From assembly GCF_014646875.1 (NCBI RefSeq), contig NZ_BMOC01000001.1:124001-188000 (forward strand): 64,000 bases of DNA, read 5' to 3'. The stretch's first letter is position 1, and each line of letters begins with the position of its first letter. The notes beneath the pieces are model-generated. The model saw only the letters and a program-made list of their open reading frames with translations. It was not told the DNA's origin and searched no databases. Below are positions 1 through 64,000 of this stretch, piece after piece. Origin of the DNA: Halobellus salinus. Its GTDB lineage: Archaea > Halobacteriota > Halobacteria > Halobacteriales > Haloferacaceae. The translations under genes were made by a program, and so were the position numbers.

Positions 1-1
1 C

Positions 2-661
2 GGGCGGTCACAGGAGCTTATGCTCGTCTTAGAGGAGGCGATGCGGACGGGGAAGCTCCCGACAATGCCCATCTACCTCGACGGCATGATCCGGGAGGCC
101 ACCGCGATCCACACCGCGTATCCGGAGTTCCTCCGCGATGGCCTCCGCGACCGGATCCTCCACGACGAGGAGAACCCGTTCCTCGCCGACCAGTTCCAGC
201 AGGTCGACGGGGGCCAGGAGATGCGCGAGGACATCGCGGGCGGGGAGCCCTGCATCATCCTCTCGACGTCGGGGATGGTCACCGGCGGGCCGATCATGTC
301 GTGGCTTGAGCTCCTCGGCGACGACCCCGGCAACCGGCTGATCTTCGTGGGCTACCAGGCACAGGGCACGCTCGGCCGTCGTATCCAGAGCGGCCGCCGG
401 GAGATTCCCTTCTCCGACCGCGGCGGCCGGAGCGAGCAGTTGACCCTCCGACTCGACGTCGAGACGGTCAGCGGGTTCTCCGGCCACGCCGACCGGCAGG
501 GATTGGAGGACTTCGTCGGGAGTATGAATCCCCGGCCGGAGGAAGTCATCTGCGTCCACGGCGACGAGGCCTCCACCGACCAGTTCTCCTCGGGGCTCTA
601 CCAGGAGTTCGGGATGCGCACGTACGCCCCGCGGAACCTCGAGACGTTCCGGTTCGATTAG
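2..661 (+). CDS. Beta-CASP ribonuclease aCPSF1, C-terminal part (5' end outside window)
   Basis: The reading frame is open from the window edge, so only about the last 219 residues of a roughly 640-residue family are visible. aCPSF1 is the archaeal CPSF73-like ribonuclease that cleaves transcript 3' ends and drives transcription termination. The visible part begins in the beta-CASP region (GRSQELM) and carries SGMVTGGP, the SGHAD histidine motif and the late EVICVHGD histidine motif that completes the metallo-beta-lactamase site. The KH domains would lie upstream. The identification is firm; the true start cannot be seen. Confidence 0.9.
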   Translation, partial: GRSQELMLVLEEAMRTGKLPTMPIYLDGMIREATAIHTAYPEFLRDGLRDRILHDEENPFLADQFQQVDGGQEMREDIAGGEPCIILSTSGMVTGGPIMSWLELLGDDPGNRLIFVGYQAQGTLGRRIQSGRREIPFSDRGGRSEQLTLRLDVETVSGFSGHADRQGLEDFVGSMNPRPEEVICVHGDEASTDQFSSGLYQEFGMRTYAPRNLETFRFD

Positions 662-713
662 CCGGCCGGTTGCGCATCGCACCCTTCTTGTCGCCGACGA
701 CCTATCGCTGAAT

Positions 714-1316
714 ATGGACTCGTGGGGTTCGCTGTTCGAGCGCGCAGCCGAGGTTGACGCCGACGAGCGCGCGGTCCGTGACGCGCTCGCGTCGGTTCGG
801 GCGGGGAACGGAGCGGACACGGACCCCGAATCGCCGGTGTCGCCGCCGGCTGATGCCGGCCCCGCCCGCGTTGTCGCCGACGCCGACATACTCGCGGCGG
901 ACCTCCTCGTCGGCGGCGACGCCCGGAACGCGCTCGACCCTCTCCGGAGCCACAGTTGGACCACGCTGCTCGCGAGCGACCCACTTCTGGACGACGCCGC
1001 GGCGGCCGTCGCCGACCTCGCCGACGCGGCCCTCGCAACGGCGTGGCGCGAGCGGGTGGAAGCGTGGCGGGAACCCGTCTCACATCCCCCCGGAGACAAC
1101 CCCGCCTTGGGGAGCGCCTACCGCGGCGGCGCGATGCACCTCCTCACGTTCGACGACCAACTCCGCTCGGCGAAGGCGGGCGCGACCCTCGGGACGGATC
1201 TCACGGTGAGCGCACGCCACCCGGAGGCGTTCGCGGCGCTGTTCGACGCCGGGAGTCTGTACCCGGAGGTCGTCGGCGGGGCGTACCCCGGACCGGATCT
1301 GGACCCGCGGGGGTAG
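714..1316 (+). CDS. PIN-like domain protein (probably DUF7384-like)
   Basis: This 200-residue acidic protein follows aCPSF1 by 52 bases in the same direction, so it may be cotranscribed. Residues about 52-65 (ADADILAADLL) and the later HLLTFDDQL resemble the first and last acidic clusters of PIN-like nuclease folds. A low-complexity Pro/Ala stretch separates the N-terminal helix from that region. I recognise it as a haloarchaeal conserved family but not by an experimentally known function; nuclease activity is an inference from the acidic motifs. Confidence 0.6.
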   Translation: MDSWGSLFERAAEVDADERAVRDALASVRAGNGADTDPESPVSPPADAGPARVVADADILAADLLVGGDARNALDPLRSHSWTTLLASDPLLDDAAAAVADLADAALATAWRERVEAWREPVSHPPGDNPALGSAYRGGAMHLLTFDDQLRSAKAGATLGTDLTVSARHPEAFAALFDAGSLYPEVVGGAYPGPDLDPRG

Positions 1317-1405
1317 GCTGTTGATTCGGGTACGTTATCGGCGCCTCTCGTGGACGGTGTCCACTCCGTGACGGAAGAATCGGGAGAGTAATCGTCGTCA
1401 AACGT

Positions 1406-1654
1406 CCGCGAGCGAACGCAGTGAGCGAGCGGTTCACGCCGACGAGCGGCCGGAGTTCCCGTGAGCCGGAGGCGAACGGGAGCACGGAAGAGCTTGCTCT
1501 TCCGAAGGCCGCGATGTCGGCGAATTTTTTGGTCCACCGTGAGGCGCAGGCGCCTCACGAGCCTCGCTTCGCTCCGCTCAGCGAGACAGATTTTTTGCCC
1601 GGGGTCGAGCGCCGCCGAAGGCGGTGCGAGGCCCCGGTGAAAAAAGGTGGGTTC
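1406..1654 (-). repeat. Hairpin-rich 3' element after the L15e gene
   Basis: Read on the minus strand, the L15e stop codon is followed at once by CCACCTTTTTT, a T-tract typical of archaeal terminators. A chain of inverted repeats follows, with a second T-rich spacer. The distal end is a 32-base block (1406-1437) identical to one at 8383-8414. No protein is plausible here. It fills the gap between the convergent genes on either side and probably acts as a terminator; the conserved distal block is unexplained. Confidence 0.7.
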
Positions 1655-2245
1655 CTACTTCCCGCGCCGCTTCTCGGCGCCGATGCTGGGCCGGGTGTGC
1701 TCGGCGCCCTTCCCGCGGTTCTGGAGCCCGCGGTTGGAGCGACCGGCGTTGGTGAGGCCACGGAACGCCCGCCCCTTGTGGTCGTCGCTGCAGATCCACG
1801 AGAGGTCGTCGTCGTTCTCGATCGCGGGGTGTTCGGGGTCTACGAGGATCACCTCGTGCCACTTCTGGGAGCCGTCCTCGCCGACCCAGTACGAAGCGAG
1901 CGTCCGGAGGTTGGGGTATTTCCGGGCGACGCGCTCCTCGGCGATGCGCTGGATGCTCTTCCGGCGGCCGATCCGGTTGACGCCCTGGCGCTTGCTGCGG
2001 CGGCCGGCTGTGAATCGCTGCTTGCGGGCGTTGCCCTTGCGAACCGACGCGCGGACGACGACGACGCCCTGCTTGGCTTTGTAGCCCAGTTCGCGGGCCT
2101 TGTCGAGCCGCGTGGGTCGGTCGATCCGGACGATGGCGCCCTCGTCGCGCCACTCCTGTTTTCGCTGCCACTGCAACTCGGCGAGTTTGCCGTCGCCGGG
2201 CTGTTTCCATGCGTCCTTGATGTGTGAGTAGAAGCTTCGTGCCAT
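1655..2245 (-). CDS. rpl15e: 50S ribosomal protein L15e
   Basis: This is a 196-residue protein of the usual L15e length beginning MARSFYSHIKDAW, a basic large-subunit protein of archaea and eukaryotes. Family segments are clear: GYKAKQGVVVVR, GRRSKRQGVNR, the LASYWVGEDG core and the C-terminal GLTNAGRSNRGL. An in-frame ATG 51 bases upstream would add an unconserved basic tail, so the MARSF start was chosen. The gene stands alone on this strand and ends in a T-tract terminator. Identification is very secure. Confidence 0.97.
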   Translation of the reverse strand: MARSFYSHIKDAWKQPGDGKLAELQWQRKQEWRDEGAIVRIDRPTRLDKARELGYKAKQGVVVVRASVRKGNARKQRFTAGRRSKRQGVNRIGRRKSIQRIAEERVARKYPNLRTLASYWVGEDGSQKWHEVILVDPEHPAIENDDDLSWICSDDHKGRAFRGLTNAGRSNRGLQNRGKGAEHTRPSIGAEKRRGK

Positions 2246-2488
2246 TGGGTTCACCACGGGCGCTTGCGATTCGGGCGGCGTTCGACGCCGACCCACATTT
2301 CGTCCCGATGTCTCGGGTGCCCGCTGGCGTCCCGTCCGACCAGCGAGTTGTCGGTTCTACCGCCGTGGCGGTTTTAACCACTTCGAAACCGTATCCGGGC
2401 TCCCCGGTCGGGTGTTCGGAGCGAACGGGGGGCGGCTCCGGGCGGCGGGAACGAACGGCTTTTGACGCCCCGTGACGGATACGGAAGT

Positions 2489-2803
2489 ATGGCTACGGAA
2501 TCGCAGGACGGACTCTCCGATCACCTCCGGGGGGTCACGGTCACCACACTCGCCTGCCTCGCGGGGGTGATCGCGGCACTGGTGTCGGCCCGGTTCGTCG
2601 GCACCGGCGTCGAAGACGCCGCGAGCAGGCAGTCGCTGCTCATCGTGGGCGCGCTGACCGCCGCGCAGTTTCCCATCCTGCGCGTGACCGGGATCGACGT
2701 CTCGGAGTTCGGCGCGAAAGACTACCTCTACGTGGTGTTCATGACGTTCACGCTGTGGTTCGTCACGTTCGGGATCATCCTGACCGAAGGCGTCTCGATC
2801 TGA
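2489..2803 (+). CDS. EMC6-like small membrane protein
   Basis: This 104-residue protein has a short acidic head and three hydrophobic segments (about residues 20-38, 50-65 and 78-98). Its size and topology match EMC6-like proteins, which in eukaryotes belong to the ER membrane protein insertase complex; a role in membrane protein biogenesis here is inferred. The stop lies 3 bases before the ABCE1 start, so the two are almost certainly one operon. An upstream in-frame ATG would add nine unconserved residues. Confidence 0.75.
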   Translation: MATESQDGLSDHLRGVTVTTLACLAGVIAALVSARFVGTGVEDAASRQSLLIVGALTAAQFPILRVTGIDVSEFGAKDYLYVVFMTFTLWFVTFGIILTEGVSI

Positions 2804-2806
2804 TCG

Positions 2807-4636
2807 ATGGCGGACGACAGCATCGCGGTCGTCGACCTCGACCGGTGTCAGCCCGACCGGTGTAACTACGAGTGTGCGAACTACTGCCCGCCGAACCGGA
2901 CGGGTCAGGAGTGCATCGTCACTCGGGAGGAACATTACGACAAAGACGAACCCTTCGACGGCGACCCCAACCAGATCCGGATCTCCGAGGAGATCTGTCT
3001 GGGGGAAAGCTGCGGGATCTGCGTCGAGAAGTGCCCGTTCGACGCGATCGAGATCATCAACCTCCCCACGGAACTCGAGGACGACCCGGTCCACCGCTAC
3101 GGCGAGAACGCGTTCGCCCTGTACGGTCTGCCGATCCCCGAACCCGGAACCGTCACGGGGATCCTCGGCCCGAACGGCATCGGGAAGACCACGGCAGTCC
3201 GGGCACTCGCCGACGAGATGGTCCCGAACCTCGGGGACTACGGCACCGACCCCGGCTGGGAGCACGTCCTCGATCGCTACCGCGGAACGGAGCTACAGAC
3301 CTACATCGAGCGGGTTCAAGCCGGCGAGATCACCATCGCCCGGAAGCCTCAGTACGTCGACCAACTCCCGGCGCAGTTCGACGGGGCCACCATCGACCTG
3401 CTTTCCTCGACCGACGAACGCGGGGCCCTCGACGATTACATCGACCGTCTCGGGATCCGGCCGGTGGTCGACCAGCCGCTGGATACCCTCTCGGGCGGGG
3501 AGCTCCAGCGGGTCGCCCTCGCGGCCACTCTCGCGCGCGACCGCGACTTCTACTTCCTCGACGAGGTGTCGCCGTATCTCGACATCGGCCAGCGAGTGAC
3601 CGCCGCGCGGCTGATCCAGGAACTCGCCGACGAGGAGGACCGCGCCGTCCTCGTGGTCGAACACGACCTCGCCATTCTGGACCTGCTCGCGGACTCGCTG
3701 CACGTCGCCTACGGCGAACCCGGGGCGTTCGGTGTGGTCACCGACCCCAAGTCGGTCCGGAACGGCATCAACGAGTACCTCACGGGCTACCTCTCCAACG
3801 AGAACATGCGCATCCGGCCCGACGAGATCGAGTTCCACGAACACGCCCCGCGGGAGGCCTCGAAGTCGACGCCGCTGGTTGAGTACCCAGCGCTGTCGAA
3901 ATCGTACGGCGACGGGGAGTTCTCGCTGGAGGTCGACCCAGGCACGATCTACGAGTCGGAGGTCCTGGGCGTGGTCGGCCCCAACGGGATCGGGAAGTCC
4001 ACGCTCGCGAAGCTGTTTACCGGTGCGCTGGAACCCGACGACGGTAGCCTCGACGCCCGGCTCGACATCTCGTATAAGCCGCAGTACATCGAGATCGACC
4101 AGCCGATGCGCGTCGACGCGTTCCTCTCGTCGATCACCGACGACTTCGGGACCTCCTACTGGAACACCGAGGTGGCGAAGCCGCTCCAGTTGGAACGGAT
4201 TATGGAGCGCAACCTCGACGACCTCTCGGGCGGGGAGCGCCAGCGGGTCGCAATCGCGGCCTCGCTCTCGGAGGACGCCGACCTCTACGTGATGGACGAA
4301 CCCTCCGCGCACCTCGACGTCGAACAGCGCGTGCAGGCGACGACCGCCATCCGCCGGTACGCCGAGAACCACGACGAGACGGTGTTGGTCATCGACCACG
4401 ACATCTATATGATCGACCTGCTGGCCGACCGGCTGATGGTGTTCGACGGCGAGCCCTCCGAGTACGGCCACGCGGGTGTCCCCCAGGAGATGCGTGCGGG
4501 GATGAACGACTTCCTCGAGGACCTCGATATCACGTTCCGCCGGGACGAGCGGACGAAGCGACCGCGGATCAACAAGCCCGACTCCCAACTCGACCGGGAG
4601 CAGAAAAGACAGGGCGAGTACTACTACGCGCCGTGA
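2807..4636 (+). CDS. Ribosome recycling ATPase ABCE1 (RLI)
   Basis: This 609-residue protein has the full ABCE1 layout: an N-terminal domain with two 4Fe-4S cysteine sets (CQPDRC...CANYC and CLGESCGICVEKCP), then two ABC cassettes. Walker A motifs are GPNGIGKTT and GPNGIGKST, signatures are LSGGELQR and LSGGERQR, and Walker B plus catalytic residues are FLDEVS and VMDEPS. ABCE1 splits ribosomes into subunits after termination and aids re-initiation. It sits directly behind the EMC6-like gene. Confidence 0.97.
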   Translation: MADDSIAVVDLDRCQPDRCNYECANYCPPNRTGQECIVTREEHYDKDEPFDGDPNQIRISEEICLGESCGICVEKCPFDAIEIINLPTELEDDPVHRYGENAFALYGLPIPEPGTVTGILGPNGIGKTTAVRALADEMVPNLGDYGTDPGWEHVLDRYRGTELQTYIERVQAGEITIARKPQYVDQLPAQFDGATIDLLSSTDERGALDDYIDRLGIRPVVDQPLDTLSGGELQRVALAATLARDRDFYFLDEVSPYLDIGQRVTAARLIQELADEEDRAVLVVEHDLAILDLLADSLHVAYGEPGAFGVVTDPKSVRNGINEYLTGYLSNENMRIRPDEIEFHEHAPREASKSTPLVEYPALSKSYGDGEFSLEVDPGTIYESEVLGVVGPNGIGKSTLAKLFTGALEPDDGSLDARLDISYKPQYIEIDQPMRVDAFLSSITDDFGTSYWNTEVAKPLQLERIMERNLDDLSGGERQRVAIAASLSEDADLYVMDEPSAHLDVEQRVQATTAIRRYAENHDETVLVIDHDIYMIDLLADRLMVFDGEPSEYGHAGVPQEMRAGMNDFLEDLDITFRRDERTKRPRINKPDSQLDREQKRQGEYYYAP

Positions 4637-4681
4637 GAGCGGCTCGAGCGTCGATGTCGTGTCGGAGCTGACCGCTGTTCG

Positions 4682-5794
4682 CTATCCGTCTCCCGACGAG
4701 ACCACCGTCGGCGTCCCGCCGCGGTCTGCGATCGAGACGTCGTACCCGAATTCGGAGACGAGATCGACGTTGGTCCGGACGTGATCCGTGAGCCGCGGGA
4801 TCGGAACCGCACCGCCGGCGAGCGCGACCCACACCACGAGCTGGTCGGCGAGGTGGGCGTCGACCGGGGCGCCGGTCGCCAGCCATCGCTCGACCGCGTC
4901 GGCAACGCTTTCGGCCAACGACGGCGGGTGATCGTCTGCGCCGCCGTATCCGACGAACCCGGCTCGTGAAGCCGGCGAACCTGTCTCACCTCCGGGTCCC
5001 GGTGGCTCGCCGACCGCGACTGTGAGCACCGATCCGGGGGAGTCGGCGTCGACGGACGCAGTCGCCGCGGTCGCGGCGCCGTCGATCCCGCGGTCGTGGA
5101 GTTCCGTCACCGCCGCGTCGGCCAGTTCGTCGGCCGTGTCACCACCGTCGAGATCGGTCGCCGCGACGGCGTGCACAGAGGCGTCGGGAGCGGAACTCGG
5201 GGCGTCGATGCCGGGCGCGTCCCTATCGGGAGTGGCTCCCTCACGTTCCCCGAACTCGATCGGTTCCAGCGACGAGGGCTGGACCGCGACGGCGAGTTCG
5301 CCCCCGCCGGCGGGGAAGAACCCCCGTCGCTCCACAGCCACGTCGGCGTCGAGCCCGAACCCGCGAAGCAGCGGGAGTTTGACCCGCCGGAGGTAGTCGG
5401 TCGACGGCGACCACTGCACGTCGGTTCCGCCGGTCAGGTCGGCGCGGACGGGACCGTCGATCCGGGTCGCGAGCGGGAGGAGCGTATCGGCAACGAGCGT
5501 GACACTGCCCGCGGTCCGGATATCGACCGCGACCTCGTCGGGGGCGTCGGTCGCGTCGGGGCCCGCGGTCGGCTCGAACCGGAGCGTCTCCGAGCCGATC
5601 GCGGCCCCCTCGATGTCGGCGTCGGTGAGCGCTGCAACCGTCTTCACACACGCGAGGTGCTGGCGCTTCAGTCCCGGGTTCGACCTGTTCCCGCGGACCC
5701 GCTCCATCCGAAACGCCTCCCTGTCGAGCGCCGAGAGGGTGAGCGCGGTCCGGACCAACTGGCCGCCGCCGTCGCTGCCGTCGAGGTCGATCAC
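4682..5794 (-). CDS. rtcA: RNA 3'-terminal phosphate cyclase
   Basis: This 370-residue protein begins with the RtcA signature DGSDGGGQLVRTAL and contains the family block RRGFFPAGGGELAV at about residues 155-168. RtcA uses ATP to convert an RNA 3'-phosphate to a 2',3'-cyclic phosphate. Length is slightly above the usual 340, because of acidic low-complexity insertions in the middle. No RtcB ligase gene is adjacent. It is convergent with ABCE1, 45 bases away, and follows the UspA remnant on the same strand. Confidence 0.92.
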   Translation of the reverse strand: MIDLDGSDGGGQLVRTALTLSALDREAFRMERVRGNRSNPGLKRQHLACVKTVAALTDADIEGAAIGSETLRFEPTAGPDATDAPDEVAVDIRTAGSVTLVADTLLPLATRIDGPVRADLTGGTDVQWSPSTDYLRRVKLPLLRGFGLDADVAVERRGFFPAGGGELAVAVQPSSLEPIEFGEREGATPDRDAPGIDAPSSAPDASVHAVAATDLDGGDTADELADAAVTELHDRGIDGAATAATASVDADSPGSVLTVAVGEPPGPGGETGSPASRAGFVGYGGADDHPPSLAESVADAVERWLATGAPVDAHLADQLVVWVALAGGAVPIPRLTDHVRTNVDLVSEFGYDVSIADRGGTPTVVSSGDG

Positions 5795-5822
5795 GCCCGG
5801 GCCTCCAGCGTAGCGGTCGGGA

Positions 5823-5909
5823 TCACTTCACCACGGTTACGGGGACGGTGGCGTGTTCGAGCGCGTGGGTGCTCGACTCCGAGCCGTCGACTGCGACGAG
5901 ATACTCCAT
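5823..5909 (-). pseudogene. UspA remnant: N-terminus fused in frame to C-terminus
   Basis: This 28-codon reading frame starts MEYLVAVDGSESSTHALEHA, the classic first strand and helix of a universal stress protein, then goes straight into VPVTVVK and a stop, which is how UspA proteins end. About 110 central residues, including the ATP-binding GxxG region, are missing. It is best read as an internal deletion that kept both ends in frame. It is most likely non-functional, though a microprotein product cannot be excluded. Confidence 0.8.
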
Positions 5910-5976
5910 ACCCGGCGATACGGGGGGAGCGAGCTTAATACTGTGTCACGATGCCGGGCGCACGTCGGGGAACGTA

Positions 5977-6498
5977 TCAGTACAGCGACTGGCTGCAGGA
6001 GCCACAGAGGTTCTCCTCTTTCACGTCAACCTCCCGTACGGTCGGGGAGAACGACATCACGCACTTGCTGTTGTCGCAGTGTTCCAACCCAAACGTGTGG
6101 CCAATTTCGTGGACCACCTCCTTCCGGACGCGGTCGGCGAACACCTCCGACTGGGGCTTCGAGCTGATACCGCCGTCCGAGGAGGTCTGAAGCCGGTGTG
6201 TGGAGATCACGGAGCCGTTGCCGTTGAGGTACGCCAGTCCGAACACGTAGTTCCGCCGGCGGTAGTAGAGGTCCTGAGAAGTGATGCCGATGTTCTTCTC
6301 GCCCGTGCCGACCCGGCTCGCCAGTTCGATGAACTGCTCGGCGCGGTACTGGTTCCGGCTCCGGTCGAACGCGCCGTCGGGGATCGACTGCTCCTCCTGG
6401 ACGGTGACTTCGCAGTCGTAGACCCCCCGTAGCGCGGCCGACGCCTCCCGTTTGACCTGGGCCGGGAGGTCCCCGATCGGCACGATGTCGACGAGCAT
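5977..6498 (-). CDS. amzA: Archaemetzincin family zinc metalloprotease
   Basis: This 173-residue protein carries the archaemetzincin motif HEIGHTFGLEHC at about residues 129-140, followed by CVM and a C-terminal CGSCSQ pair, giving the catalytic zinc ligands and the second cysteine zinc site of the family. The physiological substrate of archaemetzincins is not established. It diverges from the UPF0146 gene across only 39 bases, so their promoters must overlap or transcripts be nearly leaderless. Confidence 0.93.
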   Translation of the reverse strand: MLVDIVPIGDLPAQVKREASAALRGVYDCEVTVQEEQSIPDGAFDRSRNQYRAEQFIELASRVGTGEKNIGITSQDLYYRRRNYVFGLAYLNGNGSVISTHRLQTSSDGGISSKPQSEVFADRVRKEVVHEIGHTFGLEHCDNSKCVMSFSPTVREVDVKEENLCGSCSQSLY

Positions 6499-6537
6499 AC
6501 GAACGGTTAAACAGGGTGGAGTGATAAATATCCCGCC

Positions 6538-6951
6538 GTGAGTACGCGCCGTGATACCGCCCTGGTCGGCCGGTTTTCGGAGTACGCCTCAGCGGTCGAG
6601 GTCGGGATCGGTCGCCGTTCCGACATCGCCGCGGGGCTCGCCGACGCCGGGGTCGCAGTGGCCGCCACGGATGTCGTCGACTGCGACGTGCCCCCGTCGG
6701 TGTCGTTCGCCCGCGACGACGTCGTCACGGCCAGCGAGCGCGACCATCCCGGCGCTGTCTACGACGCCGACCTCCTGTACGGCCTGAACCTCCCGCCGGA
6801 ACTGCACCGTCCGGCGCTCGCGGTAGCCGAGGCGGTCGACGCCGACTTCCGGTTCACTACTCTCGGCGGCGACCCGCCGGCAGTCTCCGCGGTGCCGACG
6901 TCACTGCCCGGGGGCGGAACGCTGTACGTTGCCCACGGAGACGAGCGGTAA
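6538..6951 (+). CDS. UPF0146 family protein
   Basis: This 137-residue protein starts at a GTG and matches UPF0146, small archaeal proteins with a Rossmann-like fold (VEVGIGRRSDIAAGLADAG at about residues 19-37, then VAATDVVD and YDADLLYGLNLPPELH). The pattern recalls a SAM-binding methyltransferase core, but no activity is established. It diverges from the archaemetzincin gene. The start was chosen because the family begins only a few residues before the VGIG loop. Confidence 0.85.
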   Translation: MSTRRDTALVGRFSEYASAVEVGIGRRSDIAAGLADAGVAVAATDVVDCDVPPSVSFARDDVVTASERDHPGAVYDADLLYGLNLPPELHRPALAVAEAVDADFRFTTLGGDPPAVSAVPTSLPGGGTLYVAHGDER

Positions 6952-7051
6952 TGTACGTCACGTCACTGTATCCATCGACTCTCGGTTGGACACCGCTGAC
7001 AACCCCTTCAACTGATCTTCACCACAGACGCACTCTGCTCGGACGCTGGAA

Positions 7052-7519
7052 TTAGTTTCCGAGGAATTTGTTCAGTTCGCTAAATTCGTCGGATGAGAGA
7101 ATGATCTCAGTATCGAATGCGTCAAATCGCTCGAAGTCGTCGTCGATCGTCACCGCGGTATTCACCCCTTCGTCGACCGCTACCTGCGCATAGTACCCGT
7201 CCCACCCACTGACGTTTGCGTCACTCGCCTGAGAAAACCCACCCCGAACTACGTCCTCAGGCATCCCGTCGTACCACTGGATTCGTTTAGCATCCATAAA
7301 ATTCTGGAGCAGCCGGGATGCGTCTGCGTGTGACCGTCCGTAGTACGTCGTCAGGACAGTGTGCGCTCCGAATAGCGCAGGATACGGAACAACGGCATCG
7401 ATGTCGCCAGCGATGGCATCTCGGACATACGAAAGCGCAGCATCTCGAACAGGGGCCTCTGTATGTGCGAGGGCTATCACGCCGACATCGAACAGATACG
7501 GGCTCCCAGCGTCACTCAT
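7052..7519 (-). CDS. VapC-like PIN domain toxin
   Basis: This 155-residue protein has a haloarchaeal PIN layout: LFDVGVIALAH near the N-terminus supplies the first acidic residue and TIDDDFERF near residue 130 the last cluster. PIN toxins of VapBC modules are metal-dependent RNases. It overlaps the end of the AbrB-type gene by 8 bases in the same direction, as toxin genes commonly do. Longer in-frame starts run through the antitoxin gene, so the ATG at the overlap was chosen. Confidence 0.85.
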   Translation of the reverse strand: MSDAGSPYLFDVGVIALAHTEAPVRDAALSYVRDAIAGDIDAVVPYPALFGAHTVLTTYYGRSHADASRLLQNFMDAKRIQWYDGMPEDVVRGGFSQASDANVSGWDGYYAQVAVDEGVNTAVTIDDDFERFDAFDTEIILSSDEFSELNKFLGN

Positions 7520-7796
7520 CGCTGGTTTTCTCTGCCCCTTTCCGAACAGCGTCTCTATGCTTCTGGGCAATCGGATTGACGGGTTCGTCAAGCGGAGTCG
7601 TCTCTCCACGATCCGACGATGTGTCCGCAATGAGTTGCTCCATCCGCTCGATAACCTGCTCGGGATCGTCCTCCGGCTCAACGACTGCTTTCCCGTCTTC
7701 TTCGTGGATATCTACTTCTGTGCCAGGAGTAATACCGAGCCGTTCTCGAACCTCCTTCGGGAGGACGATCCGCCCTTTTGAATCCACCTTCGTCAT
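7512..7796 (-). CDS. AbrB/MazE-type antitoxin
   Basis: This 94-residue protein starts with the swapped-hairpin AbrB motif (KVDSKGRIVLPKEVRERLGI), followed by a long acidic, flexible C-terminal half of the kind antitoxins use to cap toxins. It lies first in the operon, directly before the PIN gene. Antitoxins of this class bind their own promoter; the short spacer upstream (7797-7815) contains an imperfect inverted CCACTT/AAGTGG repeat fitting such an operator. Confidence 0.87.
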   Translation of the reverse strand: MTKVDSKGRIVLPKEVRERLGITPGTEVDIHEEDGKAVVEPEDDPEQVIERMEQLIADTSSDRGETTPLDEPVNPIAQKHRDAVRKGAEKTSDE

Positions 7797-7983
7797 ATTC
7801 CCACTTAAAGTGGGATTGAGTATAACCGTTGTGGTCAGTTACTGATTGCGAAAGCGGTGATCGCTCAGCACGCAACCAAGATCTCACGCCTGATTCAATT
7901 ATTTAATGGGAGCGTGTCATAGAACTCTTCACACACTATGATCATTTTAATTACTATTATAGCAGGCTATTAGCTTAGAAGTA

Positions 7984-8000
7984 CGTGCACTTGGTGCACG
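7984..8000. promoter_or_regulatory. 17-bp palindrome, downstream copy
   Basis: CGTGCAC-TTG-GTGCACG is a perfect palindrome with a 3-base spacer, 14 bases beyond the stop codon of the small gene. It has the same arms and geometry as the copy upstream of the gene, so both are probably bound by the same protein. Confidence 0.6.
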
Positions 8001-8014
8001 AAGTTTAAAATCAG

Positions 8015-8215
8015 TCAGAGAGTACCCTTTCGTTTCCGAATAATGATCTCTCGTATCTGTTCAACGTGGTTTGTCTCGGATTGAACGAACGCTGTGAGGA
8101 TGGCTTCGACGATCTCGGAGCCAGCCGCTCCGAGATCGTCACACTCTGCGACCAACTCATCCACTTCTTGCACGGTCTCCTCGCCAACAGCGACTCCGAA
8201 CTTCTCTTTCGTCAT
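8015..8215 (-). CDS. Small ribbon-helix-helix-like regulator
   Basis: This 66-residue protein (MTKEKFGVAVGEETVQEVDE...) has a short beta-like N-terminal segment followed by two helices, the size and pattern of ribbon-helix-helix DNA-binding proteins; the C-terminus is basic. It is the only gene in the 405-bp element and lies between two identical-arm palindromes, 22 bases upstream and 14 bases downstream. Autoregulation through those palindromes is an inference. No toxin partner is present inside the element. Confidence 0.6.
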   Translation of the reverse strand: MTKEKFGVAVGEETVQEVDELVAECDDLGAAGSEIVEAILTAFVQSETNHVEQIREIIIRKRKGTL

Positions 8216-8237
8216 AGCTAAAACAAGCTCAAATCAG

Positions 8238-8254
8238 CGTGCACTAAGTGCACG
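8238..8254. promoter_or_regulatory. 17-bp palindrome, upstream copy (probable operator)
   Basis: CGTGCAC-TAA-GTGCACG lies 22 bases upstream of the small regulator's start codon, where a haloarchaeal promoter would sit. Its arms are identical to those of the downstream copy. Confidence 0.65.
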
Positions 8255-8382
8255 GCGATTTCAATTTGTTTAAGCTGCTTCAGTGAGCTGTGTGAACCTT
8301 TCTATGACACGCTCTAATGGTGTAATAAACACCATAACAAAAGTTCTATCACACAGTATAAACAAGTGGGATCCAGCGGTAT

Positions 8383-8517
8383 CCGCGAGCGAACGCAGTG
8401 AGCGAGCGGTTCACCAACTCACGGCCGGGCCGTGAGTCGGGATCTTTTGATCCAGATTTTTTGCGGGGGTTCGAGGCCGCGCGCAGCGCGGCCGAGGACC
8501 CCCGACAAAAAAGGTGG
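8383..8517 (-). repeat. Hairpin-rich 3' element after pheA
   Basis: It has the same architecture as the element after the L15e gene: on the minus strand, stop codon, CCACCTTTTTT, a GC-rich hairpin (CCGCGCGCAGCGCGG at its core), AAAAAATCTGG, a second hairpin (CTCACGGCCCGGCCGTGAG) and the identical 32-base distal block. The hairpin sequences differ between copies while the frame is conserved. The T-tract placement suggests transcription termination. Confidence 0.7.
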
Positions 8518-9324
8518 CTAGTAGAGCACGTGCCGCTTGTCGTACGACCCCAACCGCTTGACCCAGCCGTTCTCGGCGATCGCATCGATATCGTCGAGCG
8601 CTGCCTGCGCACGGTCCTCGTAGAGGCCGGCCTCGAAGTCGATGTGGAAGAGATAATCGCCCAACCGGTTCCCGCTCGGGCGGGACTCGATCCGCGAGAG
8701 GTTGATGTCGCGGTCGGCGAACGCTTCGAGCAGTTCGAGTAGGAGTCCGGGGTAGTTGGCGTTCGGGTAGACCACCACGGTGGACTTGCCTCCGCCCTCG
8801 GACCGCGCCGAGGTGGGTGCGGCCACAAAGAAGCGTGTCGCGTTCGAGGAGCGATCCTGGATGTCCTCGGCGATGACTTCGAGATCATCGCCGGCGTTGT
8901 CCGGGTGGCCGATTCCGGCGACCGTGGGGTCCTCGCGGGCGCGTTCGACCCCCGCGGCGGTGCTCGTGACCGCCTCAAGATCGTGGCCGGGGTATTCGGT
9001 TTCGAGGTACGACCGGCACTGTGCAAGCGCCTGGGAATGGGAGGCGATGGTGTCGAAATTCGGCGACTGCGCCAGCAGGGCGTGGCGGATCGGGGTGATT
9101 ACTTCCTGGGTGACTGCGACATCCGCGTCGGCGATGGCGTCGAGCGTCTCGGTAACGCTGCCTTCGATGCTGTTTTCGATTGGGACGACACCGCGTTCGT
9201 ACTCCTCGGCGTCGACCGCGGCGACGATCGCAGACACCGACTCCCGGAACGCCACGTCGTCGTCAATTGCGCGGGCGGCTCTGTGGGAGTACGTGCCTGC
9301 GGGACCCAGCGTGACTACCTGCAT
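8518..9324 (-). CDS. pheA: Prephenate dehydratase
   Basis: This 268-residue protein has a prephenate dehydratase domain (LGPAGTYSHRAA at the start, IENSIEGSV, and SNATRFFV with the catalytic Thr-Arg-Phe), followed by a C-terminal ACT domain with the ESRPSG phenylalanine-binding motif. It converts prephenate to phenylpyruvate and is expected to be inhibited by phenylalanine. The MQVVTLGP start fits the family; the longer in-frame start adds nine unconserved residues. It is followed by the hairpin element. Confidence 0.95.
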   Translation of the reverse strand: MQVVTLGPAGTYSHRAARAIDDDVAFRESVSAIVAAVDAEEYERGVVPIENSIEGSVTETLDAIADADVAVTQEVITPIRHALLAQSPNFDTIASHSQALAQCRSYLETEYPGHDLEAVTSTAAGVERAREDPTVAGIGHPDNAGDDLEVIAEDIQDRSSNATRFFVAAPTSARSEGGGKSTVVVYPNANYPGLLLELLEAFADRDINLSRIESRPSGNRLGDYLFHIDFEAGLYEDRAQAALDDIDAIAENGWVKRLGSYDKRHVLY

Positions 9325-9365
9325 ACGGTGGCGTACTCCGGGGACTCTCAAAAGGCCTCGGGGAG

Positions 9366-10067
9366 CTATCGGTCGGCGCAGTACTCAACGAAGTTTCGGA
9401 GGATGCGCAGGCCGGTTTCGCCGGACTTCTCGGGGTGGAACTGCGTGCCGAAGACGTTGCCCGCCTCGTTTGCGATCACCGCGGGGAAGTCGGTGCCGTA
9501 GTCGGTCGTCGCCACGATCGAATCGGGGTCGGCGGGGTCGGCGTAGTAGGAGTGGACGAAGTAAGCGTAGTCGCCGTCGACGGACCCACCTGTGGTGGTT
9601 CCGTCCGCCAGTGGGATCTCCGATCCCACGCTGTCGACGCCGCTGACGATCGGGTGCTCGTGCTCGATATCGAGTTCATTCCACCCCATGTGCGGCACTT
9701 TCACCCCGGTGTCGAACCGGAGGTTGGTGCCGGGGACGAAGTCCAGCCCTTCGACCTCGCCTTGGCCCGCGTGGTCGGCCTCCTCGCTCGTGGTCAGAAG
9801 CATCTGCATCCCGAGGCAGATCCCGAAGACCGGCTGGCCGCGGTCCGCGGCTGCCGCGAGCGGCTCGCGGAACGGGCCGGCGTTTTCCATCCCCTCGCTG
9901 AACGCGCCGACACCGGGGAGCACGATCCCGTCGGCCGCCGCGAACTGCGCCGGGTCGTCGGTGATTGACACCGCCGCGCCGGCGCGTTCGAGGCCGCGCT
10001 GGGCGCTCCGGAGGTTCCCGAGTCCGTAGTCGACGAGAACCACGTCGGCTGCCGTCTGGGCGCTCAT
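9366..10067 (-). CDS. hisH: Imidazole glycerol phosphate synthase subunit HisH
   Basis: This 233-residue class-I glutamine amidotransferase carries YGLGNLRSAQ at the N-terminus, the nucleophile GICLGMQMLL and the HPEKSG His/Glu pair. HisH supplies ammonia to HisF in histidine synthesis. No other his gene is adjacent, which is usual in haloarchaea where his genes are scattered. It lies 41 bases upstream of pheA on the same strand, so the two could share a transcript. Confidence 0.95.
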   Translation of the reverse strand: MSAQTAADVVLVDYGLGNLRSAQRGLERAGAAVSITDDPAQFAAADGIVLPGVGAFSEGMENAGPFREPLAAAADRGQPVFGICLGMQMLLTTSEEADHAGQGEVEGLDFVPGTNLRFDTGVKVPHMGWNELDIEHEHPIVSGVDSVGSEIPLADGTTTGGSVDGDYAYFVHSYYADPADPDSIVATTDYGTDFPAVIANEAGNVFGTQFHPEKSGETGLRILRNFVEYCADR

Positions 10068-10209
10068 ATCTGGGCTTCGTGGCCGCGGGACAAATCGGTT
10101 CCGACCGGCGTCGACAGTGGGCGGTTTTGGGTTGTTTTCGAGTATTGTTGGCTATATAGATCCGTGGCAGAACATTTATCTGGCTGATGTCGTAGTTTCA
10201 GGTGTTCAC

Positions 10210-11262
10210 ATGAGGAAGCGACGAACGTTTCTCAAATCCGCTGGCGCCGTCGGGGCGGCCGGGCTCATCGCAGGGTGTAGCGGTGGGTCGAGCGGCGGTG
10301 GCAGTACCGAAACCGACGCGTCGACCGATGGATCGACCGGCACCGCGACAGCGACGCCGACAGCGACGCCGGAACCACAGATGACGTTTGGCGGCGACAA
10401 CACGGTCAACTTCGGGCTCTCGCCGTCCGTCCCGCAGGAGGACATGGAGGTCCAGTACTCGCCGCTGCTCGACTACGTGGGCACGTACCTACAGGGGAAC
10501 CACGACGTCCCGGGCGGCCTGTCGGTCGAGGGAACGGTCGGCAGCAACTACAGCGCCGTGATCCAGTCGCTCGGCCAGGGCACGACAGACGTGGCCGAGA
10601 CCGGGCCGTTCGCCGCCGGGCTCGGCGTCATGACCGGGAACGCGGAGATCGTTCTCCAGCGGTATGGGTACGGGAGCTGGGAGTATACGAGCATCATCGC
10701 GACACCCAACGACAGCGATATCACCGAACTCTCGGACCTCTCCGGAAAGACAGTCGCGTTCTCCGATCAGCTGTCCACAAGCGGCGCGCTGTACCCGCTG
10801 TACAGCATGTCGAATCAGGGCGGGCTCGACGTGGGCGAACTCCCCGAGGGCAACGGCTCACAAGCGGAGTTCGAGGCGCGCTTCGCCGGCGGGCACGTCG
10901 GATCGTACACGCTCCTCGAACAGGGCCAGGTCGACGCCGCCGCGATGGGTGGGTTCGTCCGCGACACCAAGACCGGCCCGACTCCCGAGGAGTGGCAGGA
11001 GGTTGCCACCACGCTCCACGAGGACAACGGGCTCCCGCGCGCACCCATCGTGGTGTCGCCGGAGCTGAGCGAGGAGGCCAAGACCGCGGTCCAGAACGCG
11101 TTCCTCGAGGGCCCGGACGACATCTACTACGGCGCCGACGGCGAGGATGGGACCGACGACGACCTCTGGTTCGGCGACGTCCGCGAGGCGGGCCAAGCGG
11201 AGTACCAGTCGGTCATCGACGTCGCCGGCGAACTCGGTATCGGCACCGACATCTTCGAGTAA
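10210..11262 (+). CDS. phnD: PhnD-type phosphate/phosphonate ABC transporter substrate-binding lipoprotein
   Basis: This 350-residue protein begins MRKRRTFLKSAGAVGAAG and then LIAGCSG: a twin-arginine signal followed by a lipobox cysteine. A Gly/Ser/Thr-rich linker precedes the PhnD-like domain (NFGLSPSVPQEDME, TDVAETGPFAAGLGV, LSTSGALYPLYSM). It should capture phosphonate, phosphite or phosphate outside the cell; the ligand cannot be told from sequence. A TATA-like TTTATC lies about 35 bases before the ATG. It is first of three transporter genes. Confidence 0.92.
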   Translation: MRKRRTFLKSAGAVGAAGLIAGCSGGSSGGGSTETDASTDGSTGTATATPTATPEPQMTFGGDNTVNFGLSPSVPQEDMEVQYSPLLDYVGTYLQGNHDVPGGLSVEGTVGSNYSAVIQSLGQGTTDVAETGPFAAGLGVMTGNAEIVLQRYGYGSWEYTSIIATPNDSDITELSDLSGKTVAFSDQLSTSGALYPLYSMSNQGGLDVGELPEGNGSQAEFEARFAGGHVGSYTLLEQGQVDAAAMGGFVRDTKTGPTPEEWQEVATTLHEDNGLPRAPIVVSPELSEEAKTAVQNAFLEGPDDIYYGADGEDGTDDDLWFGDVREAGQAEYQSVIDVAGELGIGTDIFE

Positions 11263-11334
11263 CTGTCCCCCGCCGCCAAACAGGGACAGCCGCGTCCCCC
11301 TTGTGGCGGGTCCCCGCGACGCTGACAATAATAG

Positions 11335-12153
11335 ATGCCACCCATCGAATTCGACGACGTCACCAAGATTTACGATGCGGACACCGTCGCCCTCAACGAC
11401 GTCTCGCTGCGCGTCTCCGAAGGCGAGTTCGTCATCCTCCTAGGGCCCTCTGGGGCGGGCAAGTCCACCATGTTGCGTGTGTTGAACGGCCTCACCGATC
11501 CGACTGAGGGCTCAGTGCGGGTCGGTGGCGCCGAGATATCCGAGAACGACAGCGACGTGGGTATGGTGTTTCAGGAACATTACCTCATCGAGAGCAAGAG
11601 CGCCTTCGGGAACGCGCTCACCGGTGCGCTGTCGCGCAACGGCCTCCTCAGGAGTGCGATCGGACTCCACTCGGGGGGTGATAAACGCACCGCGCTCAGG
11701 TCGTTGCAGACCGTTGGGCTGCTCGAGGAGGCCAGCCAGCGCGCGGAGTCGATGAGCGGCGGCCAGAAACAGCGCGTCGGGATCGCCCGCGCCTTGGTCC
11801 AGGAGCCCGAGATCCTGCTCGCCGATGAGCCGGTCGCCAGCCTCGACCCGAAGGCCGCCCGCGAGGTGATGCGGTACCTCAAGAAGGCGGCGACCGAACA
11901 GGACCTCACGACGGTGACCAGCCTCCACCAGGTGAACATCGCCCGGGAGTTCGGGGACCGGTTCTTGGGGATCCGCGACGGAGAGGTCATCTTTGACGGC
12001 GACGCCGACGACCTCACAATGGAACAGATGGACCGGATCTACTACGGCGACGCCGACGCCGACTCGCCCGCTACGGACCCGACAGGGACGGACGCGGTCC
12101 CGTCGACGACGCCCGACCCAAGCGTTACCACCGACGGGGGTGACGGGGCGTGA
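11335..12153 (+). CDS. phnC: PhnC-type phosphonate/phosphate ABC transporter ATPase
   Basis: This 272-residue ABC ATPase has Walker A GPSGAGKST, signature MSGGQKQRVGIAR and Walker B ILLADEPVASLDP, typical of PhnC. The last 35 residues are an acidic, Pro/Thr/Asp-rich tail. A 72-base spacer separates it from phnD and may hold a processing hairpin; its stop codon overlaps the permease start, indicating translational coupling. Confidence 0.93.
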   Translation: MPPIEFDDVTKIYDADTVALNDVSLRVSEGEFVILLGPSGAGKSTMLRVLNGLTDPTEGSVRVGGAEISENDSDVGMVFQEHYLIESKSAFGNALTGALSRNGLLRSAIGLHSGGDKRTALRSLQTVGLLEEASQRAESMSGGQKQRVGIARALVQEPEILLADEPVASLDPKAAREVMRYLKKAATEQDLTTVTSLHQVNIAREFGDRFLGIRDGEVIFDGDADDLTMEQMDRIYYGDADADSPATDPTGTDAVPSTTPDPSVTTDGGDGA

Positions 12154-13166
12154 GCTCCGGGGCCGACGCCGGCGGCCGGGGGGTCGAGGAGAAGCGCCGC
12201 GCCCTGCGCCGGTTGCGCCGCCTCCAGTATCTGTTGTGGGTGGCGGTCCTCGGGGTTGTCGTAGGCGTGACCTACTGGGGGGTGGGGTTCATCGGGTTCC
12301 AGGCCGGCGTCGTCGCCGGCCGGTTCCCCGCTATGTACGAGTTCATCGCGCAGGGATTTTTTCCGCCGGATTTCCAGAACTTCACCGTCTACACCAAGGA
12401 AAACGAGATCACCGGACTCCGAGCGATCCCGGCGAGCTTCCGAGACTGGGGGGCCCCGATCTTCGAGAGCTTCAGCTCCGAGCGGCTGTCGCTGGTGAAA
12501 GCCAGCCTGGTGACGCTCCTTCTGGGGTTCATGGGGACCGTGATCGCGTTCCCGTTCGCGCTTGTACTGGGTGTGTTGGGGAGCGAGCGCGTCACCCCGT
12601 TCCCGTTCAATTTCCTTTTTCGGGGCACGCTGAGTGCGATCCGGGCGATCCCCGCGATCGTGTGGATCTTCCTCTACATCCCGATCGGTCCCCCCAGCCA
12701 GATCACTGCGGTGTTGGCGATCGGGACCGACAGCATCGGAAACCTCGGCCGGCTGTTCACCGACGATCTCGAAGAGATCGACGAGGGCCCGATCGAGGCC
12801 ATCCGGTCGACCGGTGCCTCGGGCACGCAAACGGTGAGTTTCGGAATGTTGAGCCAGGTATCGCGGTCGTTCATCGCGTGGACGCTCTACATCCTCGAGA
12901 TCAACACCCGGATCGCCATCTCGCTGGGCGTCGTCGGCGCCGGCGGGCTCGGGCTGATGATCCGGAACAGCCAGGATCTCTTCCAGTTCCAGCGGACCGC
13001 CGCCGGGCTGATCATGGTGTTCGTGGTCGTGTTAGGGATCGAACTGGTCTCCTCGCGGATCCGCGCTCGGCTCCGCCCCGGCGAGCACGACGCGAAAGGG
13101 GTCGTTGAGGCGCTCCGTGACCTCGCGAACCCCGGAAAGTGGCTCGGGATCTCGACGAAGCGGTGA
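12150..13166 (+). CDS. phnE: PhnE-type phosphonate/phosphate ABC transporter permease
   Basis: This 338-residue protein starts at a GTG that overlaps the phnC stop. A cytoplasmic basic N-terminus is followed by about five or six membrane segments and the permease coupling loop near residue 220 (EAIRSTGASGTQTVSFGMLS). The region FRGTLSAIRAIPAIVWIFLY is characteristic of PhnE proteins. With phnD and phnC it forms a complete importer; no C-P lyase genes are nearby, so uptake of phosphite or phosphate is as likely as phosphonate use. Confidence 0.92.
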   Translation: MSSGADAGGRGVEEKRRALRRLRRLQYLLWVAVLGVVVGVTYWGVGFIGFQAGVVAGRFPAMYEFIAQGFFPPDFQNFTVYTKENEITGLRAIPASFRDWGAPIFESFSSERLSLVKASLVTLLLGFMGTVIAFPFALVLGVLGSERVTPFPFNFLFRGTLSAIRAIPAIVWIFLYIPIGPPSQITAVLAIGTDSIGNLGRLFTDDLEEIDEGPIEAIRSTGASGTQTVSFGMLSQVSRSFIAWTLYILEINTRIAISLGVVGAGGLGLMIRNSQDLFQFQRTAAGLIMVFVVVLGIELVSSRIRARLRPGEHDAKGVVEALRDLANPGKWLGISTKR

Positions 13167-13202
13167 CCGGCCGGGGGCGTCGGGGCCGGCTCGGATCCCG
13201 GT

Positions 13203-14852
13203 TCACCGCCGGATCACGAACCGGACGCCGTCGTCGTACGCGGCGTCGATGTCGACCGTCCATCCGTGCGCCTCCGCGAGTGTCTGCACCACCGGGAGCA
13301 ACAGCCCCGACTCGGCGTCGGGAACCGCCTGTCCGTACGCGAACGCGCGCTCGATATCCGTGCCTGACAGCGGGCGGCCGTCGTCTTCGATCACGAGCGC
13401 CTCGGGGGTTTGTGCGACCTCAACGGCCGTGGCGTCGTTCCGGACGCAGAACTCGAAGAGGCTCTCGAACAGCTGCTCGACTCGCCGCCTGTCGGCGTCG
13501 ACCTCGCCGGTGTCCACCGTCGTCAGGTCGTGGTCGTCGGTCGCGGTGGCGGCGAACGCCCGGTTGGCCACCGCGTCAACGTCGACGGCGTCAATCTCCT
13601 CCGCGCGGCGTCCGAGTCGCGCGAGCGTCACCAGGTCCGACACGATGAGCCCCATCCGGTCGATGGCCGCCGACGCCGTCCGGATGCGCTCTTCGACCTC
13701 GGTGTCGCCGGCGTCGAACTCCGCGGCGGCCAACTCGATGTTCCCCTGAACGACGTTGATGATGTTGCGAAGCTCGTGGGTGATGGCCTCCTCGAAGTTG
13801 TCGAGTTGGGACTCCTGGCGCCGGACCCGCTCTCGTTCGCGTTCGAGCGCGGTCACGTCGGTCAACACCAGCGCCTGCCCGACAGTCGTCTGGCCGGCGG
13901 TCAGCGGCTGCGCTGACAACAGGTATTTGCGGCCCGGCATCGACTCGGCGAACTCCGCCACCCGCGAGTCCGCGACCGGGAGCAGGTCGTCGAACTCCGG
14001 GACCACATCGGCGAGGGCCTCATTGAGACTGTCGGTCAAGTCGGGAAACAGTTCCCGGGCGGACTCGTTCGTGTCCTTGATCCGCCAGTCGGTGTCGACG
14101 ATGACGATCGCCTCATCGAGTTCAGCAAGGAGTTGTTCCCGCCCGAACCGCCGCACCGCAACGAAGCTTCCGTCGGCGACGTAGAGCATACCTACGGCGA
14201 ACAGCGCGACGCCGATCGGCTCGTAATTGAGCGTGATCACGGGGCCGAACCCGGAGTACGCGATCACGTCGAACACGACCGGCAGCCCCGCCAGCCCGAC
14301 CAGGAGGCTCAACCGCCCGGTTGCGTAGTTCGACCCCTGAAACGTCTCGAACAACATGTAGAACCCGACCGCCGACAGCGCGTACGCCAGTCCGGTGACG
14401 ATCCAGTGGATGACGCCCAACCGGATCACGAGGTGGGGGAAGGGGGTGGTGGACTGTGTGGTGCTGAAGTAGAGCCCGTGGATCGGGCTGGTGAACTTGA
14501 TTGTGAGGATGAGGGCGAAGACGAACACCGCGAGCTGTCGAAACAGCGACATCCGGTGGTAGGTCTTCCCGGCGTACGCCGAGCAGAAGTAGAGCCACGC
14601 CCCGATCGAGGTCAGGCCTGCAGTGAGTCCGAGGATGTAGAACGTGAGTTGGACTGCTGGGGCCGAAGAGAGGATTCGTCCGACGTAGAACGACGCCCAC
14701 AGCCCGGTGGTGGCAAGGAGCGCAACGAGTCCGATCCGGGTATCCGAGTCCTCGAGCCGGTTGAGTGCTCGGGAAACAGCGGTAAAACAGATCAGCGCGG
14801 CCGCGCCGAACACGGCCGAGTACCCGATCTGAACCGGATGTACCGCGAGCAT
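13203..14852 (-). CDS. Seven-TM sensor histidine kinase with PAS domain
   Basis: This 549-residue protein has seven hydrophobic segments in residues 1-230 (the histidine-kinase N-terminal 7TM domain), a PAS domain at about 240-335 (IVDTDWRIKDTNESARELFP), the phospho-acceptor motif EAITHELRN with His359, and a C-terminal ATPase domain. The ATP-binding N and G boxes are recognisable but weak (FCVRNDATAV, IEDDGRPL), so catalytic strength is uncertain. No response regulator is adjacent. The signal sensed is unknown. Confidence 0.88.
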   Translation of the reverse strand: MLAVHPVQIGYSAVFGAAALICFTAVSRALNRLEDSDTRIGLVALLATTGLWASFYVGRILSSAPAVQLTFYILGLTAGLTSIGAWLYFCSAYAGKTYHRMSLFRQLAVFVFALILTIKFTSPIHGLYFSTTQSTTPFPHLVIRLGVIHWIVTGLAYALSAVGFYMLFETFQGSNYATGRLSLLVGLAGLPVVFDVIAYSGFGPVITLNYEPIGVALFAVGMLYVADGSFVAVRRFGREQLLAELDEAIVIVDTDWRIKDTNESARELFPDLTDSLNEALADVVPEFDDLLPVADSRVAEFAESMPGRKYLLSAQPLTAGQTTVGQALVLTDVTALERERERVRRQESQLDNFEEAITHELRNIINVVQGNIELAAAEFDAGDTEVEERIRTASAAIDRMGLIVSDLVTLARLGRRAEEIDAVDVDAVANRAFAATATDDHDLTTVDTGEVDADRRRVEQLFESLFEFCVRNDATAVEVAQTPEALVIEDDGRPLSGTDIERAFAYGQAVPDAESGLLLPVVQTLAEAHGWTVDIDAAYDDGVRFVIRR

Positions 14853-15169
14853 AGAATCAGGTGATAATAATATATCGGGCCACCGATTTAAGTCCTATCG
14901 GTTTCGTGGTTGTCAGTGTATCACGTGCGCATACCGCTCACACCACCACGGTTGGGTGACAACCGATCACCAGCAGTGGTCTACAGAGGAAACAAGGGGA
15001 GTGCCTCGGAGTCGTGCGGAAACCTTCGATGTCCGTGATGACCGGACGCCTCGTGTCTCGAACCACTTGACCCCGAGACGGTTCACGCCGGGTCGGTTCC
15101 GCGATCAATAGCACGACGAGTGAGAGACGGCCTATCGGGCGGCGGTCGGCGCGTGGCTTCCGGCCCGGA
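14853..15169. other. Intergenic stretch with relic of an insertion-sequence 3' end
   Basis: No intact gene is visible. Positions 14980-15086 match, in order, the segment 59929-59984: GGTCTACAGA, then AACAAGG with GAGTGCCTCGG, then a 21-base block (15066-15086) identical at 20 positions to 59964-59984. In frame these give remnants such as NKGSAS and LDPETVH. I read it as the decayed 3' end of a transposon gene, possibly of the IS200/IS605 TnpB type; that family assignment is from memory of such ends and is weak. Confidence 0.4.
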
Positions 15170-15844
15170 TCAGAACGCGTCCAATCCCGATTGTCCGCCG
15201 GCGTCGCCGTCGCCGACGCCAGCGAGATCGGCGGCGCGGGCGACGGCGTCGAAGAACGTCTCCCGCTGGCCACCGTCGTACAGCGTCGCCGCGGGGTGAA
15301 CCGAGATCACAGCGCGGTAGGATCGCTCGCCGAGCCGTACGTCAACGACGTCGCCCGCCTCCGAGGTGACCGGAACCGACCGATCCAGCAGGTGTTCAGC
15401 GGGGACCTTCCCGAGCGTGACGACGAGTGCGGGGTCGACCCTCTCGAGTTCGCGCACGAGGTGGCCGCGGCAGTTGCCGAGCTCCTCCCGAGTGGGGTCG
15501 CGGTTCTCCGGCGGCCGGCACCGAACGCAGTTGGTGATCCGGACATCGGCGCGGGCCACGCCGGCGTCGCGGAGCGCGTCGTCAAGGACACTTCCCGACC
15601 GCCCTACGAACGGTTCGCCTCGGTCGTCCTCGTTCGCACCGGGGGCCTCACCCACAAACACCAGGTCGGCGTCGTCGGGGCCGACGCCGTTGACGATTCG
15701 CGACCGCGACTCGACGAGTCGGGGGCACCGCGCACACGAGGCGACGTCGACACCATCAGTTGTCGGGGCGTCGCCGCCGTCGGGCACGGCACCGTGTCCG
15801 TCCCCGCCCGGTGTCGCTCCGTCGCTGTCGGCTCCGGATGTCAT
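15170..15844 (-). CDS. Uracil-DNA glycosylase, family 4/5-like with Fe-S cluster
   Basis: This 224-residue protein has a 30-residue disordered acidic N-terminus, then CARCPRL, VFVGEAPGANED, ITNCVRCRPPENRDP and the late SVHPAATL motif. The paired cysteines are the 4Fe-4S ligands, and GEAPGxxE plus HPA-like motifs form the uracil pocket of family 4 enzymes. It removes uracil from DNA to start base-excision repair. It lies 24 bases downstream of the DUF99 gene on the same strand. Confidence 0.9.
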   Translation of the reverse strand: MTSGADSDGATPGGDGHGAVPDGGDAPTTDGVDVASCARCPRLVESRSRIVNGVGPDDADLVFVGEAPGANEDDRGEPFVGRSGSVLDDALRDAGVARADVRITNCVRCRPPENRDPTREELGNCRGHLVRELERVDPALVVTLGKVPAEHLLDRSVPVTSEAGDVVDVRLGERSYRAVISVHPAATLYDGGQRETFFDAVARAADLAGVGDGDAGGQSGLDAF

Positions 15845-15868
15845 ACCGGACCACCGGACGGACGCGAC

Positions 15869-16492
15869 TTACCCGTGACGGTCGGCGTCGCCAGCGCGCC
15901 ACGCCTGCCCACCCCGGGCCACAAGGCGGGCAACCCGGACCGGTTCGGGGCGGCCGCCGGCCGGCGTGTACGCCCGGATCACCCTCGCGACTTCCGCGGG
16001 GGCTGTCGGCGCCGACCCGTCGTCGCGGTGGTGTGCGGCGTCCCCGTTGCCGAGGCCGACACTCCGGACGAACACCGTCTCGCCGTTCACGCCCACTCGT
16101 CGCCGCGGCGGGAGTCGGTCGTAGACCGCCAGCCGCTTCGCCCTCCCATCGCCGTCGAACGCCCGGTGGATCGCCGGTGCCAACCCGGGGCTCGCCTCGT
16201 AGGAGACCGAACACACCGGCCGGTCGGCGGCCTCGGCGATCCGGTCGAGGTTGAGCAGGTTGAACCACGCGGGGGCGACACCCGACACCAAGAGGTAGCG
16301 GATGTCGTCGCGGTCGAGCCGGTCGAGCAGCCGCAGGACCGCGTCGGTGGCGTCAAGCCCCCCGACGGTCGCCGACGCGAAGCCGACGCCGTCAACGGCG
16401 CGGTCGGCGCGGACGACAGCCCCGCAGAGCAGGCAGTGGTCGTCGGCTGTCGACTCGGCGATACCCAGCGCCCGCGTTCCCGGTTTCACCAC
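15869..16492 (-). CDS. DUF99 (UPF0215) family protein, endonuclease V-like fold
   Basis: This 207-residue protein opens with VKPGTRALGIAES, the DUF99 signature, and continues with DDIRYLLVSGVAPAWFNLLNL. The family is archaeal and distantly related to endonuclease V by fold; its function is unproven. A GTG start is used. It precedes the uracil-DNA glycosylase gene closely, so a shared repair role is plausible but inferred. Confidence 0.85.
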   Translation of the reverse strand: MVKPGTRALGIAESTADDHCLLCGAVVRADRAVDGVGFASATVGGLDATDAVLRLLDRLDRDDIRYLLVSGVAPAWFNLLNLDRIAEAADRPVCSVSYEASPGLAPAIHRAFDGDGRAKRLAVYDRLPPRRRVGVNGETVFVRSVGLGNGDAAHHRDDGSAPTAPAEVARVIRAYTPAGGRPEPVRVARLVARGGQAWRAGDADRHG

Positions 16493-16525
16493 TGTTCGCC
16501 CCCGCGTCTCCGGCCTCGGAGGTGG

Positions 16526-16702
16526 TTACTCGCCTTTGATTTCTTCAAGCCGGTCGAGGAGTTCGTCGTTCGACGCGCCGATCTCGAAGTTGACGTCGCC
16601 CCTGTGGTCCGCCTGGGAGGTGGCGACGCCGTCCTCGTCGTCGAGGTCGGTGTCGAAGTCCTGGTTCTCCTGTTCGGACTCGTCGTAGCTCCCGAATCCC
16701 AT
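16526..16702 (-). CDS. Small acidic protein, DUF5786-like
   Basis: This 58-residue protein (MGFGSYDESEQENQDF..., ending LLDRLEEIKGE) is highly acidic, with a central disordered part and a C-terminal helix. It matches a small protein family widespread in haloarchaea whose function is unknown. It lies just upstream of the DUF99 gene on the same strand. The ATG before GFGSYDE was chosen because further upstream codons are hydrophobic and unlike the family. Confidence 0.8.
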   Translation of the reverse strand: MGFGSYDESEQENQDFDTDLDDEDGVATSQADHRGDVNFEIGASNDELLDRLEEIKGE

Positions 16703-16833
16703 ACGTGGTACGGTAACACGGGCAGCGATAAAAAACACACGCAGGATTGAGCCACGCCACAACGTGGGGGGTCCGACCGAGCGACCCGCGGCTGGGCCGA
16801 GGATTTTTGCGCGCCGCGAAGCACGCTCCGGGT

Positions 16834-17466
16834 ATGGAGATCCACACCGTCACCGAGGGGGCGACGGAGTTCACCTGCAACGCGTACCTGCTCGCGGGCG
16901 ACGCACCGGCGTTGGTCGACGCGGGGACTATGCCGGGCGTCGCGGACGTGATCGCCGAGCACGTCGACGACCTCGAGGCGGTCTACCTCACTCATCAACA
17001 CGGCGACCACGTGGGTGAACTCGACGCGGTGCTCGACCGGTTCGACGCCGACCTCTACGCGTACGGCGACCACCCACGCCGGACCGGCGGGCTCGAAGAC
17101 GGTCAGGCGGTTGACCTCTCCGGGGACTCTTATGAGGTGGTCTACACGCCGGGCCACGCCGACGATCACGTCTCCTTTGTCGGCGCCGACCGGGTGTTCA
17201 GCGGCGACGTGGTGGTGTACAACGATGGCGCGTTCAACGACGGGAGCTTTGGACGGACCGACTACCCCGGGCAGTCGCGCGAGCGACTGATCGGGAGCAT
17301 AGAGACCATCCTCAGTCGGCTCCCCGAGACGGTGTCGGGGCTGTACGCCGGTCACGGTGATGTCTACCGCGCGGCCCCCAGTGAGCGAGGCGACTCGGTC
17401 CGAACAGTAATCGAGCGGGCGCTCAAACGGGCGGAGCGACGGGAACCGAAGTATCCGGACGAATAG
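16834..17466 (+). CDS. MBL-fold metallo-hydrolase
   Basis: This 210-residue protein has the metallo-beta-lactamase motifs: THQHGDHVGEL (HxHxDH) at about residues 58-68, TPGHADDHV, FSGDVV and the late GHGD. It belongs with glyoxalase-II-like hydrolases; the substrate is not evident. The start chosen gives MEIHTVTEGATEF, the usual first strand of the fold; a longer TTG start would add 29 unlikely residues. It is convergent with the L40e gene. Confidence 0.88.
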   Translation: MEIHTVTEGATEFTCNAYLLAGDAPALVDAGTMPGVADVIAEHVDDLEAVYLTHQHGDHVGELDAVLDRFDADLYAYGDHPRRTGGLEDGQAVDLSGDSYEVVYTPGHADDHVSFVGADRVFSGDVVVYNDGAFNDGSFGRTDYPGQSRERLIGSIETILSRLPETVSGLYAGHGDVYRAAPSERGDSVRTVIERALKRAERREPKYPDE

Positions 17467-17492
17467 CGCCCGAGTCCGACGACCCGGGGCGT

Positions 17493-17642
17493 CTACGCGG
17501 CGCGGCGTTCTTTCGACTTCGGCCGGAGGTTCTTGTAGCCGCATTTCCGGCAGGAGTCGGCGCGTTGGGAGTTCCGGGCGTTACAGCGCATACAGATCTG
17601 CTTTTCCAGTTCGCGTGCGACCGCGGCGTCGTTCTTTGGCAT
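17493..17642 (-). CDS. rpl40e: 50S ribosomal protein L40e
   Basis: This 49-residue protein is a complete archaeal L40e: CMRCNARN and [12 protein letters not shown] form the four-cysteine zinc site, and the C-terminus is basic. Length matches the family. It stands alone on this strand, and upstream lies a 256-base gap that ends in the 80-bp palindrome next to thioredoxin. Confidence 0.96.
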
Positions 17643-17819
17643 ACGTTCCGATTCCGGGTGTGGGGCAATAACCTTTGCGAGACGGTCGATGGGGTCGTTT
17701 CGTTGGGACCGAGAGCGCTGGAAGCAGTGAACGTAGCCCGGGATCAAGCCCCGAGGCAGTCGCCTTGGCCGCCTGTACACACAGCAGGGCGGCGCACCGT
17801 GGTGGAGAAGCGAACGTTC

Positions 17820-17899
17820 ATACTGTCGGCTATAGTCGCGTGACGTATTTCGACACCCCGGGGTGTCGAAAATCTTCACGTAGTTATAGCCGACAGTAT
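17820..17899. repeat. 80-bp near-perfect palindrome
   Basis: The sequence folds exactly about 17859/17860: 33 of 40 positions pair. The outer arm ATACTGTCGGCTATA and the inner arm TTCGACACCCC are perfect, with a mismatch-rich stretch between. Its last base is the last base of the thioredoxin stop codon. There is no coding content. It looks like a tiny inverted-repeat element (two transposon ends joined head to head) or a strong hairpin terminator. Confidence 0.75.
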
Positions 17900-18177
17900 C
17901 AGGCGCCCGCAGGCCGGGCGGCCTGCTCGAGGGCGGACTCGATGTCCTCCCGCTGGGTGAAGCCGACGAACCGGTCGACGATGTCGCTGTCACGCTCGAC
18001 CACGACTGTCGGCAGCGACCGGACCTGGTACTGGTTCGCGACGTCCTGTTCGTCGTCGACATCGATCTTGACGAACTCGACATCGCCGTACTCGTCGGCC
18101 AACTCCTCTAAGATGGGGTCTTGCTTCTTACACGGGCCGCACCAGTCGGCGTGAAAATCCAGTAGTCGGACAGTCAT
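17899..18177 (-). CDS. Thioredoxin
   Basis: This 92-residue protein has the redox motif [11 protein letters not shown] near residue 12 and the cis-proline segment RSLPTVVV. It is a short thioredoxin lacking the first strand-helix unit of the 105-residue form. It reduces protein disulfides in the cytoplasm. Its stop codon touches the 80-bp palindrome, which would form a hairpin at the transcript end. Confidence 0.92.
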
Positions 18178-18287
18178 CGTGTGCGGTGCTCCGTTGCTCC
18201 GGCCGTTGTATAAGCGTTTCCACCACCCCAGCTGCGGCCGGGGGCGGGACCAGGCAAGGCACCCGTGTTCGACGGCGACAACCCGTC

Positions 18288-19049
18288 TTAACCGTCTGGT
18301 AGCGCTTCCTCTGCGGCCGCGACGGTCTCCTCGTCGTGGCTCAGTCGGCTGACAGTTTCGAGCGCGTCTCTGACGTCCGCGACGGCGTCGGCGCCGAGTG
18401 CGTCGTCGTCGAACCGGTCGAGCAGATCGATGTAGCCCCGTGTCGGCATCGGCTGGAGGCTCAACTCCGTCCATCCCTCGTCGTCGGACTCTGCCGCCGA
18501 TTCGACGGTCTCCTGGAGGTTGTCGGCGACGAGGCCCGCAACCGACGACGGGTCAACGTCGACTCGGTCGGGTGCGGCGGCGACGGCGTACGCGAGCGCG
18601 AAGATCGTTCTCGGTTCCAGCGTCCCCGCCGCGAAGCGGTCGGCGAGGTCGTCCACCACCGGATCAAGCGCCGCAGGGTTCGACCTCGCGACGTGGAGGA
18701 GGACCTCCCCGCGGGAGAGATCGTGCATAAACGACTGGGAGGCGTCCCCGAGCGTCGTACCGGTCCACTCCGACGCCGGGCGCTCGGAGAGGCCCGCGAA
18801 CACCGCCGGAACCGCGGGTTCGACCGAACCGGGGCGGGCCCGGACGAGCGACCCCAGCGCGTGGAGCGCGTCCGTCACAGCCTCCGGGTCGTCGGCGTCG
18901 AGCAGGTCGATCAGGTCCTCGACGTTGTCGTCGTCCAGCGCCGACGGGTCGCCGTCGGCTCGGTCGTCGAGTTCTGCGGCGCGTTCGGCCGGCGTCGGCC
19001 CCGCGACCGCCCGCCGGGCACGGTCGAACAGCGAGTCGTCGTCGCTCAT
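18288..19049 (-). CDS. HEAT-repeat-like helical protein
   Basis: This 253-residue acidic protein consists of repeated helix pairs (for example DLIDLLDADDPEAVTDALHALGSLV-type units cut short here, and later LLDRFDDDALGADAVADVRD), the appearance of HEAT/ARM-like solenoids that act as protein-binding scaffolds. I do not recognise a specific family. The start at MSDDDSLFDR was chosen over one ten codons upstream. It diverges from the Sec61-beta gene over 85 bases. Confidence 0.65.
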   Translation of the reverse strand: MSDDDSLFDRARRAVAGPTPAERAAELDDRADGDPSALDDDNVEDLIDLLDADDPEAVTDALHALGSLVRARPGSVEPAVPAVFAGLSERPASEWTGTTLGDASQSFMHDLSRGEVLLHVARSNPAALDPVVDDLADRFAAGTLEPRTIFALAYAVAAAPDRVDVDPSSVAGLVADNLQETVESAAESDDEGWTELSLQPMPTRGYIDLLDRFDDDALGADAVADVRDALETVSRLSHDEETVAAAEEALPDG

Positions 19050-19134
19050 ACGCGGCCGTTTTTCCGGACGGAAGATCAAACCTGGGGACGGGTCGATCCG
19101 AAACGTTTAGACGGCAGACCGCCGACCAGCCTGT

Positions 19135-19299
19135 ATGAGCAGCGGCCAGAACTCCGGCGGGCTGATGTCCAGTGCGGGACTCGTCCGCTACTTCGACGCC
19201 GAGGACCGCAACGCCATCCGGATCGATCCGAAGACCATCGTCGCGTTCGGGCTCCTCTTCGGTGTCGGCGTCATCGTGCTCAACGCCGTCGCGATCTGA
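19135..19299 (+). CDS. secG: Preprotein translocase subunit Sec61-beta
   Basis: This 54-residue protein starts [20 protein letters not shown] and has the family block [16 protein letters not shown] before one C-terminal membrane segment. It is the tail-anchored beta subunit of the SecYEG channel. The other Sec genes are elsewhere. It is 55 bases upstream of pdxT in the same direction. Confidence 0.95.
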
Positions 19300-19354
19300 G
19301 GCGGGAAGGCCCCGGAACGGACGCTTTTTGTCGCCGCAATCCCTCCAGTCAGGT

Positions 19355-19951
19355 ATGTTACGAGCAGGTGTCGTCGCCGTCCAGGGCGATGTCTCCGAGC
19401 ACGCCGCGGCGATCCGGCGGGCGGGGGCAGCCCACGGCAAGGACGTCGACGTCGTCGAGATCAGGCAGTCAGGGACGGTGCCGGAGTGTGACGTGTTGCT
19501 GTTGCCGGGCGGGGAATCGACCGCGATCTCGCGGCTCCTCTCCCGGGAGGGGATCGACGTCGAGATCCGCGACCACGTTGCCGCGGGGAACCCCGTGCTC
19601 GCGACGTGTGCGGGGCTGATCGTCGCCGCCAGCGACGCCAACGACGACCGGGTCGACACCCTCGATCTGGTCGACGCCACGGTCGATCGCAACGCGTTCG
19701 GCCGCCAGGTCGACAGCTTCGAGGCGCCGCTGCCGGTCGCCGGCTTCGACGAGCCGTTTCCGGCGGTGTTCATTCGCGCACCCGTTATCGACGAGGTCGG
19801 CGACGGGGTTGAGATGCTGGCGACGTGGGAGGGCGACCCGGTTGCGATCCGCGACGGACCGGTGATCGGCACCGCGTTCCACCCCGAACTCACCGCCGAC
19901 AGCCGGATTCACGACCTCGCGTTCTTTGAGGACGTCGCTGTCGAGGCGTAG
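19355..19951 (+). CDS. pdxT: Pyridoxal 5'-phosphate synthase glutaminase subunit PdxT
   Basis: This 198-residue class-I amidotransferase has VVAVQGDVSEH, PGGESTAISRL, the nucleophile segment ATCAGLIV and the GTAFHPEL His/Glu pair. PdxT makes ammonia from glutamine for PdxS during vitamin B6 synthesis; pdxS is not in the window. Length is normal for the family. The start at MLRAGVVAVQ is fixed by homology to the N-terminal strand. Confidence 0.94.
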   Translation: MLRAGVVAVQGDVSEHAAAIRRAGAAHGKDVDVVEIRQSGTVPECDVLLLPGGESTAISRLLSREGIDVEIRDHVAAGNPVLATCAGLIVAASDANDDRVDTLDLVDATVDRNAFGRQVDSFEAPLPVAGFDEPFPAVFIRAPVIDEVGDGVEMLATWEGDPVAIRDGPVIGTAFHPELTADSRIHDLAFFEDVAVEA

Positions 19952-20060
19952 TGCGGAGGGGAGTGTCGGGGCTACTTATCCAGGTATGGGATCGTCGGGG
20001 ACAGAACAGCGAAGACCTCGGAAGCCCCCGCGGTCTCGACTCGATGGGCTCGCTGTCGTC

Positions 20061-20255
20061 CGAAAGACGCTCGCGTCTTTCGTGATCACGAGAGAGCGCT
20101 CTCTCGAACGACGCGCTTCGTCGCTCACTGCGTCACCGGCGGCGAGCCGCCGGTTTCCAGCGAGACCTCCGGTCTCGCCCGGTTCGCTCCCCAGTGCTTG
20201 CATCGCCCGCCTTCGCCGAGACCGCAGCCCCTTCCAGTCCCGCCCGATGGCGGGT
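20061..20255. repeat. Run of consecutive hairpins in the pdxT-M20 intergenic region
   Basis: Within the 381-base gap, perfect or near-perfect hairpins follow one another: 20061-20082 (CGAAAGACGC arms), 20089-20106 (CGAGAGAGCGCTCTCTCG), 20108-20123 (CGACG arms), 20135-20154 (ACCGGCGGC arms), 20160-20178 (GCGAGACC arms) and CCCGATGGCGGG near 20242. No gene is visible. The function is unknown; structure in the RNA or protein binding to DNA are both possible. Confidence 0.65.
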
Positions 20256-20332
20256 GGCCGGCAGCTATCGCGTAACCAGACACGGCTGGCCACTCCGGAG
20301 GTTTTTGTACCAAGCCGACCCCACGCGGTAGT

Positions 20333-21445
20333 GTGAGTCGCAACACGGCGGCGGTGGCGGAACTGACCCGGCGGCTGGTCTCGATCCCGAGCCACGACGA
20401 CGAGCGGGCGGCGGGCGACGAGATCGAGGCGTGGCTGCGCGCGGAGACCGACGCCGCGGTGCGTCGCGACGACCACGGCAACGTGATCGCCCGCCGAGGG
20501 GAGGGCGAGGCGTCGCTCGCACTCGTCGGCCATCACGACGTTGTCGACCCCCACTCCTCGCAGGTGACGGCCGGGACACCCGACGGTTCCGACCCGGCGT
20601 ACGTGGTCGAAGAGCGTGACGGTCGGCTCTACGGCCGCGGCGCCGCGGACATGAAGGGATCACTCGCGGCCGCAATGTGTGCGTTCCGCGACGCCGACCC
20701 GGGCGCCGAACTCGTGTTTGCGTCGTTCGTCGGGGAAGAGCAGGGCGGCGTCGGCGCGCGCGCCGCCATCGACGACGGGTTCGCGCCGGACTACGCCGTC
20801 GTGGGCGAGGGGACCACGGGCTACTCCGCCCCAGACGCGACCGACGTTGCGGTCGCCCACCGCGGACGGCGGGGGTCGACCCTGACCGCCAGCGGCAGGG
20901 CGGCCCACGCCAGCGAACCCGACGCCGGGGTGAACGCGGTCTACCGCGCCTGTGACGCGGTCGACGTCGTTCGCGACCTCCCCACGCCGGGGACCACGGT
21001 CCTCGGTCACCGGATGCAAGGAAGCGTCGCCGTCACCGGGATCGAGGGCGGATCCGGGTGGAACGTGGTTCCGGAGGCGTGCAGCGTCACGGTCGACGAG
21101 CGGACTATCCCCGGCGGGCGGGTCCCGCTCGAACGCGCCGAGAACGTTGAGGGCGTCGAGTGGGTCGTCGACCAGGATCTGCCGCCGATGGCGTGCGGCG
21201 ACGCAGGGTTCGCGGATGCCGCGCTCGCCGCCGCCGACGCGGCGCAGTCGGCGACTCCCGAGCACGTCGTCAAGCCACACGCCACCGACGCCGGGTGGCT
21301 TTCGGACGCCGGGACGACCTGCGTCATCGCCGGCGCGTCAGAGCCGGGAGAGGCACACACCGCCGACGAAAGCGTCTCGATCGACGTGGTGGAGCGGTGT
21401 CGGCGGCTCTATCAGGACCTCGCCGAACGGTGGCCGGTGGAGTAG
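20333..21445 (+). CDS. M20 family metallopeptidase (ArgE/DapE-like, possibly LysK)
   Basis: This 370-residue protein starts at a GTG and has the M20 metal motifs GHHDVVDPH (about residues 64-72), GRGAADMKGS and FVGEEQGGVGA with the catalytic Glu, plus the dimerisation domain motif GRAAHASEP. It should remove an acyl or carrier group from an amino acid; candidates are the LysW-lysine, acetylornithine or succinyl-diaminopimelate hydrolases. Context does not decide the substrate. Confidence 0.82.
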   Translation: MSRNTAAVAELTRRLVSIPSHDDERAAGDEIEAWLRAETDAAVRRDDHGNVIARRGEGEASLALVGHHDVVDPHSSQVTAGTPDGSDPAYVVEERDGRLYGRGAADMKGSLAAAMCAFRDADPGAELVFASFVGEEQGGVGARAAIDDGFAPDYAVVGEGTTGYSAPDATDVAVAHRGRRGSTLTASGRAAHASEPDAGVNAVYRACDAVDVVRDLPTPGTTVLGHRMQGSVAVTGIEGGSGWNVVPEACSVTVDERTIPGGRVPLERAENVEGVEWVVDQDLPPMACGDAGFADAALAAADAAQSATPEHVVKPHATDAGWLSDAGTTCVIAGASEPGEAHTADESVSIDVVERCRRLYQDLAERWPVE

Positions 21446-21534
21446 CTGGGAGTCGGGAGCCCACGCCGGAGCCTCCGCGTCGGCGCCGCGTACAGCCGCC
21501 GGGTTGATTGCCACACGCCGCCTTGCGTCCGACG

Positions 21535-23079
21535 ATGGCGACAGACGCATCCGAAACCGAGGCTGCCGAGTCGGCGCCGGACGCCTACCGGACGCTCCTC
21601 AAGGAGTACAGACGCGTAGCAAACCTCCGAGCGGCGAGCGGCGTGCTCTCGTGGGACCAGCAGGTCATGATGCCTGAGGGTGGAACCCCCGCCCGTTCCC
21701 AGCAGCTCTCGACGCTGTCGGGGCTCTCGCACGAACTCCTCACCGACGATGGCGTGGGGAAGGCACTAGCCGAGCTCGACAGCGCAGAGCTGACCCCCGA
21801 GCAGTCGGCGTCGGTCAGGGAGATCCGCCGGAGGCACGACCGCGCGGCCGCGGTGCCCAACGCGCTGATCGAGGAGATGTCGACCGCGTCTTCGGAGGCG
21901 TTGCCCGCGTGGGAGCGGGCGAAAGCCGACGACGACTTCGAGTCGTTCGCGCCGCACCTGGAGACCCACGTCGAGCTCAGCCGTGAGTACGCCGAGCACA
22001 TCGACCCTGGCCGCGACCCCTACGCGGTCCTCTTCGAGGAGTTCGAGCCGTGTCTCTCCTTGGAGCGCGCGGAGTCGATCCTCGCGACGCTCAAGAACGC
22101 GCTGGTGCCGATGATCGAGGAGATCAGGCACTCCGAGGTCGACCTCGCGACCGACGCGTTCACGTCGCTGGGTGAGTACCCCGCCGATGGACAGGAGGAA
22201 CTGTGCCGGGAGGTGCTCTCGGCGCTTGGGTACCCCTGGGAGCGCGGCCGGCTCGACACTGCGCCGCATCCGTTCTCGTCGGGGACGACGTTCGACGCCC
22301 GGGTGACCACCCGGTTCGACGAGTCGGATCCGCTGGGGTCGCTGCTGTCGACCGTCCACGAGTTCGGCCACGCGACCTACACCCTGGGGCTTCCGGACGA
22401 CCACTACGGGACCCCCCTGGGCGAGGACCGTGACCTTTCGGTCCACGAGTCCCAATCGCGGCTGTGGGAGAACCACGTCGGGCGGTCGCGGGCGTTCTGG
22501 GAGGGGTTTCTCCCCACGGTCGCCGAACAGTTCCCGCAGGCCGCCGACGTGACGCCGCGGGAGGCGTACGAGGCCGCAAACCAGGTGTACGAGAACAACC
22601 TGATTCGGGTCGAGGCCGACGAACTCACCTACCACCTCCACGTCGTGATCCGCTACGAGATCGAGCGCGACCTGATCCGCGGCGACCTCGACGTGACAGA
22701 GGTGCCGGAAGTGTGGAACGACAAGTACGAGGAGTATCTCGGAATCCGCCCCGACACTGATTCGGAAGGCTGTCTCCAGGACATCCACTGGGCCCACGGC
22801 AACTTCGGGTACTTCCCCACCTACTCGCTGGGGTCGGCGATGGCCGCACAGCTGTACGCCGCCGCCGAAGACGACGTCGACGGCCTCGACTCGTCGGTGG
22901 CGGCCGGCGAGTTCGAACCGCTCCACGAGTGGCTCACGGAGAGCGTCCACCGCCACGGCGCCCGATACGAGACAGACGAACTCGTGACACAGGCCACCGG
23001 ATCGGGGTTCACCGCCGACGCGTTCGTCGACTACGTCACCGAGAAGTACGGCGCGCTCTACGACCTCGACGCGGTCTGA
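21535..23079 (+). CDS. Metal-dependent carboxypeptidase, M32 (Taq) family
   Basis: This 514-residue protein matches M32 carboxypeptidases in length and motifs: the HEFGHATYTLG zinc site (HExxH) near residue 280, preceded by DPLGSLLSTV and followed by HESQSRLWENHVGRS. These enzymes trim C-terminal residues from peptides in the cytoplasm. The ATG giving MATDASET was chosen; nine upstream codons are unconserved. It follows the M20 gene by 89 bases. Confidence 0.94.
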   Translation: MATDASETEAAESAPDAYRTLLKEYRRVANLRAASGVLSWDQQVMMPEGGTPARSQQLSTLSGLSHELLTDDGVGKALAELDSAELTPEQSASVREIRRRHDRAAAVPNALIEEMSTASSEALPAWERAKADDDFESFAPHLETHVELSREYAEHIDPGRDPYAVLFEEFEPCLSLERAESILATLKNALVPMIEEIRHSEVDLATDAFTSLGEYPADGQEELCREVLSALGYPWERGRLDTAPHPFSSGTTFDARVTTRFDESDPLGSLLSTVHEFGHATYTLGLPDDHYGTPLGEDRDLSVHESQSRLWENHVGRSRAFWEGFLPTVAEQFPQAADVTPREAYEAANQVYENNLIRVEADELTYHLHVVIRYEIERDLIRGDLDVTEVPEVWNDKYEEYLGIRPDTDSEGCLQDIHWAHGNFGYFPTYSLGSAMAAQLYAAAEDDVDGLDSSVAAGEFEPLHEWLTESVHRHGARYETDELVTQATGSGFTADAFVDYVTEKYGALYDLDAV

Positions 23080-23180
23080 GCGGGCGGTCCTCCCGGACGC
23101 GGCGTCAGTACGAACACCCGTTTCCGGCCGGCGGGGTTCGCCGGTACACCTAAGTGATGAGAACGCATACCACGGGTCGT

Positions 23181-23360
23181 ATGGCAGCGACACCAACTCC
23201 GGACGACGCGCTGTTCGACGAGTTCCTCGACGACCGCGGTCACGAGACCCAACCGGTACAGTGGGAGGAGTCGTATAACAAAAAGCAGTGCCCGGAGTGC
23301 GGTGCGCTTCACAACGCCGACGCCGTCGACTGCGCGGTCTGTGGGTGGCGGCCCCAGTAG
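23181..23360 (+). CDS. Small zinc-finger protein, HVO_0416-like
   Basis: This 59-residue protein has DDALFDEFLDDRGHET followed by WEESYNKKQCPECGALH and CAVCGW, a single four-cysteine zinc ribbon. It matches a conserved haloarchaeal family of tiny zinc-finger proteins of unknown function. The start at MAATPTP was chosen over ATG codons nine residues upstream. It lies 72 bases before the helicase gene. Confidence 0.85.
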   Translation: MAATPTPDDALFDEFLDDRGHETQPVQWEESYNKKQCPECGALHNADAVDCAVCGWRPQ

Positions 23361-23431
23361 GTGCGTCGGACGGCACAGGTCGCGTTCCCGAAACAGGTGA
23401 CTTATCACGGACAAGCGTGTGTAACGGTCCA

Positions 23432-25288
23432 ATGACCGACTCGGACACCACAGTAACCCGGTTGTTCGGTGGGCCGGGAAGCGGGAAGACGACTGCCCCC
23501 CTCGACCGCGTCGACGAGCTGTTGGAGCGCGAGGACGTGACGATCCGTGACATCCTGGTCGTCTCCTACACCCGCGCGGCCGCCGCCGAGGTGCGCGAGC
23601 GGCTCGCCGAGCGGCTCGGCGTCTCCCCCCGTTCGCTGAAGGGAAACGTGGCGACGATGCACGCGAAGGCGTACGAGCTGTTAGACCTCTCTCGCGGCGA
23701 TGTCGTCGGCGAGGACGACAAACAGGAGTTCTGCGAGGAGTACGGCGTCGAGTTCGAAGACGAGTACGGCGGCGCCGGCCGCCGGACCGCCCGCTCGACA
23801 ACCATCGGCAACAAGATCATCGCCACGAGCCAGTGGCTCCAGCGGACCCGCCGCGACGTCGCCGACTGGTACGACGTCCCCTTCCAGTGGAACGTCGAGG
23901 AGGTTCGTCTCCCGCCCGAGGTCGACCCCAACGCCCAAGAGGGTAACAAGTACACGCCGACGTGGCCCTCCGACGACGACCGGGTCGACGTCCCCGAGGT
24001 CATCCGAGCGTGGCGGTCGTACAAGAGCGATCACGGGCTTGTCGGCTTCGCCGACATGCTCGAACGGGTCAAACAGCGGTCGCTGGTCCCCCACGTCGAC
24101 CACCTGGTGATCGACGAGTTCCAGGACATCACGACTCTGCAGTACGACGCCTACGAAGAGTGGAAGCCGCACATGGACCGCGTGTTGATCGCCGGCGACG
24201 ACGACCAGGTGGTCTACGCGTGGCAGGGCGCGGACCCGAACCTGCTTCTCGACGCCGACCGCGACGAGGACGTCGTGCTCCCGAACTCCTACCGGCTGCC
24301 CTCGCGGGTGCTCAGCGTTGTGAACCGAGAGATTCGCCACATCGACAACCGCCAGGAGAAAGACCTCAAGCCCCGCAAGGAGGGCGGCACTGTCGAGGGG
24401 ATCGAGTCCCCGTCGATGCTCGATCTCGCCCGGAACGTGCGTTACACCATCGAGCAGGGTGACGACGACGAGACCATCATGGTGTTGTTCCGGGCGCGCT
24501 ACCAACTGTTTCAGTTCATCGACGAGTTCCTCCCGCTGGGGATGCCGTTCTCGGCGCTGACCGACCAGCGGATGTGGACCGACCGGCTGACCCAGTACGT
24601 TCGCGCCGTGGAAGCCCTCGACGCCGGGGCGGAACTCGACGGCCTCCAAGCCCGCCGGCTCGCTGATATGCTCCAAGAGTCAGCGTTCGGGACGAACGAC
24701 CGCGACGAACTCTTTGATCACATCGACGAGTTAGAGGAGGGGTCGGACGCCGACGACCTCACCGAGCTCACGGTCGACCCCGACACCATCTCGGAATTTG
24801 CGCCGTTCGCGCCCGGCACCGACTCCGCCGGGGACATGCTCCGAAAGGTCACGTCGTTCCAGCGCAACTCCGTGGAGGCGTACTTCGACGGCGAGTATCG
24901 GGGGATGGATCCCAGCCGGGTCCGGATCGGCACGATCCACTCCGCGAAGGGTCGGGAGGCCGATCACGTCTTCGTCGCCACCGACCTGACCGAGAAGGTG
25001 GTCGAGCAGATGGCGGCGTCGGTCGACGACGCAGAGGTCCCCGGTGTCGAGGAGTTCACCGCCAAGACCGACCCGGTGCCGCTCCTCACCGACAACGAGC
25101 GCCGGGTGTTCTACGTCGGGATGTCGCGGGCCAGAGAGCGGCTCGTCCTCCTCGAGAACCTGGTGAGCGGCGCGCCGACCCTTCCTGTGAGCGTGCTCCT
25201 CCACAACGAGATCCGCGACGAATCCGTCGAGGAGTTACTCGAGGCCGCCCAGGACGCCGACCCGCCGGCGCCCGAGCCGGACGCGTAA
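23432..25288 (+). CDS. UvrD/Rep-type superfamily 1 helicase
   Basis: This 618-residue protein has the SF1A motifs in order: FGGPGSGKTT (I), VIDEFQDITTLQ (II), GDDDQVVYAWQGA (III), SYRLPSRVL (IV), IGTIHSAKGREADHVFV (V) and RVFYVGMSRARERL (VI). It should be a 3'-5' DNA helicase for repair or replication restart. The 2A and 2B domains are complete. It ends 6 bases before the next gene, so the two form an operon. Confidence 0.93.
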   Translation: MTDSDTTVTRLFGGPGSGKTTAPLDRVDELLEREDVTIRDILVVSYTRAAAAEVRERLAERLGVSPRSLKGNVATMHAKAYELLDLSRGDVVGEDDKQEFCEEYGVEFEDEYGGAGRRTARSTTIGNKIIATSQWLQRTRRDVADWYDVPFQWNVEEVRLPPEVDPNAQEGNKYTPTWPSDDDRVDVPEVIRAWRSYKSDHGLVGFADMLERVKQRSLVPHVDHLVIDEFQDITTLQYDAYEEWKPHMDRVLIAGDDDQVVYAWQGADPNLLLDADRDEDVVLPNSYRLPSRVLSVVNREIRHIDNRQEKDLKPRKEGGTVEGIESPSMLDLARNVRYTIEQGDDDETIMVLFRARYQLFQFIDEFLPLGMPFSALTDQRMWTDRLTQYVRAVEALDAGAELDGLQARRLADMLQESAFGTNDRDELFDHIDELEEGSDADDLTELTVDPDTISEFAPFAPGTDSAGDMLRKVTSFQRNSVEAYFDGEYRGMDPSRVRIGTIHSAKGREADHVFVATDLTEKVVEQMAASVDDAEVPGVEEFTAKTDPVPLLTDNERRVFYVGMSRARERLVLLENLVSGAPTLPVSVLLHNEIRDESVEELLEAAQDADPPAPEPDA

Positions 25289-25294
25289 GCGGCC

Positions 25295-26512
25295 GTGGCG
25301 TCCGACCAGTCGGAGGGCTTCGACGGGACTTCGATTCCTGACCCGCCGGAGACCGAGTACGACGTGCTCGACGCCGCGATCGACGACGCGGGCGCGGTCG
25401 GCTTCGTCGCGGTCGGCGACCGGTTCGATCCCGCCCTCCGGTACCTCACCCGGTTCGAGGGCCCCGAACGGGGGTACGCGTTCGTGCGTGTCCCCGGGAA
25501 GAGCGTGCTATGCGCGCCGGTGGGGCACATCCGGGCGGCTGAAGCGCAGTTTCACGGCGCGGTCGTTGCGGCCCGCGTCGGCGACCCCGCGGGCGAGCGC
25601 GCTGCGGCGGTCCTCGACGACGAACGCGGGGCGGAACGCACGGGGTCGAACCCCGGATCGGTGCTCGTGCCGCCGACGATTCCCCACGACGCCGCGGTCT
25701 ACCTCGAACGCGGGGGCTACGACCTCCAGTCGACGACCGCGGTCGCCGAGGCACGCGTCGCCAAATCGGACGCCGAGGTCGACGCCATCGAGGCTGTCCA
25801 GCGGGCGGCGGCCGCGGCCGTCCGCGACGCCGAGCGCCTGCTCGCGACGGCCGACATCGGCGCCGACGGCGAACTTCTCCGGGAAGGGAACCCGCTGACC
25901 GTCGACCGACTCAAACGGGCGACGAACGCCGAACTCGCCCGGCGTGGTGTCACCGACGCGGGCAACACCGTTGTGAGCGCGGGCACGGGAACGGCAGCGT
26001 CGATCGGGGACACGGAGCGCGCCACACCCGACACCCCGATCCGGGCGGGCGACCCCGTCGCTGTCGCTGTTTCGCCGCGTGGGCCACACGGATACCACGG
26101 CTCTCTGGCCCGAACAGTCGTTGTCGACAGCGACGGCGGGTGGGACCGCCGCGCGTACATCGCGGCCGAATCGGCGTTGGACGCCGCGCTCGCCGAAATC
26201 GAGGCGGGCGCCGTTGCACGCGCGGTGGGCCGCGAAGCCGACGCCGAACTCGCGGCGTTCGGGTTCGATCCCGCGAGGGCGTCGGTTACGGCCGGGCAGC
26301 CGGCGCCCGGTCACGGCGTCGGACTCTCGCGGCGGGAGCGGCCGTTGCTCAACGACGACGTGGCACTGGAGGCCGGGACTGTTGTGGCCGTCGAACCGCG
26401 GGTGAAAGACCCCGAACAGGGCACCGCCCGGCTGTCCGCCCTCGTCGTTGTGACCGCAGACGGCTACGAACGGCTGGGCGACAGAGAGTGGTCGTTCGCG
26501 CCGCGGGAGTGA
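25295..26512 (+). CDS. M24 (creatinase/aminopeptidase) family protein, metal site largely lost
   Basis: This 405-residue protein has the M24 layout: an N-terminal creatinase-like domain and, from about residue 155, a pita-bread domain (EARVAKSDAEVDAIEAVQR). The usual five metal ligands are mostly missing: the two aspartates are replaced in AGDPVAVAVSPRGPHGYHG (251-269), the last glutamate is lost in ARLSALV, and only His340 (GHGVGL) and Glu367 (AVEPRV) remain. It is thus probably not a normal aminopeptidase. A GTG start lies 6 bases after the helicase gene. Confidence 0.75.
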   Translation: MASDQSEGFDGTSIPDPPETEYDVLDAAIDDAGAVGFVAVGDRFDPALRYLTRFEGPERGYAFVRVPGKSVLCAPVGHIRAAEAQFHGAVVAARVGDPAGERAAAVLDDERGAERTGSNPGSVLVPPTIPHDAAVYLERGGYDLQSTTAVAEARVAKSDAEVDAIEAVQRAAAAAVRDAERLLATADIGADGELLREGNPLTVDRLKRATNAELARRGVTDAGNTVVSAGTGTAASIGDTERATPDTPIRAGDPVAVAVSPRGPHGYHGSLARTVVVDSDGGWDRRAYIAAESALDAALAEIEAGAVARAVGREADAELAAFGFDPARASVTAGQPAPGHGVGLSRRERPLLNDDVALEAGTVVAVEPRVKDPEQGTARLSALVVVTADGYERLGDREWSFAPRE

Positions 26513-26533
26513 GGAGAGTGCGCCAGCGCCGGG

Positions 26534-26785
26534 CTACTCCGGGTCCTCCTCGTCGTCGGGCGTCACGACCGCCCGCCCGATGACCCGCTCAGCGATCTGC
26601 ATCGGGATCTCACCCGGGGTCGTGAGGTAGTGCGGGAGCGCAACCATAGCGACTGCAACCGCGGCCAGCCCGCCACCGAGGACGGCGTCGCCTTCGGTGA
26701 GTCGGGTGAGTCCGAAGATCCCAACGGGTGCGGCGAAAACGACGGTTCCTGCCAGTTGGATCGTGCCGAGGATCCCGAGTCGCAT
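26534..26785 (-). CDS. Small two-TM membrane protein (DUF7533-like)
   Basis: This 83-residue protein has two hydrophobic segments (about residues 5-26 and 36-52) and an acidic C-terminal tail ending DDEEDPE. It resembles a small conserved haloarchaeal membrane family; the DUF name is from memory and uncertain. It is convergent with the M24-like gene and is followed at its start side by nadE on the same strand. Confidence 0.7.
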   Translation of the reverse strand: MRLGILGTIQLAGTVVFAAPVGIFGLTRLTEGDAVLGGGLAAVAVAMVALPHYLTTPGEIPMQIAERVIGRAVVTPDDEEDPE

Positions 26786-26847
26786 CGGTGTCTGATCCGC
26801 GGCGGCGGGGCAAAAGCGTCGTGGTCGAGTAGGGGGGTCCGAGCCGA

Positions 26848-27681
26848 CTACCGGTGCAGCGGCTCGGGTGCCGGCGGCATCGCGCGCTTGTGGGCGCTCC
26901 GCTCGTAGAGGTCGACCACGCGTTCGACGTGGCTTTCGTCGACGTCAAGCGTCCGGACCGTGGCGGCCTTCGACAGCGGGCCGTCGACGTGGAGTGCGAG
27001 GATGGCGTCGAGGGTGTCGTAGCCGAGTCCCATCTCTTCCTCATCGGTCTGACCCGACCACATCTCCGCGGAGGGTGTCTTCGTCACGAGGTTCTCGGGC
27101 GCGCCGAGGTGGGCCGCGAGTTGGCGGACCTGTTGTTTGTAGAGGTTGCCGATGGGGTTGCAGTCGACCGCCTGGTCGCCGTACTTGGTGTAGTAGCCGG
27201 CCATCGCCTCCGCGCGGTTGCCCGTCCCGAGCACGACCTTGTCCTCGTGGTTGGCGACGAAGTAGTTCAGGACCGCGCGGGTGCGGACGTAGACGTTGCC
27301 CGCCGCCATCCGGTCGTCGGCGGCTTCGGGGAACGCGTCGAAGAACGTCTCCGCAATCGGCTGAATCTCGACCACGTCGTACTCGATGCCGAGTTCCTGG
27401 GCGACCCACTCGGCGTCGCTCATGTTCTCCTCGGAGTTGGCGACGCTCGGCATCACCAGTCCGTGGACCGCGTCGGGGCCCAGTGCCTCGACCGCCAGAT
27501 ACGCAACCGTAGTGCTGTCGATCCCCCCTGAGAGGCCGATAACGGCACCCTCTGCGCCCGCGTCGGCGATGACACCCTCGATGAACGTCGCGAGGTGGTC
27601 GGCGGTGGCGTCGAGTTCGGTGTCGGAGAGCCGGAGGTCGAGCGGTGCGTCGGATCGGAGAACCGGATGTTCCGTGCTCAT
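26848..27681 (-). CDS. nadE: NAD+ synthase
   Basis: This 277-residue protein has the PP-loop GLSGGIDSTTVAYL near residue 46, the ribose/AMP motif GTGNRAEAMAGYYTKYGD and PSAEMWSGQTDEEEMG. It converts deamido-NAD to NAD using ATP and, lacking a glutaminase domain, takes ammonia directly. Length is normal for archaeal NadE. It diverges from panE over 181 bases that include a TATA-like GTTATAT for panE. Confidence 0.95.
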   Translation of the reverse strand: MSTEHPVLRSDAPLDLRLSDTELDATADHLATFIEGVIADAGAEGAVIGLSGGIDSTTVAYLAVEALGPDAVHGLVMPSVANSEENMSDAEWVAQELGIEYDVVEIQPIAETFFDAFPEAADDRMAAGNVYVRTRAVLNYFVANHEDKVVLGTGNRAEAMAGYYTKYGDQAVDCNPIGNLYKQQVRQLAAHLGAPENLVTKTPSAEMWSGQTDEEEMGLGYDTLDAILALHVDGPLSKAATVRTLDVDESHVERVVDLYERSAHKRAMPPAPEPLHR

Positions 27682-27862
27682 CGTGTGTATCTACGGCTGC
27701 GTACACTAATACTCGCCTGATCCCGCGAGCCACTGGACGGACGTTTGGTTGTGGCGCAAATCGGTGTCCGGATCCGGTCAGGCCACCGCGAAAGGCAGCC
27801 GGCGCCACCAGGGGCCGACGGGCGTGGTTATATCCCCCGGGGCCACGAGTCTGGACCATCGC

Positions 27863-28795
27863 ATGCGGATCGTCATCTTCGGAGCCGGAAGCCTGGGGAG
27901 CCTGCTTGGCGCGCTGCTCGACAGCGCACACGACGTGGTGCTCGTAGGGCGCGACCCGCACGTGTCAACCACTCGCGAGCGCGGCCTCCGGGTGACCGGC
28001 GTCGACTCGTTCGAGGCGTCGCCGGCGTCAACGACCGACGGAACGGGGCTTGACGCCGACCTCGCGGTCGTGACGGTGAAGTCCTACGACACCGCCGCGG
28101 CGGCCCGCGACCTCGCTACCGGCGACGTCGGCGCGGTGGTCTCGCTCCAGAACGGCCTCGGTAACGAGGAGACGCTTGCGGCCGGCTTGGAGTGTCCGAT
28201 CGTGGCCGGGACCACGACCCACGGCGCGATGCTGTCGGAGCCGGGAGTCGTCGAGTGGACGGGGCGGGGGGCGGTCGCGGTCGGAAACTGGCGCGTCGAC
28301 GGCGCCAGCGACCATACACCGCAGGTCGACGCCACGGACGATCCAGCCTCGCGGGTCGCCGCGGCGTTCCGGGCCGCGTCGATCGACGCCGAGAGCGACC
28401 CCGACATCCGACACCGGCTCTGGGCGAAACTCGCGGTCAACGCCGCGATCAACCCGATTACGGCGCTCGCCCGGATCCGAAACGGTCGGGTGTTCGAGGG
28501 GCCGACCGCCGCGTACGCCGAGCGGGCCGCGGCGGAGGTCGCACGAGTCGCCCGCGCCGACGGGGTCGGTCTCGACGCGGATGCGGTGGCCGCGGAGGCG
28601 CGCGCCGTTGCGCGCCGGACCGCCGACAACCGGTCGTCGATGCTCCAGGACCTCGCCGCCGGCCGCCGGACCGAGATTGACGCCATCTCGGGCGTCGTGG
28701 CCGAGCGCGCCGACGAACACGGATTTGAGGCCCCCGTGAACGGACTGCTCGCCGCGCTGGTCCGTGGGTGGGAGGCCGGAGCGGGGGTGCGGTAG
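27863..28795 (+). CDS. panE: 2-dehydropantoate 2-reductase (PanE/ApbA)
   Basis: This 310-residue protein starts MRIVIFGAGSLGSLLGALL, the NADP-binding Rossmann motif, and has SLQNGLGNEE and the C-terminal helical domain block AKLAVNAAINPITAL. It reduces ketopantoate to pantoate. It is followed 47 bases later by panB, which makes its substrate, so the pair forms a pantoate operon, the known archaeal route to coenzyme A. Confidence 0.92.
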   Translation: MRIVIFGAGSLGSLLGALLDSAHDVVLVGRDPHVSTTRERGLRVTGVDSFEASPASTTDGTGLDADLAVVTVKSYDTAAAARDLATGDVGAVVSLQNGLGNEETLAAGLECPIVAGTTTHGAMLSEPGVVEWTGRGAVAVGNWRVDGASDHTPQVDATDDPASRVAAAFRAASIDAESDPDIRHRLWAKLAVNAAINPITALARIRNGRVFEGPTAAYAERAAAEVARVARADGVGLDADAVAAEARAVARRTADNRSSMLQDLAAGRRTEIDAISGVVAERADEHGFEAPVNGLLAALVRGWEAGAGVR

Positions 28796-28842
28796 GCGGC
28801 AGATCCGGCCCTTTATGCGCCGGCGCCACCCACTACCGATGT

Positions 28843-29652
28843 ATGCCGAGCGTCAGGGAGATCGTCGACCGCGACCCGGAAGCCGACCCGATCACGGTGC
28901 TGACGGCGTACGACACGCCGACGGCACGGATCGTTGACGACGCCGGGATCGATGTCGTCCTCGTGGGCGACAGCATCGGCGACGCGGTCCTGGGACACGG
29001 CTCCTCACTCCCGGTGGCGCTTGACACGATGGCGACGCACACCGCGGCTGTCGCCCGCGGCGTCGACGACGCCCTCGTGGTCGCGGACCTCCCGTTTCTC
29101 AGCTACGGAGTGAGCGAAGCCGAGAGCCTCCGGAACGCCGGGCGGATGCTGAAGGAAGCCGGCGCGGGTGCGGTGAAACTCGAGAGCGGGCCACACACCG
29201 TCGAGTTGACCCGGCGGCTGGTCGAACTCGGGATCCCGGTCCAGGCGCATCTCGGGTTGACGCCCCAGCACATCAACCGCGTGGGGCTGCAGCGTCAAGG
29301 CACCGACGAGGCGGCCGCCGCGGAGATTCTCGATCTCGCGGAAGCCCACGAGGAGGCTGGTGCGTTCTCGCTGATACTGGAGCACATCCCCGCCAACCTC
29401 GCGGCGTTGGTGACCGACGAACTCAACATCCCGACGATCGGGATCGGCGCGGGGCCGGAGACCGACGGCCAGGTGCTCGTCGTCAACGACGTCGTGGGAC
29501 TCTCCGAGCACCCGCCCCCGTTCGCGACCGCGTTCGGGAACGTCCGGAAAGAGATGGTTGCGGCTGTCGAGACGTACCGCGACGAGGTCGTCGGAGGGTC
29601 GTTCCCGAGCGCCGACGAGACGCACGTCGAGGAGGGGCTGGAGTTGGAGTGA
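28843..29652 (+). CDS. panB: 3-methyl-2-oxobutanoate hydroxymethyltransferase (PanB)
   Basis: This 269-residue TIM-barrel enzyme has VLTAYDTPTAR, LVGDSIGDAVLGHGS, the catalytic-region LPFLSYGVS and HLGLTPQHINR. It transfers a one-carbon unit to ketoisovalerate to make ketopantoate, the step before PanE. It is the last conserved chromosomal gene before the tRNA-Gly integration site. Confidence 0.95.
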   Translation: MPSVREIVDRDPEADPITVLTAYDTPTARIVDDAGIDVVLVGDSIGDAVLGHGSSLPVALDTMATHTAAVARGVDDALVVADLPFLSYGVSEAESLRNAGRMLKEAGAGAVKLESGPHTVELTRRLVELGIPVQAHLGLTPQHINRVGLQRQGTDEAAAAEILDLAEAHEEAGAFSLILEHIPANLAALVTDELNIPTIGIGAGPETDGQVLVVNDVVGLSEHPPPFATAFGNVRKEMVAAVETYRDEVVGGSFPSADETHVEEGLELE

Positions 29653-29754
29653 GCGACGATCCCCGGACCCGATTGCGGCCGTAGACGCGTCGCCGTCGCC
29701 GACTCCGAACGTTTTATACTCACAGAACGACCTCTCACGAGTGTGGCCACGAGC

Positions 29755-29825
29755 GCGCCAGTGGTCCAGTGGTAGGACAGTGGCTTCCCAAGCGCCGCGC
29801 CGCGATTCCAATGTCTGACGGCGCA
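29755..29825 (+). pseudogene. tRNA-Gly(CCC) with degenerate 3' half (integration junction)
   Basis: The first 39 bases are identical to the intact tRNA-Gly(CCC) at 40952-41022. The remaining 32 bases have the same length but agree at only about 18 positions, so the anticodon stem (GTGGC against GCGCC), T-arm and acceptor stem no longer pair fully. The promoter ACTCCGAACGTTTTATA at 29702-29718 is retained and resembles the one before the intact copy. It probably marks the left junction of an element inserted into this tRNA gene. Confidence 0.8.
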
Positions 29826-29886
29826 CAACGGCAATATACGCCATCTAAGGGGTGAACTCGTCGGTGAACAAACCCACAATAACACT

Positions 29887-31065
29887 ATGTTCACCTACGA
29901 CGACCAACCCGACGACGAAGACCACGATCCCACCGAAGATTTTGAAGGGCCACCTGTAGCCGGACCCACTCAAGACGAACTGGAACACTTCGCGCCCTTT
30001 CTCGCAGAAGACTACAAGGATTTCAAAGTAGACTTTATCGACTACCTCAACGACGTGGGGAAAGAGCCTGACGCAAACAAAGGATATTCCCGCCAGACGG
30101 TCAAGGGGACGCATTACCGCATCGAGCAGGTGTTCCGCTGGCTGTGGGACGAAGAAAAAGAATACACCAGCGACCTCACTCCAGAGCAAGCGACCGAGTT
30201 AGTCCGATTTGTTCACAACCGGACACCTCACCCTGATTCCGTCGCATACCACTACGTCAAATCAATCCGCCGACTGTTCGATTACTACCGTGACCGGCGA
30301 CGAGAACACATCGAAGAATGGGAACACGATGTTGATCTGACGAATACGAACAGCGCCAAATCCAACCACCAGAAAGATCGGCTCCATCCCACCGAGTTTC
30401 GGGATATATACCAAGCGGCGCTGGAACACTCGTCGGTCAAGAGCTACAACAACAAGACGATGGGGCCGGAAGAGCGAGAACAGCTCAAGATCTTTGTGTC
30501 CCGTCGATTGGGTGTTCCGAAGGACGAGATCGGGCCTGAGGAGTTCAAGAAAGCAAGTTCTTGGAAAATTCCCTCTCTCATTGCCGTTACTTGCGATACC
30601 GGGCTTCGACCCATTGAGGTGAAGCGTGCGAAGGTGGATTGGTTCAATTTGGATCGTCAGAAGATGATTATCCCGAAGGACCAATCCTCGAAGAACAGTG
30701 AACGGTGGCGGTGTGCGCTCCAGAACCGGGCAGTAAGCGCGTTACGAAAATGGCTCGATGAACGCTCCTCGATGGAGAAATACCAAGGCACGGACGCACT
30801 ATGGCTCACGAAGTACGGGGAAGGGTACGACTCCCACTCGCTCAACCCCATCCTGCAAGATCTGATGGAGAAAGCCGAAATCGACCAGCGTGGGCGGGAT
30901 CTCTCGTGGTACTCAATTCGCCACGGAGTTGCTACTGTGTGGGCTGAGGATAAGGGGATCTACAAGGCGAAGAACCAAATGCGGCACAAGTCCATCGAGA
31001 CGACGCTTCGCTACACTCGAAACTCCGGGGATACGCTAACAAAAGAGGTCAACTCGATCTGGTAA
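29887..31065 (+). CDS. Tyrosine recombinase (integrase) of island 1
   Basis: This 392-residue protein has the catalytic residues of XerC/D-type recombinases: Arg in CDTGLRPIEVKR, the SWYSIRHGVAT block (Arg-His), QMRHKSIETTLRY with the second His and the tyrosine nucleophile. The N-terminal 100 residues form the core-binding helices. It lies 61 bases after the damaged tRNA-Gly, as integrases next to their attachment site do, and is closely related to the integrases at 51662 and 58716. Confidence 0.93.
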   Translation: MFTYDDQPDDEDHDPTEDFEGPPVAGPTQDELEHFAPFLAEDYKDFKVDFIDYLNDVGKEPDANKGYSRQTVKGTHYRIEQVFRWLWDEEKEYTSDLTPEQATELVRFVHNRTPHPDSVAYHYVKSIRRLFDYYRDRRREHIEEWEHDVDLTNTNSAKSNHQKDRLHPTEFRDIYQAALEHSSVKSYNNKTMGPEEREQLKIFVSRRLGVPKDEIGPEEFKKASSWKIPSLIAVTCDTGLRPIEVKRAKVDWFNLDRQKMIIPKDQSSKNSERWRCALQNRAVSALRKWLDERSSMEKYQGTDALWLTKYGEGYDSHSLNPILQDLMEKAEIDQRGRDLSWYSIRHGVATVWAEDKGIYKAKNQMRHKSIETTLRYTRNSGDTLTKEVNSIW

Positions 31066-31307
31066 CGTAGTAAAAAATCCCCCCGGCCAACTAAGGCAGA
31101 GGGGTTGGGCTTGCTCTCTGATATTGCTTTGCCGACATAAAATCCGATAACGCTCCGGTGGAACACCGACAGAAGGTACTCGAACGGATGGGATAGACCC
31201 GCCATTTCTTTTATATACCAACTTCTGATTTGAAACTCTTACCTCTTCGCAGTATCACGGTTTTCGCAACATAGCATATGAGCGGAATTATTTAAAAGAC
31301 CAATACA

Positions 31308-31703
31308 TCAAAACTGGCTGTGAACCCACAATATACTTCCTTTAATCATAAGAACGATACCGATACCAAGTAGAAGTCCAGTGAGAATGCGTAATAGATT
31401 CGTACTCTCACGATCACCGACTAATTGTGTAACGCCATCGATTCCACCGGGTAAAATAAGCAAACCTCCTAAGAAAGAGGTTAATCTCGGGCTAAGTGGA
31501 AAGGTCCAGAGTAACGAGATAAGAACGGTAAGGAGTCCTGCTGTGTACATCCCCGTACAGCGCGCGCACAATCCGAAGTATCGGCCTTGGTAGCACAGTG
31601 ATCGGTCTGGACGAGAGTGACACAGTGGATATGGTCGGAGTAACCTGTTCGAGAGACGGAAGATCACAGTCAACGGCTTCTGTACGCTAAAATCGCGCAT
31701 CAC
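31308..31703 (-). CDS. DUF2085 family membrane protein
   Basis: This 131-residue protein has the DUF2085 cysteine pattern: CHSRPDRSLCYQG followed by LCARCTGMY, then three hydrophobic segments. The family is small membrane proteins of unknown function with a putative metal or redox site. Its start lies inside the end of the preceding zinc-ribbon gene (17-base overlap), so the two are coupled. Base composition is much poorer in GC than the core chromosome. Confidence 0.85.
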   Translation of the reverse strand: MMRDFSVQKPLTVIFRLSNRLLRPYPLCHSRPDRSLCYQGRYFGLCARCTGMYTAGLLTVLISLLWTFPLSPRLTSFLGGLLILPGGIDGVTQLVGDRESTNLLRILTGLLLGIGIVLMIKGSILWVHSQF

Positions 31704-32466
31704 ATTCTACACAGTTATTATTAGCCTGATGATTGTGCCAACCGCATTCTGTGCATTCTTTTGTATTTGATGAAGGTTCGTTCTTCCTCCTCGGCCGTCT
31801 TTCCCTACCCGGTTTTTGACCCACAGCTGCTCGCCCACGTTTTGTAATAAGGGGCCAACCTACAGCTATGAGGAGAATAGAACCACTTATCATAAGATTT
31901 CCTTGCGCAAGGAACCAAACTCCCAGCAAGAGTCCCCCAAGCAATGACGAAATGTAAGTGGCTACAGCCAATATATCCCTACTTACTCCAAATTTGAAAT
32001 CCTCGTCAGAGTCTTCAGTTAGACTACTAACTTCTTCCTTAGCAGTGCCTGAGTTCTCATTATGATCCGCAGTTTTAGCCGCTTGGGAGTCTGGATTATC
32101 ATCAGGAAGTTCCAATTCCTCTCCACAATCATAGCAAAAATTGTTTTCTACAGGATTCTCCCATCCGCAGTTATGACAAGTTATCTCTCTGTCTGAAGTT
32201 GAAGTAGTATTGATTGTTTGTGACTGATTTGATTTTGAATCATTGGTTTTGTTCATAAACCATTGCGCTCCTGATTCAGTTAGGAGAATCCAGAATGGGG
32301 AAGCAATCACAATCCCAATTACAACGAATACTACAAAATTGCTATTCGGGACCAATAATAAACTCCCAACACCACCAATTGTGAAAAAAACCACAATAAT
32401 TATCCAAGATACTACTGGATTATTATCGGCAGTTAGACCTCCTTTATCGCTGTTATTATTATCCAT
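31687..32466 (-). CDS. Membrane protein with two zinc ribbons
   Basis: This 259-residue protein has two N-terminal membrane segments (about residues 18-65), a zinc ribbon CHNCGWEN...CYDCGEELE at about 96-117, an acidic linker, two further membrane segments (about 165-205), and a C-terminal ribbon CTECGWHN...CVECDARF. I do not recognise the family. Codon use and AT content are unlike the core genome, indicating recent transfer. It overlaps the DUF2085 gene. Confidence 0.7.
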   Translation of the reverse strand: MDNNNSDKGGLTADNNPVVSWIIIVVFFTIGGVGSLLLVPNSNFVVFVVIGIVIASPFWILLTESGAQWFMNKTNDSKSNQSQTINTTSTSDREITCHNCGWENPVENNFCYDCGEELELPDDNPDSQAAKTADHNENSGTAKEEVSSLTEDSDEDFKFGVSRDILAVATYISSLLGGLLLGVWFLAQGNLMISGSILLIAVGWPLITKRGRAAVGQKPGRERRPRRKNEPSSNTKECTECGWHNHQANNNCVECDARF

Positions 32467-32511
32467 TTATAACCTATTTAATTACGTTTTTCTACTGTTA
32501 TTCACTACTAT

Positions 32512-32724
32512 TTACTTAAAGTCGTATCCACAATCACCGCAATGATCGGCACTTCTGGGATTCTCTATTCCACAATTAGGACAGACACGCTTAGTCCCTG
32601 ATTCATTATCCGTAGTAACCGTCATCTGTTGTTGTTGTTGTTGCTGTGAACAACAGCAACCTACAACTCCAGTTCCCAAGAGACCTAATATTGCTGTCGT
32701 GCTTCCAATTAACTCAACGTACAC
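32512..32724 (-). CDS. Small zinc-ribbon protein with Cys3 and polyglutamine run
   Basis: This 70-residue protein has an N-terminal hydrophobic segment ending in three cysteines, then seven glutamines encoded by near-identical CAA/CAG codons, and a zinc ribbon CPNCGIENPRSADHCGDCG. The cysteines next to the membrane segment could be a lipid or metal site. It lies 45 bases upstream of the larger zinc-ribbon membrane gene and shares its ribbon type, so a common complex is plausible. Function unknown. Confidence 0.6.
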   Translation of the reverse strand: MYVELIGSTTAILGLLGTGVVGCCCSQQQQQQQMTVTTDNESGTKRVCPNCGIENPRSADHCGDCGYDFK

Positions 32725-32868
32725 AATAGACTGGAATTATCATTACCGTATTGGTTGTTATAATTACTGGTAAAGGGATTTCACTTGATTAGTAATAGGT
32801 AGTACACAAGTGCAGTTCGGGTGAAATTCTGACAGAAGTCGCGTCGAGATCACGATGAGTGGGCAGTA

Positions 32869-32997
32869 TTAGTCTTCACTTACCTCCTCAATTCGACGCT
32901 CAATAGCTTGCTCATAGATACGGTCGGGATCGGGTTCTTCTTCCGGCTCGTTGTCGCCAATATCCCCGGGGTGTGCAGGGTCGCGTTCAAGCGCCAT
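32869..32997 (-). CDS. Small acidic protein coupled to the SWIM gene
   Basis: This 42-residue reading frame (MALERDPAHPGDIGD..., then acidic residues, ending RRIEEVSED) starts at an ATG that overlaps the SWIM-gene stop by one base (TAATG). That overlap and the charged composition support real translation. It has a Pro/Glu-rich middle and a C-terminal helix, suggestive of a small binding partner or antitoxin-like peptide. Function unknown. Confidence 0.55.
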   Translation of the reverse strand: MALERDPAHPGDIGDNEPEEEPDPDRIYEQAIERRIEEVSED

Positions 32998-33512
32998 TAT
33001 TGCTCCTCCGACGATTGGTAGCACGGGAAGCACGGGAGTGAATCACCGTTCGGTCCCGGACACATCTCCGACCCATTCAGACATTCCTCACGTTTCTCCG
33101 CATTGAGGCGGTTGGATTCCCCACCGTCTGCTCGAAGTTTCTCCGACAGCGTCGATGTGTTCGAGTGGTCGGTGTCTACGCTCTCGGTCTGGAACTCTAC
33201 GGACGCTTCGAGAACGACGGGACCGCCGATAGTCCCGAGAGCTACCTTGTGCTTGCAGTCGTATTCCTCGTTGTACTGGTCGGCAGGACACTCGCACTCA
33301 GCCGGCGTAAGCAGCCCCTCACGGTCTTCGACACCAACGAGGTAGCTATGCTCATCTTTCTCCACGCCGTACGATGCGTTGGTCACACGGACGAGGTGCG
33401 GCGCTTCAATAGAGAACTCGAACGCTTCCCACGTTGCCCGCTTCGAGGTTTTGGTTCCGAAGTTCAGTTCTTCGACGATGCTCTTATCAGCCGTAGTGTC
33501 GTTATCTGACAT
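32997..33512 (-). CDS. SWIM zinc-finger protein
   Basis: This 171-residue protein has a SWIM zinc finger: CECPADQYNEEYDCKH (CxC...CxH) near residue 95, after a domain beginning ATWEAFEFSIEAPHLVRV. The C-terminus has a second cysteine set (MCPGPNGDSLPCFPCY). SWIM domains bind DNA or protein. It is divergent from the 75-residue gene at 33681 and coupled to the 42-residue gene behind it. The MSDNDTT start avoids an upstream unconserved segment. Confidence 0.8.
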   Translation of the reverse strand: MSDNDTTADKSIVEELNFGTKTSKRATWEAFEFSIEAPHLVRVTNASYGVEKDEHSYLVGVEDREGLLTPAECECPADQYNEEYDCKHKVALGTIGGPVVLEASVEFQTESVDTDHSNTSTLSEKLRADGGESNRLNAEKREECLNGSEMCPGPNGDSLPCFPCYQSSEEQ

Positions 33513-33680
33513 TGCTTCGTAGCCCACGAAGCACGGTCGGTGTACCAGCACCGGCCATTTCTGCGATGGCAACACCGCGCTTCGTACTCAGTAGTCTATC
33601 GGCCACCCACTTAATAGTTAGCATATTTGCTAACATAAGCAAATGTAAGAACCTTTTCCGCTTGGGCGTAAACGTACTGT

Positions 33681-33908
33681 ATGGCGAAAACACGGGCGCT
33701 CCTTACGGAAACCGAACGAGAACAAATCGCCGGAGAACACGGAGATGATCGAAGGTACCAAGCTGTATCTCGAATCCGTGGTCGAATCAACGACGAGCTA
33801 ACCAGCGACGTGGCGATACTGCAAGAGCATCATCCCGATCTCTACGATGAGCTTCGAGAGGTGGTGTGTAAGCCCGACGGGAACACAGCATCGAGCGGAA
33901 GAGAATGA
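33681..33908 (+). CDS. Small helical protein of haloarchaeal mobile elements
   Basis: This 75-residue protein (MAKTRALLTETEREQIAGEH...) is predicted all-helical and charged. I know similar proteins from haloarchaeal plasmids and islands, without a known function. It is divergent from the SWIM gene; the spacer contains TTAGCA-TATT-TGCTAA (33617-33632), a palindrome that may be a shared operator. A decayed copy of its C-terminus lies at 36189-36270. Confidence 0.7.
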   Translation: MAKTRALLTETEREQIAGEHGDDRRYQAVSRIRGRINDELTSDVAILQEHHPDLYDELREVVCKPDGNTASSGRE

Positions 33909-34112
33909 TCCGGTGACTATGTGCAGAAATCCCAACCAGTTAGAACATTAATCGGCGCAGGCGAGCGTATAATAGGTAGCTTGCTCTGCGAATTTTTTGG
34001 CTGAGAATCAGGTTTTTCTCACGTTGTCTTTAGGTGAATCAACCGTGAAACCCTGCGTGGATATTCAGCAGTCAGCGAATCCGACGCTGGATTCTTTCAG
34101 CCTTGTGGATAC

Positions 34113-34763
34113 TCACGCCCCTTCATCATTCAGCAATTGCTCTGGATAGAGGTCGGAAACTAAGCCGATAATCTGATATTCAAGTTGTTCAAGCGGAACC
34201 TCGAAGTCGTGGTAGAGGCCAGTGTCCTCTTGCTGCCACGCCTTCGTCCAGAAGTACGTCTGTTGTCGGAGGTGTCGCCCCTCGTCAAAGAGCTGGTCAG
34301 CCCACTTCTCGTACTTCTGCTTCTGGTTCTTGTCGTGGTTGAAGATGATAGCGCTGAGATTACCGATGTGGTAGTAGTGGCCGTCTCCCCATCGGGCAAA
34401 CTTACCAGTACTGCTCCCTCGAAGACCACGTAGATTTGCGCTCAGTCCCTCACCGTCTCGTCCGTACTTGCCAGCCTTCCCGACGTAAAGGGGGATGACA
34501 TTCCCGTCCTCCAGCCAGTACATCAAATAAATCAAGCCGTCATAGCTGTCATCAGAGGTCGAAAAATCGTTGATGACCTTTCGGCCCTCCTCTCGAACGA
34601 GCGATTCCATCTCCTCGCTTCGTTTCAAGATTCGTCTGTCGTCTTTCCCGTAGTTCTTGTACTCGACAGTCAGATCCTTGTCAGTCTCGAAGAGCGGGAT
34701 GGGATTCTCTGTGTCAACGTAGCGGTCAGTCCACTCCTGCCAGATTTCCTCTTTCGTGGTCAT
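34113..34763 (-). CDS. GIY-YIG-like nuclease domain protein, third gene of a coupled operon
   Basis: This 216-residue protein has, at about residues 78-101, YDGLIYLMYW followed by PLYVGKAG, the spacing of the GIY and YIG strands of GIY-YIG nucleases; a conserved-looking arginine (NLRGLR) and histidine (YYHIGN) follow. The N-terminal third is charged and helical. Its ATG overlaps the stop of the DUF6884-like gene as ATGA. Nuclease activity is inferred from the motif; I know no characterised homologue. Confidence 0.55.
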   Translation of the reverse strand: MTTKEEIWQEWTDRYVDTENPIPLFETDKDLTVEYKNYGKDDRRILKRSEEMESLVREEGRKVINDFSTSDDSYDGLIYLMYWLEDGNVIPLYVGKAGKYGRDGEGLSANLRGLRGSSTGKFARWGDGHYYHIGNLSAIIFNHDKNQKQKYEKWADQLFDEGRHLRQQTYFWTKAWQQEDTGLYHDFEVPLEQLEYQIIGLVSDLYPEQLLNDEGA

Positions 34764-35188
34764 ACTCGCTCCGTGTACCACGCCTTCTTTTCACCGATGT
34801 ATAGGCCCTCTGTGGGAATCTCGATGGTGACACCACTGTCTTCGATGAGAGGTAAGAGTTCCCCGTAGTAGTCCTTGCCAGCGTGTAGCACAAGCGTAGT
34901 CTCCTCGGTGAGCAGTCGTTCGTTGTCTAACTGCTCGGCAACCTTCTCGGACCACTCCCGCTTCTTTGCCACGCTTAAGCCAGTGAGCGTCTCGTTGTAT
35001 GGTTCGATAGGCTCACCGTCTGGGTCAAGGAGGCCGTGCTTGGCTGAAAGAATCCACCAGTCGTCGTGATGTTGCTCTGCATAGGAGCGCATCTTCTCGA
35101 AGTAGTCGGGGGTGTAGAGATTCTTCGGCGTGGCTGGCTCGTCTCGCTTGGTCTTGACGCAACTGACGAGGCCGATTTCTCGGGTCAT
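34760..35188 (-). CDS. DUF6884-like protein, middle gene of the operon
   Basis: This 142-residue protein has EIGLVSCVKTKRDEP at the N-terminus and DDWWILSAKHGLLDPD followed by EPYNETLTG, the hallmark blocks of DUF6884 proteins found widely in phage and mobile-element settings. Biochemical function is not known to me. The ATG giving MTREIG forms an ATGA overlap with the nuclease-like gene before it; a start 15 bases upstream would be a longer overlap. Confidence 0.75.
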   Translation of the reverse strand: MTREIGLVSCVKTKRDEPATPKNLYTPDYFEKMRSYAEQHHDDWWILSAKHGLLDPDGEPIEPYNETLTGLSVAKKREWSEKVAEQLDNERLLTEETTLVLHAGKDYYGELLPLIEDSGVTIEIPTEGLYIGEKKAWYTERV

Positions 35189-35787
35189 TCGATTATTTCC
35201 CATGTTATGACGGCTCCCTGCTGATGAACTGGATGACGCAATCCATCGAAGTGAGCCACGTTCCTCGTCTCAACCTCAAAGTCATACCAGTAGTCTACAT
35301 CGAGAGCGAACTTTTCTGCGACAGCTTCGGGACTCATCCGTTCGTAGGACTCATCCACCGGCTCGTAGTAGAGGCCGAGCAGTCCACCAGTTTCCTCAAA
35401 CCTTGCTTCGTAGAGTTTCTGCGAGTCTGTGAGGAGAGTAGAGGTTGTCTCTTCTGGGAATGGGCTGAACACTTTCGCAAAACTATTCGGGTCGATGTTG
35501 CCGTTGTCGTAGCGGAAGCGGAGGAGTTTCGCCTCAACCGGAATCGCTGCTTCCTCGCTCTCGATGAAGAGGTCAACACGTTGTCCTCCATCAAGATATG
35601 GTGCTTCTGTCTCGATGGAGTAGCTGGTGCCGCCTTCGACGGCGTCTCGGAGCATCTCGACTTGCTTGTTCTCCTCGAAGGGACCGATACCCGCCTGCCA
35701 TCGGGTATGATCGGCTTTGCTATCGACAGTGGGAACTGCTGAGGCTAAGTCGTCTGCCAGTTGCTCCAGTATTTTGGATGGATTCAT
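35185..35787 (-). CDS. PD-(D/E)XK nuclease-like protein, first gene of the operon
   Basis: This 200-residue protein contains GGQRVDLFIESEEAAIPVEAK at about residues 67-87: an aspartate after a strand and then E-x-K on the next strand, the core of PD-(D/E)XK nucleases. A leading glutamate-rich helix and a long C-terminal part surround it. It heads the three-gene ATGA-coupled operon. The combination suggests nucleic-acid defence or modification, as inference only. Confidence 0.6.
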   Translation of the reverse strand: MNPSKILEQLADDLASAVPTVDSKADHTRWQAGIGPFEENKQVEMLRDAVEGGTSYSIETEAPYLDGGQRVDLFIESEEAAIPVEAKLLRFRYDNGNIDPNSFAKVFSPFPEETTSTLLTDSQKLYEARFEETGGLLGLYYEPVDESYERMSPEAVAEKFALDVDYWYDFEVETRNVAHFDGLRHPVHQQGAVITWEIIE

Positions 35788-35856
35788 ATCAGGTTCAATA
35801 TGATCGGTCGTTAAGAAACCTTGACCATACCTACTGAAGAGTTCGATATATAGATT

Positions 35857-36176
35857 CTCTGTACTGAGCGATTTCGGTTTGATGTGGGAAGTCTTCTATG
35901 ATACCAATCCTACGTTTTACTGCATAGAGGGGGATTGAGAACTACTGTCCACTCAACGAGTTTGTTTACTGGTATTAGTTGTGTGATTTTGTTCCCACAA
36001 CAATTCAGGGACTAAAACCCCCTCTATGAACTGAATCTATTGCGGGTTACATTAGGATCAGTTGACCGTTGGAGAGTTTCCTGCAGAGACGTTTTCCCCT
36101 CTATGATTTGGTCCTCCTTTTCCGAGGTCTTCCCTTATAATACTATACTCTGCCTTCCGAAACTACTGGCAGAAAA
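35857..36176. repeat. Long direct repeat, left copy
   Basis: This non-coding stretch matches 38111-38476 in the same orientation over its whole length with interspersed gaps, starting from CTCTGTACTGA and ending at TGCCTTC-GAAACTA. Shared landmarks are TGTGGGAA-TCTTCTATGA, GGGGGATTGAGA, TTAGTTGTGTG and ACAATTCAGG. No gene is visible in it. The right copy directly abuts the helicase-like gene, so the left copy appears to be a duplicate of that gene's 3' flank. Confidence 0.75.
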
Positions 36177-36188
36177 CTATTCGAGAGT

Positions 36189-36270
36189 ATCATCTCGACC
36201 TCTACGACGAGCTTTGAGAGGTAGTGTGTGAGTCCGAAGAGAACCAGCATCGAGCGGGGGAGAGTGAACA
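36189..36270 (+). pseudogene. Decayed C-terminus of the small helical protein at 33681
   Basis: The sequence parallels the last 27 codons of the 33681 gene: a segment encoding HLDLYDEL, then a stop codon replacing Arg, then EVVCESEENQHRAG. It has no start and an internal TGA, so it is a fragment. It joins the left long direct repeat to the restriction cassette and records the rearrangement that built this locus. Confidence 0.7.
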
Positions 36271-36317
36271 GAAGACTCGATGAACTATTGGAACAAACTC
36301 CCCTGTCAAAAACAAGT

Positions 36318-37562
36318 TCACACGCTATTATTGATCTCTTTGACGACCTGATCATTCAACCGTGGACCATCGGTGAGGTCTGTCTGGACGAGCATATCAA
36401 CAATATCGCCACCAGCAAACAGCCGTATTGGATAGGTCGAGAGGCTCTCTTGCTGGGCAGCGTCCGTGTAATGGGACATAGTAAAGAATAGGCCAATTTC
36501 ACCATCACCAACTCGGGAAGCAAGACGACTCAGTTCCCGACCACCAACCGATCCTTTTTTGTTTTTGACCTGTGCTTTGAATTTGAGCTTGGTTTTATTT
36601 CCGCCAAGTGTCACGTCCGGGAGCAAGTTTGTTTGACCAATAATGTCCACACCTTTGTCTCCGCTTGAGGGCGTTCGACGAACCTGAGTCATATTGTCCA
36701 TACTTTCGAGCAAACGCTCGATCAGCATCTCCAGCTTTTGACCACGCTCTTTGGAGGTTCCGTCAAGTCGGGTTCGTATATCCTCGTGGAGCGGCTCTAA
36801 GCGGGTATCTGGCTGTTGGTTAGCCTTCGAGCGGATCTGCTCGTTGTAGATTGAATATCGACGGACTGTTCCTGTATCCACCCAGTGATCCCACGCGTCA
36901 GGTCCACCAACATCATATCCAGTTCGGCTCTTGCGATGAATCCATTCAAGATCGACTGTGTCAGTGTCAAGAATTTCGAGGTCAATCCGGTAGTTGACAA
37001 CCGTTTCACCCTCATCTCTATGGCGGGTGATACTCAGATCATCAATGACACAGCATCCTTTGAACGTTACCCAACCAACACGTTCTTTCTGAAACAACAA
37101 TACCGGGGGCGCTTCGTCCCGATTATTCTGAGCGTAAGTGGAGCAATACTGCTCTTTCACAAGTCGGTTGCCACGACGGCTGAGTGGGTCCGGTCCATCA
37201 CCAGCTTTCGAGTCACCCCAGTAATAGGCAATGCCGTCTTCGAGATTGATTATATCCTCCCAAGGATCGTGTGAAGTAGAGCTTGTGCTTGAGGAGTACA
37301 GTACAATAAGCTCACAAGCATCAGTTTGTGGATTGCGAAGCGCCTCAATACCACGATAGCTAACTCCACCATCGAGTGGTGCGTTTAACCACCCACGATA
37401 TTCATTGGTGGAGAGATCTGTAGAGTTCCGGTATTCTTCCCCGACGACGTACTGGTCGCCGTACTGTCCCATAGGATTTCCAGAGTGTCGCGGCCAGATA
37501 ATTATAGCGCCGTAAGTGTGGGAGTCTCTGGTAAGAGCGCGCTTGCTAACTGAGTTTGCCAC
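36318..37562 (-). CDS. AspBHI-like modification-dependent restriction endonuclease
   Basis: This 414-residue protein has an N-terminal domain with RGIEALRNPQTDACELIVLY and IAYYWGDSKAGDGPDPLSRRGN, resembling the modified-cytosine-binding domain of AspBHI-type enzymes, and a C-terminal Mrr-like PD-(D/E)XK domain (GDKGVDIIGQ, then KFKAQVKNKKG and GLFFTMSHYT). Such enzymes cut DNA bearing modified cytosine. The GTG start lies 17 bases inside the HNH gene. No methylase is nearby, consistent with a type IV/IIM system. Confidence 0.72.
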   Translation of the reverse strand: MANSVSKRALTRDSHTYGAIIIWPRHSGNPMGQYGDQYVVGEEYRNSTDLSTNEYRGWLNAPLDGGVSYRGIEALRNPQTDACELIVLYSSSTSSTSHDPWEDIINLEDGIAYYWGDSKAGDGPDPLSRRGNRLVKEQYCSTYAQNNRDEAPPVLLFQKERVGWVTFKGCCVIDDLSITRHRDEGETVVNYRIDLEILDTDTVDLEWIHRKSRTGYDVGGPDAWDHWVDTGTVRRYSIYNEQIRSKANQQPDTRLEPLHEDIRTRLDGTSKERGQKLEMLIERLLESMDNMTQVRRTPSSGDKGVDIIGQTNLLPDVTLGGNKTKLKFKAQVKNKKGSVGGRELSRLASRVGDGEIGLFFTMSHYTDAAQQESLSTYPIRLFAGGDIVDMLVQTDLTDGPRLNDQVVKEINNSV

Positions 37563-38013
37563 CTTCGCCTTTGGCTTTTGCGTACTGCATTATCCCGACA
37601 AACACAGAGGAACATATAAAAAATAAAACAGCAATGATTCTCTGACCGGAGGCAACAAATATGAGCGTTAGAACAGTTACACCCAACATCAATATAACAG
37701 GGTATTTTCCTGCAACCAGAACTGACAGGTATGCAAAATTTTCCACAAACTCACTCTTCCCTGAAAATTTTGATTTGGCAGTAGGAGCGTCAGTGCCTGT
37801 ATGAACCGCGTTGTGACACTCCTCACATAACGTAATTAGGTTAGATTTCTTATTTGAACCACCATCCTTGAGAGGAACGATGTGGTGCACGTGTAGTTCT
37901 ACATCATCGGTGTATGAACTTCTCTGACAATTTTGACAGGTGTTATTATCCTCCTCTCGTACCCTCTTAATACGACTCTGAGGAGGTCGGTTGTCTGCCA
38001 CAACATAGTTCAT
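37546..38013 (-). CDS. HNH endonuclease with C-terminal membrane segments
   Basis: This 155-residue protein has an HNH domain in residues 15-75: CQNCQRSS, then LHVHHIVPLKDGGSN, LITLCEECHNAVH. After a linker, two hydrophobic segments (about residues 103-121 and 124-143) follow. A membrane-anchored HNH nuclease is unusual and suggests an effector held at the membrane. It precedes and overlaps the AspBHI-like gene, so the two are probably one operon. Confidence 0.8.
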   Translation of the reverse strand: MNYVVADNRPPQSRIKRVREEDNNTCQNCQRSSYTDDVELHVHHIVPLKDGGSNKKSNLITLCEECHNAVHTGTDAPTAKSKFSGKSEFVENFAYLSVLVAGKYPVILMLGVTVLTLIFVASGQRIIAVLFFICSSVFVGIMQYAKAKGEGGKLS

Positions 38014-38110
38014 ATTACCAACTGATTAAGACCTTTGTGTAGCAATAGAATATTTACCAGCACAATTTACTTGTTTTGCTTACTGACTACGAGTAGTTAC
38101 TGATCCTACG

Positions 38111-38476
38111 CTCTGTACTGATTAATTCCTGCTTGGTGTGGGAAATCTTCTATGACTACCTCGTGGATCAAAATACAAACAGAGTCTGAGAAGGCTGATC
38201 TCGAATTTCTTTCTGCGTTCCAATCGTACGTTTTTCTGCATTGAGGGGGATTGAGAGCTACAGTCCATCCAATGAAGTTTGATTTTCGGTGTTAGTTGTG
38301 TGGTTCTGTTCTCAGAACAATTCAGGAGCAAAAAGCCCACTCAATGAACTGTAACAGTCGAGATCTACATTAGGGGTCAGCTGTACTGTGTGGTTTCCTG
38401 CAAAAACAACTCTCCCCCTTAAGCAGATCTTCTTTCCGAACTCTCCCTATTGAGTATAATACCCTGCCTTCGGAAA
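38111..38476. repeat. Long direct repeat, right copy
   Basis: This non-coding stretch is the partner of 35857-36176 and lies between the HNH gene and the 3' end of the helicase-like gene. It is about 45 bases longer because of an AT-rich insertion near 38160-38220. Together the copies bracket the restriction cassette. Confidence 0.75.
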
Positions 38477-40327
38477 CTATTCCGAGAACTCAACGTGTCC
38501 GTACTCTCCTGCTTCTTCGAGACGAACATTTGAGAAGTGATACGCACCTCCTTGTCCTGCTGTTCGACTCGCAAGATAGCCGTGGTCAACAAGTGTCTTC
38601 AGATGTTCCCGAGCGGATCTTTTCGAAACATCCACTTGGTCTGCTACGTCGCTAACCTTCCACTCGCGAGTCTCCCAATCATCGAGACTCTGGATAGTTC
38701 CGATCACTTGGATCATCCCGTTCTTCTGGGTGATCCACGAATCAATATCCACGAGGCGCTTCTCTGGTTCTACCCACTTCGGAAGTGCTGATGTGTGGAC
38801 ATACACCGTAGCGCCCTTTTCCCCATTACATTCCTCACGACCGAAGCGCATCACCGCCTGTAGCACCTCGTTGTGAATCTTCGCTTCCATCACGCGGTTC
38901 CCGAAGAATCCGTAATCCGTATCCTCACCTTCAGTTCCCTCTTTTCGTTTGGCGGAGTAACCAGCCAACGCACTCCACTTCTCGATAACACCATCACCGG
39001 GGTGTGGGTTCCCGAGGATAACACCAGACCGTAGCGTTCCGAAGCTGTTGATCCCCTTCAGACCGCCGTAGTTCTCCATTTTCGATACCAGCGACTTAAT
39101 GCCGTGATTTTTGTACTGTTTGAGGGCCTCCTTCGAGGAAATCACCCCAGGCTTTTGCCCCTCAATGTCGCCCACCTTTTCGACAAATGGAATATCGACA
39201 GTTGGAGCGACACCTTCTCCGCTTTGATATGCGTTCCAATTCTCGGTAGTCTGTACGATGCTGAGTTCGAGAACTTCTTCCAAGTACTTCTGACGCTGAT
39301 CGTGGGCAAAGAGAGCCAGGTGGTTGACCTCTGTTCCCAGTACGAGTTCCCAGAGTTCGGTGACTGGTGTTCCATCAAGAGCTACGACGCTCTCAGCGTT
39401 CTCGAAGTCAGGTGGTAGCAGGAACGACCATTCGTGTTCGGTGTTTCGAGCGGCCACCTTACCATCACCGAGATCAGCGTGTTGCCACCGGTTTTCGAGA
39501 CGTTCCTTCTCCAGATTCGCCATTGTCATTAGGGGAGCGAGAGCGTGGGCTGCGGAGGCGGGACTCTGGAGTACGTGAGTGGAATCGTAGGGCTGCCAGA
39601 GGTCGTCCTTCCACGCCTCAACCTCCATTGGAAAATCCGATCCCCGCGTAAGTAGATCGTCATAGTCGTGAAATGGAAGTTGGTCTTCTTCTCGAAGGTA
39701 AGCCGTTACAGCTGGTGCAACTTTACCTGTGTACTCCTGCACGAACGCATCACCGGGAAATTCGTCAATGGCTACGTATCGATCATCAGTCCAGTCGTCT
39801 TGGTATGCGTGCAGGTAGTGACCAAGAAGAACATCGTAATCCTCCACCTCAATGCTGAGTTTCTGGATGAACGGACACTGACTGTCGTGCTGACAAGGGA
39901 GATCCTCTCCGTACAATCTGCTCGCCTCTTCGTGTATCTTCTCTCCCTTGAGGCCCTGCCGATACCTCGCAAGGAGTTTCTCGGTGAGTTCGTCTGCTGG
40001 TCGTCCTTTCTTATCGAGTGATACGCTCTTACAGTCTCGATGGAACGATGGGAGTCGGGTTACTGAAAGATCGAGGTCACCTTGTTTACACCACCCTTCA
40101 TACTCGTCCAAGAGGTCGTGATGTGGGCCGAAGACTGTGAGCTGATTTCCTGTCTCTGCCGCCCACGAAAGAACCCCGTAGCTCTTTCCCGAAGCAGGAA
40201 GCGCCTCGATGAGTGTGATCTCCGGGGAGGAGAATCCACGGCGAATTATTTCGGTCACACGGCCACGAATCGATTCTTTGTTTGGTTCAGATGATACTAC
40301 GGTCGAAGTAGATGGGTCTACGGACAT
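38477..40327 (-). CDS. Helicase-like P-loop NTPase with C-terminal winged helix
   Basis: This 616-residue protein has Walker A ALPASGKSYG near residue 43 and a DE-type Walker B (YVAIDEFPGD), plus the paired cysteines CQHDSQCPF between them. The last 90 residues form a winged-helix domain (KVSDVADQVDVSKRSAREHL). It resembles a replication or transfer helicase found on haloarchaeal integrated elements. It is the last gene of island 1. Its cofactor or partner is unknown. Confidence 0.7.
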   Translation of the reverse strand: MSVDPSTSTVVSSEPNKESIRGRVTEIIRRGFSSPEITLIEALPASGKSYGVLSWAAETGNQLTVFGPHHDLLDEYEGWCKQGDLDLSVTRLPSFHRDCKSVSLDKKGRPADELTEKLLARYRQGLKGEKIHEEASRLYGEDLPCQHDSQCPFIQKLSIEVEDYDVLLGHYLHAYQDDWTDDRYVAIDEFPGDAFVQEYTGKVAPAVTAYLREEDQLPFHDYDDLLTRGSDFPMEVEAWKDDLWQPYDSTHVLQSPASAAHALAPLMTMANLEKERLENRWQHADLGDGKVAARNTEHEWSFLLPPDFENAESVVALDGTPVTELWELVLGTEVNHLALFAHDQRQKYLEEVLELSIVQTTENWNAYQSGEGVAPTVDIPFVEKVGDIEGQKPGVISSKEALKQYKNHGIKSLVSKMENYGGLKGINSFGTLRSGVILGNPHPGDGVIEKWSALAGYSAKRKEGTEGEDTDYGFFGNRVMEAKIHNEVLQAVMRFGREECNGEKGATVYVHTSALPKWVEPEKRLVDIDSWITQKNGMIQVIGTIQSLDDWETREWKVSDVADQVDVSKRSAREHLKTLVDHGYLASRTAGQGGAYHFSNVRLEEAGEYGHVEFSE

Positions 40328-40630
40328 TATTGGCGAAGGCTCTCAGGGGTGACTGAACCTCGCTCGATGCTGTGAAACGCCGAGAATACAGCGACAGTCG
40401 TACCTGTCAGATGGAGTCTCCCGCGAGAATCTGCCTTCACTCTAAAGACAACGTCCAGCGGGATATAAGTACCGAAACCGGGAGACAGCGTCGGGTTCTT
40501 TTGTGAAATGGAGATCTTCGAGGGTTGAACCCCGGGGGTTGCGTCCCGAGATCTGTTTGTGTAGCAATTCGTCCGAAATCTGTGGTGTTGAGTTCCCCGA
40601 AACTGGGAGTATGGAGAGGTAGGAATCGTT

Positions 40631-40744
40631 CTACATCAGGTCTAAGAATTGCTTCCGGCCCTCTCGCTCTTGTTCCTTAGAACGGGCATCATAGTGCTTG
40701 TTCAACACTTCGACGGAACCATCTCGTGTTTGAGGAACGCTAAG
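40631..40744 (-). pseudogene. C-terminal fragment of a tyrosine integrase
   Basis: Only the end is preserved: VPQTRDGSVEVLNKHYD followed by a charged helix ending KQFLDLM. The EVLNKHYDxRS pattern is the tyrosine-nucleophile region and tail of haloarchaeal phage-type integrases, a different subfamily from the three complete ones here. The catalytic Arg and His region is absent. It is a leftover of an earlier integration next to the tRNA. Confidence 0.65.
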
Positions 40745-40865
40745 AGTCGAGGGTTGAGGTCTACACTTCAAGCAGAATAAACAGGTAGTTAAAATCACAT
40801 CCTTGATAAATTTCAACGGTTGCGTGTAGTGTTATTATGGATGCTTTGAGGATCATTCCGTTACA

Positions 40866-40883
40866 CTCCGAATGTTTTATATC
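40866..40883 (+). promoter_or_regulatory. tRNA-Gly promoter
   Basis: ACTCCGAATGTTTTATA (a purine-rich element followed by a TATA box) lies about 70 bases before the tRNA and differs from the box before the damaged copy at 29702-29718 at a single base within the shared stretch. Its preservation supports that both copies descend from one transcription unit. Confidence 0.6.
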
Positions 40884-40951
40884 AGCCAACCAGTGTTATT
40901 GATATGTAGCCGACGAGTACCCCTGAAAGGGGATAATGTTGCCTACGGCAA

Positions 40952-41022
40952 GCGCCAGTGGTCCAGTGGTAGGACAGTGGCTTCCCAAGCCACTAGCCCG
41001 GGTTCAATTCCCGGCTGGCGCA
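40952..41022 (+). tRNA. tRNA-Gly(CCC)
   Basis: A complete 71-base cloverleaf: acceptor GCGCCAG/CTGGCGC with discriminator A, D-arm GTCCAGTGGTAGGAC, anticodon arm GTGGC-TTCCCAA-GCCAC with anticodon CCC, and T-arm CCGGG-TTCAATT-CCCGG. No intron. This appears to be the only intact copy of the three in the window. It is the attachment site of the islands on either side. Confidence 0.96.
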
Positions 41023-41180
41023 TCCCTATCCTTTCGCTGTCCTGCGGTTTTGGCCTGTGACGAGACAACGATGACGCCACAACGCCAGGCCACACGAATC
41101 AGGACGAACCGCCGACCCCGACGTTGTCGGGCGATTAGTGCTGTTGGTGCGCCACCCCGATTCGCACGAACGAAGAAAGT
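41023..41180. repeat. Duplicated integrase-upstream region, copy without integrase
   Basis: These bases after the intact tRNA match 51456-51612 at close to nine positions in ten. In the second copy the region leads into the integrase at 51662, while here homology ends near 41180 and no integrase follows. It is thus the left end of an older element whose integrase was lost. The rest of the gap to 41413 contains no recognised gene. Confidence 0.8.
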
Positions 41181-41413
41181 ACAGGCCAGCCGAACACAGC
41201 CTGCCTTGTTGAGCGCAAGACAGCGACGGGGGAGGGTCGATTGTTTGTAGTCTCTGGCTGTCAGAGACGCGATCTTGCAGTCAGAAGATGCAGTAGCGGT
41301 CACTCACGGCGGTTGTCGAAGGGTCAAGACTATGCTATCTTGCTTCGTTGTGTCAGTGACGGCGGCGATGCCTCTCCCGGATACGTCCGGAGAAAGGGAG
41401 CAGGCGGCGAGGC

Positions 41414-42205
41414 CTAACTCGCCGCCTGCGTCAGGTTATGGACGATGCACTTCCGAGTCAGCTCCCGGAACTGGCCGTGCCAGGTTCGGGAGCGGAGCTT
41501 CTCGCCGTCGTCTTCCTTCAACTGGGAGAACCCCGTCTCACTCATCCAGCGTTGGTTGTAATCCTCGTTCATTCGGGCGTTGTGGGCCTTCTGCAACAGT
41601 GTTTGTTCCCTGTGCTTGATCAGTGGTCGCATTGAGTTGGAGCGACACTCCTCACGAAGCTCGCCCCACGAGCAGTTCGCGTCAGCAGACAATACACGCA
41701 GGTCTTCCGCCGGAACGCGGAAGACCTGCATCCCGATGTGGCCGTCCCACGCCTTCTGTGTCGTGAAATGAACGTCTTTGGTCGCTAGGGAGTTCACGTC
41801 GATCAAGATTGTTGTCTTCATCGACTGCAACGAGTAGTTCGCACGGTCACGGTAGTGATAGCTGGTCTGATCACGCTGGAAGCCACTTGCATCGATTGCG
41901 GCTTCACCACTCCAGCCCGCCTGCTCCGCCGACGCGCGGAGCAGGCGGCGGAGTTCACGCATCCGATACTCGTCTTCCCACCGGCAGACCGAACTGTAGT
42001 GTGGTGCCTCGTCAAGATCAAACACGGCGAGGATACCAGGCATCTCGTCGAGGTAATCCTCAGTTTCACGAAGACTCTTCTCCAACTCAACGCGGAACAA
42101 AATCAACGCGATCTGTGTCCACTTGGCGTACCCGTCCGCGCCGTCCGGCGCGGCGGGTACGTCAGGGTCATCTACGTGCTGTTTGGCAAGATCTCGACAC
42201 AGCAT
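41414..42205 (-). CDS. IS5-family transposase (N-terminus lacks a start codon)
   Basis: This 263-residue protein has IS5-type blocks: DASGFQRDQTS (first catalytic Asp), TTILIDVNSL, and the C-terminal MSETGFSQLKEDDG with the catalytic Glu region, then WHGQFRELTRKCIVHNL. The frame upstream of the ATG continues with family-like residues (SVKLTRNWTPSG, DIGSLRRLA) up to a TAG without any ATG, GTG or TTG. Either translation starts at the internal ATG or the gene is crippled. Confidence 0.8.
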   Translation of the reverse strand: MLCRDLAKQHVDDPDVPAAPDGADGYAKWTQIALILFRVELEKSLRETEDYLDEMPGILAVFDLDEAPHYSSVCRWEDEYRMRELRRLLRASAEQAGWSGEAAIDASGFQRDQTSYHYRDRANYSLQSMKTTILIDVNSLATKDVHFTTQKAWDGHIGMQVFRVPAEDLRVLSADANCSWGELREECRSNSMRPLIKHREQTLLQKAHNARMNEDYNQRWMSETGFSQLKEDDGEKLRSRTWHGQFRELTRKCIVHNLTQAAS

Positions 42206-42331
42206 CGCTAGCCGTCTGAGCGATCCAATATCGCCAGACGGCGTCCAATTCCTGGTTAGCTTGACGGAATCTTCCTGTGAGATCGTCTGAAACTACAGTC
42301 AGCCAGCGGCAAAACAAGGCAAGTCTATCAG

Positions 42332-42595
42332 GTGTATATCGCAATGTACCGTGCTCGTAACGAGATTGGGGCTCAACTATCGCCCCCGAAAGCTCGTCCC
42401 AAACTATTCCGTACTCTCATTATGGATTCCCCAGTCGCGGCGGAGTATAAGTTTCCCGAGGTCCTCAGTGAGGCGGCTGTACGCGGAATACGAGATGCCG
42501 AGATGGCCCTTCCGTACCGATCGAAAGCTGAAATCTGCTACCGATTCCTGGTTCCCGAGTCCCACCTCGATATCAGCGATGCAGAGTCGGTGTGA
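42332..42595 (+). CDS. Hypothetical protein
   Basis: An 87-residue reading frame lies between a transposase and a toxin-antitoxin pair. I see no recognisable motif. Composition is balanced and an internal ATG (MDSPVAAEYKF) offers a shorter start of 57 residues. It may be a gene fragment; confidence that it is translated is low. Confidence 0.3.
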   Translation: MYIAMYRARNEIGAQLSPPKARPKLFRTLIMDSPVAAEYKFPEVLSEAAVRGIRDAEMALPYRSKAEICYRFLVPESHLDISDAESV

Positions 42596-42646
42596 CTGCG
42601 TCGCAGCCGAAGTGCTATAGTCAAACTGACTAACATAAACTGGTTC

Positions 42647-43129
42647 CTATGGTGGATTTTGGCCTGCGTTCAACGGTTCGTATGAGTTGGTATGGTACGC
42701 AACTCGCCAGAGTTTGAGCACAGCACGTATGACGAGGTCCGGGGGAGCCTGTGTGATACAGGATGCTTCGACCTCGTCAGGTTCCGAACTCGCATCCGGT
42801 GGCGGATGATAGTGTTCGAGTCTCGGGACGTGAATGTAGTCTCCCCCGTGTGGGTGCTTTCCCCACCGGAAGTCCACTCCTTGGTCGTCCGTATAGTGGA
42901 ATTTATACTCGCCCTGTGTCGTCCACTGGACATCGATTCGAGCTGTCTTGGCCTCGCAAAGCCCGTCTTCAAGCGTAAGTTCGAGAACGGACGGATTGAG
43001 GTAATCGTCGAGTTCAGCCGTCGCCAGCGGCTCCATTGTCTCAACGATATCGCGGAGTCTGAGCAGCGCCGCTCGATCTGTCGCTCCACGAAGCGTGTGG
43101 GCTTCCGATCGGTCAGGCGACCCGGTCAT
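42647..43129 (-). CDS. TumE-like (DUF6516-type) toxin candidate
   Basis: This 160-residue protein has a middle domain with GEYKFHYTDDQGVDFRWG, HPHGGDYIHVPRLEHYHPP, close in pattern to the TumE family (strand, then W/Y-N/H and a His-rich turn), whose members are toxins of TumE-TumA modules. The gene follows the HTH gene by only 2 bases. Assignment as a toxin is inferred from the motif and the gene pair; the HTH partner would be the antitoxin. Confidence 0.6.
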   Translation of the reverse strand: MTGSPDRSEAHTLRGATDRAALLRLRDIVETMEPLATAELDDYLNPSVLELTLEDGLCEAKTARIDVQWTTQGEYKFHYTDDQGVDFRWGKHPHGGDYIHVPRLEHYHPPPDASSEPDEVEASCITQAPPDLVIRAVLKLWRVAYHTNSYEPLNAGQNPP

Positions 43130-43131
43130 TT

Positions 43132-43722
43132 TCAGACCGGAACCGTGTCGTCAGCAGAGCGATGATCGTCATTGACAAACTGTTCTGCATTACCGATTGA
43201 GAGAGCCGCGTTCGCAAACGCGAGGTTTCGACGTAGCGTCTTCCATTCACGAATCGTTTCCGGATCAATCGTTTGCTGGGTGGATTTAGATGCTGCAAGC
43301 GCCTGATTCGCCTGCTCGACGGCCAACTCTTCCGGAGAGTCGACGCCAAACTCGGACTGGTATTCGGAGAGTTGCTCACGCATCTCATGAATTCGCGTGA
43401 CGAGTTCGTCAGTCGAGACGTGCTCAAGAATGTCGGCCGCCTGCTCAACGACAAGCGATTCGGACGACCGGCGGTACTGTGTCCCGCCGTGTTCTCCGGG
43501 GACTGTCTCGACGAACCCCTCATCAACGAGTGCTTTCAGGTGCTTTCGAGCCGTTTTCGGGGCCGTCCGCGCATCCTCAGCGACAGCATCTGTCGAGACA
43601 GGCTCATATGTGTGCGCGATAACCCGTCGAATCCGCTCGTACGGCGTTGTTTCGGCTTCCCACTGGGCCCCGACTGCCTCATTGATGTCCGCAAACTCCT
43701 CTGGCTGTTCTTGATCACTCAT
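43132..43722 (-). CDS. Winged-helix regulator (DUF7342-like), putative antitoxin
   Basis: This 196-residue protein has an N-terminal ArsR-like winged helix (DAVAEDARTAPKTARKHLKALVDEGFVETV) and a C-terminal coiled-coil region (LVTRIHEMREQLSEYQSEFGV). It belongs to a large haloarchaeal family usually paired with a small partner gene as seen here. It is first in the operon and probably represses it. The start MSDQEQ was chosen; an ATG four codons upstream is possible. Confidence 0.75.
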   Translation of the reverse strand: MSDQEQPEEFADINEAVGAQWEAETTPYERIRRVIAHTYEPVSTDAVAEDARTAPKTARKHLKALVDEGFVETVPGEHGGTQYRRSSESLVVEQAADILEHVSTDELVTRIHEMREQLSEYQSEFGVDSPEELAVEQANQALAASKSTQQTIDPETIREWKTLRRNLAFANAALSIGNAEQFVNDDHRSADDTVPV

Positions 43723-43935
43723 ACCTGTATCCAAAGTTTAGAGGAATATAATAATTTGGTACAGTCCTATGTTACGTTGTATAAAAAAGAGGGTACGGCG
43801 ACTCTTGGTAACTGAGTTCTTTTTGAACTGACCGACTTAGGACTAGCTGTTGAGTTCTGAGCATCTGTACGTACCCTAGATAGCCTCGCAGCACGCCCGA
43901 CCGGGAATTATGCGTGTCTGCACACGGTGCTCCGT

Positions 43936-45326
43936 ATGGGACGTTCTACACTTAGTCAGTCACTCACGCCGGCCCTGGTTGCGTGGCGCGAGCTGGTGTC
44001 TGATGGGCCGACAGGGGCCGGGGTTGATTTCTCCGATACAAATCGGACACGAGTGTGTCAGTGTCGGTGTGGCGCGTTTCTCGAAGACCCGACTCCGGAG
44101 ACGTTTCGAGCGTTGTGGTCTGAAGACGCGTTGGCCAGTTACTGGGCTCCGAGTGCTGCTGTTCTGCTTGGTGCTGACTCCGCCATCGATTCGCTACCGC
44201 TGTCTATTCGGAGATGACGACTGCCGATGAGTTCGATTCAACGTGGGTTGACCGCCTCGCTGGCTCCGGGACTGCGTGGGGCGTGTACGAGTTGTACGCC
44301 CGACTGCAAGGTGGAGTTGATCCGATCCCGACGCTTGAGGCGAAATCGGCTCTGAAATCACTCGGCTATACCGATGTCGACACGCCGGCCACAGTCACGA
44401 CTGCGGTCAGGGATTTCACTGACGAGTACGGGTCAGTCGTCGGACACGCATCAGCAGACACCGCGTGCGAACTCCTTATGTATGCTGAAATCGATGAATT
44501 CTTTAGCCTCATACAAACTACCAACCAGGATACGATCACTGTGCAGGTGACGGGACCGTACGCGGCGTTGTTCCGCCCGCTTATCGGGCACCGCGTCCGC
44601 AACGACACTGCGGAACCGGTCGAATGGCAGGGTGTGGATGCTCTCATCGACGCACACGTCGAGGCCCGTGATTCGGGAGCGTACGATGATCTGGAAACCT
44701 CGCACTGGGGTGGGACTTACATCGAATCGTGGAAGTGGCAGTTCGCGGAGTACTTCGCGGATGTCATCCGGGCAGAGTTCGAGTTGACAGCGTTGACCGC
44801 GGCGGATATCCCCCGATTCTTCGAAGCGATCGAAGACCCAGACGCGGAGTTCGATGCCGTCTCGAACGTCCCAGCAAAAATGATGGGTGGGCAATGCCAT
44901 TGATTGACGTGGCAGGACATCGTCGCCTATTGCCACGACAACCCCGACGAGGCCGCGGCGGTCCTCAGCGACCTGTACAACGAAGAGATCTCCGTTGTCG
45001 ACCGTCTTAACGAGTTCTATGAATTCTTCCGCCACCTCACGACACGAGAGGAAAACGACCGGCCGCCCGGCTCACTACTCCGTGCTGCGACAGCTCTGTC
45101 ACTGTACGCGTTCCCAGACCGGCACATCACGTTCCAATACCGGCGGATGAATAACTTCTTCAGCGAGTACTCAACGCTTGACAGCCTCGACACGGGATTC
45201 AACGCTCGGCAGTACCACGAAGTTGCCGTCGCGTGCCGAGACCTGCTCTCGAAAATCAAAGACCGGACTGGAGACGCAACAATGATCGACGTACAGACGC
45301 TCATCTACATCGCAGACGACACGTGA
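43936..45326 (+). pseudogene. McrB-like restriction ATPase, N-terminal part, frameshifted and truncated
   Basis: Three adjacent segments form one ancestral protein: SQSLTPALVAWRELVSDGPT with CQCRCGAFLEDPTPETF; then EFDSTWVDRLAGSGTAWGVYE through SHWGGTYIESWKWQFAEYF to KMMGGQCH; then LTWQDIVAYCHDNPDEAA to the end. A one-base frameshift lies near 44195, and an in-frame TGA at 44901-44903 interrupts the last part. The AAA+ GTPase domain is missing after TLIYIADDT. This is the N-terminal region of a haloarchaeal McrB-type protein. Confidence 0.75.
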
Positions 45327-45471
45327 CCAACCCGGTGACTCCACCAAAACTCTACTTTTTTGGAATGTGATGCACCGTGGGGCAGCATCAAACCGAGCGA
45401 TACAACACCTCTGGTCAGTAAGATCAGGACATAGACCTGCTTGAGTGTGGTAGTCTTTGGTGAGATGCAGC

Positions 45472-45816
45472 TCACTCTGCGTTGATCTGTTCAGTTGAAT
45501 CTCCGCCTGTTGGGGGCTGTAACTCCACTGTATGATTCGTATGCCGAGCGTGCACCTTCGCCCACCGGCGAGCAGGCCGCTCTTCAAGATACTGATCGCC
45601 ATCCGGACACTGCCGACAATCTACTGTCCACGGCGTCACGTCATCGGGAAAATGACCCGTATGCCGTTCGTGATCAAGTGCGAACTGTTCGACAGCCTGG
45701 TTACCAGCGTACAGTTCCTCAAGCTCGAAGTCGAGGTCCCACTCACGGCCACACCGTGTACACGTGACAGTGGGAACGCCGCTCTCCAGCGTGTCTGCAG
45801 ATGGGTCATCGGTCAT
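45472..45816 (-). CDS. Cysteine/histidine-rich small protein
   Basis: This 114-residue protein has CTRCGREWDLDFELEELYAG, FALDHERHTGHFPDD, VDCRQCPDG and a second HxxH (VHARHTNHT): two CxxC pairs and paired HxxH-like elements, consistent with two zinc sites. I know similar proteins in haloarchaeal islands but not a function. The ATG before TDDPSAD is chosen; the frame continues upstream with unconvincing residues. Confidence 0.65.
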   Translation of the reverse strand: MTDDPSADTLESGVPTVTCTRCGREWDLDFELEELYAGNQAVEQFALDHERHTGHFPDDVTPWTVDCRQCPDGDQYLEERPARRWAKVHARHTNHTVELQPPTGGDSTEQINAE

Positions 45817-46147
45817 ACATCCGAAATACCACCCCAGCCCCTTCTGCGCTGTCCTTGCGACGGTCGCCGCAGCATCTCGTAGCTGCTTTGACCGAACGGA
45901 TCGCTCGTGGAACACCTCAAAAGTACTCGTGAATCGAATGATTCGGTGTACGTGAGGGCCGTCCAAACACAAGCAGCGAGTACGACTCTAAATCGACTTC
46001 GCCAGTGACTGCTGTGATCACGTCTTGAGAGATCACTTCCAGCGATACTGTCGTCATCGTCATCGAACTGAGGTGAATGGCCGTCGCAAATCTGTCGGAT
46101 TATGCAGTTACGATTTCCTGCTCTGTTGGATAGATGCTGAAGCACGG

Positions 46148-46537
46148 TTAGAGCGGTTCACAGAGCGGTTCTATGTTGGTGATGGCGAACATCAGGACAA
46201 TTTCACGGAACTGCCGATACCAGCCGAGCGCTCGCACGGCGTAGCGCAGCAGCGCCCGCCACACCCACATTTTCAGCCGGTCGAACGACTTGTAGATCGT
46301 GCTGTAGTCCGGCAAATCGTCCCGATCTAAGCCGAGTGCATCACGAATCTCGGCCATATACTTCAACCGATTCGGCGTTTCACGGTAGCTGTGGCCTTCT
46401 TCGAGCCGAAAACAGTGCAGAACAACGTGCACCCAGCGGGCGAACCCGCCGTTGGCGGGCTCGCCCGCGTGCTTCCCCAACGCTTGTTTAGCTAGGTCAC
46501 GACACCGCTCAACGAAGTCGAGGAGATCGATCTCCAT
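46148..46537 (-). pseudogene. IS5-type transposase with large internal deletion
   Basis: The first about 107 residues are a normal N-terminus (VERCRDLAKQALGKHAGEP, HSYRETPNRL, LPDYSTIYKSFDRL), then YAVRALGWYRQFREIV joins straight to the last 20 residues (LMFAITNIEP). About 190 residues, including the DDE catalytic core, are missing without loss of frame. It is a deletion derivative, not an active gene. Confidence 0.85.
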
Positions 46538-46685
46538 AGGACAGAATCGAATTCCTCGGCTTCATCCTTCTAAACCCGTGATATTGGCTGGTTAGACCGC
46601 TATTCAACAGAGCACAATTATCTATTTCCTCTTCCTTACTGTCGGGCTGTTTACTCCGCAACCACTAGATGACCGTGATGGAGAC

Positions 46686-47186
46686 GTGTGGGACACAAGA
46701 CCTGCTGCACTTCAGCCAATTTCTCTACTCCCACCGGTTTATTTTCGGAATGTCAGATTCGTTGGGAATAAGTCGATTTTCCCCGGGATCCTCATTGTGG
46801 CGCTCATGATAGCTATTTTTTCGAACTCTGATGTAGTTTCGGCACTACCTCTCTCGGTTGGACTTGCGATTGTCGGTATTGCTCTGTTTCAATTGATGCG
46901 AGTATGGCGATACTTCATTGCAGACCAATCATACCAACAGAAGTCACCGCAGGACGCGGTACAGTTTGCGTTTGCTCCAGTTAGTGAGGTGCTATTCATC
47001 ATCTTCTACGCATTTATTCCAGTCACGTTTGTGATCGTGGGGGGTGTAATGGTCACAGATATTGACTTTCCCCCACGGACTGTGTTGCTGTTGGTATATC
47101 TCGTGCCAATAGGAGCGATTCGAGCGTGGATGAGGAGTTTAGATCCTCAGACAGACGATCTTGAATTAGCATTCTCCCCGGCTTGA
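46686..47186 (+). CDS. Four-TM membrane protein, unknown
   Basis: This 166-residue protein has four hydrophobic segments (about residues 32-50, 53-72, 102-122 and 130-150), with RYFIADQSYQQKSPQDAVQF in the middle loop. No family is recognised. It stands alone between the deleted transposase and the histidine kinase. The N-terminal 20 residues may not be translated; a start within them is possible. Confidence 0.5.
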   Translation: MWDTRPAALQPISLLPPVYFRNVRFVGNKSIFPGILIVALMIAIFSNSDVVSALPLSVGLAIVGIALFQLMRVWRYFIADQSYQQKSPQDAVQFAFAPVSEVLFIIFYAFIPVTFVIVGGVMVTDIDFPPRTVLLLVYLVPIGAIRAWMRSLDPQTDDLELAFSPA

Positions 47187-47282
47187 AATGCGAGGGTTCC
47201 AAAGCGTTGGAATATAATTACTGACACCTACTGAAAGCTGAAAACGATTAACGCCGATCGATGAGTACGGGGTATCAAGCGG

Positions 47283-48980
47283 TCAGTTTCCGGTCTCGAT
47301 GTCGGTGATCTCAAAGCGTGCGCCGCCGTCGTCACTGTCAGAGACCGAGATGGACCACCCGTGAGCGTCGACGACTTCTTCAACAATAGAGAGCCCGAAT
47401 CCGGTGCCGTCCGGGTTGGTCGTATAGCCGTGGTCGAAGATTTCGTCACAGTCGTCCGCGGGAACGCCGTCGCCGTTGTCTTCGATAAAGAAGCTGATAA
47501 ATGACTTGTCATCTTTGTTCGCTGTCTCGCTGGGGATGACGCCGGTGCGGATGGTGAGTGGCGGCTCGTTATGTTCTTTGGCGTTACGAAAGAGATTTTC
47601 AAAAATATGCATCAGACGGTCTCGATCCGCTTCGACCGTCACACTCTCGGGAACCTGCATATCAAGCTCCGTCCCATTTTGTTGGATCTTGTCCCAACTG
47701 TCCGCGGCAACACTGGCAAGTGATACTGGCTCTGTCTCATCGATGCTCTGTCCGGCACGGGACAACTCAAGCAGATCCGTCATAATATTCTCCATCCGCA
47801 CTGCTGACCGCTCGATTGCATCTATATCATCCTGATCGTTCGTCGTTCCGTCTAAAAGTCGTACACGACCGATGATTACCCCGAGCGGATTCCGAAGGTC
47901 GTGAGAGACCACTGAAGCAAATCGATTGAGCTGTTCGTTCTGCAGAGCAAGCTCACTCTTGCGCTCCTCACGTGCTGTTACTTCACGCATAAGCAGTTGT
48001 GTACCAAGTTGGTCAGCCACCGGGCCACTGATTGGTGAGATGGTCAGATCAAAATGGCGTGGAGTTCCATCCGATGAGAGCGTGAGTTCGTCTTCGCCGT
48101 GTTGAATTGCGGTCGCAACGGCTGGGGCAATCTCCGCTATCTTGTCGCCGATGTCGCTGCCAGAGATATCGAGTAATGTTTCAGCTGCTGGGTTGTAATC
48201 CACGAGCCTTGCTGTTGCATCAATAGCGATGTATGGATCAGCCAAGTCTTCAATGGCTTCGTCTCGCGCCAGGGGAGTCACATCAGCAAGTTGCAACCGT
48301 TGAGCTGCGAATACGAATGACAGCGCTGGGAATATGATGCCAAATGCTGTGTGGTCATACGTCGGGACAAGCCCAAGTCTGAGTCTTGAGAGAACAAATG
48401 GGGTCAAACCCAAGAGAAAACCCGTGACAATTAGTATCAGTGCCGAACTGGGTCTGTGTCGGGATTTGAGGTACAGCTCGATGAAGTAATAGTATGACAC
48501 AAGAAAGGCAGAAAGAATGATCAGAACTGCCGCGAACCACATTATTTCGTATGAAATCATAATATGTGCAAACGGTTCCGTGTAGAAAGTGACTGACTGC
48601 CAGTATAAATTGTGGAACTGGGCCGTCAACACGAAAGGAGAGACGATAATTGCCGCAATGGTCACCGCTCTCACAGTGTTATTTTGCCGCCAATTCCGTC
48701 CAGTAAATTTAGCGGTAAAGGCGACCAAGGGAATTGCAGAAAACATCGGTATTGTCCCCCAGATTGACCTGAGTGTGAGGAGTAGAGAACCAGTAGGAGC
48801 AACAACGAGGAAAACCGAAACAATCGACCATATAGTATTGCTGAGTGCGTAGACACCGTAGAGACGACGGGCGCGCATATCGGTTTGGAACACGATCCAG
48901 TAGCCTACGGTAAGAGACACCAGTGCTGTGAGCACATGACCCAGAATATACGCTAATTGGGTAGTCCCACCCGTGGACAT
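47283..48980 (-). CDS. Seven-TM sensor histidine kinase with PAS domain (island copy)
   Basis: This 565-residue protein has seven membrane segments in residues 1-225, a PAS domain (DPYIAIDATARLVDYNPAAETLL), a coiled region, the SVVSHDLRNPLGVI phospho-acceptor box with His360, and a full ATPase domain: NLFRNAKEHN (N box), EDNGDGVP (G1) and GTGFGLSIVEEVVDAHGW (G2). Unlike the chromosomal kinase at 13203 its catalytic boxes are intact. No response regulator is nearby, so signalling may be through a shared partner. Confidence 0.9.
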   Translation of the reverse strand: MSTGGTTQLAYILGHVLTALVSLTVGYWIVFQTDMRARRLYGVYALSNTIWSIVSVFLVVAPTGSLLLTLRSIWGTIPMFSAIPLVAFTAKFTGRNWRQNNTVRAVTIAAIIVSPFVLTAQFHNLYWQSVTFYTEPFAHIMISYEIMWFAAVLIILSAFLVSYYYFIELYLKSRHRPSSALILIVTGFLLGLTPFVLSRLRLGLVPTYDHTAFGIIFPALSFVFAAQRLQLADVTPLARDEAIEDLADPYIAIDATARLVDYNPAAETLLDISGSDIGDKIAEIAPAVATAIQHGEDELTLSSDGTPRHFDLTISPISGPVADQLGTQLLMREVTAREERKSELALQNEQLNRFASVVSHDLRNPLGVIIGRVRLLDGTTNDQDDIDAIERSAVRMENIMTDLLELSRAGQSIDETEPVSLASVAADSWDKIQQNGTELDMQVPESVTVEADRDRLMHIFENLFRNAKEHNEPPLTIRTGVIPSETANKDDKSFISFFIEDNGDGVPADDCDEIFDHGYTTNPDGTGFGLSIVEEVVDAHGWSISVSDSDDGGARFEITDIETGN

Positions 48981-49189
48981 AACAAATTCTACTGTAATAA
49001 CCACATATATAATCTGGCAACAGGATGGACGAAAGTGGCTGGAGCTATCGCATACTGAGTGCTGACTTCGCTCTCTGTATTCAGCCGACTGGTTCTGACG
49101 GAGTCTCAATAGAACATCACGCGACACAGGGTGTCATAGAATCGGTCACAGTCTCATCGCGCTTCATACCTAGTGTCCGGGCCAGGCGG

Positions 49190-49465
49190 TCAAACGTATG
49201 GGAAGAGGACTATCAGTAGAAGCGCTATCACACCAACAGCAAGCATCGCTGCGATTAGCAGGCTCGTGAGAGAACTCATCTGTTCGTCGGGGATACCTTC
49301 CGGTTCAAACACCCCTGTGAGTATGCTACCGCCAAAGCACGCTAACATAACAGCCGGAATCCCCATACCCAGCGAGATAACCAGCCCTGACTCGGTAAGG
49401 GCAGTCTGCCCCATCCAGAGACTCATCAGAAGCATTGACAAACCAAAGCCTACGCGACGATTCAT
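49190..49465 (-). CDS. Small three-TM membrane protein
   Basis: This 91-residue protein has three hydrophobic segments (about residues 5-22, 28-48 and 70-89) and a short polar loop (EPEGIPDEQMSS). No family is recognised. It lies downstream of nothing in particular; the neighbouring kinase is on the same strand but separated by 209 bases. The start at MNRRVG was chosen for its basic N-terminus. Confidence 0.5.
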   Translation of the reverse strand: MNRRVGFGLSMLLMSLWMGQTALTESGLVISLGMGIPAVMLACFGGSILTGVFEPEGIPDEQMSSLTSLLIAAMLAVGVIALLLIVLFPYV

Positions 49466-49571
49466 ATCTGAGAGATTGGCTAACAACGGTCAAAATAGCG
49501 ATTATAATTGAAACGACTATTTGCATAAAATCCTCGTCGGGACACTCCATTCGGAAGGTGAGACGAACTAC

Positions 49572-49598
49572 GTGTGATGCTTTCTATGACACGCTCTA
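49572..49598 (+). repeat. Solo terminal inverted repeat of the 7910-8314 element family
   Basis: Twenty-five of 27 bases match 8290-8316, including the perfect end TTCTATGACACGCTC (49582-49596). No matching opposite end is found nearby. It is a decapitated transposon end that abuts the restriction-gene relic. Confidence 0.7.
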
Positions 49599-49599
49599 G

Positions 49600-49770
49600 A
49601 CAGAGCTTGAGTTACGTCACAAGCGAGTACGAGTGGCAGCCTGGTGATCACCCGCCGGGGTACCCACACGTGCGGCGTGTTGATTGGAAGGATACGGTTT
49701 CCCGAGATGAGTTCACCACCTCAACAAAGAATACGCTTGGCAGCACGCTGACTGTGTTTTCACTCGCGGG
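49600..49770 (+). pseudogene. Fragment of an Mrr-like restriction endonuclease gene
   Basis: The frame encodes SYVTSEYEWQPGDHP and HVRRVDWKDTVSRDEF then KNTLGSTLTVFSL, which matches the linker region of haloarchaeal restriction proteins that read YRVxW-x-VSRD...KNTLGSxLTVF. No start codon or catalytic domain is present. It is cut on its left by the transposon end, so the insertion and later deletion probably destroyed the gene. Confidence 0.6.
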
Positions 49771-49840
49771 AGACGCTATTCAAGCGTGTAAGCCACTGAG
49801 GAAGACCTGACTCGCCTGTACTGTGAAGTGCCGAGAGCGG

Positions 49841-50806
49841 TCAGGAACGTTCGACGATGCGCCGGTAGGCATCGTTGACCGACAACCCCGTGCGCCCGGT
49901 GAAACGTGCCCACCACAGTACAAGCGCAACAAGGAGAGCACCCGGCAGCAAAATCAGTAGTGTATCGAGGGTTCCGGCCACCGCTCGCTCGGCCACAAAT
50001 AGCTTTGGATACGGGCTGGTAGGCTTTCCGACGACCAGTGTAAGCCAAGCGTTCGATGCAAAGTGGATCCCGATCGGGAGCGCAAGGCTTCCCGTAGCCA
50101 CATATGCCGTCACAAAGTACGACACGGAGATAACTGCCTGTAGTGCCCCAAACACTGGATTCGTAAACTCGGCTGCGACACCGAACGCGTGCGGAACTCC
50201 GAACGCGAGCGCACTCAGTATAATTGCACCGGCCAGTGCACCTGTGCGTGAGACGCTCCGTGCAACAAGTCCCTCTGCGGCGTTCCGAATCAGTAAACTC
50301 CGGAACACGAATTCTTCCCATACTGCGGTCACCAATATGCCGAACAGACTCACGCCAGTGATGAGAGCGAGCGACGACGGCCCCGTCGTAACGCCTCTGA
50401 CCGCCGTGTCGGTGACTGTGAGCCCGCCTGTTCCGGCCCAGATGACGGTGACAGCAAGTTGGAAAATGAGTCCTAATCCAATGCCGGCAGCGAGGTCACG
50501 GACCCAGACGACGTTGATACCGAACCCAACACCCGACACAGACCGGTTTCCGAGTCTGACTGCAACCACAACAGTCACGACAAGTGCGGCGAGATATGGG
50601 AGTTTCAGTTCTGTGATGACAGGTTGAACGCCGGCAGCACTGAAGATTGTGTCTCCGACTATGACAAGTCCGATAAACACCGCCGCTGCGAATAGGATCC
50701 GCCAGGTTGCTCGAAGTCGCGTGTCGGTCTCCCCATACAGGACCTGCTCGACAGTCGTCCGTCTGTCTGTGGCTTGGGGTGCTTCCTCTCGATTCGTCGA
50801 GTCCAT
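49841..50806 (-). CDS. CPBP family intramembrane protease
   Basis: This 321-residue protein has eight or so membrane segments and the CPBP motifs: VWEEFVFRSLL (EExxxR) near residue 165, AFGVPHAFG (second motif with His) and GIHFASNAW (third motif). These Rce1-like proteases act in the membrane; many bacterial relatives give bacteriocin immunity or process signals. Its substrate is unknown. It is convergent with the restriction relic. Confidence 0.88.
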   Translation of the reverse strand: MDSTNREEAPQATDRRTTVEQVLYGETDTRLRATWRILFAAAVFIGLVIVGDTIFSAAGVQPVITELKLPYLAALVVTVVVAVRLGNRSVSGVGFGINVVWVRDLAAGIGLGLIFQLAVTVIWAGTGGLTVTDTAVRGVTTGPSSLALITGVSLFGILVTAVWEEFVFRSLLIRNAAEGLVARSVSRTGALAGAIILSALAFGVPHAFGVAAEFTNPVFGALQAVISVSYFVTAYVATGSLALPIGIHFASNAWLTLVVGKPTSPYPKLFVAERAVAGTLDTLLILLPGALLVALVLWWARFTGRTGLSVNDAYRRIVERS

Positions 50807-51054
50807 AGATCTTCCTACCCACTATACTGTAAAAAAGACACTCTGAACACACAGGGTTTCGACGTGCCGGAAGCAGATGCACACTCAGTTAGACCAGAGA
50901 GCGCAAAGTGCAGAGACTGCGTTGCGTAGCGTGGGAGACGGAGACTCAGCCAGCACGTATGACTCATACGCTTGGCTAGCTACTCATCTATGTCAGCGTA
51001 CACCCGGCTCAATCCGCATTCAGGACAGACGAAAACGTGTGTAGCAAACTTCTC

Positions 51055-51292
51055 TTTGACCCCCATCGAGTACCTCGTTCATTACCGCGGCTCGTCGATG
51101 ATGGCAACCGCAAATAACACTCTCATCCGGTCGAAGGGCTACACACAGCGGTGGATGTCAGAAACGTCCTACTCGACGGTCAAGCGAACCCAGGACTCCG
51201 CCCTGCGTTCGCGGTTCTGGTACCGCCAGTTCCGCGAGATCGTTCCCCTGTTCGCGCTCAACAACATCAAGAGGCTCTCCAAGACACTATGA
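51055..51292 (+). pseudogene. C-terminal fragment of an IS5-type transposase
   Basis: The frame ends with RSKGYTQRWMSETSYSTVKR, FWYRQFREIVPLFALNNI, the standard C-terminus of this family (with the catalytic Glu region). The N-terminal half is absent; the preceding 80 bases carry only a garbled zinc-ribbon-like remainder. It lies 120 bases before the partial tRNA. Confidence 0.75.
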
Positions 51293-51411
51293 TCCGACTC
51301 CCGTACCGCATTTTCAATAGAGCACGCAAATCAGGGCTGAAACAGGCCAAAATCCGGGATATGGCGTAGGGATTCGGGGGTGGTGACGAATCCTGTCGTT
51401 CGGACCGACGG

Positions 51412-51455
51412 GGCTTCCCAAGCCACTAGCCCGGGTTCAATTCCCGGCTGGCGCA
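51412..51455 (+). repeat. Partial tRNA-Gly (3' half), attachment site
   Basis: These 44 bases are identical to the 3' part of the intact tRNA-Gly(CCC): from the anticodon arm (GGCTTCCCAAGCC) through the T-arm to the acceptor 3' end and discriminator. The 5' half is missing. It is the direct repeat expected at the far end of an element inserted at the tRNA. Confidence 0.92.
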
Positions 51456-51612
51456 TCCCTATCCTTTCGCCGTCCTGCGGTTTTGGCCTGTGACGAGCCA
51501 ACGATGACGCCACAACGCTACGCCACAGGAATTCAGATGAACCGCCGACCCCGACGCAGTCGGGCGATTATCGCTATTGGCGCGCCACCCCGATTCGCAC
51601 GAACGACGGGTG
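51456..51612. repeat. Duplicated integrase-upstream region, copy with integrase
   Basis: It corresponds to 41023-41180 with a few substitutions and lies between the partial tRNA and the integrase start at 51662. It may hold arm-type integrase binding sites and the integrase promoter. Confidence 0.75.
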
Positions 51613-51661
51613 TACAAGCCGGGGAGAAGCAGCCGCACCCAGCAGGGGAGGTGATCGTTCA

Positions 51662-52765
51662 ATGAGCGACCTCGACGAGGTTTCCCTCGTATTGTCCCCC
51701 ACGGAGCGGTACCTGAATCCCAGACAACTACAGGATTACCGCGCCGAACGCAAAGCGTGTATCCAGTGGCTGCTCACATCCGGGAAGGATCCGGAGAAAC
51801 ACGACGGGTACGCACTCAGCACCGTGAAGACGCGTGCACGTCGGATGGATCAATTCTACCGGTGGGTGTGGGACCACGAAGGCGGGTACACCCTGAACGT
51901 GACGCCCGACCACGCGGACGAGTGGATGACGCACTTAGCACAGCAGGACGAAAGCGGTGCGCACAAAGCCAACTGTCAGAAGGCGATCCAGTCGTTGTTC
52001 AAATGGCGGCACCACGAGCGGGGAGCCGCGGAGTGGGAACCATCGATCACGTTCTCCGGTCGGACCGCGTCACAACCACGTGAGTTCCTCACTCGTGATG
52101 AGCGCACACAGATTCGAGAAGCCGCGCTCGAATACGGGAGTATCCCGTCGTACTCGAATTTGTCTCCAGTTGAACGAGACCGGTGGCGAGCACATCTCGC
52201 ACAACGATTTGAGAAATCGAAAGACGAGATCGGACCTAGTGATTGGGAGCGCGCTAACGGGTGGAAAATCCCGTCGCTTGTGTGGGCGAGTCTTGATGCA
52301 GGCTTGCGACCGGTGGAAATCGAGCGCGCCCGGCCTGCGTGGGTGGATGCTGACAACTGTGTGTTGCGCATCCCGATGGAGGACAGCGCAAAATCCTACG
52401 AGAATTGGACGGTCGGGTTGAAAGAACGAACAGCGACGATGCTGGAGCAATGGGTAGAAGAACGAGACGCGTACCCGATGTACGACGACAGCGAGTCGCT
52501 GTGGCTTACGCGTGAGGGGAACACCTACGGGTCAAGTGCGTTGAAGCACGTCCTGATGCGGCTCTGTGAGATCGCGGGGATCGACACGGAGCCGCGGCGA
52601 CTGAGTTGGTACGCGTTGCGGCACTCCGTCGGCACGTATATGGTGCGCGAAGAGGATCTCGCGGCGGCACAATCGCAGCTCCGTCACAAATCGCCGCGGA
52701 CAACGATGCGGTACGATCAGACTCCAGTCGAAGACAGACAAGACGCACTCGACAGGATGGGGTAA
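51662..52765 (+). CDS. Tyrosine recombinase (integrase) of island B
   Basis: This 367-residue protein has catalytic Arg in SLDAGLRPVEIERA, the LSWYALRHSVGTYM block and SQLRHKSPRTTMRYDQ with the tyrosine. It lacks the acidic N-terminal extension of the 29887 integrase but shares its core-binding and linker pattern (SYSNLSPVERDRWRAHLA). It lies 206 bases after the partial tRNA-Gly, so that site is its likely attachment point. Confidence 0.93.
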   Translation: MSDLDEVSLVLSPTERYLNPRQLQDYRAERKACIQWLLTSGKDPEKHDGYALSTVKTRARRMDQFYRWVWDHEGGYTLNVTPDHADEWMTHLAQQDESGAHKANCQKAIQSLFKWRHHERGAAEWEPSITFSGRTASQPREFLTRDERTQIREAALEYGSIPSYSNLSPVERDRWRAHLAQRFEKSKDEIGPSDWERANGWKIPSLVWASLDAGLRPVEIERARPAWVDADNCVLRIPMEDSAKSYENWTVGLKERTATMLEQWVEERDAYPMYDDSESLWLTREGNTYGSSALKHVLMRLCEIAGIDTEPRRLSWYALRHSVGTYMVREEDLAAAQSQLRHKSPRTTMRYDQTPVEDRQDALDRMG

Positions 52766-52880
52766 CAAACTAAACCCGAGAGAGACCCATAGCAGACGTG
52801 CTACGGTAGTTACGTTCACGAATACACGGCTGAATTAGCCATTGGAACCTGCGTGAATACGGAGAAATCTGGTTGGCTTG

Positions 52881-53033
52881 TTAGTCAAACCACTCTTGAT
52901 ACTCATCGCAGCCGTCACATTCAGCCTGTGTTACCCACTCGTCACCGCGATCGTGATTCCAAGGCGGTACTTTCGTAATCTGAACTGAAAGAGCCCCACA
53001 GTCAGGGCACTCTGCTGGAGGTTTCCCTGCCAT
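52881..53033 (-). CDS. Small zinc-ribbon protein
   Basis: This 50-residue reading frame (MAGKPPAECPDCGALS... AECDGCDEYQEWFD) has two CxxC pairs separated by 26 residues, typical of small zinc ribbons common in haloarchaea. No function is assigned. It lies on the opposite strand to both neighbours, in a stretch otherwise free of genes. Confidence 0.6.
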   Translation of the reverse strand: MAGKPPAECPDCGALSVQITKVPPWNHDRGDEWVTQAECDGCDEYQEWFD

Positions 53034-53179
53034 AGTCTTCATCGATCATTATATTCTATTTTCTATGTTAATATATAATAAAATTTTGCTTGGATTGGTG
53101 CCTAGATGATACTGAGAACATCATTTACTATATTCAGCAATTCGGTCCTATCAGATCTTGAGTAGAAGGCACTCCCGAG

Positions 53180-53265
53180 GTGAAACAGCGTTCGCCAGTA
53201 CTGAGCAGCTCTTGTCGTTGTTTTCAACTGAGACTCACTGAATTGGCCATCAGAACGTGCTTGCG
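53180..53265 (+). repeat. Recurring intergenic repeat, copy upstream of the HEPN gene
   Basis: About 86 bases that recur at 54034-54120 with roughly four positions in five conserved; landmarks are ACAGCGTTCG, GTACTGAGCAG, GTTGTTTTCAAC and CTGAATTGGCCATCAGAACG. Shorter related copies lie at 52830-52855, 55470-55496 and 57978-58000. All are in plus orientation regardless of gene direction. Confidence 0.7.
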
Positions 53266-53329
53266 TAGTCAGCGTCTCCTCGTATTTGAGGCCAACCTAT
53301 ATCAAGAAGAGTAACCGAACTCTCCTCAC

Positions 53330-54037
53330 GTGAGTAGTTTCAACGAGTTGTCTGATGCCGAGCAAGCACTCGTGGATGACTTCGTTAGGAAGTCAGCGGA
53401 GAAAAGAGATCGTCTCGCGGAAGGACCAGTAAACGCCAATAGCGATCTTGATGAGAAGACCGTTCGGGAAGCCTTTGTGCAGATTCAGTCCGTGATTTCT
53501 GAGACTGATCCGCACGCACTTCGGGTCCTGACTCTGAAACGATTGAAAAGAGAAATAGAATCAAAATATGATTCGATAATCTCTCCACCAAAGGAGATGC
53601 CTGCTGACCCAAAAATAACAAGAGAGGACCTCAAACGTCTGCTAATCAAGGATGAGGCAACTAACTACTTCCTGCTGGTCGGCGGTATGATTGAGCAACT
53701 CTCGATTGATCTTATATTTGAGAAGGTTATCAGAGAGGATCGCCAGAGCGACAGCCAGCGGAAGCAGGTTAAACGGATGCCACAGACCGAGCGTGAAGAG
53801 ATTTTGTATATGACAGGTATCATCGATAGCGGCGAAAAAGGTAAAATCGGACGGGCATACGGTACGAGAAACGATTTGGCCCATAATGCTGACGATACAG
53901 CAGTCACCGATGTGCTGAATAATGTTGATAGTGATATTGAGCGTGCATATGATGCCGTTGAGCTTCTCCACAAGAAGCTCTATGGTATAGATCTAAACCA
54001 GCGTCTTAGCAATCTTCTTGTTGACGATCCGATGTGA
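53330..54037 (+). CDS. HEPN-motif protein (candidate RNase)
   Basis: This 235-residue, mostly helical protein contains GTRNDLAHNAD near residue 185, the Rx4H signature of HEPN RNases, preceded by a helix that could form the dimer core. HEPN proteins act as toxins, RNA-cutting effectors in defence systems or RNA-processing enzymes. A GTG start is used. Its stop codon lies at the start of the second copy of the recurring repeat, so the gene is bracketed by direct repeats. No nucleotidyltransferase partner is adjacent. Confidence 0.6.
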   Translation: MSSFNELSDAEQALVDDFVRKSAEKRDRLAEGPVNANSDLDEKTVREAFVQIQSVISETDPHALRVLTLKRLKREIESKYDSIISPPKEMPADPKITREDLKRLLIKDEATNYFLLVGGMIEQLSIDLIFEKVIREDRQSDSQRKQVKRMPQTEREEILYMTGIIDSGEKGKIGRAYGTRNDLAHNADDTAVTDVLNNVDSDIERAYDAVELLHKKLYGIDLNQRLSNLLVDDPM

Positions 54038-54120
54038 TACAGCGTTCGTCTGTACTGAGCAGTTATCGTTCGTTGTTTTCAACCGAGAACCGCTGAATTG
54101 GTCATTAGATCGCGCTTGCG
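54034..54120 (+). repeat. Recurring intergenic repeat, copy downstream of the HEPN gene
   Basis: It is the partner of 53180-53265 and begins within the HEPN stop codon. It ends at CGCGCTTGCG immediately before the next, oppositely oriented gene. Confidence 0.7.
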
Positions 54121-54122
54121 AC

Positions 54123-54404
54123 TTATTCACTTGTCCATACGAGTTTGACTGTTCCAAGGGGTCCGCGGTCCTCATCATTCCCATCGGTATGTATGTGGTA
54201 CGCGGTGTGATTTCCATCTCGATCCACCTCAAAAGCATATTCTCCTCCTTGTGGTCCTTCGACTTCCACGCGAACCTTGTCCTCTCGATTCTGAACCGAT
54301 GTGACCGTTTTGGGAGTCTGGTTCTCCACCTCGGCCTTGACCGCTTTCAGAATTATCCTGTCGTCAACTTCGAGTCGCTTGGCCAGCGAATACAACTCTG
54401 TCAT
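54123..54404 (-). CDS. Hypothetical protein
   Basis: This 93-residue protein has an N-terminal helical segment (YSLAKRLEVDDRIILKAVKAE) and a beta-rich second half with GPQGGEYAFEVDRDGNH and GTVKLVW. I recognise no family. It is convergent with the HEPN gene, with the recurring repeat between them. Confidence 0.55.
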   Translation of the reverse strand: MTELYSLAKRLEVDDRIILKAVKAEVENQTPKTVTSVQNREDKVRVEVEGPQGGEYAFEVDRDGNHTAYHIHTDGNDEDRGPLGTVKLVWTSE

Positions 54405-54599
54405 ATCATACGAGATACATTCAGAGCGTTAAGAAACTGAGGGAGTAACAGACACTTCGTCTGTGTTGAGCGATCCGGTTATCAGAGAATTGTCTACCAA
54501 GCTATACGCTGTGTCCTACGTACGACTGCTAAAATCTATCACCAACTGAGGGTTCAAAAGGGCCAATTCGGCCGATCAAGTGGGCACCCGTGGTGTGGA

Positions 54600-54800
54600 T
54601 TAGGCATCGAATCCGTTCCGCCTGAGTGCTTCTGCCAACTCGCTATCAGGGTCAACTGCGAACTCAACTAACGATGACTCTGGTCGTGTTGTCGTATACA
54701 GTTCGGAGTCAATGTTATCAGGAATTTCGTTCGCGTGTGTCTGATCAACGACTGCAACTGTTATTTTCGGCCGTGTGGCCGTGTCTGTTGACTCACCCAT
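54600..54800 (-). CDS. Hypothetical small protein
   Basis: This 66-residue protein (MGESTDTATRPKITVAVVDQ..., ending LAEALRRNGFDA) has a beta strand near the start and a terminal helix. No family is recognised. It lies in a stretch of scattered small genes and repeats; translation is plausible but unproven. Confidence 0.4.
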   Translation of the reverse strand: MGESTDTATRPKITVAVVDQTHANEIPDNIDSELYTTTRPESSLVEFAVDPDSELAEALRRNGFDA

Positions 54801-55050
54801 TATCTGACATTACGGGCAAGCGACGTTTGGCCTTTCGCATTCGAACGGAATTTGAGCGGATTGCCTGCTGGGAAGTCGACGAGATACAGAGATCGCCTGT
54901 AACCATACTCTCCAGAGACCTGGCTGTCGTGAGGGAGAGAGGTCATATCGGGGTCTCGCTGTAGAAATTAATGAATGTCGGTCTAGTGTTCACTGCGATG
55001 AAGTCCTGAATCACCGAACTTATTTTTCGAGTACATACTTACGATGTATT

Positions 55051-55269
55051 GTGAATGGGGGTCTTATTGTGTTGGGTGTCGGATGTATCGGCCTTGCTGT
55101 CTACACGGCACTTGACCCGCTCTCCCGGGGGCGCTCGTTTGTCAGCGGAGCGGAATGGGAACAGGACCCAAAACAGGCACAACGAAAAGACCGCGCTTAT
55201 ACATACGTCTGGGCCGGAGTTATGATACTCATCGGTCTGGCGTCGTTCCTCGTCGGACTCACCACGTGA
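55051..55269 (+). CDS. Small two-TM membrane protein
   Basis: This 72-residue protein starts at GTG and has two hydrophobic segments (about residues 3-20 and 51-70) joined by a charged loop (WEQDPKQAQRKDRAYTY). No family is recognised. A TTTTTCGAG-rich stretch with TACATA-like sequence upstream could serve as promoter. Confidence 0.5.
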   Translation: MNGGLIVLGVGCIGLAVYTALDPLSRGRSFVSGAEWEQDPKQAQRKDRAYTYVWAGVMILIGLASFLVGLTT

Positions 55270-55822
55270 GTTTCACATCTTTTCGTTACTAGACAGCGTC
55301 GCATAAGAAACGATACAGACGCCAAGCAGAGAAACAAGGTAACCACGTACCACACCGATTCGGTAAGTACTGTATCGCAAATATATCGGTGTGATATTAT
55401 TCCAGATTGTCTCAATATATGTGTGCTGTCTTGAGCAATTCCCAACCCTATTTTCGGGTATAATCCCCACGAATTAGCCGAGAGAACGTGTGTGCGTATC
55501 GCTCAAGATGAGGTATCGTCTTGTTGTTGATTATCGAGGAGGAGTACCCCGCCGCTCGTCTCAAACGGTAAGTTCTTCAGCCGTGTAGCAGGAGTGCCAG
55601 CAGCGTATCGGCGACTGCTGATCACACTAATCTGAGTTCGCTCTGTGGAGACCTAACACACCGATCACTCAGATGTAATGTTTACACTCCGCTGGTAGGT
55701 ACAGATGCGATGCGGTCTTCGGCGGCGTTCCTTCATCGTCTCTGTGGAACGGAAAGACCAGGAGTGAGGCCCGTGAGCGGTGCTCTGTTTAATTTAGTGC
55801 CCGAGAGCTTTAGATGCTCGTC
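55270..55822. other. Gene-poor stretch with a repeat copy
   Basis: I see no gene I can support. A minus-strand frame at 55273-55470 encodes a hydrophobic stretch (GYLVSLLGVCIVSYATL) that could be a membrane-protein remnant. A copy of the recurring repeat occupies about 55430-55496 (GTCTTGAGCAATTCC, CGAATTAGCCGAGAGAACG). Downstream of it the sequence is unremarkable. Confidence 0.45.
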
Positions 55823-56458
55823 TCAGAGCAAGTTCCGGATTTCATCCGCGAACATAGTTGGTGAGTAAATGTTGCGGATGACTACTTCGAGTGTCGCGCC
55901 GCCACCCGAGGCGACGCGGACGTTGCCGAGACCGACGAAGGCTTCCCAGATCGACTTGTTCTCCTCAACACCACGGACCTTATCAAATGGAATCTCCTGT
56001 CTTGTTAGTGAAATAAACCGGTACTCTTTGATAAGGCGTTGATTAGTTACATAGTAAGTTGTCAGCGTGTTCGTCCAGTACGCGTGAACTCCCGTTGAGA
56101 AGGTGTAGAGCCCAGCTACCAAGGATACGATCGGGTAGATATAGGGTTCAAACGTGAAAAAGAGGAGATACGCGGCCAACAGCAGCAGCACCAGTCCTAA
56201 GATCGTTTTAACGAGCGCTGCCCGTTGCGCCGGATTTCTGGTTTCGATGATCTCTTCGCCGTCTCGCATCGTCGGCGGGTTGGGAGCGGCGACGTAATGG
56301 ACGTATACCCCCAATAGAATAATGAAGAGTCCGAATCCGACGAACGGGATCCCGGCTTCCTCGGGAACAAAGGTTTCGGCGACGCCAGTGTACAGCCCGA
56401 CAGCCACGAGTGGCAATCCGAACAGTGCGCTCCACAGCGCAGGGAGTCCACGTGCCAT
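55823..56458 (-). CDS. PH-domain membrane protein (bPH2/YdbS-like)
   Basis: This 211-residue protein has four hydrophobic segments in residues 10-125 and a C-terminal bacterial-type PH domain: TTYYVTNQRLIKEYRF, then QEIPFDKVRGVEENKSIWE and GLGNVRVASGGG. Such proteins are membrane-anchored with unknown partners. Its start is 2 bases after the stop of the PQQ-repeat gene, so they form an operon. Confidence 0.82.
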   Translation of the reverse strand: MARGLPALWSALFGLPLVAVGLYTGVAETFVPEEAGIPFVGFGLFIILLGVYVHYVAAPNPPTMRDGEEIIETRNPAQRAALVKTILGLVLLLLAAYLLFFTFEPYIYPIVSLVAGLYTFSTGVHAYWTNTLTTYYVTNQRLIKEYRFISLTRQEIPFDKVRGVEENKSIWEAFVGLGNVRVASGGGATLEVVIRNIYSPTMFADEIRNLL

Positions 56459-56460
56459 TG

Positions 56461-57894
56461 TTACCGCCCCTGTGTCATCTGGTATAAGATCCCCAGGACC
56501 GAAAGCAGGAATCCCAGTACTGTCATATTCAGTCCATTCGAGATGAAATCCGGTTCATCCTCACCATTGGAAATAAACCCACGCTGCCGCTCAGTCGGTT
56601 CGCCCTCGTTGACCGTGGTCTCGTCGGGTGAAGAAGTCATATCGCTGTCGCCGTTTGCGGTTTCACCGCCGCTTCCGGCCTCACCCAAAACCCAGTATGC
56701 CCAGTCGGTGCCGACGACAACGCGCCCGTACCCGGCTGTCATAGCACGAACTGGCCCTTCGACCTCGAAGGTCCAGCCGCCGTCGCCGCCACCGACTTCG
56801 GTAGCGACGACGGTACCTGCCTGATCCCCCCAGTACACAATGTCGTCAACGACGATCGGGCCGCCCCTGACCGCTGCCCCGGTTGACGGACGTGCGACCT
56901 GCTCACCGGTTTCTGCGTCAAGCGCATAGAGGCTTCCGTCCTCGTTACCGGCGAAGACGATACCGTTAGCTACCGCAGGCGAGGTATGAAACGCTCCGTT
57001 CGTCTTGTACTCCCACACGCGCTCGCCGGTCTCGGTATCGTGAACTAGGATGTCACCGTCGTCACCTGTCCAGAATACCCGCCCGTTCCGAGCTGTCGGT
57101 GCCGCAATACCAGCACCCACGCGTTCTGCTTCCCACAGAATCTCACCATCTTCGGCGTCAAGGGCATACAGCCGACCGGGTGCATCCAACTCTTCGATCA
57201 CTTCGTTGGGGAACGCGAGATCCAACGCCTCTGAAGATGCTTCGATGGTGGAGACGAACACGCGTCCGTCGGCGACCGCGGGTCGCACGGGGACGCCTTC
57301 GACAGCGGTCCGCCAAAGACCGCTCTCGCTGGCCTGCCCGGCGACCACTGCCCCCTCGGAGAGCGGTGCGAACCATCGTCCGTCGGCAGCAATCCCTAGG
57401 CCGCGGCCCATACCGAGCGACACCTCGTTGGTGGTGGTGCCGTCGGATAGGTCAACGCCGTACAGCGGTCCGTCGAGTGCCCGGGCGCCGACCACCGGCG
57501 TGTCGACGAACGTGGGAACCACCGGAGCGGAAGCCTCTTGAAACTGCCAGCGAAGGTCGCCTGACCCGACTTCGACCGCCCCCAGTCCGTTCTCGGCACT
57601 ATGGATGTAGAGAGTCTCGTCGGCCAGCAAGTAGTCGCCGCGGTGAGCGGCGCCAACGTCGACCTGTGCGAGTTGCGTCGGGTCTGCCCGGAGCGGTGTT
57701 CCGGTCGGATTATAACTAGTATTCCCAGAGTCAAATCCCTGAGACGGCCAGGCTTCGCCGTCACCGCTGGATTGGGCTGCTACCCCGCTGGTCATAAGAC
57801 TCCCGGCGAGAACTCCAACCCCCGACTGGAGTACTGTTCGTCGTCCAACCGGGGTATTCGCCCCGGCTCGAACGCTTTGTTGTATCCCCACCAC
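56461..57894 (-). CDS. Secreted PQQ-like beta-propeller protein with C-terminal membrane anchor
   Basis: This 477-residue protein begins with a twin-arginine signal (VGRRTVLQSGVGVLAGSLM) and has about seven PQQ-type repeat blades, for example LYALDAEDGEILWEAE, ILVHDTETGERVWEY and LYALDAETGEQVARPS. A Gly/Thr/Glu-rich linker and a final hydrophobic segment (MTVLGFLLSVLGILY) anchor it outside the membrane. These propellers (BamB-like) are scaffolds or binding proteins. It is coupled to the PH-domain gene. Confidence 0.85.
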   Translation of the reverse strand: MVGIQQSVRAGANTPVGRRTVLQSGVGVLAGSLMTSGVAAQSSGDGEAWPSQGFDSGNTSYNPTGTPLRADPTQLAQVDVGAAHRGDYLLADETLYIHSAENGLGAVEVGSGDLRWQFQEASAPVVPTFVDTPVVGARALDGPLYGVDLSDGTTTNEVSLGMGRGLGIAADGRWFAPLSEGAVVAGQASESGLWRTAVEGVPVRPAVADGRVFVSTIEASSEALDLAFPNEVIEELDAPGRLYALDAEDGEILWEAERVGAGIAAPTARNGRVFWTGDDGDILVHDTETGERVWEYKTNGAFHTSPAVANGIVFAGNEDGSLYALDAETGEQVARPSTGAAVRGGPIVVDDIVYWGDQAGTVVATEVGGGDGGWTFEVEGPVRAMTAGYGRVVVGTDWAYWVLGEAGSGGETANGDSDMTSSPDETTVNEGEPTERQRGFISNGEDEPDFISNGLNMTVLGFLLSVLGILYQMTQGR

Positions 57895-58197
57895 TATGCA
57901 ACTGTGTGTGAGGAAATAGACTATAATTTTTTCTGAATGTCACATAACATCTGGTGGATTATCTAGCGCTCAATTCACTGAATTGGCTGTCAGAACGAAT
58001 TTACAACTTGATCAGACGTACTCACCGTAATGCCACCAAGCACTTACCACAGTTGTATTAGAATATACTATTAGAAGCGTATCACACGCTTCTCCCCCCC
58101 AACCCTCTCTCCGCAGTATAAGCAGCGTCAACTGATTCTCAAATTGTACTGAGTGATTCCGATGTTAACTGGTGTGAATTTTAGACTTCCCAAGGGT

Positions 58198-58599
58198 CTA
58201 AATGAATTGACTCTCCATATGCGGCAGATTCATATGTCGACCTGCTTGGTTGGTCTGTGACGTGTCACTCCGGTCTTTGTCCGGGAGGGTGTCGTTGATT
58301 CGTTCCTCTGCCCGGTCGTGGATTGTCGCAAGTTCCTCGTCTGAGAAGACCTGTGAATTGAATGTGTGTTTTATGTCCCCATTCACTTTTGAAAGGGTAA
58401 ACAGCTCTGCATCAGTCTCGTATTCGGTGAGAATCCGGTTTACTTCGTTGTCGTTTACATCATCGTAGGGAAGCCTACGCTTTATTTCAGGGAAGGACAG
58501 CTTCGAATCGATGAGCAGACTCGCAATCTCGTAGCCGAGGGGTCGGTTGAGGTGCTTCATTTTGTCTGTTATCATTAATTTTGACTTTGGAGTGGACAC
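58198..58599 (-). CDS. Winged-helix regulator divergent from the integrase
   Basis: This 133-residue protein has a helix-turn-helix pattern at about residues 20-60 (GYEIASLLIDSKLSFPEIKRR and VNRILTEYETD), then a charged tail. It is oriented away from the integrase at 58716 across 116 bases holding a perfect palindrome, so it is a candidate repressor of integration. A start at the internal MKHLNRP is also possible. Confidence 0.6.
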   Translation of the reverse strand: MSTPKSKLMITDKMKHLNRPLGYEIASLLIDSKLSFPEIKRRLPYDDVNDNEVNRILTEYETDAELFTLSKVNGDIKHTFNSQVFSDEELATIHDRAEERINDTLPDKDRSDTSQTNQAGRHMNLPHMESQFI

Positions 58600-58640
58600 G
58601 TATTGCTTTTATGTCTGTCAAATATTTCTATCACTGGAAT

Positions 58641-58676
58641 ACTTATAAATGATTTCGACGTGTAAGTGACTTACAC
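58641..58676 (+). promoter_or_regulatory. Integrase promoter with palindromic operator
   Basis: ACTTATAAAT (58641-58650) is a good archaeal TATA box about 65 bases before the integrase start, and GTGTAAGT-G-ACTTACAC (58660-58676) is a perfect 17-bp palindrome positioned around the expected transcription start. Binding there would block the integrase promoter. Confidence 0.65.
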
Positions 58677-58715
58677 CTCAACTCGTTTTCGTACCCCTGG
58701 CTCCTATGGGTTGCT

Positions 58716-59852
58716 ATGAGCGCGGACTCGGAGATTCAGTTCGAATATTTATCTTCCGAGAGCGTTTCTGCTCTCAATTACCAGCAACAGGTCCTCTACT
58801 CTGAGTTGTGGGACGATCTCATCGCATACCTTCGCACGCAAGGGAAAACCCCTGAGAGAGGAATTGGGTACGAAGATTCCGGGATCCGACCGCGGGTTCG
58901 CCGTATCCACCAAGTGTTTGAGTACGCGTGGAATCAGGATCGGTTAGTCCTGGAATTAACTCCAGAAGTGGCAGATGAGTTCGTCAACGGATTACTAGAG
59001 GACACCATCACGAAGAACAACGGTGAGGCGTACAAGCGGGGCAGCAAGCGGAAGCTCGTCAACGCGCTCGAATCCTATTTCAGATTTGCAGACACGGAGT
59101 GGGAACCCGAGGTCGGCTTCCGCGATACTGCCCCAGCCTACGCGTCGGATCCATACAACAAGCGGGAGAGAGGATTACTTCTGAACGCATCGTTCGACTA
59201 TCAATCTCCACCGAGTTATAGCAATGTCTTACCTGAAGAGCGGGATGCGTGGAACGCCTATCTTGCACAGCTCTTAGAAAAACCGAAAGACGAAGTGTCA
59301 CCTGACGACTGGAAGGCGCTGAAAACGAGTTGGAAGTACCCTGCGTTGATTTCGACAACACTCGATGCTGGCTGGCGAGCAGGAATGGTCGGTCGGCTTC
59401 AAACAGCCTTCATTGACCTCGATAATGGTCAGATCGTCATTCCGGCAGAGGTCGCGATCAAGAATAACGAACGCTGGAAAGATGAACTCACGACCCGGTC
59501 AGTCAAACTCCTTGAAAAATGGCTGGCCCAGCGCTCGAACAAAGCAAAGTATGATGACAGCGATCATATCTGGCTTAATCGCAAAGGGAACCCGTACAAT
59601 TCTGCCTCATTGAACGACCTGCTTGACAGCTTAATGGATGCGGCCGGGATCGAAGCAAACGGTCGGAAATTAACCTGGCACAGTATCCGGCACAGTACCG
59701 GGATGTACGTGTACGATCAAGAACGTGATCTCGAAATGGTCGCTGAAATTCTTCGTCACAAATCCCTCGAAGCCGCGCGGAAATATGCACACCCCACTCC
59801 GGAAGCGAAAACAGAGGTCCTCGAAGACATCCAAGGCGGAGTTTCGTTTTAA
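58716..59852 (+). CDS. Tyrosine recombinase (integrase), third copy
   Basis: This 378-residue protein has Arg in TLDAGWRAGMVGRL, the LTWHSIRHSTGMYVY block and EILRHKSLEAARKYAH with the tyrosine. The overall architecture equals that of the integrases at 29887 and 51662. No attachment tRNA is visible beside it; its site may be elsewhere or lost. Divergent regulator and operator suggest controlled expression. Confidence 0.93.
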   Translation: MSADSEIQFEYLSSESVSALNYQQQVLYSELWDDLIAYLRTQGKTPERGIGYEDSGIRPRVRRIHQVFEYAWNQDRLVLELTPEVADEFVNGLLEDTITKNNGEAYKRGSKRKLVNALESYFRFADTEWEPEVGFRDTAPAYASDPYNKRERGLLLNASFDYQSPPSYSNVLPEERDAWNAYLAQLLEKPKDEVSPDDWKALKTSWKYPALISTTLDAGWRAGMVGRLQTAFIDLDNGQIVIPAEVAIKNNERWKDELTTRSVKLLEKWLAQRSNKAKYDDSDHIWLNRKGNPYNSASLNDLLDSLMDAAGIEANGRKLTWHSIRHSTGMYVYDQERDLEMVAEILRHKSLEAARKYAHPTPEAKTEVLEDIQGGVSF

Positions 59853-59928
59853 TCACCGAGAGCGTGTTTTCTTCCAGCCCCAGCTGATACCGGTTCTCCA
59901 TCAACAATCGCGTACTGAGGCTCGAAGA

Positions 59929-59984
59929 GAGGTCTACAGATGAACAAGGCGAGTGCCTCGGGGCTTGACCCCGAGGCGGTTCAC
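59929..59984. repeat. Hairpin with insertion-sequence-like 3' end
   Basis: GCCTCGGGG-CTTGA-CCCCGAGGC (59955-59977) is a perfect 9-bp stem, followed by GGTTCAC. The whole segment parallels 14980-15086. It separates the integrase from a convergent regulator and overlaps that gene's stop codon. It could terminate both transcripts or be the relic end of a transposon; I cannot decide. Confidence 0.5.
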
Positions 59985-60304
59985 TTGTGAATCGTAACGG
60001 ATGGCCGTGTGATTTCGATCTGATCTGCAAGCTCACGGATTGCCGTTTCGAATTCATCTTCGCTTTCGCTATAGAGTGATTGTTTCTGAACTGCAGCAAT
60101 ACCGAGTGGAGTAATTTGATACAGCCCAGAGTTTTGGTGTGGACCGATTTTCTTCACGAACCCTTGATCCTCAATCGTCGGCAATTGTGTATTCACATAC
60201 CCACGATCCCGCTCAATCAGGTCCGCAATGTTCGCCCCCGTATTCCGTTCTCCATCCGACAGGACATCCAAGATCAAGAAATCAGTCGGTCGTCGCAGTC
60301 GCAT
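59981..60304 (-). CDS. PhiH1-repressor-like winged-helix protein
   Basis: This 107-residue protein has a winged helix: DFLILDVLSDGERNTGANIADLIERDRGYVNTQLPTIEDQG-type elements, in shorter view ILDVLSDGERNTGANIADL and YVNTQLPTIEDQGFVKKIG, ending with a helical tail. The pattern matches repressors of the halophage PhiH1 group. It likely controls a viral or island promoter. Its AT-rich upstream (TTTAAGT) provides a promoter. Confidence 0.75.
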   Translation of the reverse strand: MRLRRPTDFLILDVLSDGERNTGANIADLIERDRGYVNTQLPTIEDQGFVKKIGPHQNSGLYQITPLGIAAVQKQSLYSESEDEFETAIRELADQIEITRPSVTIHK

Positions 60305-60542
60305 TTTAACGAAACAGGTATACTGCTGGAATATACTTTAAGTTTATGCTGGCGGGAAAAGAGAGAGTGGAAACAGCTCTTCGCGTGGGAGCGGCGGCAT
60401 ATTAAGATAGAGATTCACGGAGGTTTGTCCGTCCCGTGGCCTTTGTTCAGGGCTCTAGTCGGTACCTCCCATTGGCGGGATCCAATAGCCACTCTTTTTG
60501 TTATGCCTGGCTTTTTGCGTTCGTCCTGCGTATTCGCACCGG

Positions 60543-61379
60543 ATGGCGCCTGCAATCACGCATTTTCTCGTCGGTGCGTCTCTCCTCTTATACGTCGCTC
60601 TCATCGCGCTTCTTCGGTATGAGTTTCCCGTCGAACACACGCTGTGGGTGGTTCCGATCGGCGGTGTGTGGGGCGTGGTGCCGGATTTTCACCACATCGC
60701 GCCCGCGTACAATGACGCGTTGTATGCGTTCCACGCGAGCCCGTGGGTGGAAGTGTTCGCACTGCACTACACGCTCGACCGGGCAGCGATCCGAGCGCAG
60801 TACCACGAAAGCATCTTCGCGGCGATCGCCGTCTTCACCGTAACAGTCGCGTCAGTGTGGATCGCAGCACGGTACCGGACGGTAACACGATCCGCCGAAA
60901 CACGACGTGAGCGAGCAGTAATCGCGGGTGTTGCGACCGTCATCGCTGCCGGGCTTGCCACTATCGCGCTCGGGGTAACGATCAGCATTCACCAGTCACT
61001 GGGTAGCGTTGCTGCGCTCGTCGGACTGTCCGGCGTGTACACCGGTTGGGTGATCACAGGGGTCTGGGGCGTTGGCGTGGCGTGGCTGTGGACCATCGCA
61101 ATCGAAGTCGCCTTACTTGAATCTCGCATCTCGGCTCCGGTGTTCGGAGCTGGAATCGGGTGTCTTGGAGGGGTTGCCACGTGGCTTACCAGCGCTATCG
61201 TTATTCTCCCGATCCTGACTAGCCAGTCGGTCCCAGTTGTTCACTGGGGCGGCCTCGCCGCACTACTCACGTACGGCACCGTCTTCGGTGCCGCCTACAC
61301 AACTCTCCGCAGTGCATTCACCGCCCCCACCGAATGGACTACTCGTACGGCCACCGAGACCGACACGCACCGCGGTTGA
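60543..61379 (+). CDS. Multi-pass membrane protein, unknown
   Basis: This 278-residue protein has about seven hydrophobic segments and the loop PDFHHIAPAYNDALYAF with two adjacent histidines after the second segment, reminiscent of metal-dependent membrane hydrolases of the LexA-binding/DUF457 type but not diagnostic. The start at MAPAITHFL was chosen, since MAPAITHF resembles the first helix of that group. Function unknown. Confidence 0.55.
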   Translation: MAPAITHFLVGASLLLYVALIALLRYEFPVEHTLWVVPIGGVWGVVPDFHHIAPAYNDALYAFHASPWVEVFALHYTLDRAAIRAQYHESIFAAIAVFTVTVASVWIAARYRTVTRSAETRRERAVIAGVATVIAAGLATIALGVTISIHQSLGSVAALVGLSGVYTGWVITGVWGVGVAWLWTIAIEVALLESRISAPVFGAGIGCLGGVATWLTSAIVILPILTSQSVPVVHWGGLAALLTYGTVFGAAYTTLRSAFTAPTEWTTRTATETDTHRG

Positions 61380-61700
61380 GTAGCCAATCAAGCCATCTCA
61401 AGAGCGGGCTGTCTTCGTTTCAGCTCCTCCCGCTGCGACGGCTGGTTCGATCCGACTGCCGTTCGAACATCGAGGTAACTAGGGTCAAGCCAACGCGTCG
61501 CCAACGACCCGCATCCACCCGAAATCGCACCCGAACTCGGGCTGCGGAACGTGCGCCGCGCCAGCCCGGCACCCAATCGCGTCCGCCACGCAGGACGCCT
61601 CGCGTGACCTCGAACCGAAATACTGTATGTTGAAATACGATATTTTGAAATATGATTACTCAGAGTATTTCTATTAGTGTCCATTTTCGAGACGAAATCT
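61380..61700. other. Gene-free stretch
   Basis: I see no gene or RNA here. One T-arm-like motif (GGTTCGATCC near 61443) occurs, but no matching cloverleaf can be folded. The right side becomes AT-rich just before the TCGAAATG repeats. Confidence 0.4.
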
Positions 61701-61710
61701 ACCTCACCTG

Positions 61711-61965
61711 TTTCGAAATGAAGACCTCTTCTTCGAAATGAAATTCGCCGATATCACGGGGTAGAAGCGATATGGGTTGTCCGAATCGATCACGGTCCCC
61801 GTACCACGATCGAAATGAAATCCAATCTCTCCTGAGAACACCCACCCCGTATTCGAAATGGAATCGTAGGTGAAGAAAGAACACCAGCACCCACACACCG
61901 TATTCGAAATGTAATCGTGGGTGAAGAAGAGACATCAGCACCCCCCACACACCGTATTCGAAATG
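61711..61965. repeat. Iteron-like array of TCGAAATG motifs
   Basis: TTCGAAATG or TCGAAATGNA occurs near 61712, 61732, 61810, 61852, 61903 and 61957. The last three lie in a direct repeat of 51-54 bases (CGTATTCGAAATG, AATCGT, GGTGAAGAA, CAGCACCC, ACACAC). The array is AT-richer than its surroundings. Such spaced identical motifs are typical of plasmid or viral replication origins or of regulator binding sites. No initiator gene is adjacent in the window. Confidence 0.6.
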
Positions 61966-62567
61966 TAATACCGTAGTTACTGACAGCGAGTGTCGGCTTC
62001 AACCCTGCCCACGGTGGGGCGGGGAATCTGCCTTGGGGATTCTTTTGAAGTGTGACTACCGTGCCTGTGGGTAACACACCCTGACTAATTTTAATACAAT
62101 TGCCACGATATTCCAGGTTGACCTCGGATACACCCCTCAAACTGGGAGCGTTCAACACGATGAGTATCACTCGCCTCACCCCGCGGCGCGCTCGTTCTCG
62201 CTTAGCCGCGGGTCCCGTGTTCGGCGAGTGCCTCCAGGATCAGCGTGCGAAGAGACCGGGCGCAAATCGCCGGATCCACGTCGGCTTCGAATACGAGAGT
62301 TCGACGCAATCCGGCGACGGCCGGACACTCTCACCCGCATAACTCGGCCCTCATACGGACTACCCGTCAGGGGCCGGGGAACACGGGATTGCCGCCTGCC
62401 TGTGCCCAGTACTCGCTCAGTACACAGCCGGATGCGAGTGCGGGATGCCAGGCTCGCGGCTGCTTGGTTTCCGTTCGTTCCGATACAAGGGCGAACGGAC
62501 TCCGTTCGCGCTGAGCGCACGGAAGTCGTCAGCCAACGGCCCCGCAGCGATAGCCGCGGCGATGCCG
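61966..62567. other. Gene-poor stretch before the tRNA cluster
   Basis: No protein gene is supported; frames here are GC-driven shadows. A T-rich segment (TTTTAATACAATTG near 62091) could be a promoter. A hairpin GTACT-CGCTC-AGTAC lies near 62409. The region resembles spacer DNA of a provirus. Confidence 0.4.
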
Positions 62568-62643
62568 AGCCCCGGAGTCCCCGCTGGCGAGGGACGCCGG
62601 ACTTTGAATCCGGAGGTCGCCGGTTCGATCCCGGCCGGGGCGA
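62568..62643 (+). tRNA. tRNA-Gln(TTG), divergent type
   Basis: A 76-base cloverleaf: acceptor AGCCCCG/CGGGGCG (six of seven pairs), D-arm GTCCC-CGCTGGCGA-GGGAC, anticodon arm CCGGA-CTTTGAA-TCCGG with anticodon TTG, T-arm GCCGG-TTCGATC-CCGGC, discriminator A. The D-arm lacks the usual T8 and A14. The same D-arm occurs in the tRNA at the window end, so these tRNAs share ancestry. Confidence 0.75.
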
Positions 62644-62650
62644 CTCCGAT

Positions 62651-62724
62651 GCCGACGTGGTGTAACCCGGCGAGCATACGACCCTGTCGCGGTCGTGATC
62701 CGGGTTCGAATCCCGGCGTCGGCG
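62651..62724 (+). tRNA. tRNA-Asp(GTC)
   Basis: A 74-base cloverleaf: acceptor GCCGACG/CGTCGGC with discriminator G, canonical D-arm with T8 and A14, anticodon arm CGACC-CTGTCGC-GGTCG with anticodon GTC, T-arm CCGGG-TTCGAAT-CCCGG. It lies 7 bases after the tRNA-Gln-like gene. Confidence 0.9.
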
Positions 62725-63032
62725 TACCCGGGAGGCAAAGCCAACCGGGTGCTCGTCGGAACGCGGTTCCGACGGTGTGGATGCGTGGCGTGGCCACGTG
62801 GGGATACCCATCGAGGGAGGCACAGGCCGTCTGTCCGATCATCCCGATCGGTCCAGCGGTAACGGACCCAGCAGGGTCTGCAACCTCCATGGTCCGGTGT
62901 GGTATTCCCGGGGACCTCCCGAAGTACGCCCCCGCGATGAGAAACGCAGCTACGACCGATCAGTCGCAGTTGCGCAGTCGTAATGAGTTGTACAGTTTGA
63001 TGACCAACTGCCGAATACTCAGCAGTCTCTCT
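62725..63032. other. Spacer within the tRNA cluster
   Basis: No gene is supported. A D-arm-like segment GTCCAGCGGTAACGGAC lies at about 62851-62867, but no acceptor or T-arm completes a tRNA. It may be a decayed tRNA. Confidence 0.35.
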
Positions 63033-63106
63033 GAGCCGACAGTCCAACGTCCGACGGGCTGTGTCTTGAACGCACAGAACCAAGGGATCGAGCCCTCGTC
63101 GGCTCA
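63033..63106 (+). tRNA. tRNA-like gene, anticodon probably TGA, degenerate T-arm
   Basis: Seventy-four bases with a perfect acceptor stem GAGCCGA/TCGGCTC and discriminator A, D-stem GTCC/GGGC, and an anticodon arm TGTGT-CTTGAAC-GCACA giving TGA. The T-arm (AAGGG-ATCGAGC-CCTCG) pairs at only three positions and the variable loop is short, unlike tRNA-Ser. It is either a decayed tRNA or a mimic. Confidence 0.45.
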
Positions 63107-63110
63107 GGGT

Positions 63111-63197
63111 GCCGCGACTGGGTATCGGGGAACCCAGCGGCCTACTATGCCGTGGCCGTCTGCGTTCGACCTCCCGGTTCGAATCCGGGTCGCGGCG
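63111..63197 (+). tRNA. Type II tRNA, anticodon ACT (tRNA-Ser-like)
   Basis: An 87-base molecule with acceptor GCCGCGA/TCGCGGC, discriminator G, D-arm GGGTATCGGGGAACCC with A14, anticodon arm GCGGC-CTACTAT-GCCGT, a 19-base variable region as in serine or leucine tRNAs, and a perfect T-arm CCCGG-TTCGAAT-CCGGG. The loop CTACTAT looks like the tRNA-Ser loop CTGCTAA with A at position 34, a rare anticodon. Confidence 0.7.
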
Positions 63198-63199
63198 TG

Positions 63200-63340
63200 A
63201 TGACAACGAATGTCTGCCCCGCCTGCGAGGAGGAAGCGTCCCGCCACGTCCCGCTCGGTGAGTCAACATCCATCGACACGATTGGAACCGTGAACATCTG
63301 CGTCACCGAGGACGGCGCGTACTTCCACGGAACGAGGTAA
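63200..63340 (+). CDS. Hypothetical small protein
   Basis: This 46-residue reading frame (MTTNVCPACEEEASRHVPL..., ending GAYFHGTR) begins two bases after the tRNA-Ser-like gene. It has one CxxC pair near the start. Viral genomes often carry such short genes between tRNAs. Function unknown. Confidence 0.5.
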   Translation: MTTNVCPACEEEASRHVPLGESTSIDTIGTVNICVTEDGAYFHGTR

Positions 63341-63483
63341 CCGTCATTCGTCCGTGCCGTGCCCGGGAGCTAGTGACTACTCTCGCCTCGCAGGCGACAG
63401 TCAGAAATTGAACAGTGCGTGCTGTCAAACAGCACGAGAACACGCAGGACCGAATCCTACCCAGCCCGCGTGAGGTGATGATA

Positions 63484-63888
63484 ATGGGGCTCTTCGACAC
63501 CGTTGAACTCGATGACGACGTCCACCTGCCGGAGTACCTCGAAGGGATTACTCCTGCCGAGGACGTCGACTGGCAGACGAAAAGCATCGATCGACCGACT
63601 ATGACCACATTTCGGATTACGGCGGACGGGCGGCTCCTCGAAGAGGAGTGGCACACCGAAGCGGTCCCGCCCGAGGACCGCCCATACGCGAGCCGCGACG
63701 ACGTCGGCGAGGACGATTTCCGCTATATGGCTGGCAGTCTGAATCGAGTCCACAACGGCTGGATCGAACGAGACGACTACCACGGCCGCTTCAAACTCAC
63801 ACACTCCTTCGAGGATCTCGAGACACTCGTCATGTATCAAGTGACGTTCACGCACGGGCAACTCGAGGGCTTCGAACGCCTGCGATAA
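63484..63888 (+). CDS. Hypothetical acidic protein, probably viral
   Basis: This 134-residue protein (MGLFDTVELDDDVHLPEYLEGITPAED...) is beta-rich and acidic, with RPTMTTFRITADGRLLEEEWH in the middle. Proteins beginning MGLFDTV occur in haloviruses and proviruses, but I do not know a function. A hairpin GTGCTGT-CAA-ACAGCAC lies about 60 bases upstream. The start with a GATGATAATG context was chosen over an upstream one. Confidence 0.6.
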   Translation: MGLFDTVELDDDVHLPEYLEGITPAEDVDWQTKSIDRPTMTTFRITADGRLLEEEWHTEAVPPEDRPYASRDDVGEDDFRYMAGSLNRVHNGWIERDDYHGRFKLTHSFEDLETLVMYQVTFTHGQLEGFERLR

Positions 63889-63936
63889 TCCGTGCGTGTC
63901 CGCCGTAACTCGGTGCTTGATTTCGTCCCTACTGCG

Positions 63937-64000
63937 CTCCCGGAGTCTCCGTTGGCGAGAGACGCCACCCTTTCAAGGTGGAGGCCGGGGGTTCGATTCC
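63937..64000 (+). tRNA. tRNA-Glu(TTC), 3' end outside window
   Basis: The visible part has acceptor 5' strand GCTCCCG, D-arm GTCTC-CGTTGGCGA-GAGAC, anticodon arm CCACC-CTTTCAA-GGTGG with anticodon TTC, and T-arm GGGGG-TTCGATT-CC at the edge. The D-arm is nearly identical to that of the tRNA-Gln-like gene at 62568. Confidence 0.8.

What the first reader, a model, noticed from the sequence alone, without database searches (positions are those of the whole stretch)
34113..35787. Three-gene ATGA-coupled operon of a nuclease-like, a DUF6884-like and a GIY-YIG-like protein on a mobile island
All three genes overlap by exactly four bases (stop/start ATGA), a sign of a single functional unit. Two ends of the operon look like nucleases of different folds and the middle gene is a DUF6884-type protein of unknown function. 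It lies in an integrative element next to a restriction cassette. I know no described system with this trio, so it is the best candidate here for an undescribed defence or nucleic-acid processing system.
Basis: partly seen in the sequence, partly recalled or inferred. Interest (0 to 1): 0.8.

Follow-up and report, generated by a model that had tools for sequence, protein, structure and literature searches.

The report
DUF6884 plus nuclease operon, candidate defence
A three-gene operon on a haloarchaeal mobile element pairs a DUF6884 protein, whose viral relatives sit among genes that put 7-deazaguanine bases into DNA, with two probable nucleases; the same pairing recurs across archaea and bacteria, so it is probably a defence that cuts foreign DNA carrying modified bases.

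Summary
Three genes (p1 35787-35185, p2 35188-34760, p3 34763-34113, minus strand) overlap by ATGA, lie in an 11.2-kb tRNA-Gly integrative element beside an AspBHI-like restriction gene, and are under purifying selection. The full trio recurs in Haloarcula japonica. p2 is DUF6884. p3 is a divergent GIY-YIG protein, shown through a chain of profile matches. p1 carries an invariant D-x12-ExK motif, but its fold is unproven.

An unbiased scan with DUF6884 alone found a GIY-YIG-type gene within 300 nt at 43 of 80 loci across archaea and bacteria, four as single-gene fusions. Partners swap between GIY-YIG types A, AA, B and C, PD-(D/E)xK-like proteins and the glycosylase AGOG. PADLOC already lists DUF6884 + type C as the unvalidated candidate PDC-M57. 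The trio is therefore a haloarchaeal variant of that kind, not an unknown system.

New clue: viral DUF6884 genes adjoin DpdA, QueC/D/E or a queuosine-precursor transporter at five loci, including halovirus HRTV-29. Best reading: DUF6884 recognises or processes a modified (7-deaza) guanine in foreign DNA and the nucleases cut, as in type IV restriction. The linkage is shown; the activity is inferred. Main rival: base-damage repair.

The parts
35185..35787 (-). p1, 200 aa, PD-(D/E)xK-like nuclease (D72, E85, K87)
   Evidence: No Pfam or NCBIfam hit; D72/E85/K87 invariant in 23 of 23 family members; dN/dS about 0.1; AF2 model uninformative, pLDDT 40
34760..35188 (-). p2, 142 aa, DUF6884 (PDC-M57A)
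   Evidence: PF21818 E 1e-41; PADLOC PDC-M57A E 1.5e-33; CxxxK (C10, K14) and LSA (L47-A49) invariant in 27 aligned relatives
34113..34763 (-). p3, 216 aa, divergent GIY-YIG family protein (type A, single domain)
   Evidence: Profile chain p3 family ~ N-half of tandem homologues (P 1.6e-18) ~ type B (P 1.1e-5), and type B hits PF01541 at 1.4e-6; Y79, Y93, G95, E195, N212 invariant; AF2 pLDDT 83.7 with beta-beta-alpha...beta-alpha order
35185..35188 (-). ATGA stop/start overlap p1-p2
   Evidence: Sequence; conserved in G274 and G251
34760..34763 (-). ATGA stop/start overlap p2-p3
   Evidence: Sequence; conserved in G274 and G034, and kept in G251 where the third gene is type B
36318..37562 (-). 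AspBHI-like modification-dependent restriction endonuclease, associated upstream gene
   Evidence: RE_AspBHI_N 9.9e-38 and Mrr_cat 4e-13; PADLOC mREase_II 2.9e-36; homologue directly upstream of a p1 homologue in L247
37546..38013 (-). HNH protein overlapping the AspBHI-like gene
   Evidence: PF01844 E 1.2e-13
32997..33575 (-). SWIM zinc-finger protein downstream; its homologue also flanks the Haloarcula japonica trio
   Evidence: PF04434 E 1.6e-4; homologue in L033/L092 E 5e-61
29887..31065 (+). tyrosine integrase of the element
   Evidence: PF00589 E 5e-14
29755..29793 (.). attL: 39-bp copy of the 5' half of tRNA-Gly(CCC)
   Evidence: Exact repeat
40952..40990 (.). attR: the same 39 bp inside the intact tRNA-Gly gene

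Best explanation
The operon is a mobile, modification-directed DNA-cutting defence module. The DUF6884 protein (p2) binds DNA and flips out or processes a modified guanine; a 7-deazaguanine such as preQ0 or its derivatives is the best candidate. The co-translated nucleases (GIY-YIG p3, with PD-(D/E)xK-like p1) then cleave that DNA. The host encodes only the two tRNA-type TGT proteins and no recognisable DpdA, so its own DNA is presumably unmodified and spared, as in type IV restriction. Shown: the gene families, conserved coupling, fusions, partner swapping, purifying selection, mobile context, and linkage of viral DUF6884 to 7-deazaguanine genes. Inferred: the substrate, base recognition, cleavage and defence.
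For: (1) A scan with DUF6884 alone: 43 of 80 loci have a GIY-YIG-type gene within 300 nt, 41 on the same strand, 4 fused into one ORF; only one further GIY-YIG gene lies elsewhere in those loci. (2) Partners are exchanged but nearly all are DNA-cutting or base-excising: GIY-YIG A/AA/B/C, p1, X421 (PD-(D/E)xK-like by eye), a weak BglII-like hit, AGOG. In the same-genus relative G251, p1 and p2 are kept at 84% and 80% identity while p3 is replaced by type B at the same ATGA junction. (3) DUF6884 + type C is PADLOC candidate PDC-M57. (4) Viral DUF6884 genes adjoin 7-deazaguanine genes: HRTV-29 gp32 overlaps gp33 DpdA; phiFN37 has it between a TGT and a queuosine-precursor transporter; L181 DUF6884-DpdA; L172 QueC-DUF6884-QueD-QueE by sequence; L189 DUF6884 near QueC. 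HRTV-29 and L181 fall inside the haloarchaeal DUF6884 clade. (5) Bacterial fusions L135 and L155 sit in QueC / DUF6884-GIY / SIR2 operons. (6) DpdC, needed for dADG formation in the Dpd system, is annotated as DUF6884 (PMC11888242), and a DUF6884-GIY fusion weakly matches DpdC (1.9e-4). (7) Halovirus HVTV-1 carries dPreQ1 at about 30% of its Gs (PMC6884629), so a substrate exists in this niche. (8) The AspBHI-like neighbour is itself modification-dependent.
Against: No activity has been measured. Viral DUF6884 could make a modification rather than read one, so reuse as a sensor is an inference. In p3 the canonical catalytic Arg of GIY-YIG enzymes is not clearly placed, Foldseek found no PDB match, and p1 has no usable model. 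37 of 80 DUF6884 loci have no GIY-YIG partner within 300 nt. AGOG partners suit base repair as well. Similarity of DUF6884 to the ArcS domain DUF5591 was not significant (P 0.039). Most viral DUF6884 loci show no recognised 7-deazaguanine neighbour.
Confidence: 0.45

Rival explanations
1. A DNA-repair module: DUF6884 binds damaged or mispaired bases (abasic, oxidised or ribonucleotide) and the GIY-YIG or PD-(D/E)xK partner incises, in the manner of UvrC or an AP endonuclease, with AGOG as an alternative partner.
For: AGOG (8-oxoguanine glycosylase family) adjoins or overlaps DUF6884 at 4 loci; B. subtilis YfjM, a DUF6884 protein, was found among interactors of DNA lesions (PMC11701544); GIY-YIG is the UvrC incision fold; a p3-like gene pair lies near recA on a Deinococcus plasmid.
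Against: Sporadic distribution (p3 in 40 of 293 and p1 in 27 of 293 genomes of the order), integrative-element and plasmid location, restriction neighbours, frequent partner swapping, and viral DpdA/Que linkage all fit a defence role better than housekeeping repair.
Confidence: 0.25
2. An abortive system whose target is tRNA or other RNA carrying 7-deazaguanines (archaeosine, queuosine); the nucleases cut RNA on infection.
For: All these archaea carry ArcS and tgtA and presumably modify tRNA; QueC and SIR2-like neighbours in the bacterial fusions; some defence nucleases attack tRNA (general knowledge).
Against: Viral DUF6884 pairs with DpdA, whose homologues act on DNA; the Pfam authors describe a positively charged DNA-binding cleft; the PD-(D/E)xK, AspBHI and AGOG neighbours are DNA enzymes.
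Confidence: 0.08
3. Independent cargo genes that happen to be co-transcribed, with no joint function.
For: Many DUF6884 genes stand alone (37 of 80); p1 also occurs without p2.
Against: Adjacency in distant phyla, four fusions, conserved ATGA junctions after partner replacement, and virtually no GIY-YIG genes elsewhere in the same loci.
Confidence: 0.08
4. A self-modifying restriction-modification system in which DUF6884 finishes a 7-deazaguanine mark on host DNA and the nucleases cut unmarked DNA (Dpd-like).
For: DpdC is a DUF6884 protein in Dpd islands.
Against: No DpdA or DpdB in the operon; the host has only tgtA and ArcS as TGT-domain proteins, although a divergent DpdA would be missed because the viral ones do not hit Pfam TGT.
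Confidence: 0.05

Closest known systems
PDC-M57 (PADLOC phage-defence candidate: M57A DUF6884 + M57B GIY-YIG-type protein)
   Same: Same core protein (p2 hits M57A at 1.5e-33) directly followed by a GIY-YIG-type gene
   Different: p3 is another GIY-YIG family (no M57B match) and a PD-(D/E)xK-like gene p1 precedes it; PDC-M57 is itself unvalidated
Dpd system (DpdA-DpdK), in particular DpdC
   Same: DpdC is annotated as DUF6884; the superfamily acts on 7-deazaguanine in DNA
   Different: No DpdA or DpdB, no helicases; the nucleases are GIY-YIG and PD-(D/E)xK-like
Modification-dependent (type IV-like) restriction enzymes such as AspBHI and McrBC
   Same: Proposed logic: cut only modified foreign DNA; an AspBHI-like gene is the neighbour
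   Different: The proposed reader is DUF6884 rather than SRA/PUA-type or AspBHI-N; the substrate would be modified guanine rather than modified cytosine
YaaA (DUF328) and YfjM
   Same: Same superfamily fold according to Pfam (PMC11701544)
   Different: Stand-alone stress or repair-linked proteins, not in a nuclease operon
Brig1 and Brig3 anti-phage DNA glycosylases
   Same: A small protein that targets modified phage bases for defence
   Different: Uracil-DNA-glycosylase fold, unrelated to DUF6884

Membership tests
DUF6884 (PF21818) | Profile match over the curated cut-off with CxxxK and LSA motifs | tested here: met
   142.6 bits vs cut-off 30; C10, K14 and L47-S48-A49 invariant in 27 sequences
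PDC-M57 | M57A (DUF6884) gene | tested here: met
   E 1.5e-33
PDC-M57 | Adjacent M57B gene | tested here: not met
   p3 has no PADLOC hit, whereas type C matches M57B at 3e-76; p3 fills the same position
GIY-YIG superfamily (p3) | Homology to GIY-YIG domains | tested here: met
   Indirect, through the tandem homologues and type B to PF01541; NCBI names most of its tandem plasmid homologues 'GIY-YIG nuclease family protein'
GIY-YIG superfamily (p3) | Two Tyr, Arg, Glu and Asn active-site residues | tested here: inconclusive
   Y79, Y93, E195 and N212 invariant; canonical helix Arg not clearly placed
GIY-YIG superfamily (p3) | Fold match to a solved GIY-YIG structure | tested here: inconclusive
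   Model pLDDT 83.7 with fitting element order, but no Foldseek match at E<=0.001
PD-(D/E)xK nucleases (p1) | D...(D/E)xK catalytic motif | tested here: met
   D72, E85, K87 invariant in 23 of 23
PD-(D/E)xK nucleases (p1) | Fold or profile homology | tested here: inconclusive
   No Pfam hit; AF2 pLDDT 40
Dpd system | DpdA transglycosylase in the cluster or genome | tested here: not met
   Only tgtA and ArcS in G000; divergent DpdA not excluded
Type IV (modification-dependent) restriction | Cleaves modified DNA and spares unmodified DNA | not testable with these tools
   Needs biochemistry
Anti-viral defence system | Lowers virus infection | not testable with these tools
   Only guilt by association: mobile element, restriction neighbours, PADLOC candidate

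The most novel reading that the evidence does not exclude
DUF6884-nuclease modules are a widespread, partner-swapping class of modification-dependent restriction systems that read 7-deazaguanine (or other modified guanine) in viral DNA. This would be the host answer to viral DpdA/preQ0 DNA modification, built from the same DUF6884 fold that the viruses use.
Probability: 0.35. Interest if true: 0.85.

Novelty: new variant of a known kind. Interest (0 to 1): 0.66.

Why it matters
Viruses of bacteria and haloarchaea replace up to about a third of their guanines with 7-deazaguanines and so escape ordinary restriction. In the papers searched here no restriction system aimed at those bases was found. 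If DUF6884-nuclease modules do this, they explain a large family of unknown function, give meaning to a listed but uncharacterised defence candidate, and supply enzymes for detecting 7-deazaguanine in DNA. The hypothesis is directly testable with halovirus HVTV-1 and a laboratory haloarchaeon.

Tried and rejected
Viral contigs for p1, p3 and type C: no relatives found. PDB sequence profiles for all three families: nothing significant. Foldseek of the p3 model against PDB: no match. AF2 of p1: failed with only four rows. DUF6884 vs the ArcS domain DUF5591: collinear in part but not significant (P 0.039; an unrelated pair, AGOG-DUF5591, scored P 0.014), so the CxxxK/PCSxxK resemblance is only a lead. 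Brig1/Brig3-type glycosylase: rejected because those are uracil-DNA-glycosylase proteins. 'Trio always together': rejected; p1 and p3 are optional and p2 is the constant part.

Full report
OBSERVATION. Taking the internal ATGs as starts, the genes run 35787-35185 (p1, 200 aa), 35188-34760 (p2, 142 aa) and 34763-34113 (p3, 216 aa), and both junctions read ATGA. The same ATGA junctions are present in relatives at 77-84% protein identity (G274, G034, G251), and dN/dS is about 0.05-0.15 for each gene. The unit is therefore maintained. ATGA overlaps alone would be ordinary in an archaeal operon; the conservation is what counts.

SURROUNDINGS. The trio lies in an 11.2-kb integrative element: tyrosine integrase at 29887-31065, a 39-bp exact direct repeat of the 5' half of tRNA-Gly(CCC) at 29755-29793 and 40952-40990, and a GC drop from about 70% to 41-54%. 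Upstream on the same strand are an AspBHI-like modification-dependent endonuclease (36318-37562) and an overlapping HNH gene. A p1 homologue follows an AspBHI-like gene by a few bases in another haloarchaeon (L247). The SWIM gene at 32997-33575 travels with the trio in Haloarcula japonica.

WHAT THE PROTEINS ARE. p2 is DUF6884 (1e-41) and PADLOC PDC-M57A; the CxxxK and LSA residues are invariant in 27 relatives. Pfam's authors place DUF6884 near YaaA, with a DNA-binding cleft and a modelled flipped base (PMC11701544). p3 has no family hit of its own, but its family is also found fused behind a second domain (tandem 'AA' proteins). That N-half matches the p3 family at P 1.6e-18 and matches type B proteins at P 1.1e-5, and type B hits Pfam GIY-YIG at 1.4e-6. 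NCBI calls most of the tandem plasmid homologues 'GIY-YIG nuclease family protein'. The p3 model is confident (pLDDT 83.7) and has the GIY-YIG order of strands and helices, but Foldseek found no PDB match, and the canonical catalytic Arg is not clearly placed. p1 has an invariant D72, E85, K87 (23 of 23 sequences), the PD-(D/E)xK signature, but no profile hit and no usable model.

CONSERVED NEIGHBOURHOOD. The full trio occurs in Haloarcula japonica (G274/L092), p2-p3 in G034, p1-p2-type B in G251 and G252, and p2-tandem A in G208 and G291. To avoid bias I scanned 84,980 species genomes with a DUF6884 alignment alone. Of 80 loci, 43 have a GIY-YIG-type gene (A, B or C) within 300 nt, 41 on the same strand and almost always directly downstream; four are single-ORF fusions (L135, L140, L155, L157). 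Only one GIY-YIG hit lies elsewhere in those loci. The pairs span haloarchaea, a Thermoplasmata bin, Chloroflexota, Planctomycetota, Pseudomonadota, Actinomycetota, Acidobacteriota, Calditrichota and Armatimonadota. Other partners are X421 (PD-(D/E)xK-like by eye, eight loci), AGOG (four loci), p1, and a weak BglII-like hit. On the DUF6884 tree the partner labels need 31 changes against 54.9 in shuffles: partners are inherited but often exchanged. In G251, the same genus as the window, p1 and p2 are kept and p3 is replaced by type B at the same ATGA junction, a natural exchange that suggests A and B do the same job.

LINK TO 7-DEAZAGUANINE. In halovirus HRTV-29, DUF6884 (gp32, 41% identical to p2, annotated YaaA) overlaps the start of DpdA (gp33). 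In Fusobacterium phage phiFN37 it lies between a queuine tRNA-ribosyltransferase gene and a queuosine-precursor transporter. Among 21 IMG/VR loci, L181 has DUF6884-DpdA, L172 has QueC-DUF6884-QueD-QueE with overlapping ends (QueD and QueE read from sequence), and L189 has DUF6884 close to QueC. Pfam confirms DUF6884 in the two annotated phages. Two bacterial fusions stand in a QueC / DUF6884-GIY / SIR2-like operon with a probable nucleoside deoxyribosyltransferase. DpdC of Dpd islands, required for dADG formation, is annotated as DUF6884 (PMC11888242). HVTV-1 carries dPreQ1 at about 30% of its Gs (PMC6884629). The archaeal-virus survey noted DpdA and YaaA in HRTV-29 separately, in the passages read, without linking them (PMC8651126).

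MECHANISM. Shown: families, coupling, fusions, partner exchange, selection, mobility, viral linkage. Inferred: DUF6884 recognises or chemically engages a modified guanine in DNA, most likely a 7-deazaguanine, and the co-translated nucleases cut. The host has only tgtA and ArcS as TGT-domain proteins, so its DNA is probably unmodified and spared; a divergent DpdA would escape that test. AGOG, a glycosylase for a damaged guanine, as an alternative partner fits both this model and the repair rival.

COMPARISON AND NOVELTY. The nearest listed kind is PDC-M57 in PADLOC-DB 2.0.0: M57A is DUF6884, and M57B is the type C protein. No paper in the held library names PDC-M57, and the archaeal defence survey treats PDCs as unvalidated (PMC12988326). 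The window's trio fails the M57B criterion but has a GIY-YIG protein in the same place, plus p1. I file it as a new variant of a known candidate kind. The most interesting part is the 7-deazaguanine connection, which gives that candidate a testable target.

Noticed in passing
40979-51470: A second integrative element appears to sit in tandem behind the first: a 59-bp exact repeat of the tRNA-Gly 3' part plus flank at 40979-41037 and 51412-51470.
   Followed up: partly
L172:6309-8453: A viral contig carries QueC-DUF6884-QueD-QueE as overlapping genes, so DUF6884 is embedded in a preQ0 pathway operon.
   Followed up: yes
L155:6319-10462 and L135:6338-10372: QueC, a DUF6884-GIY fusion, a SIR2-like protein and a probable nucleoside deoxyribosyltransferase form a conserved operon in a planctomycete and a gammaproteobacterial bin; possibly its own defence system.
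   Followed up: partly
L292:4504-5621: In Deinococcus sp. QL22 the two GIY-YIG halves of the tandem type A protein are separate genes overlapping by four bases, near recA.
   Followed up: no
L099 and L121: Records labelled Rhizobium and Syntrophomonadaceae hold haloarchaea-like DUF6884 loci within the haloarchaeal clade; probably contaminant or misbinned contigs.
   Followed up: no
L105-L121 (Halorubrum loci): X421, a 410-430 aa protein without a Pfam hit, stands divergently beside DUF6884 in Halorubrum; in L110 queD-queE-queC-like genes lie 1.5-3 kb away.
   Followed up: partly
L241, L242, L244: Distant p1 homologues lie at a conserved chromosomal place next to an RlmE-like gene, so p1 also has a non-mobile relative in haloarchaea.
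   Followed up: no
38477-40327: 616-aa protein with a possible P-loop and a C-terminal winged-helix hit on the same element; a homologue lies near a p1 and type B pair in L243.
   Followed up: no
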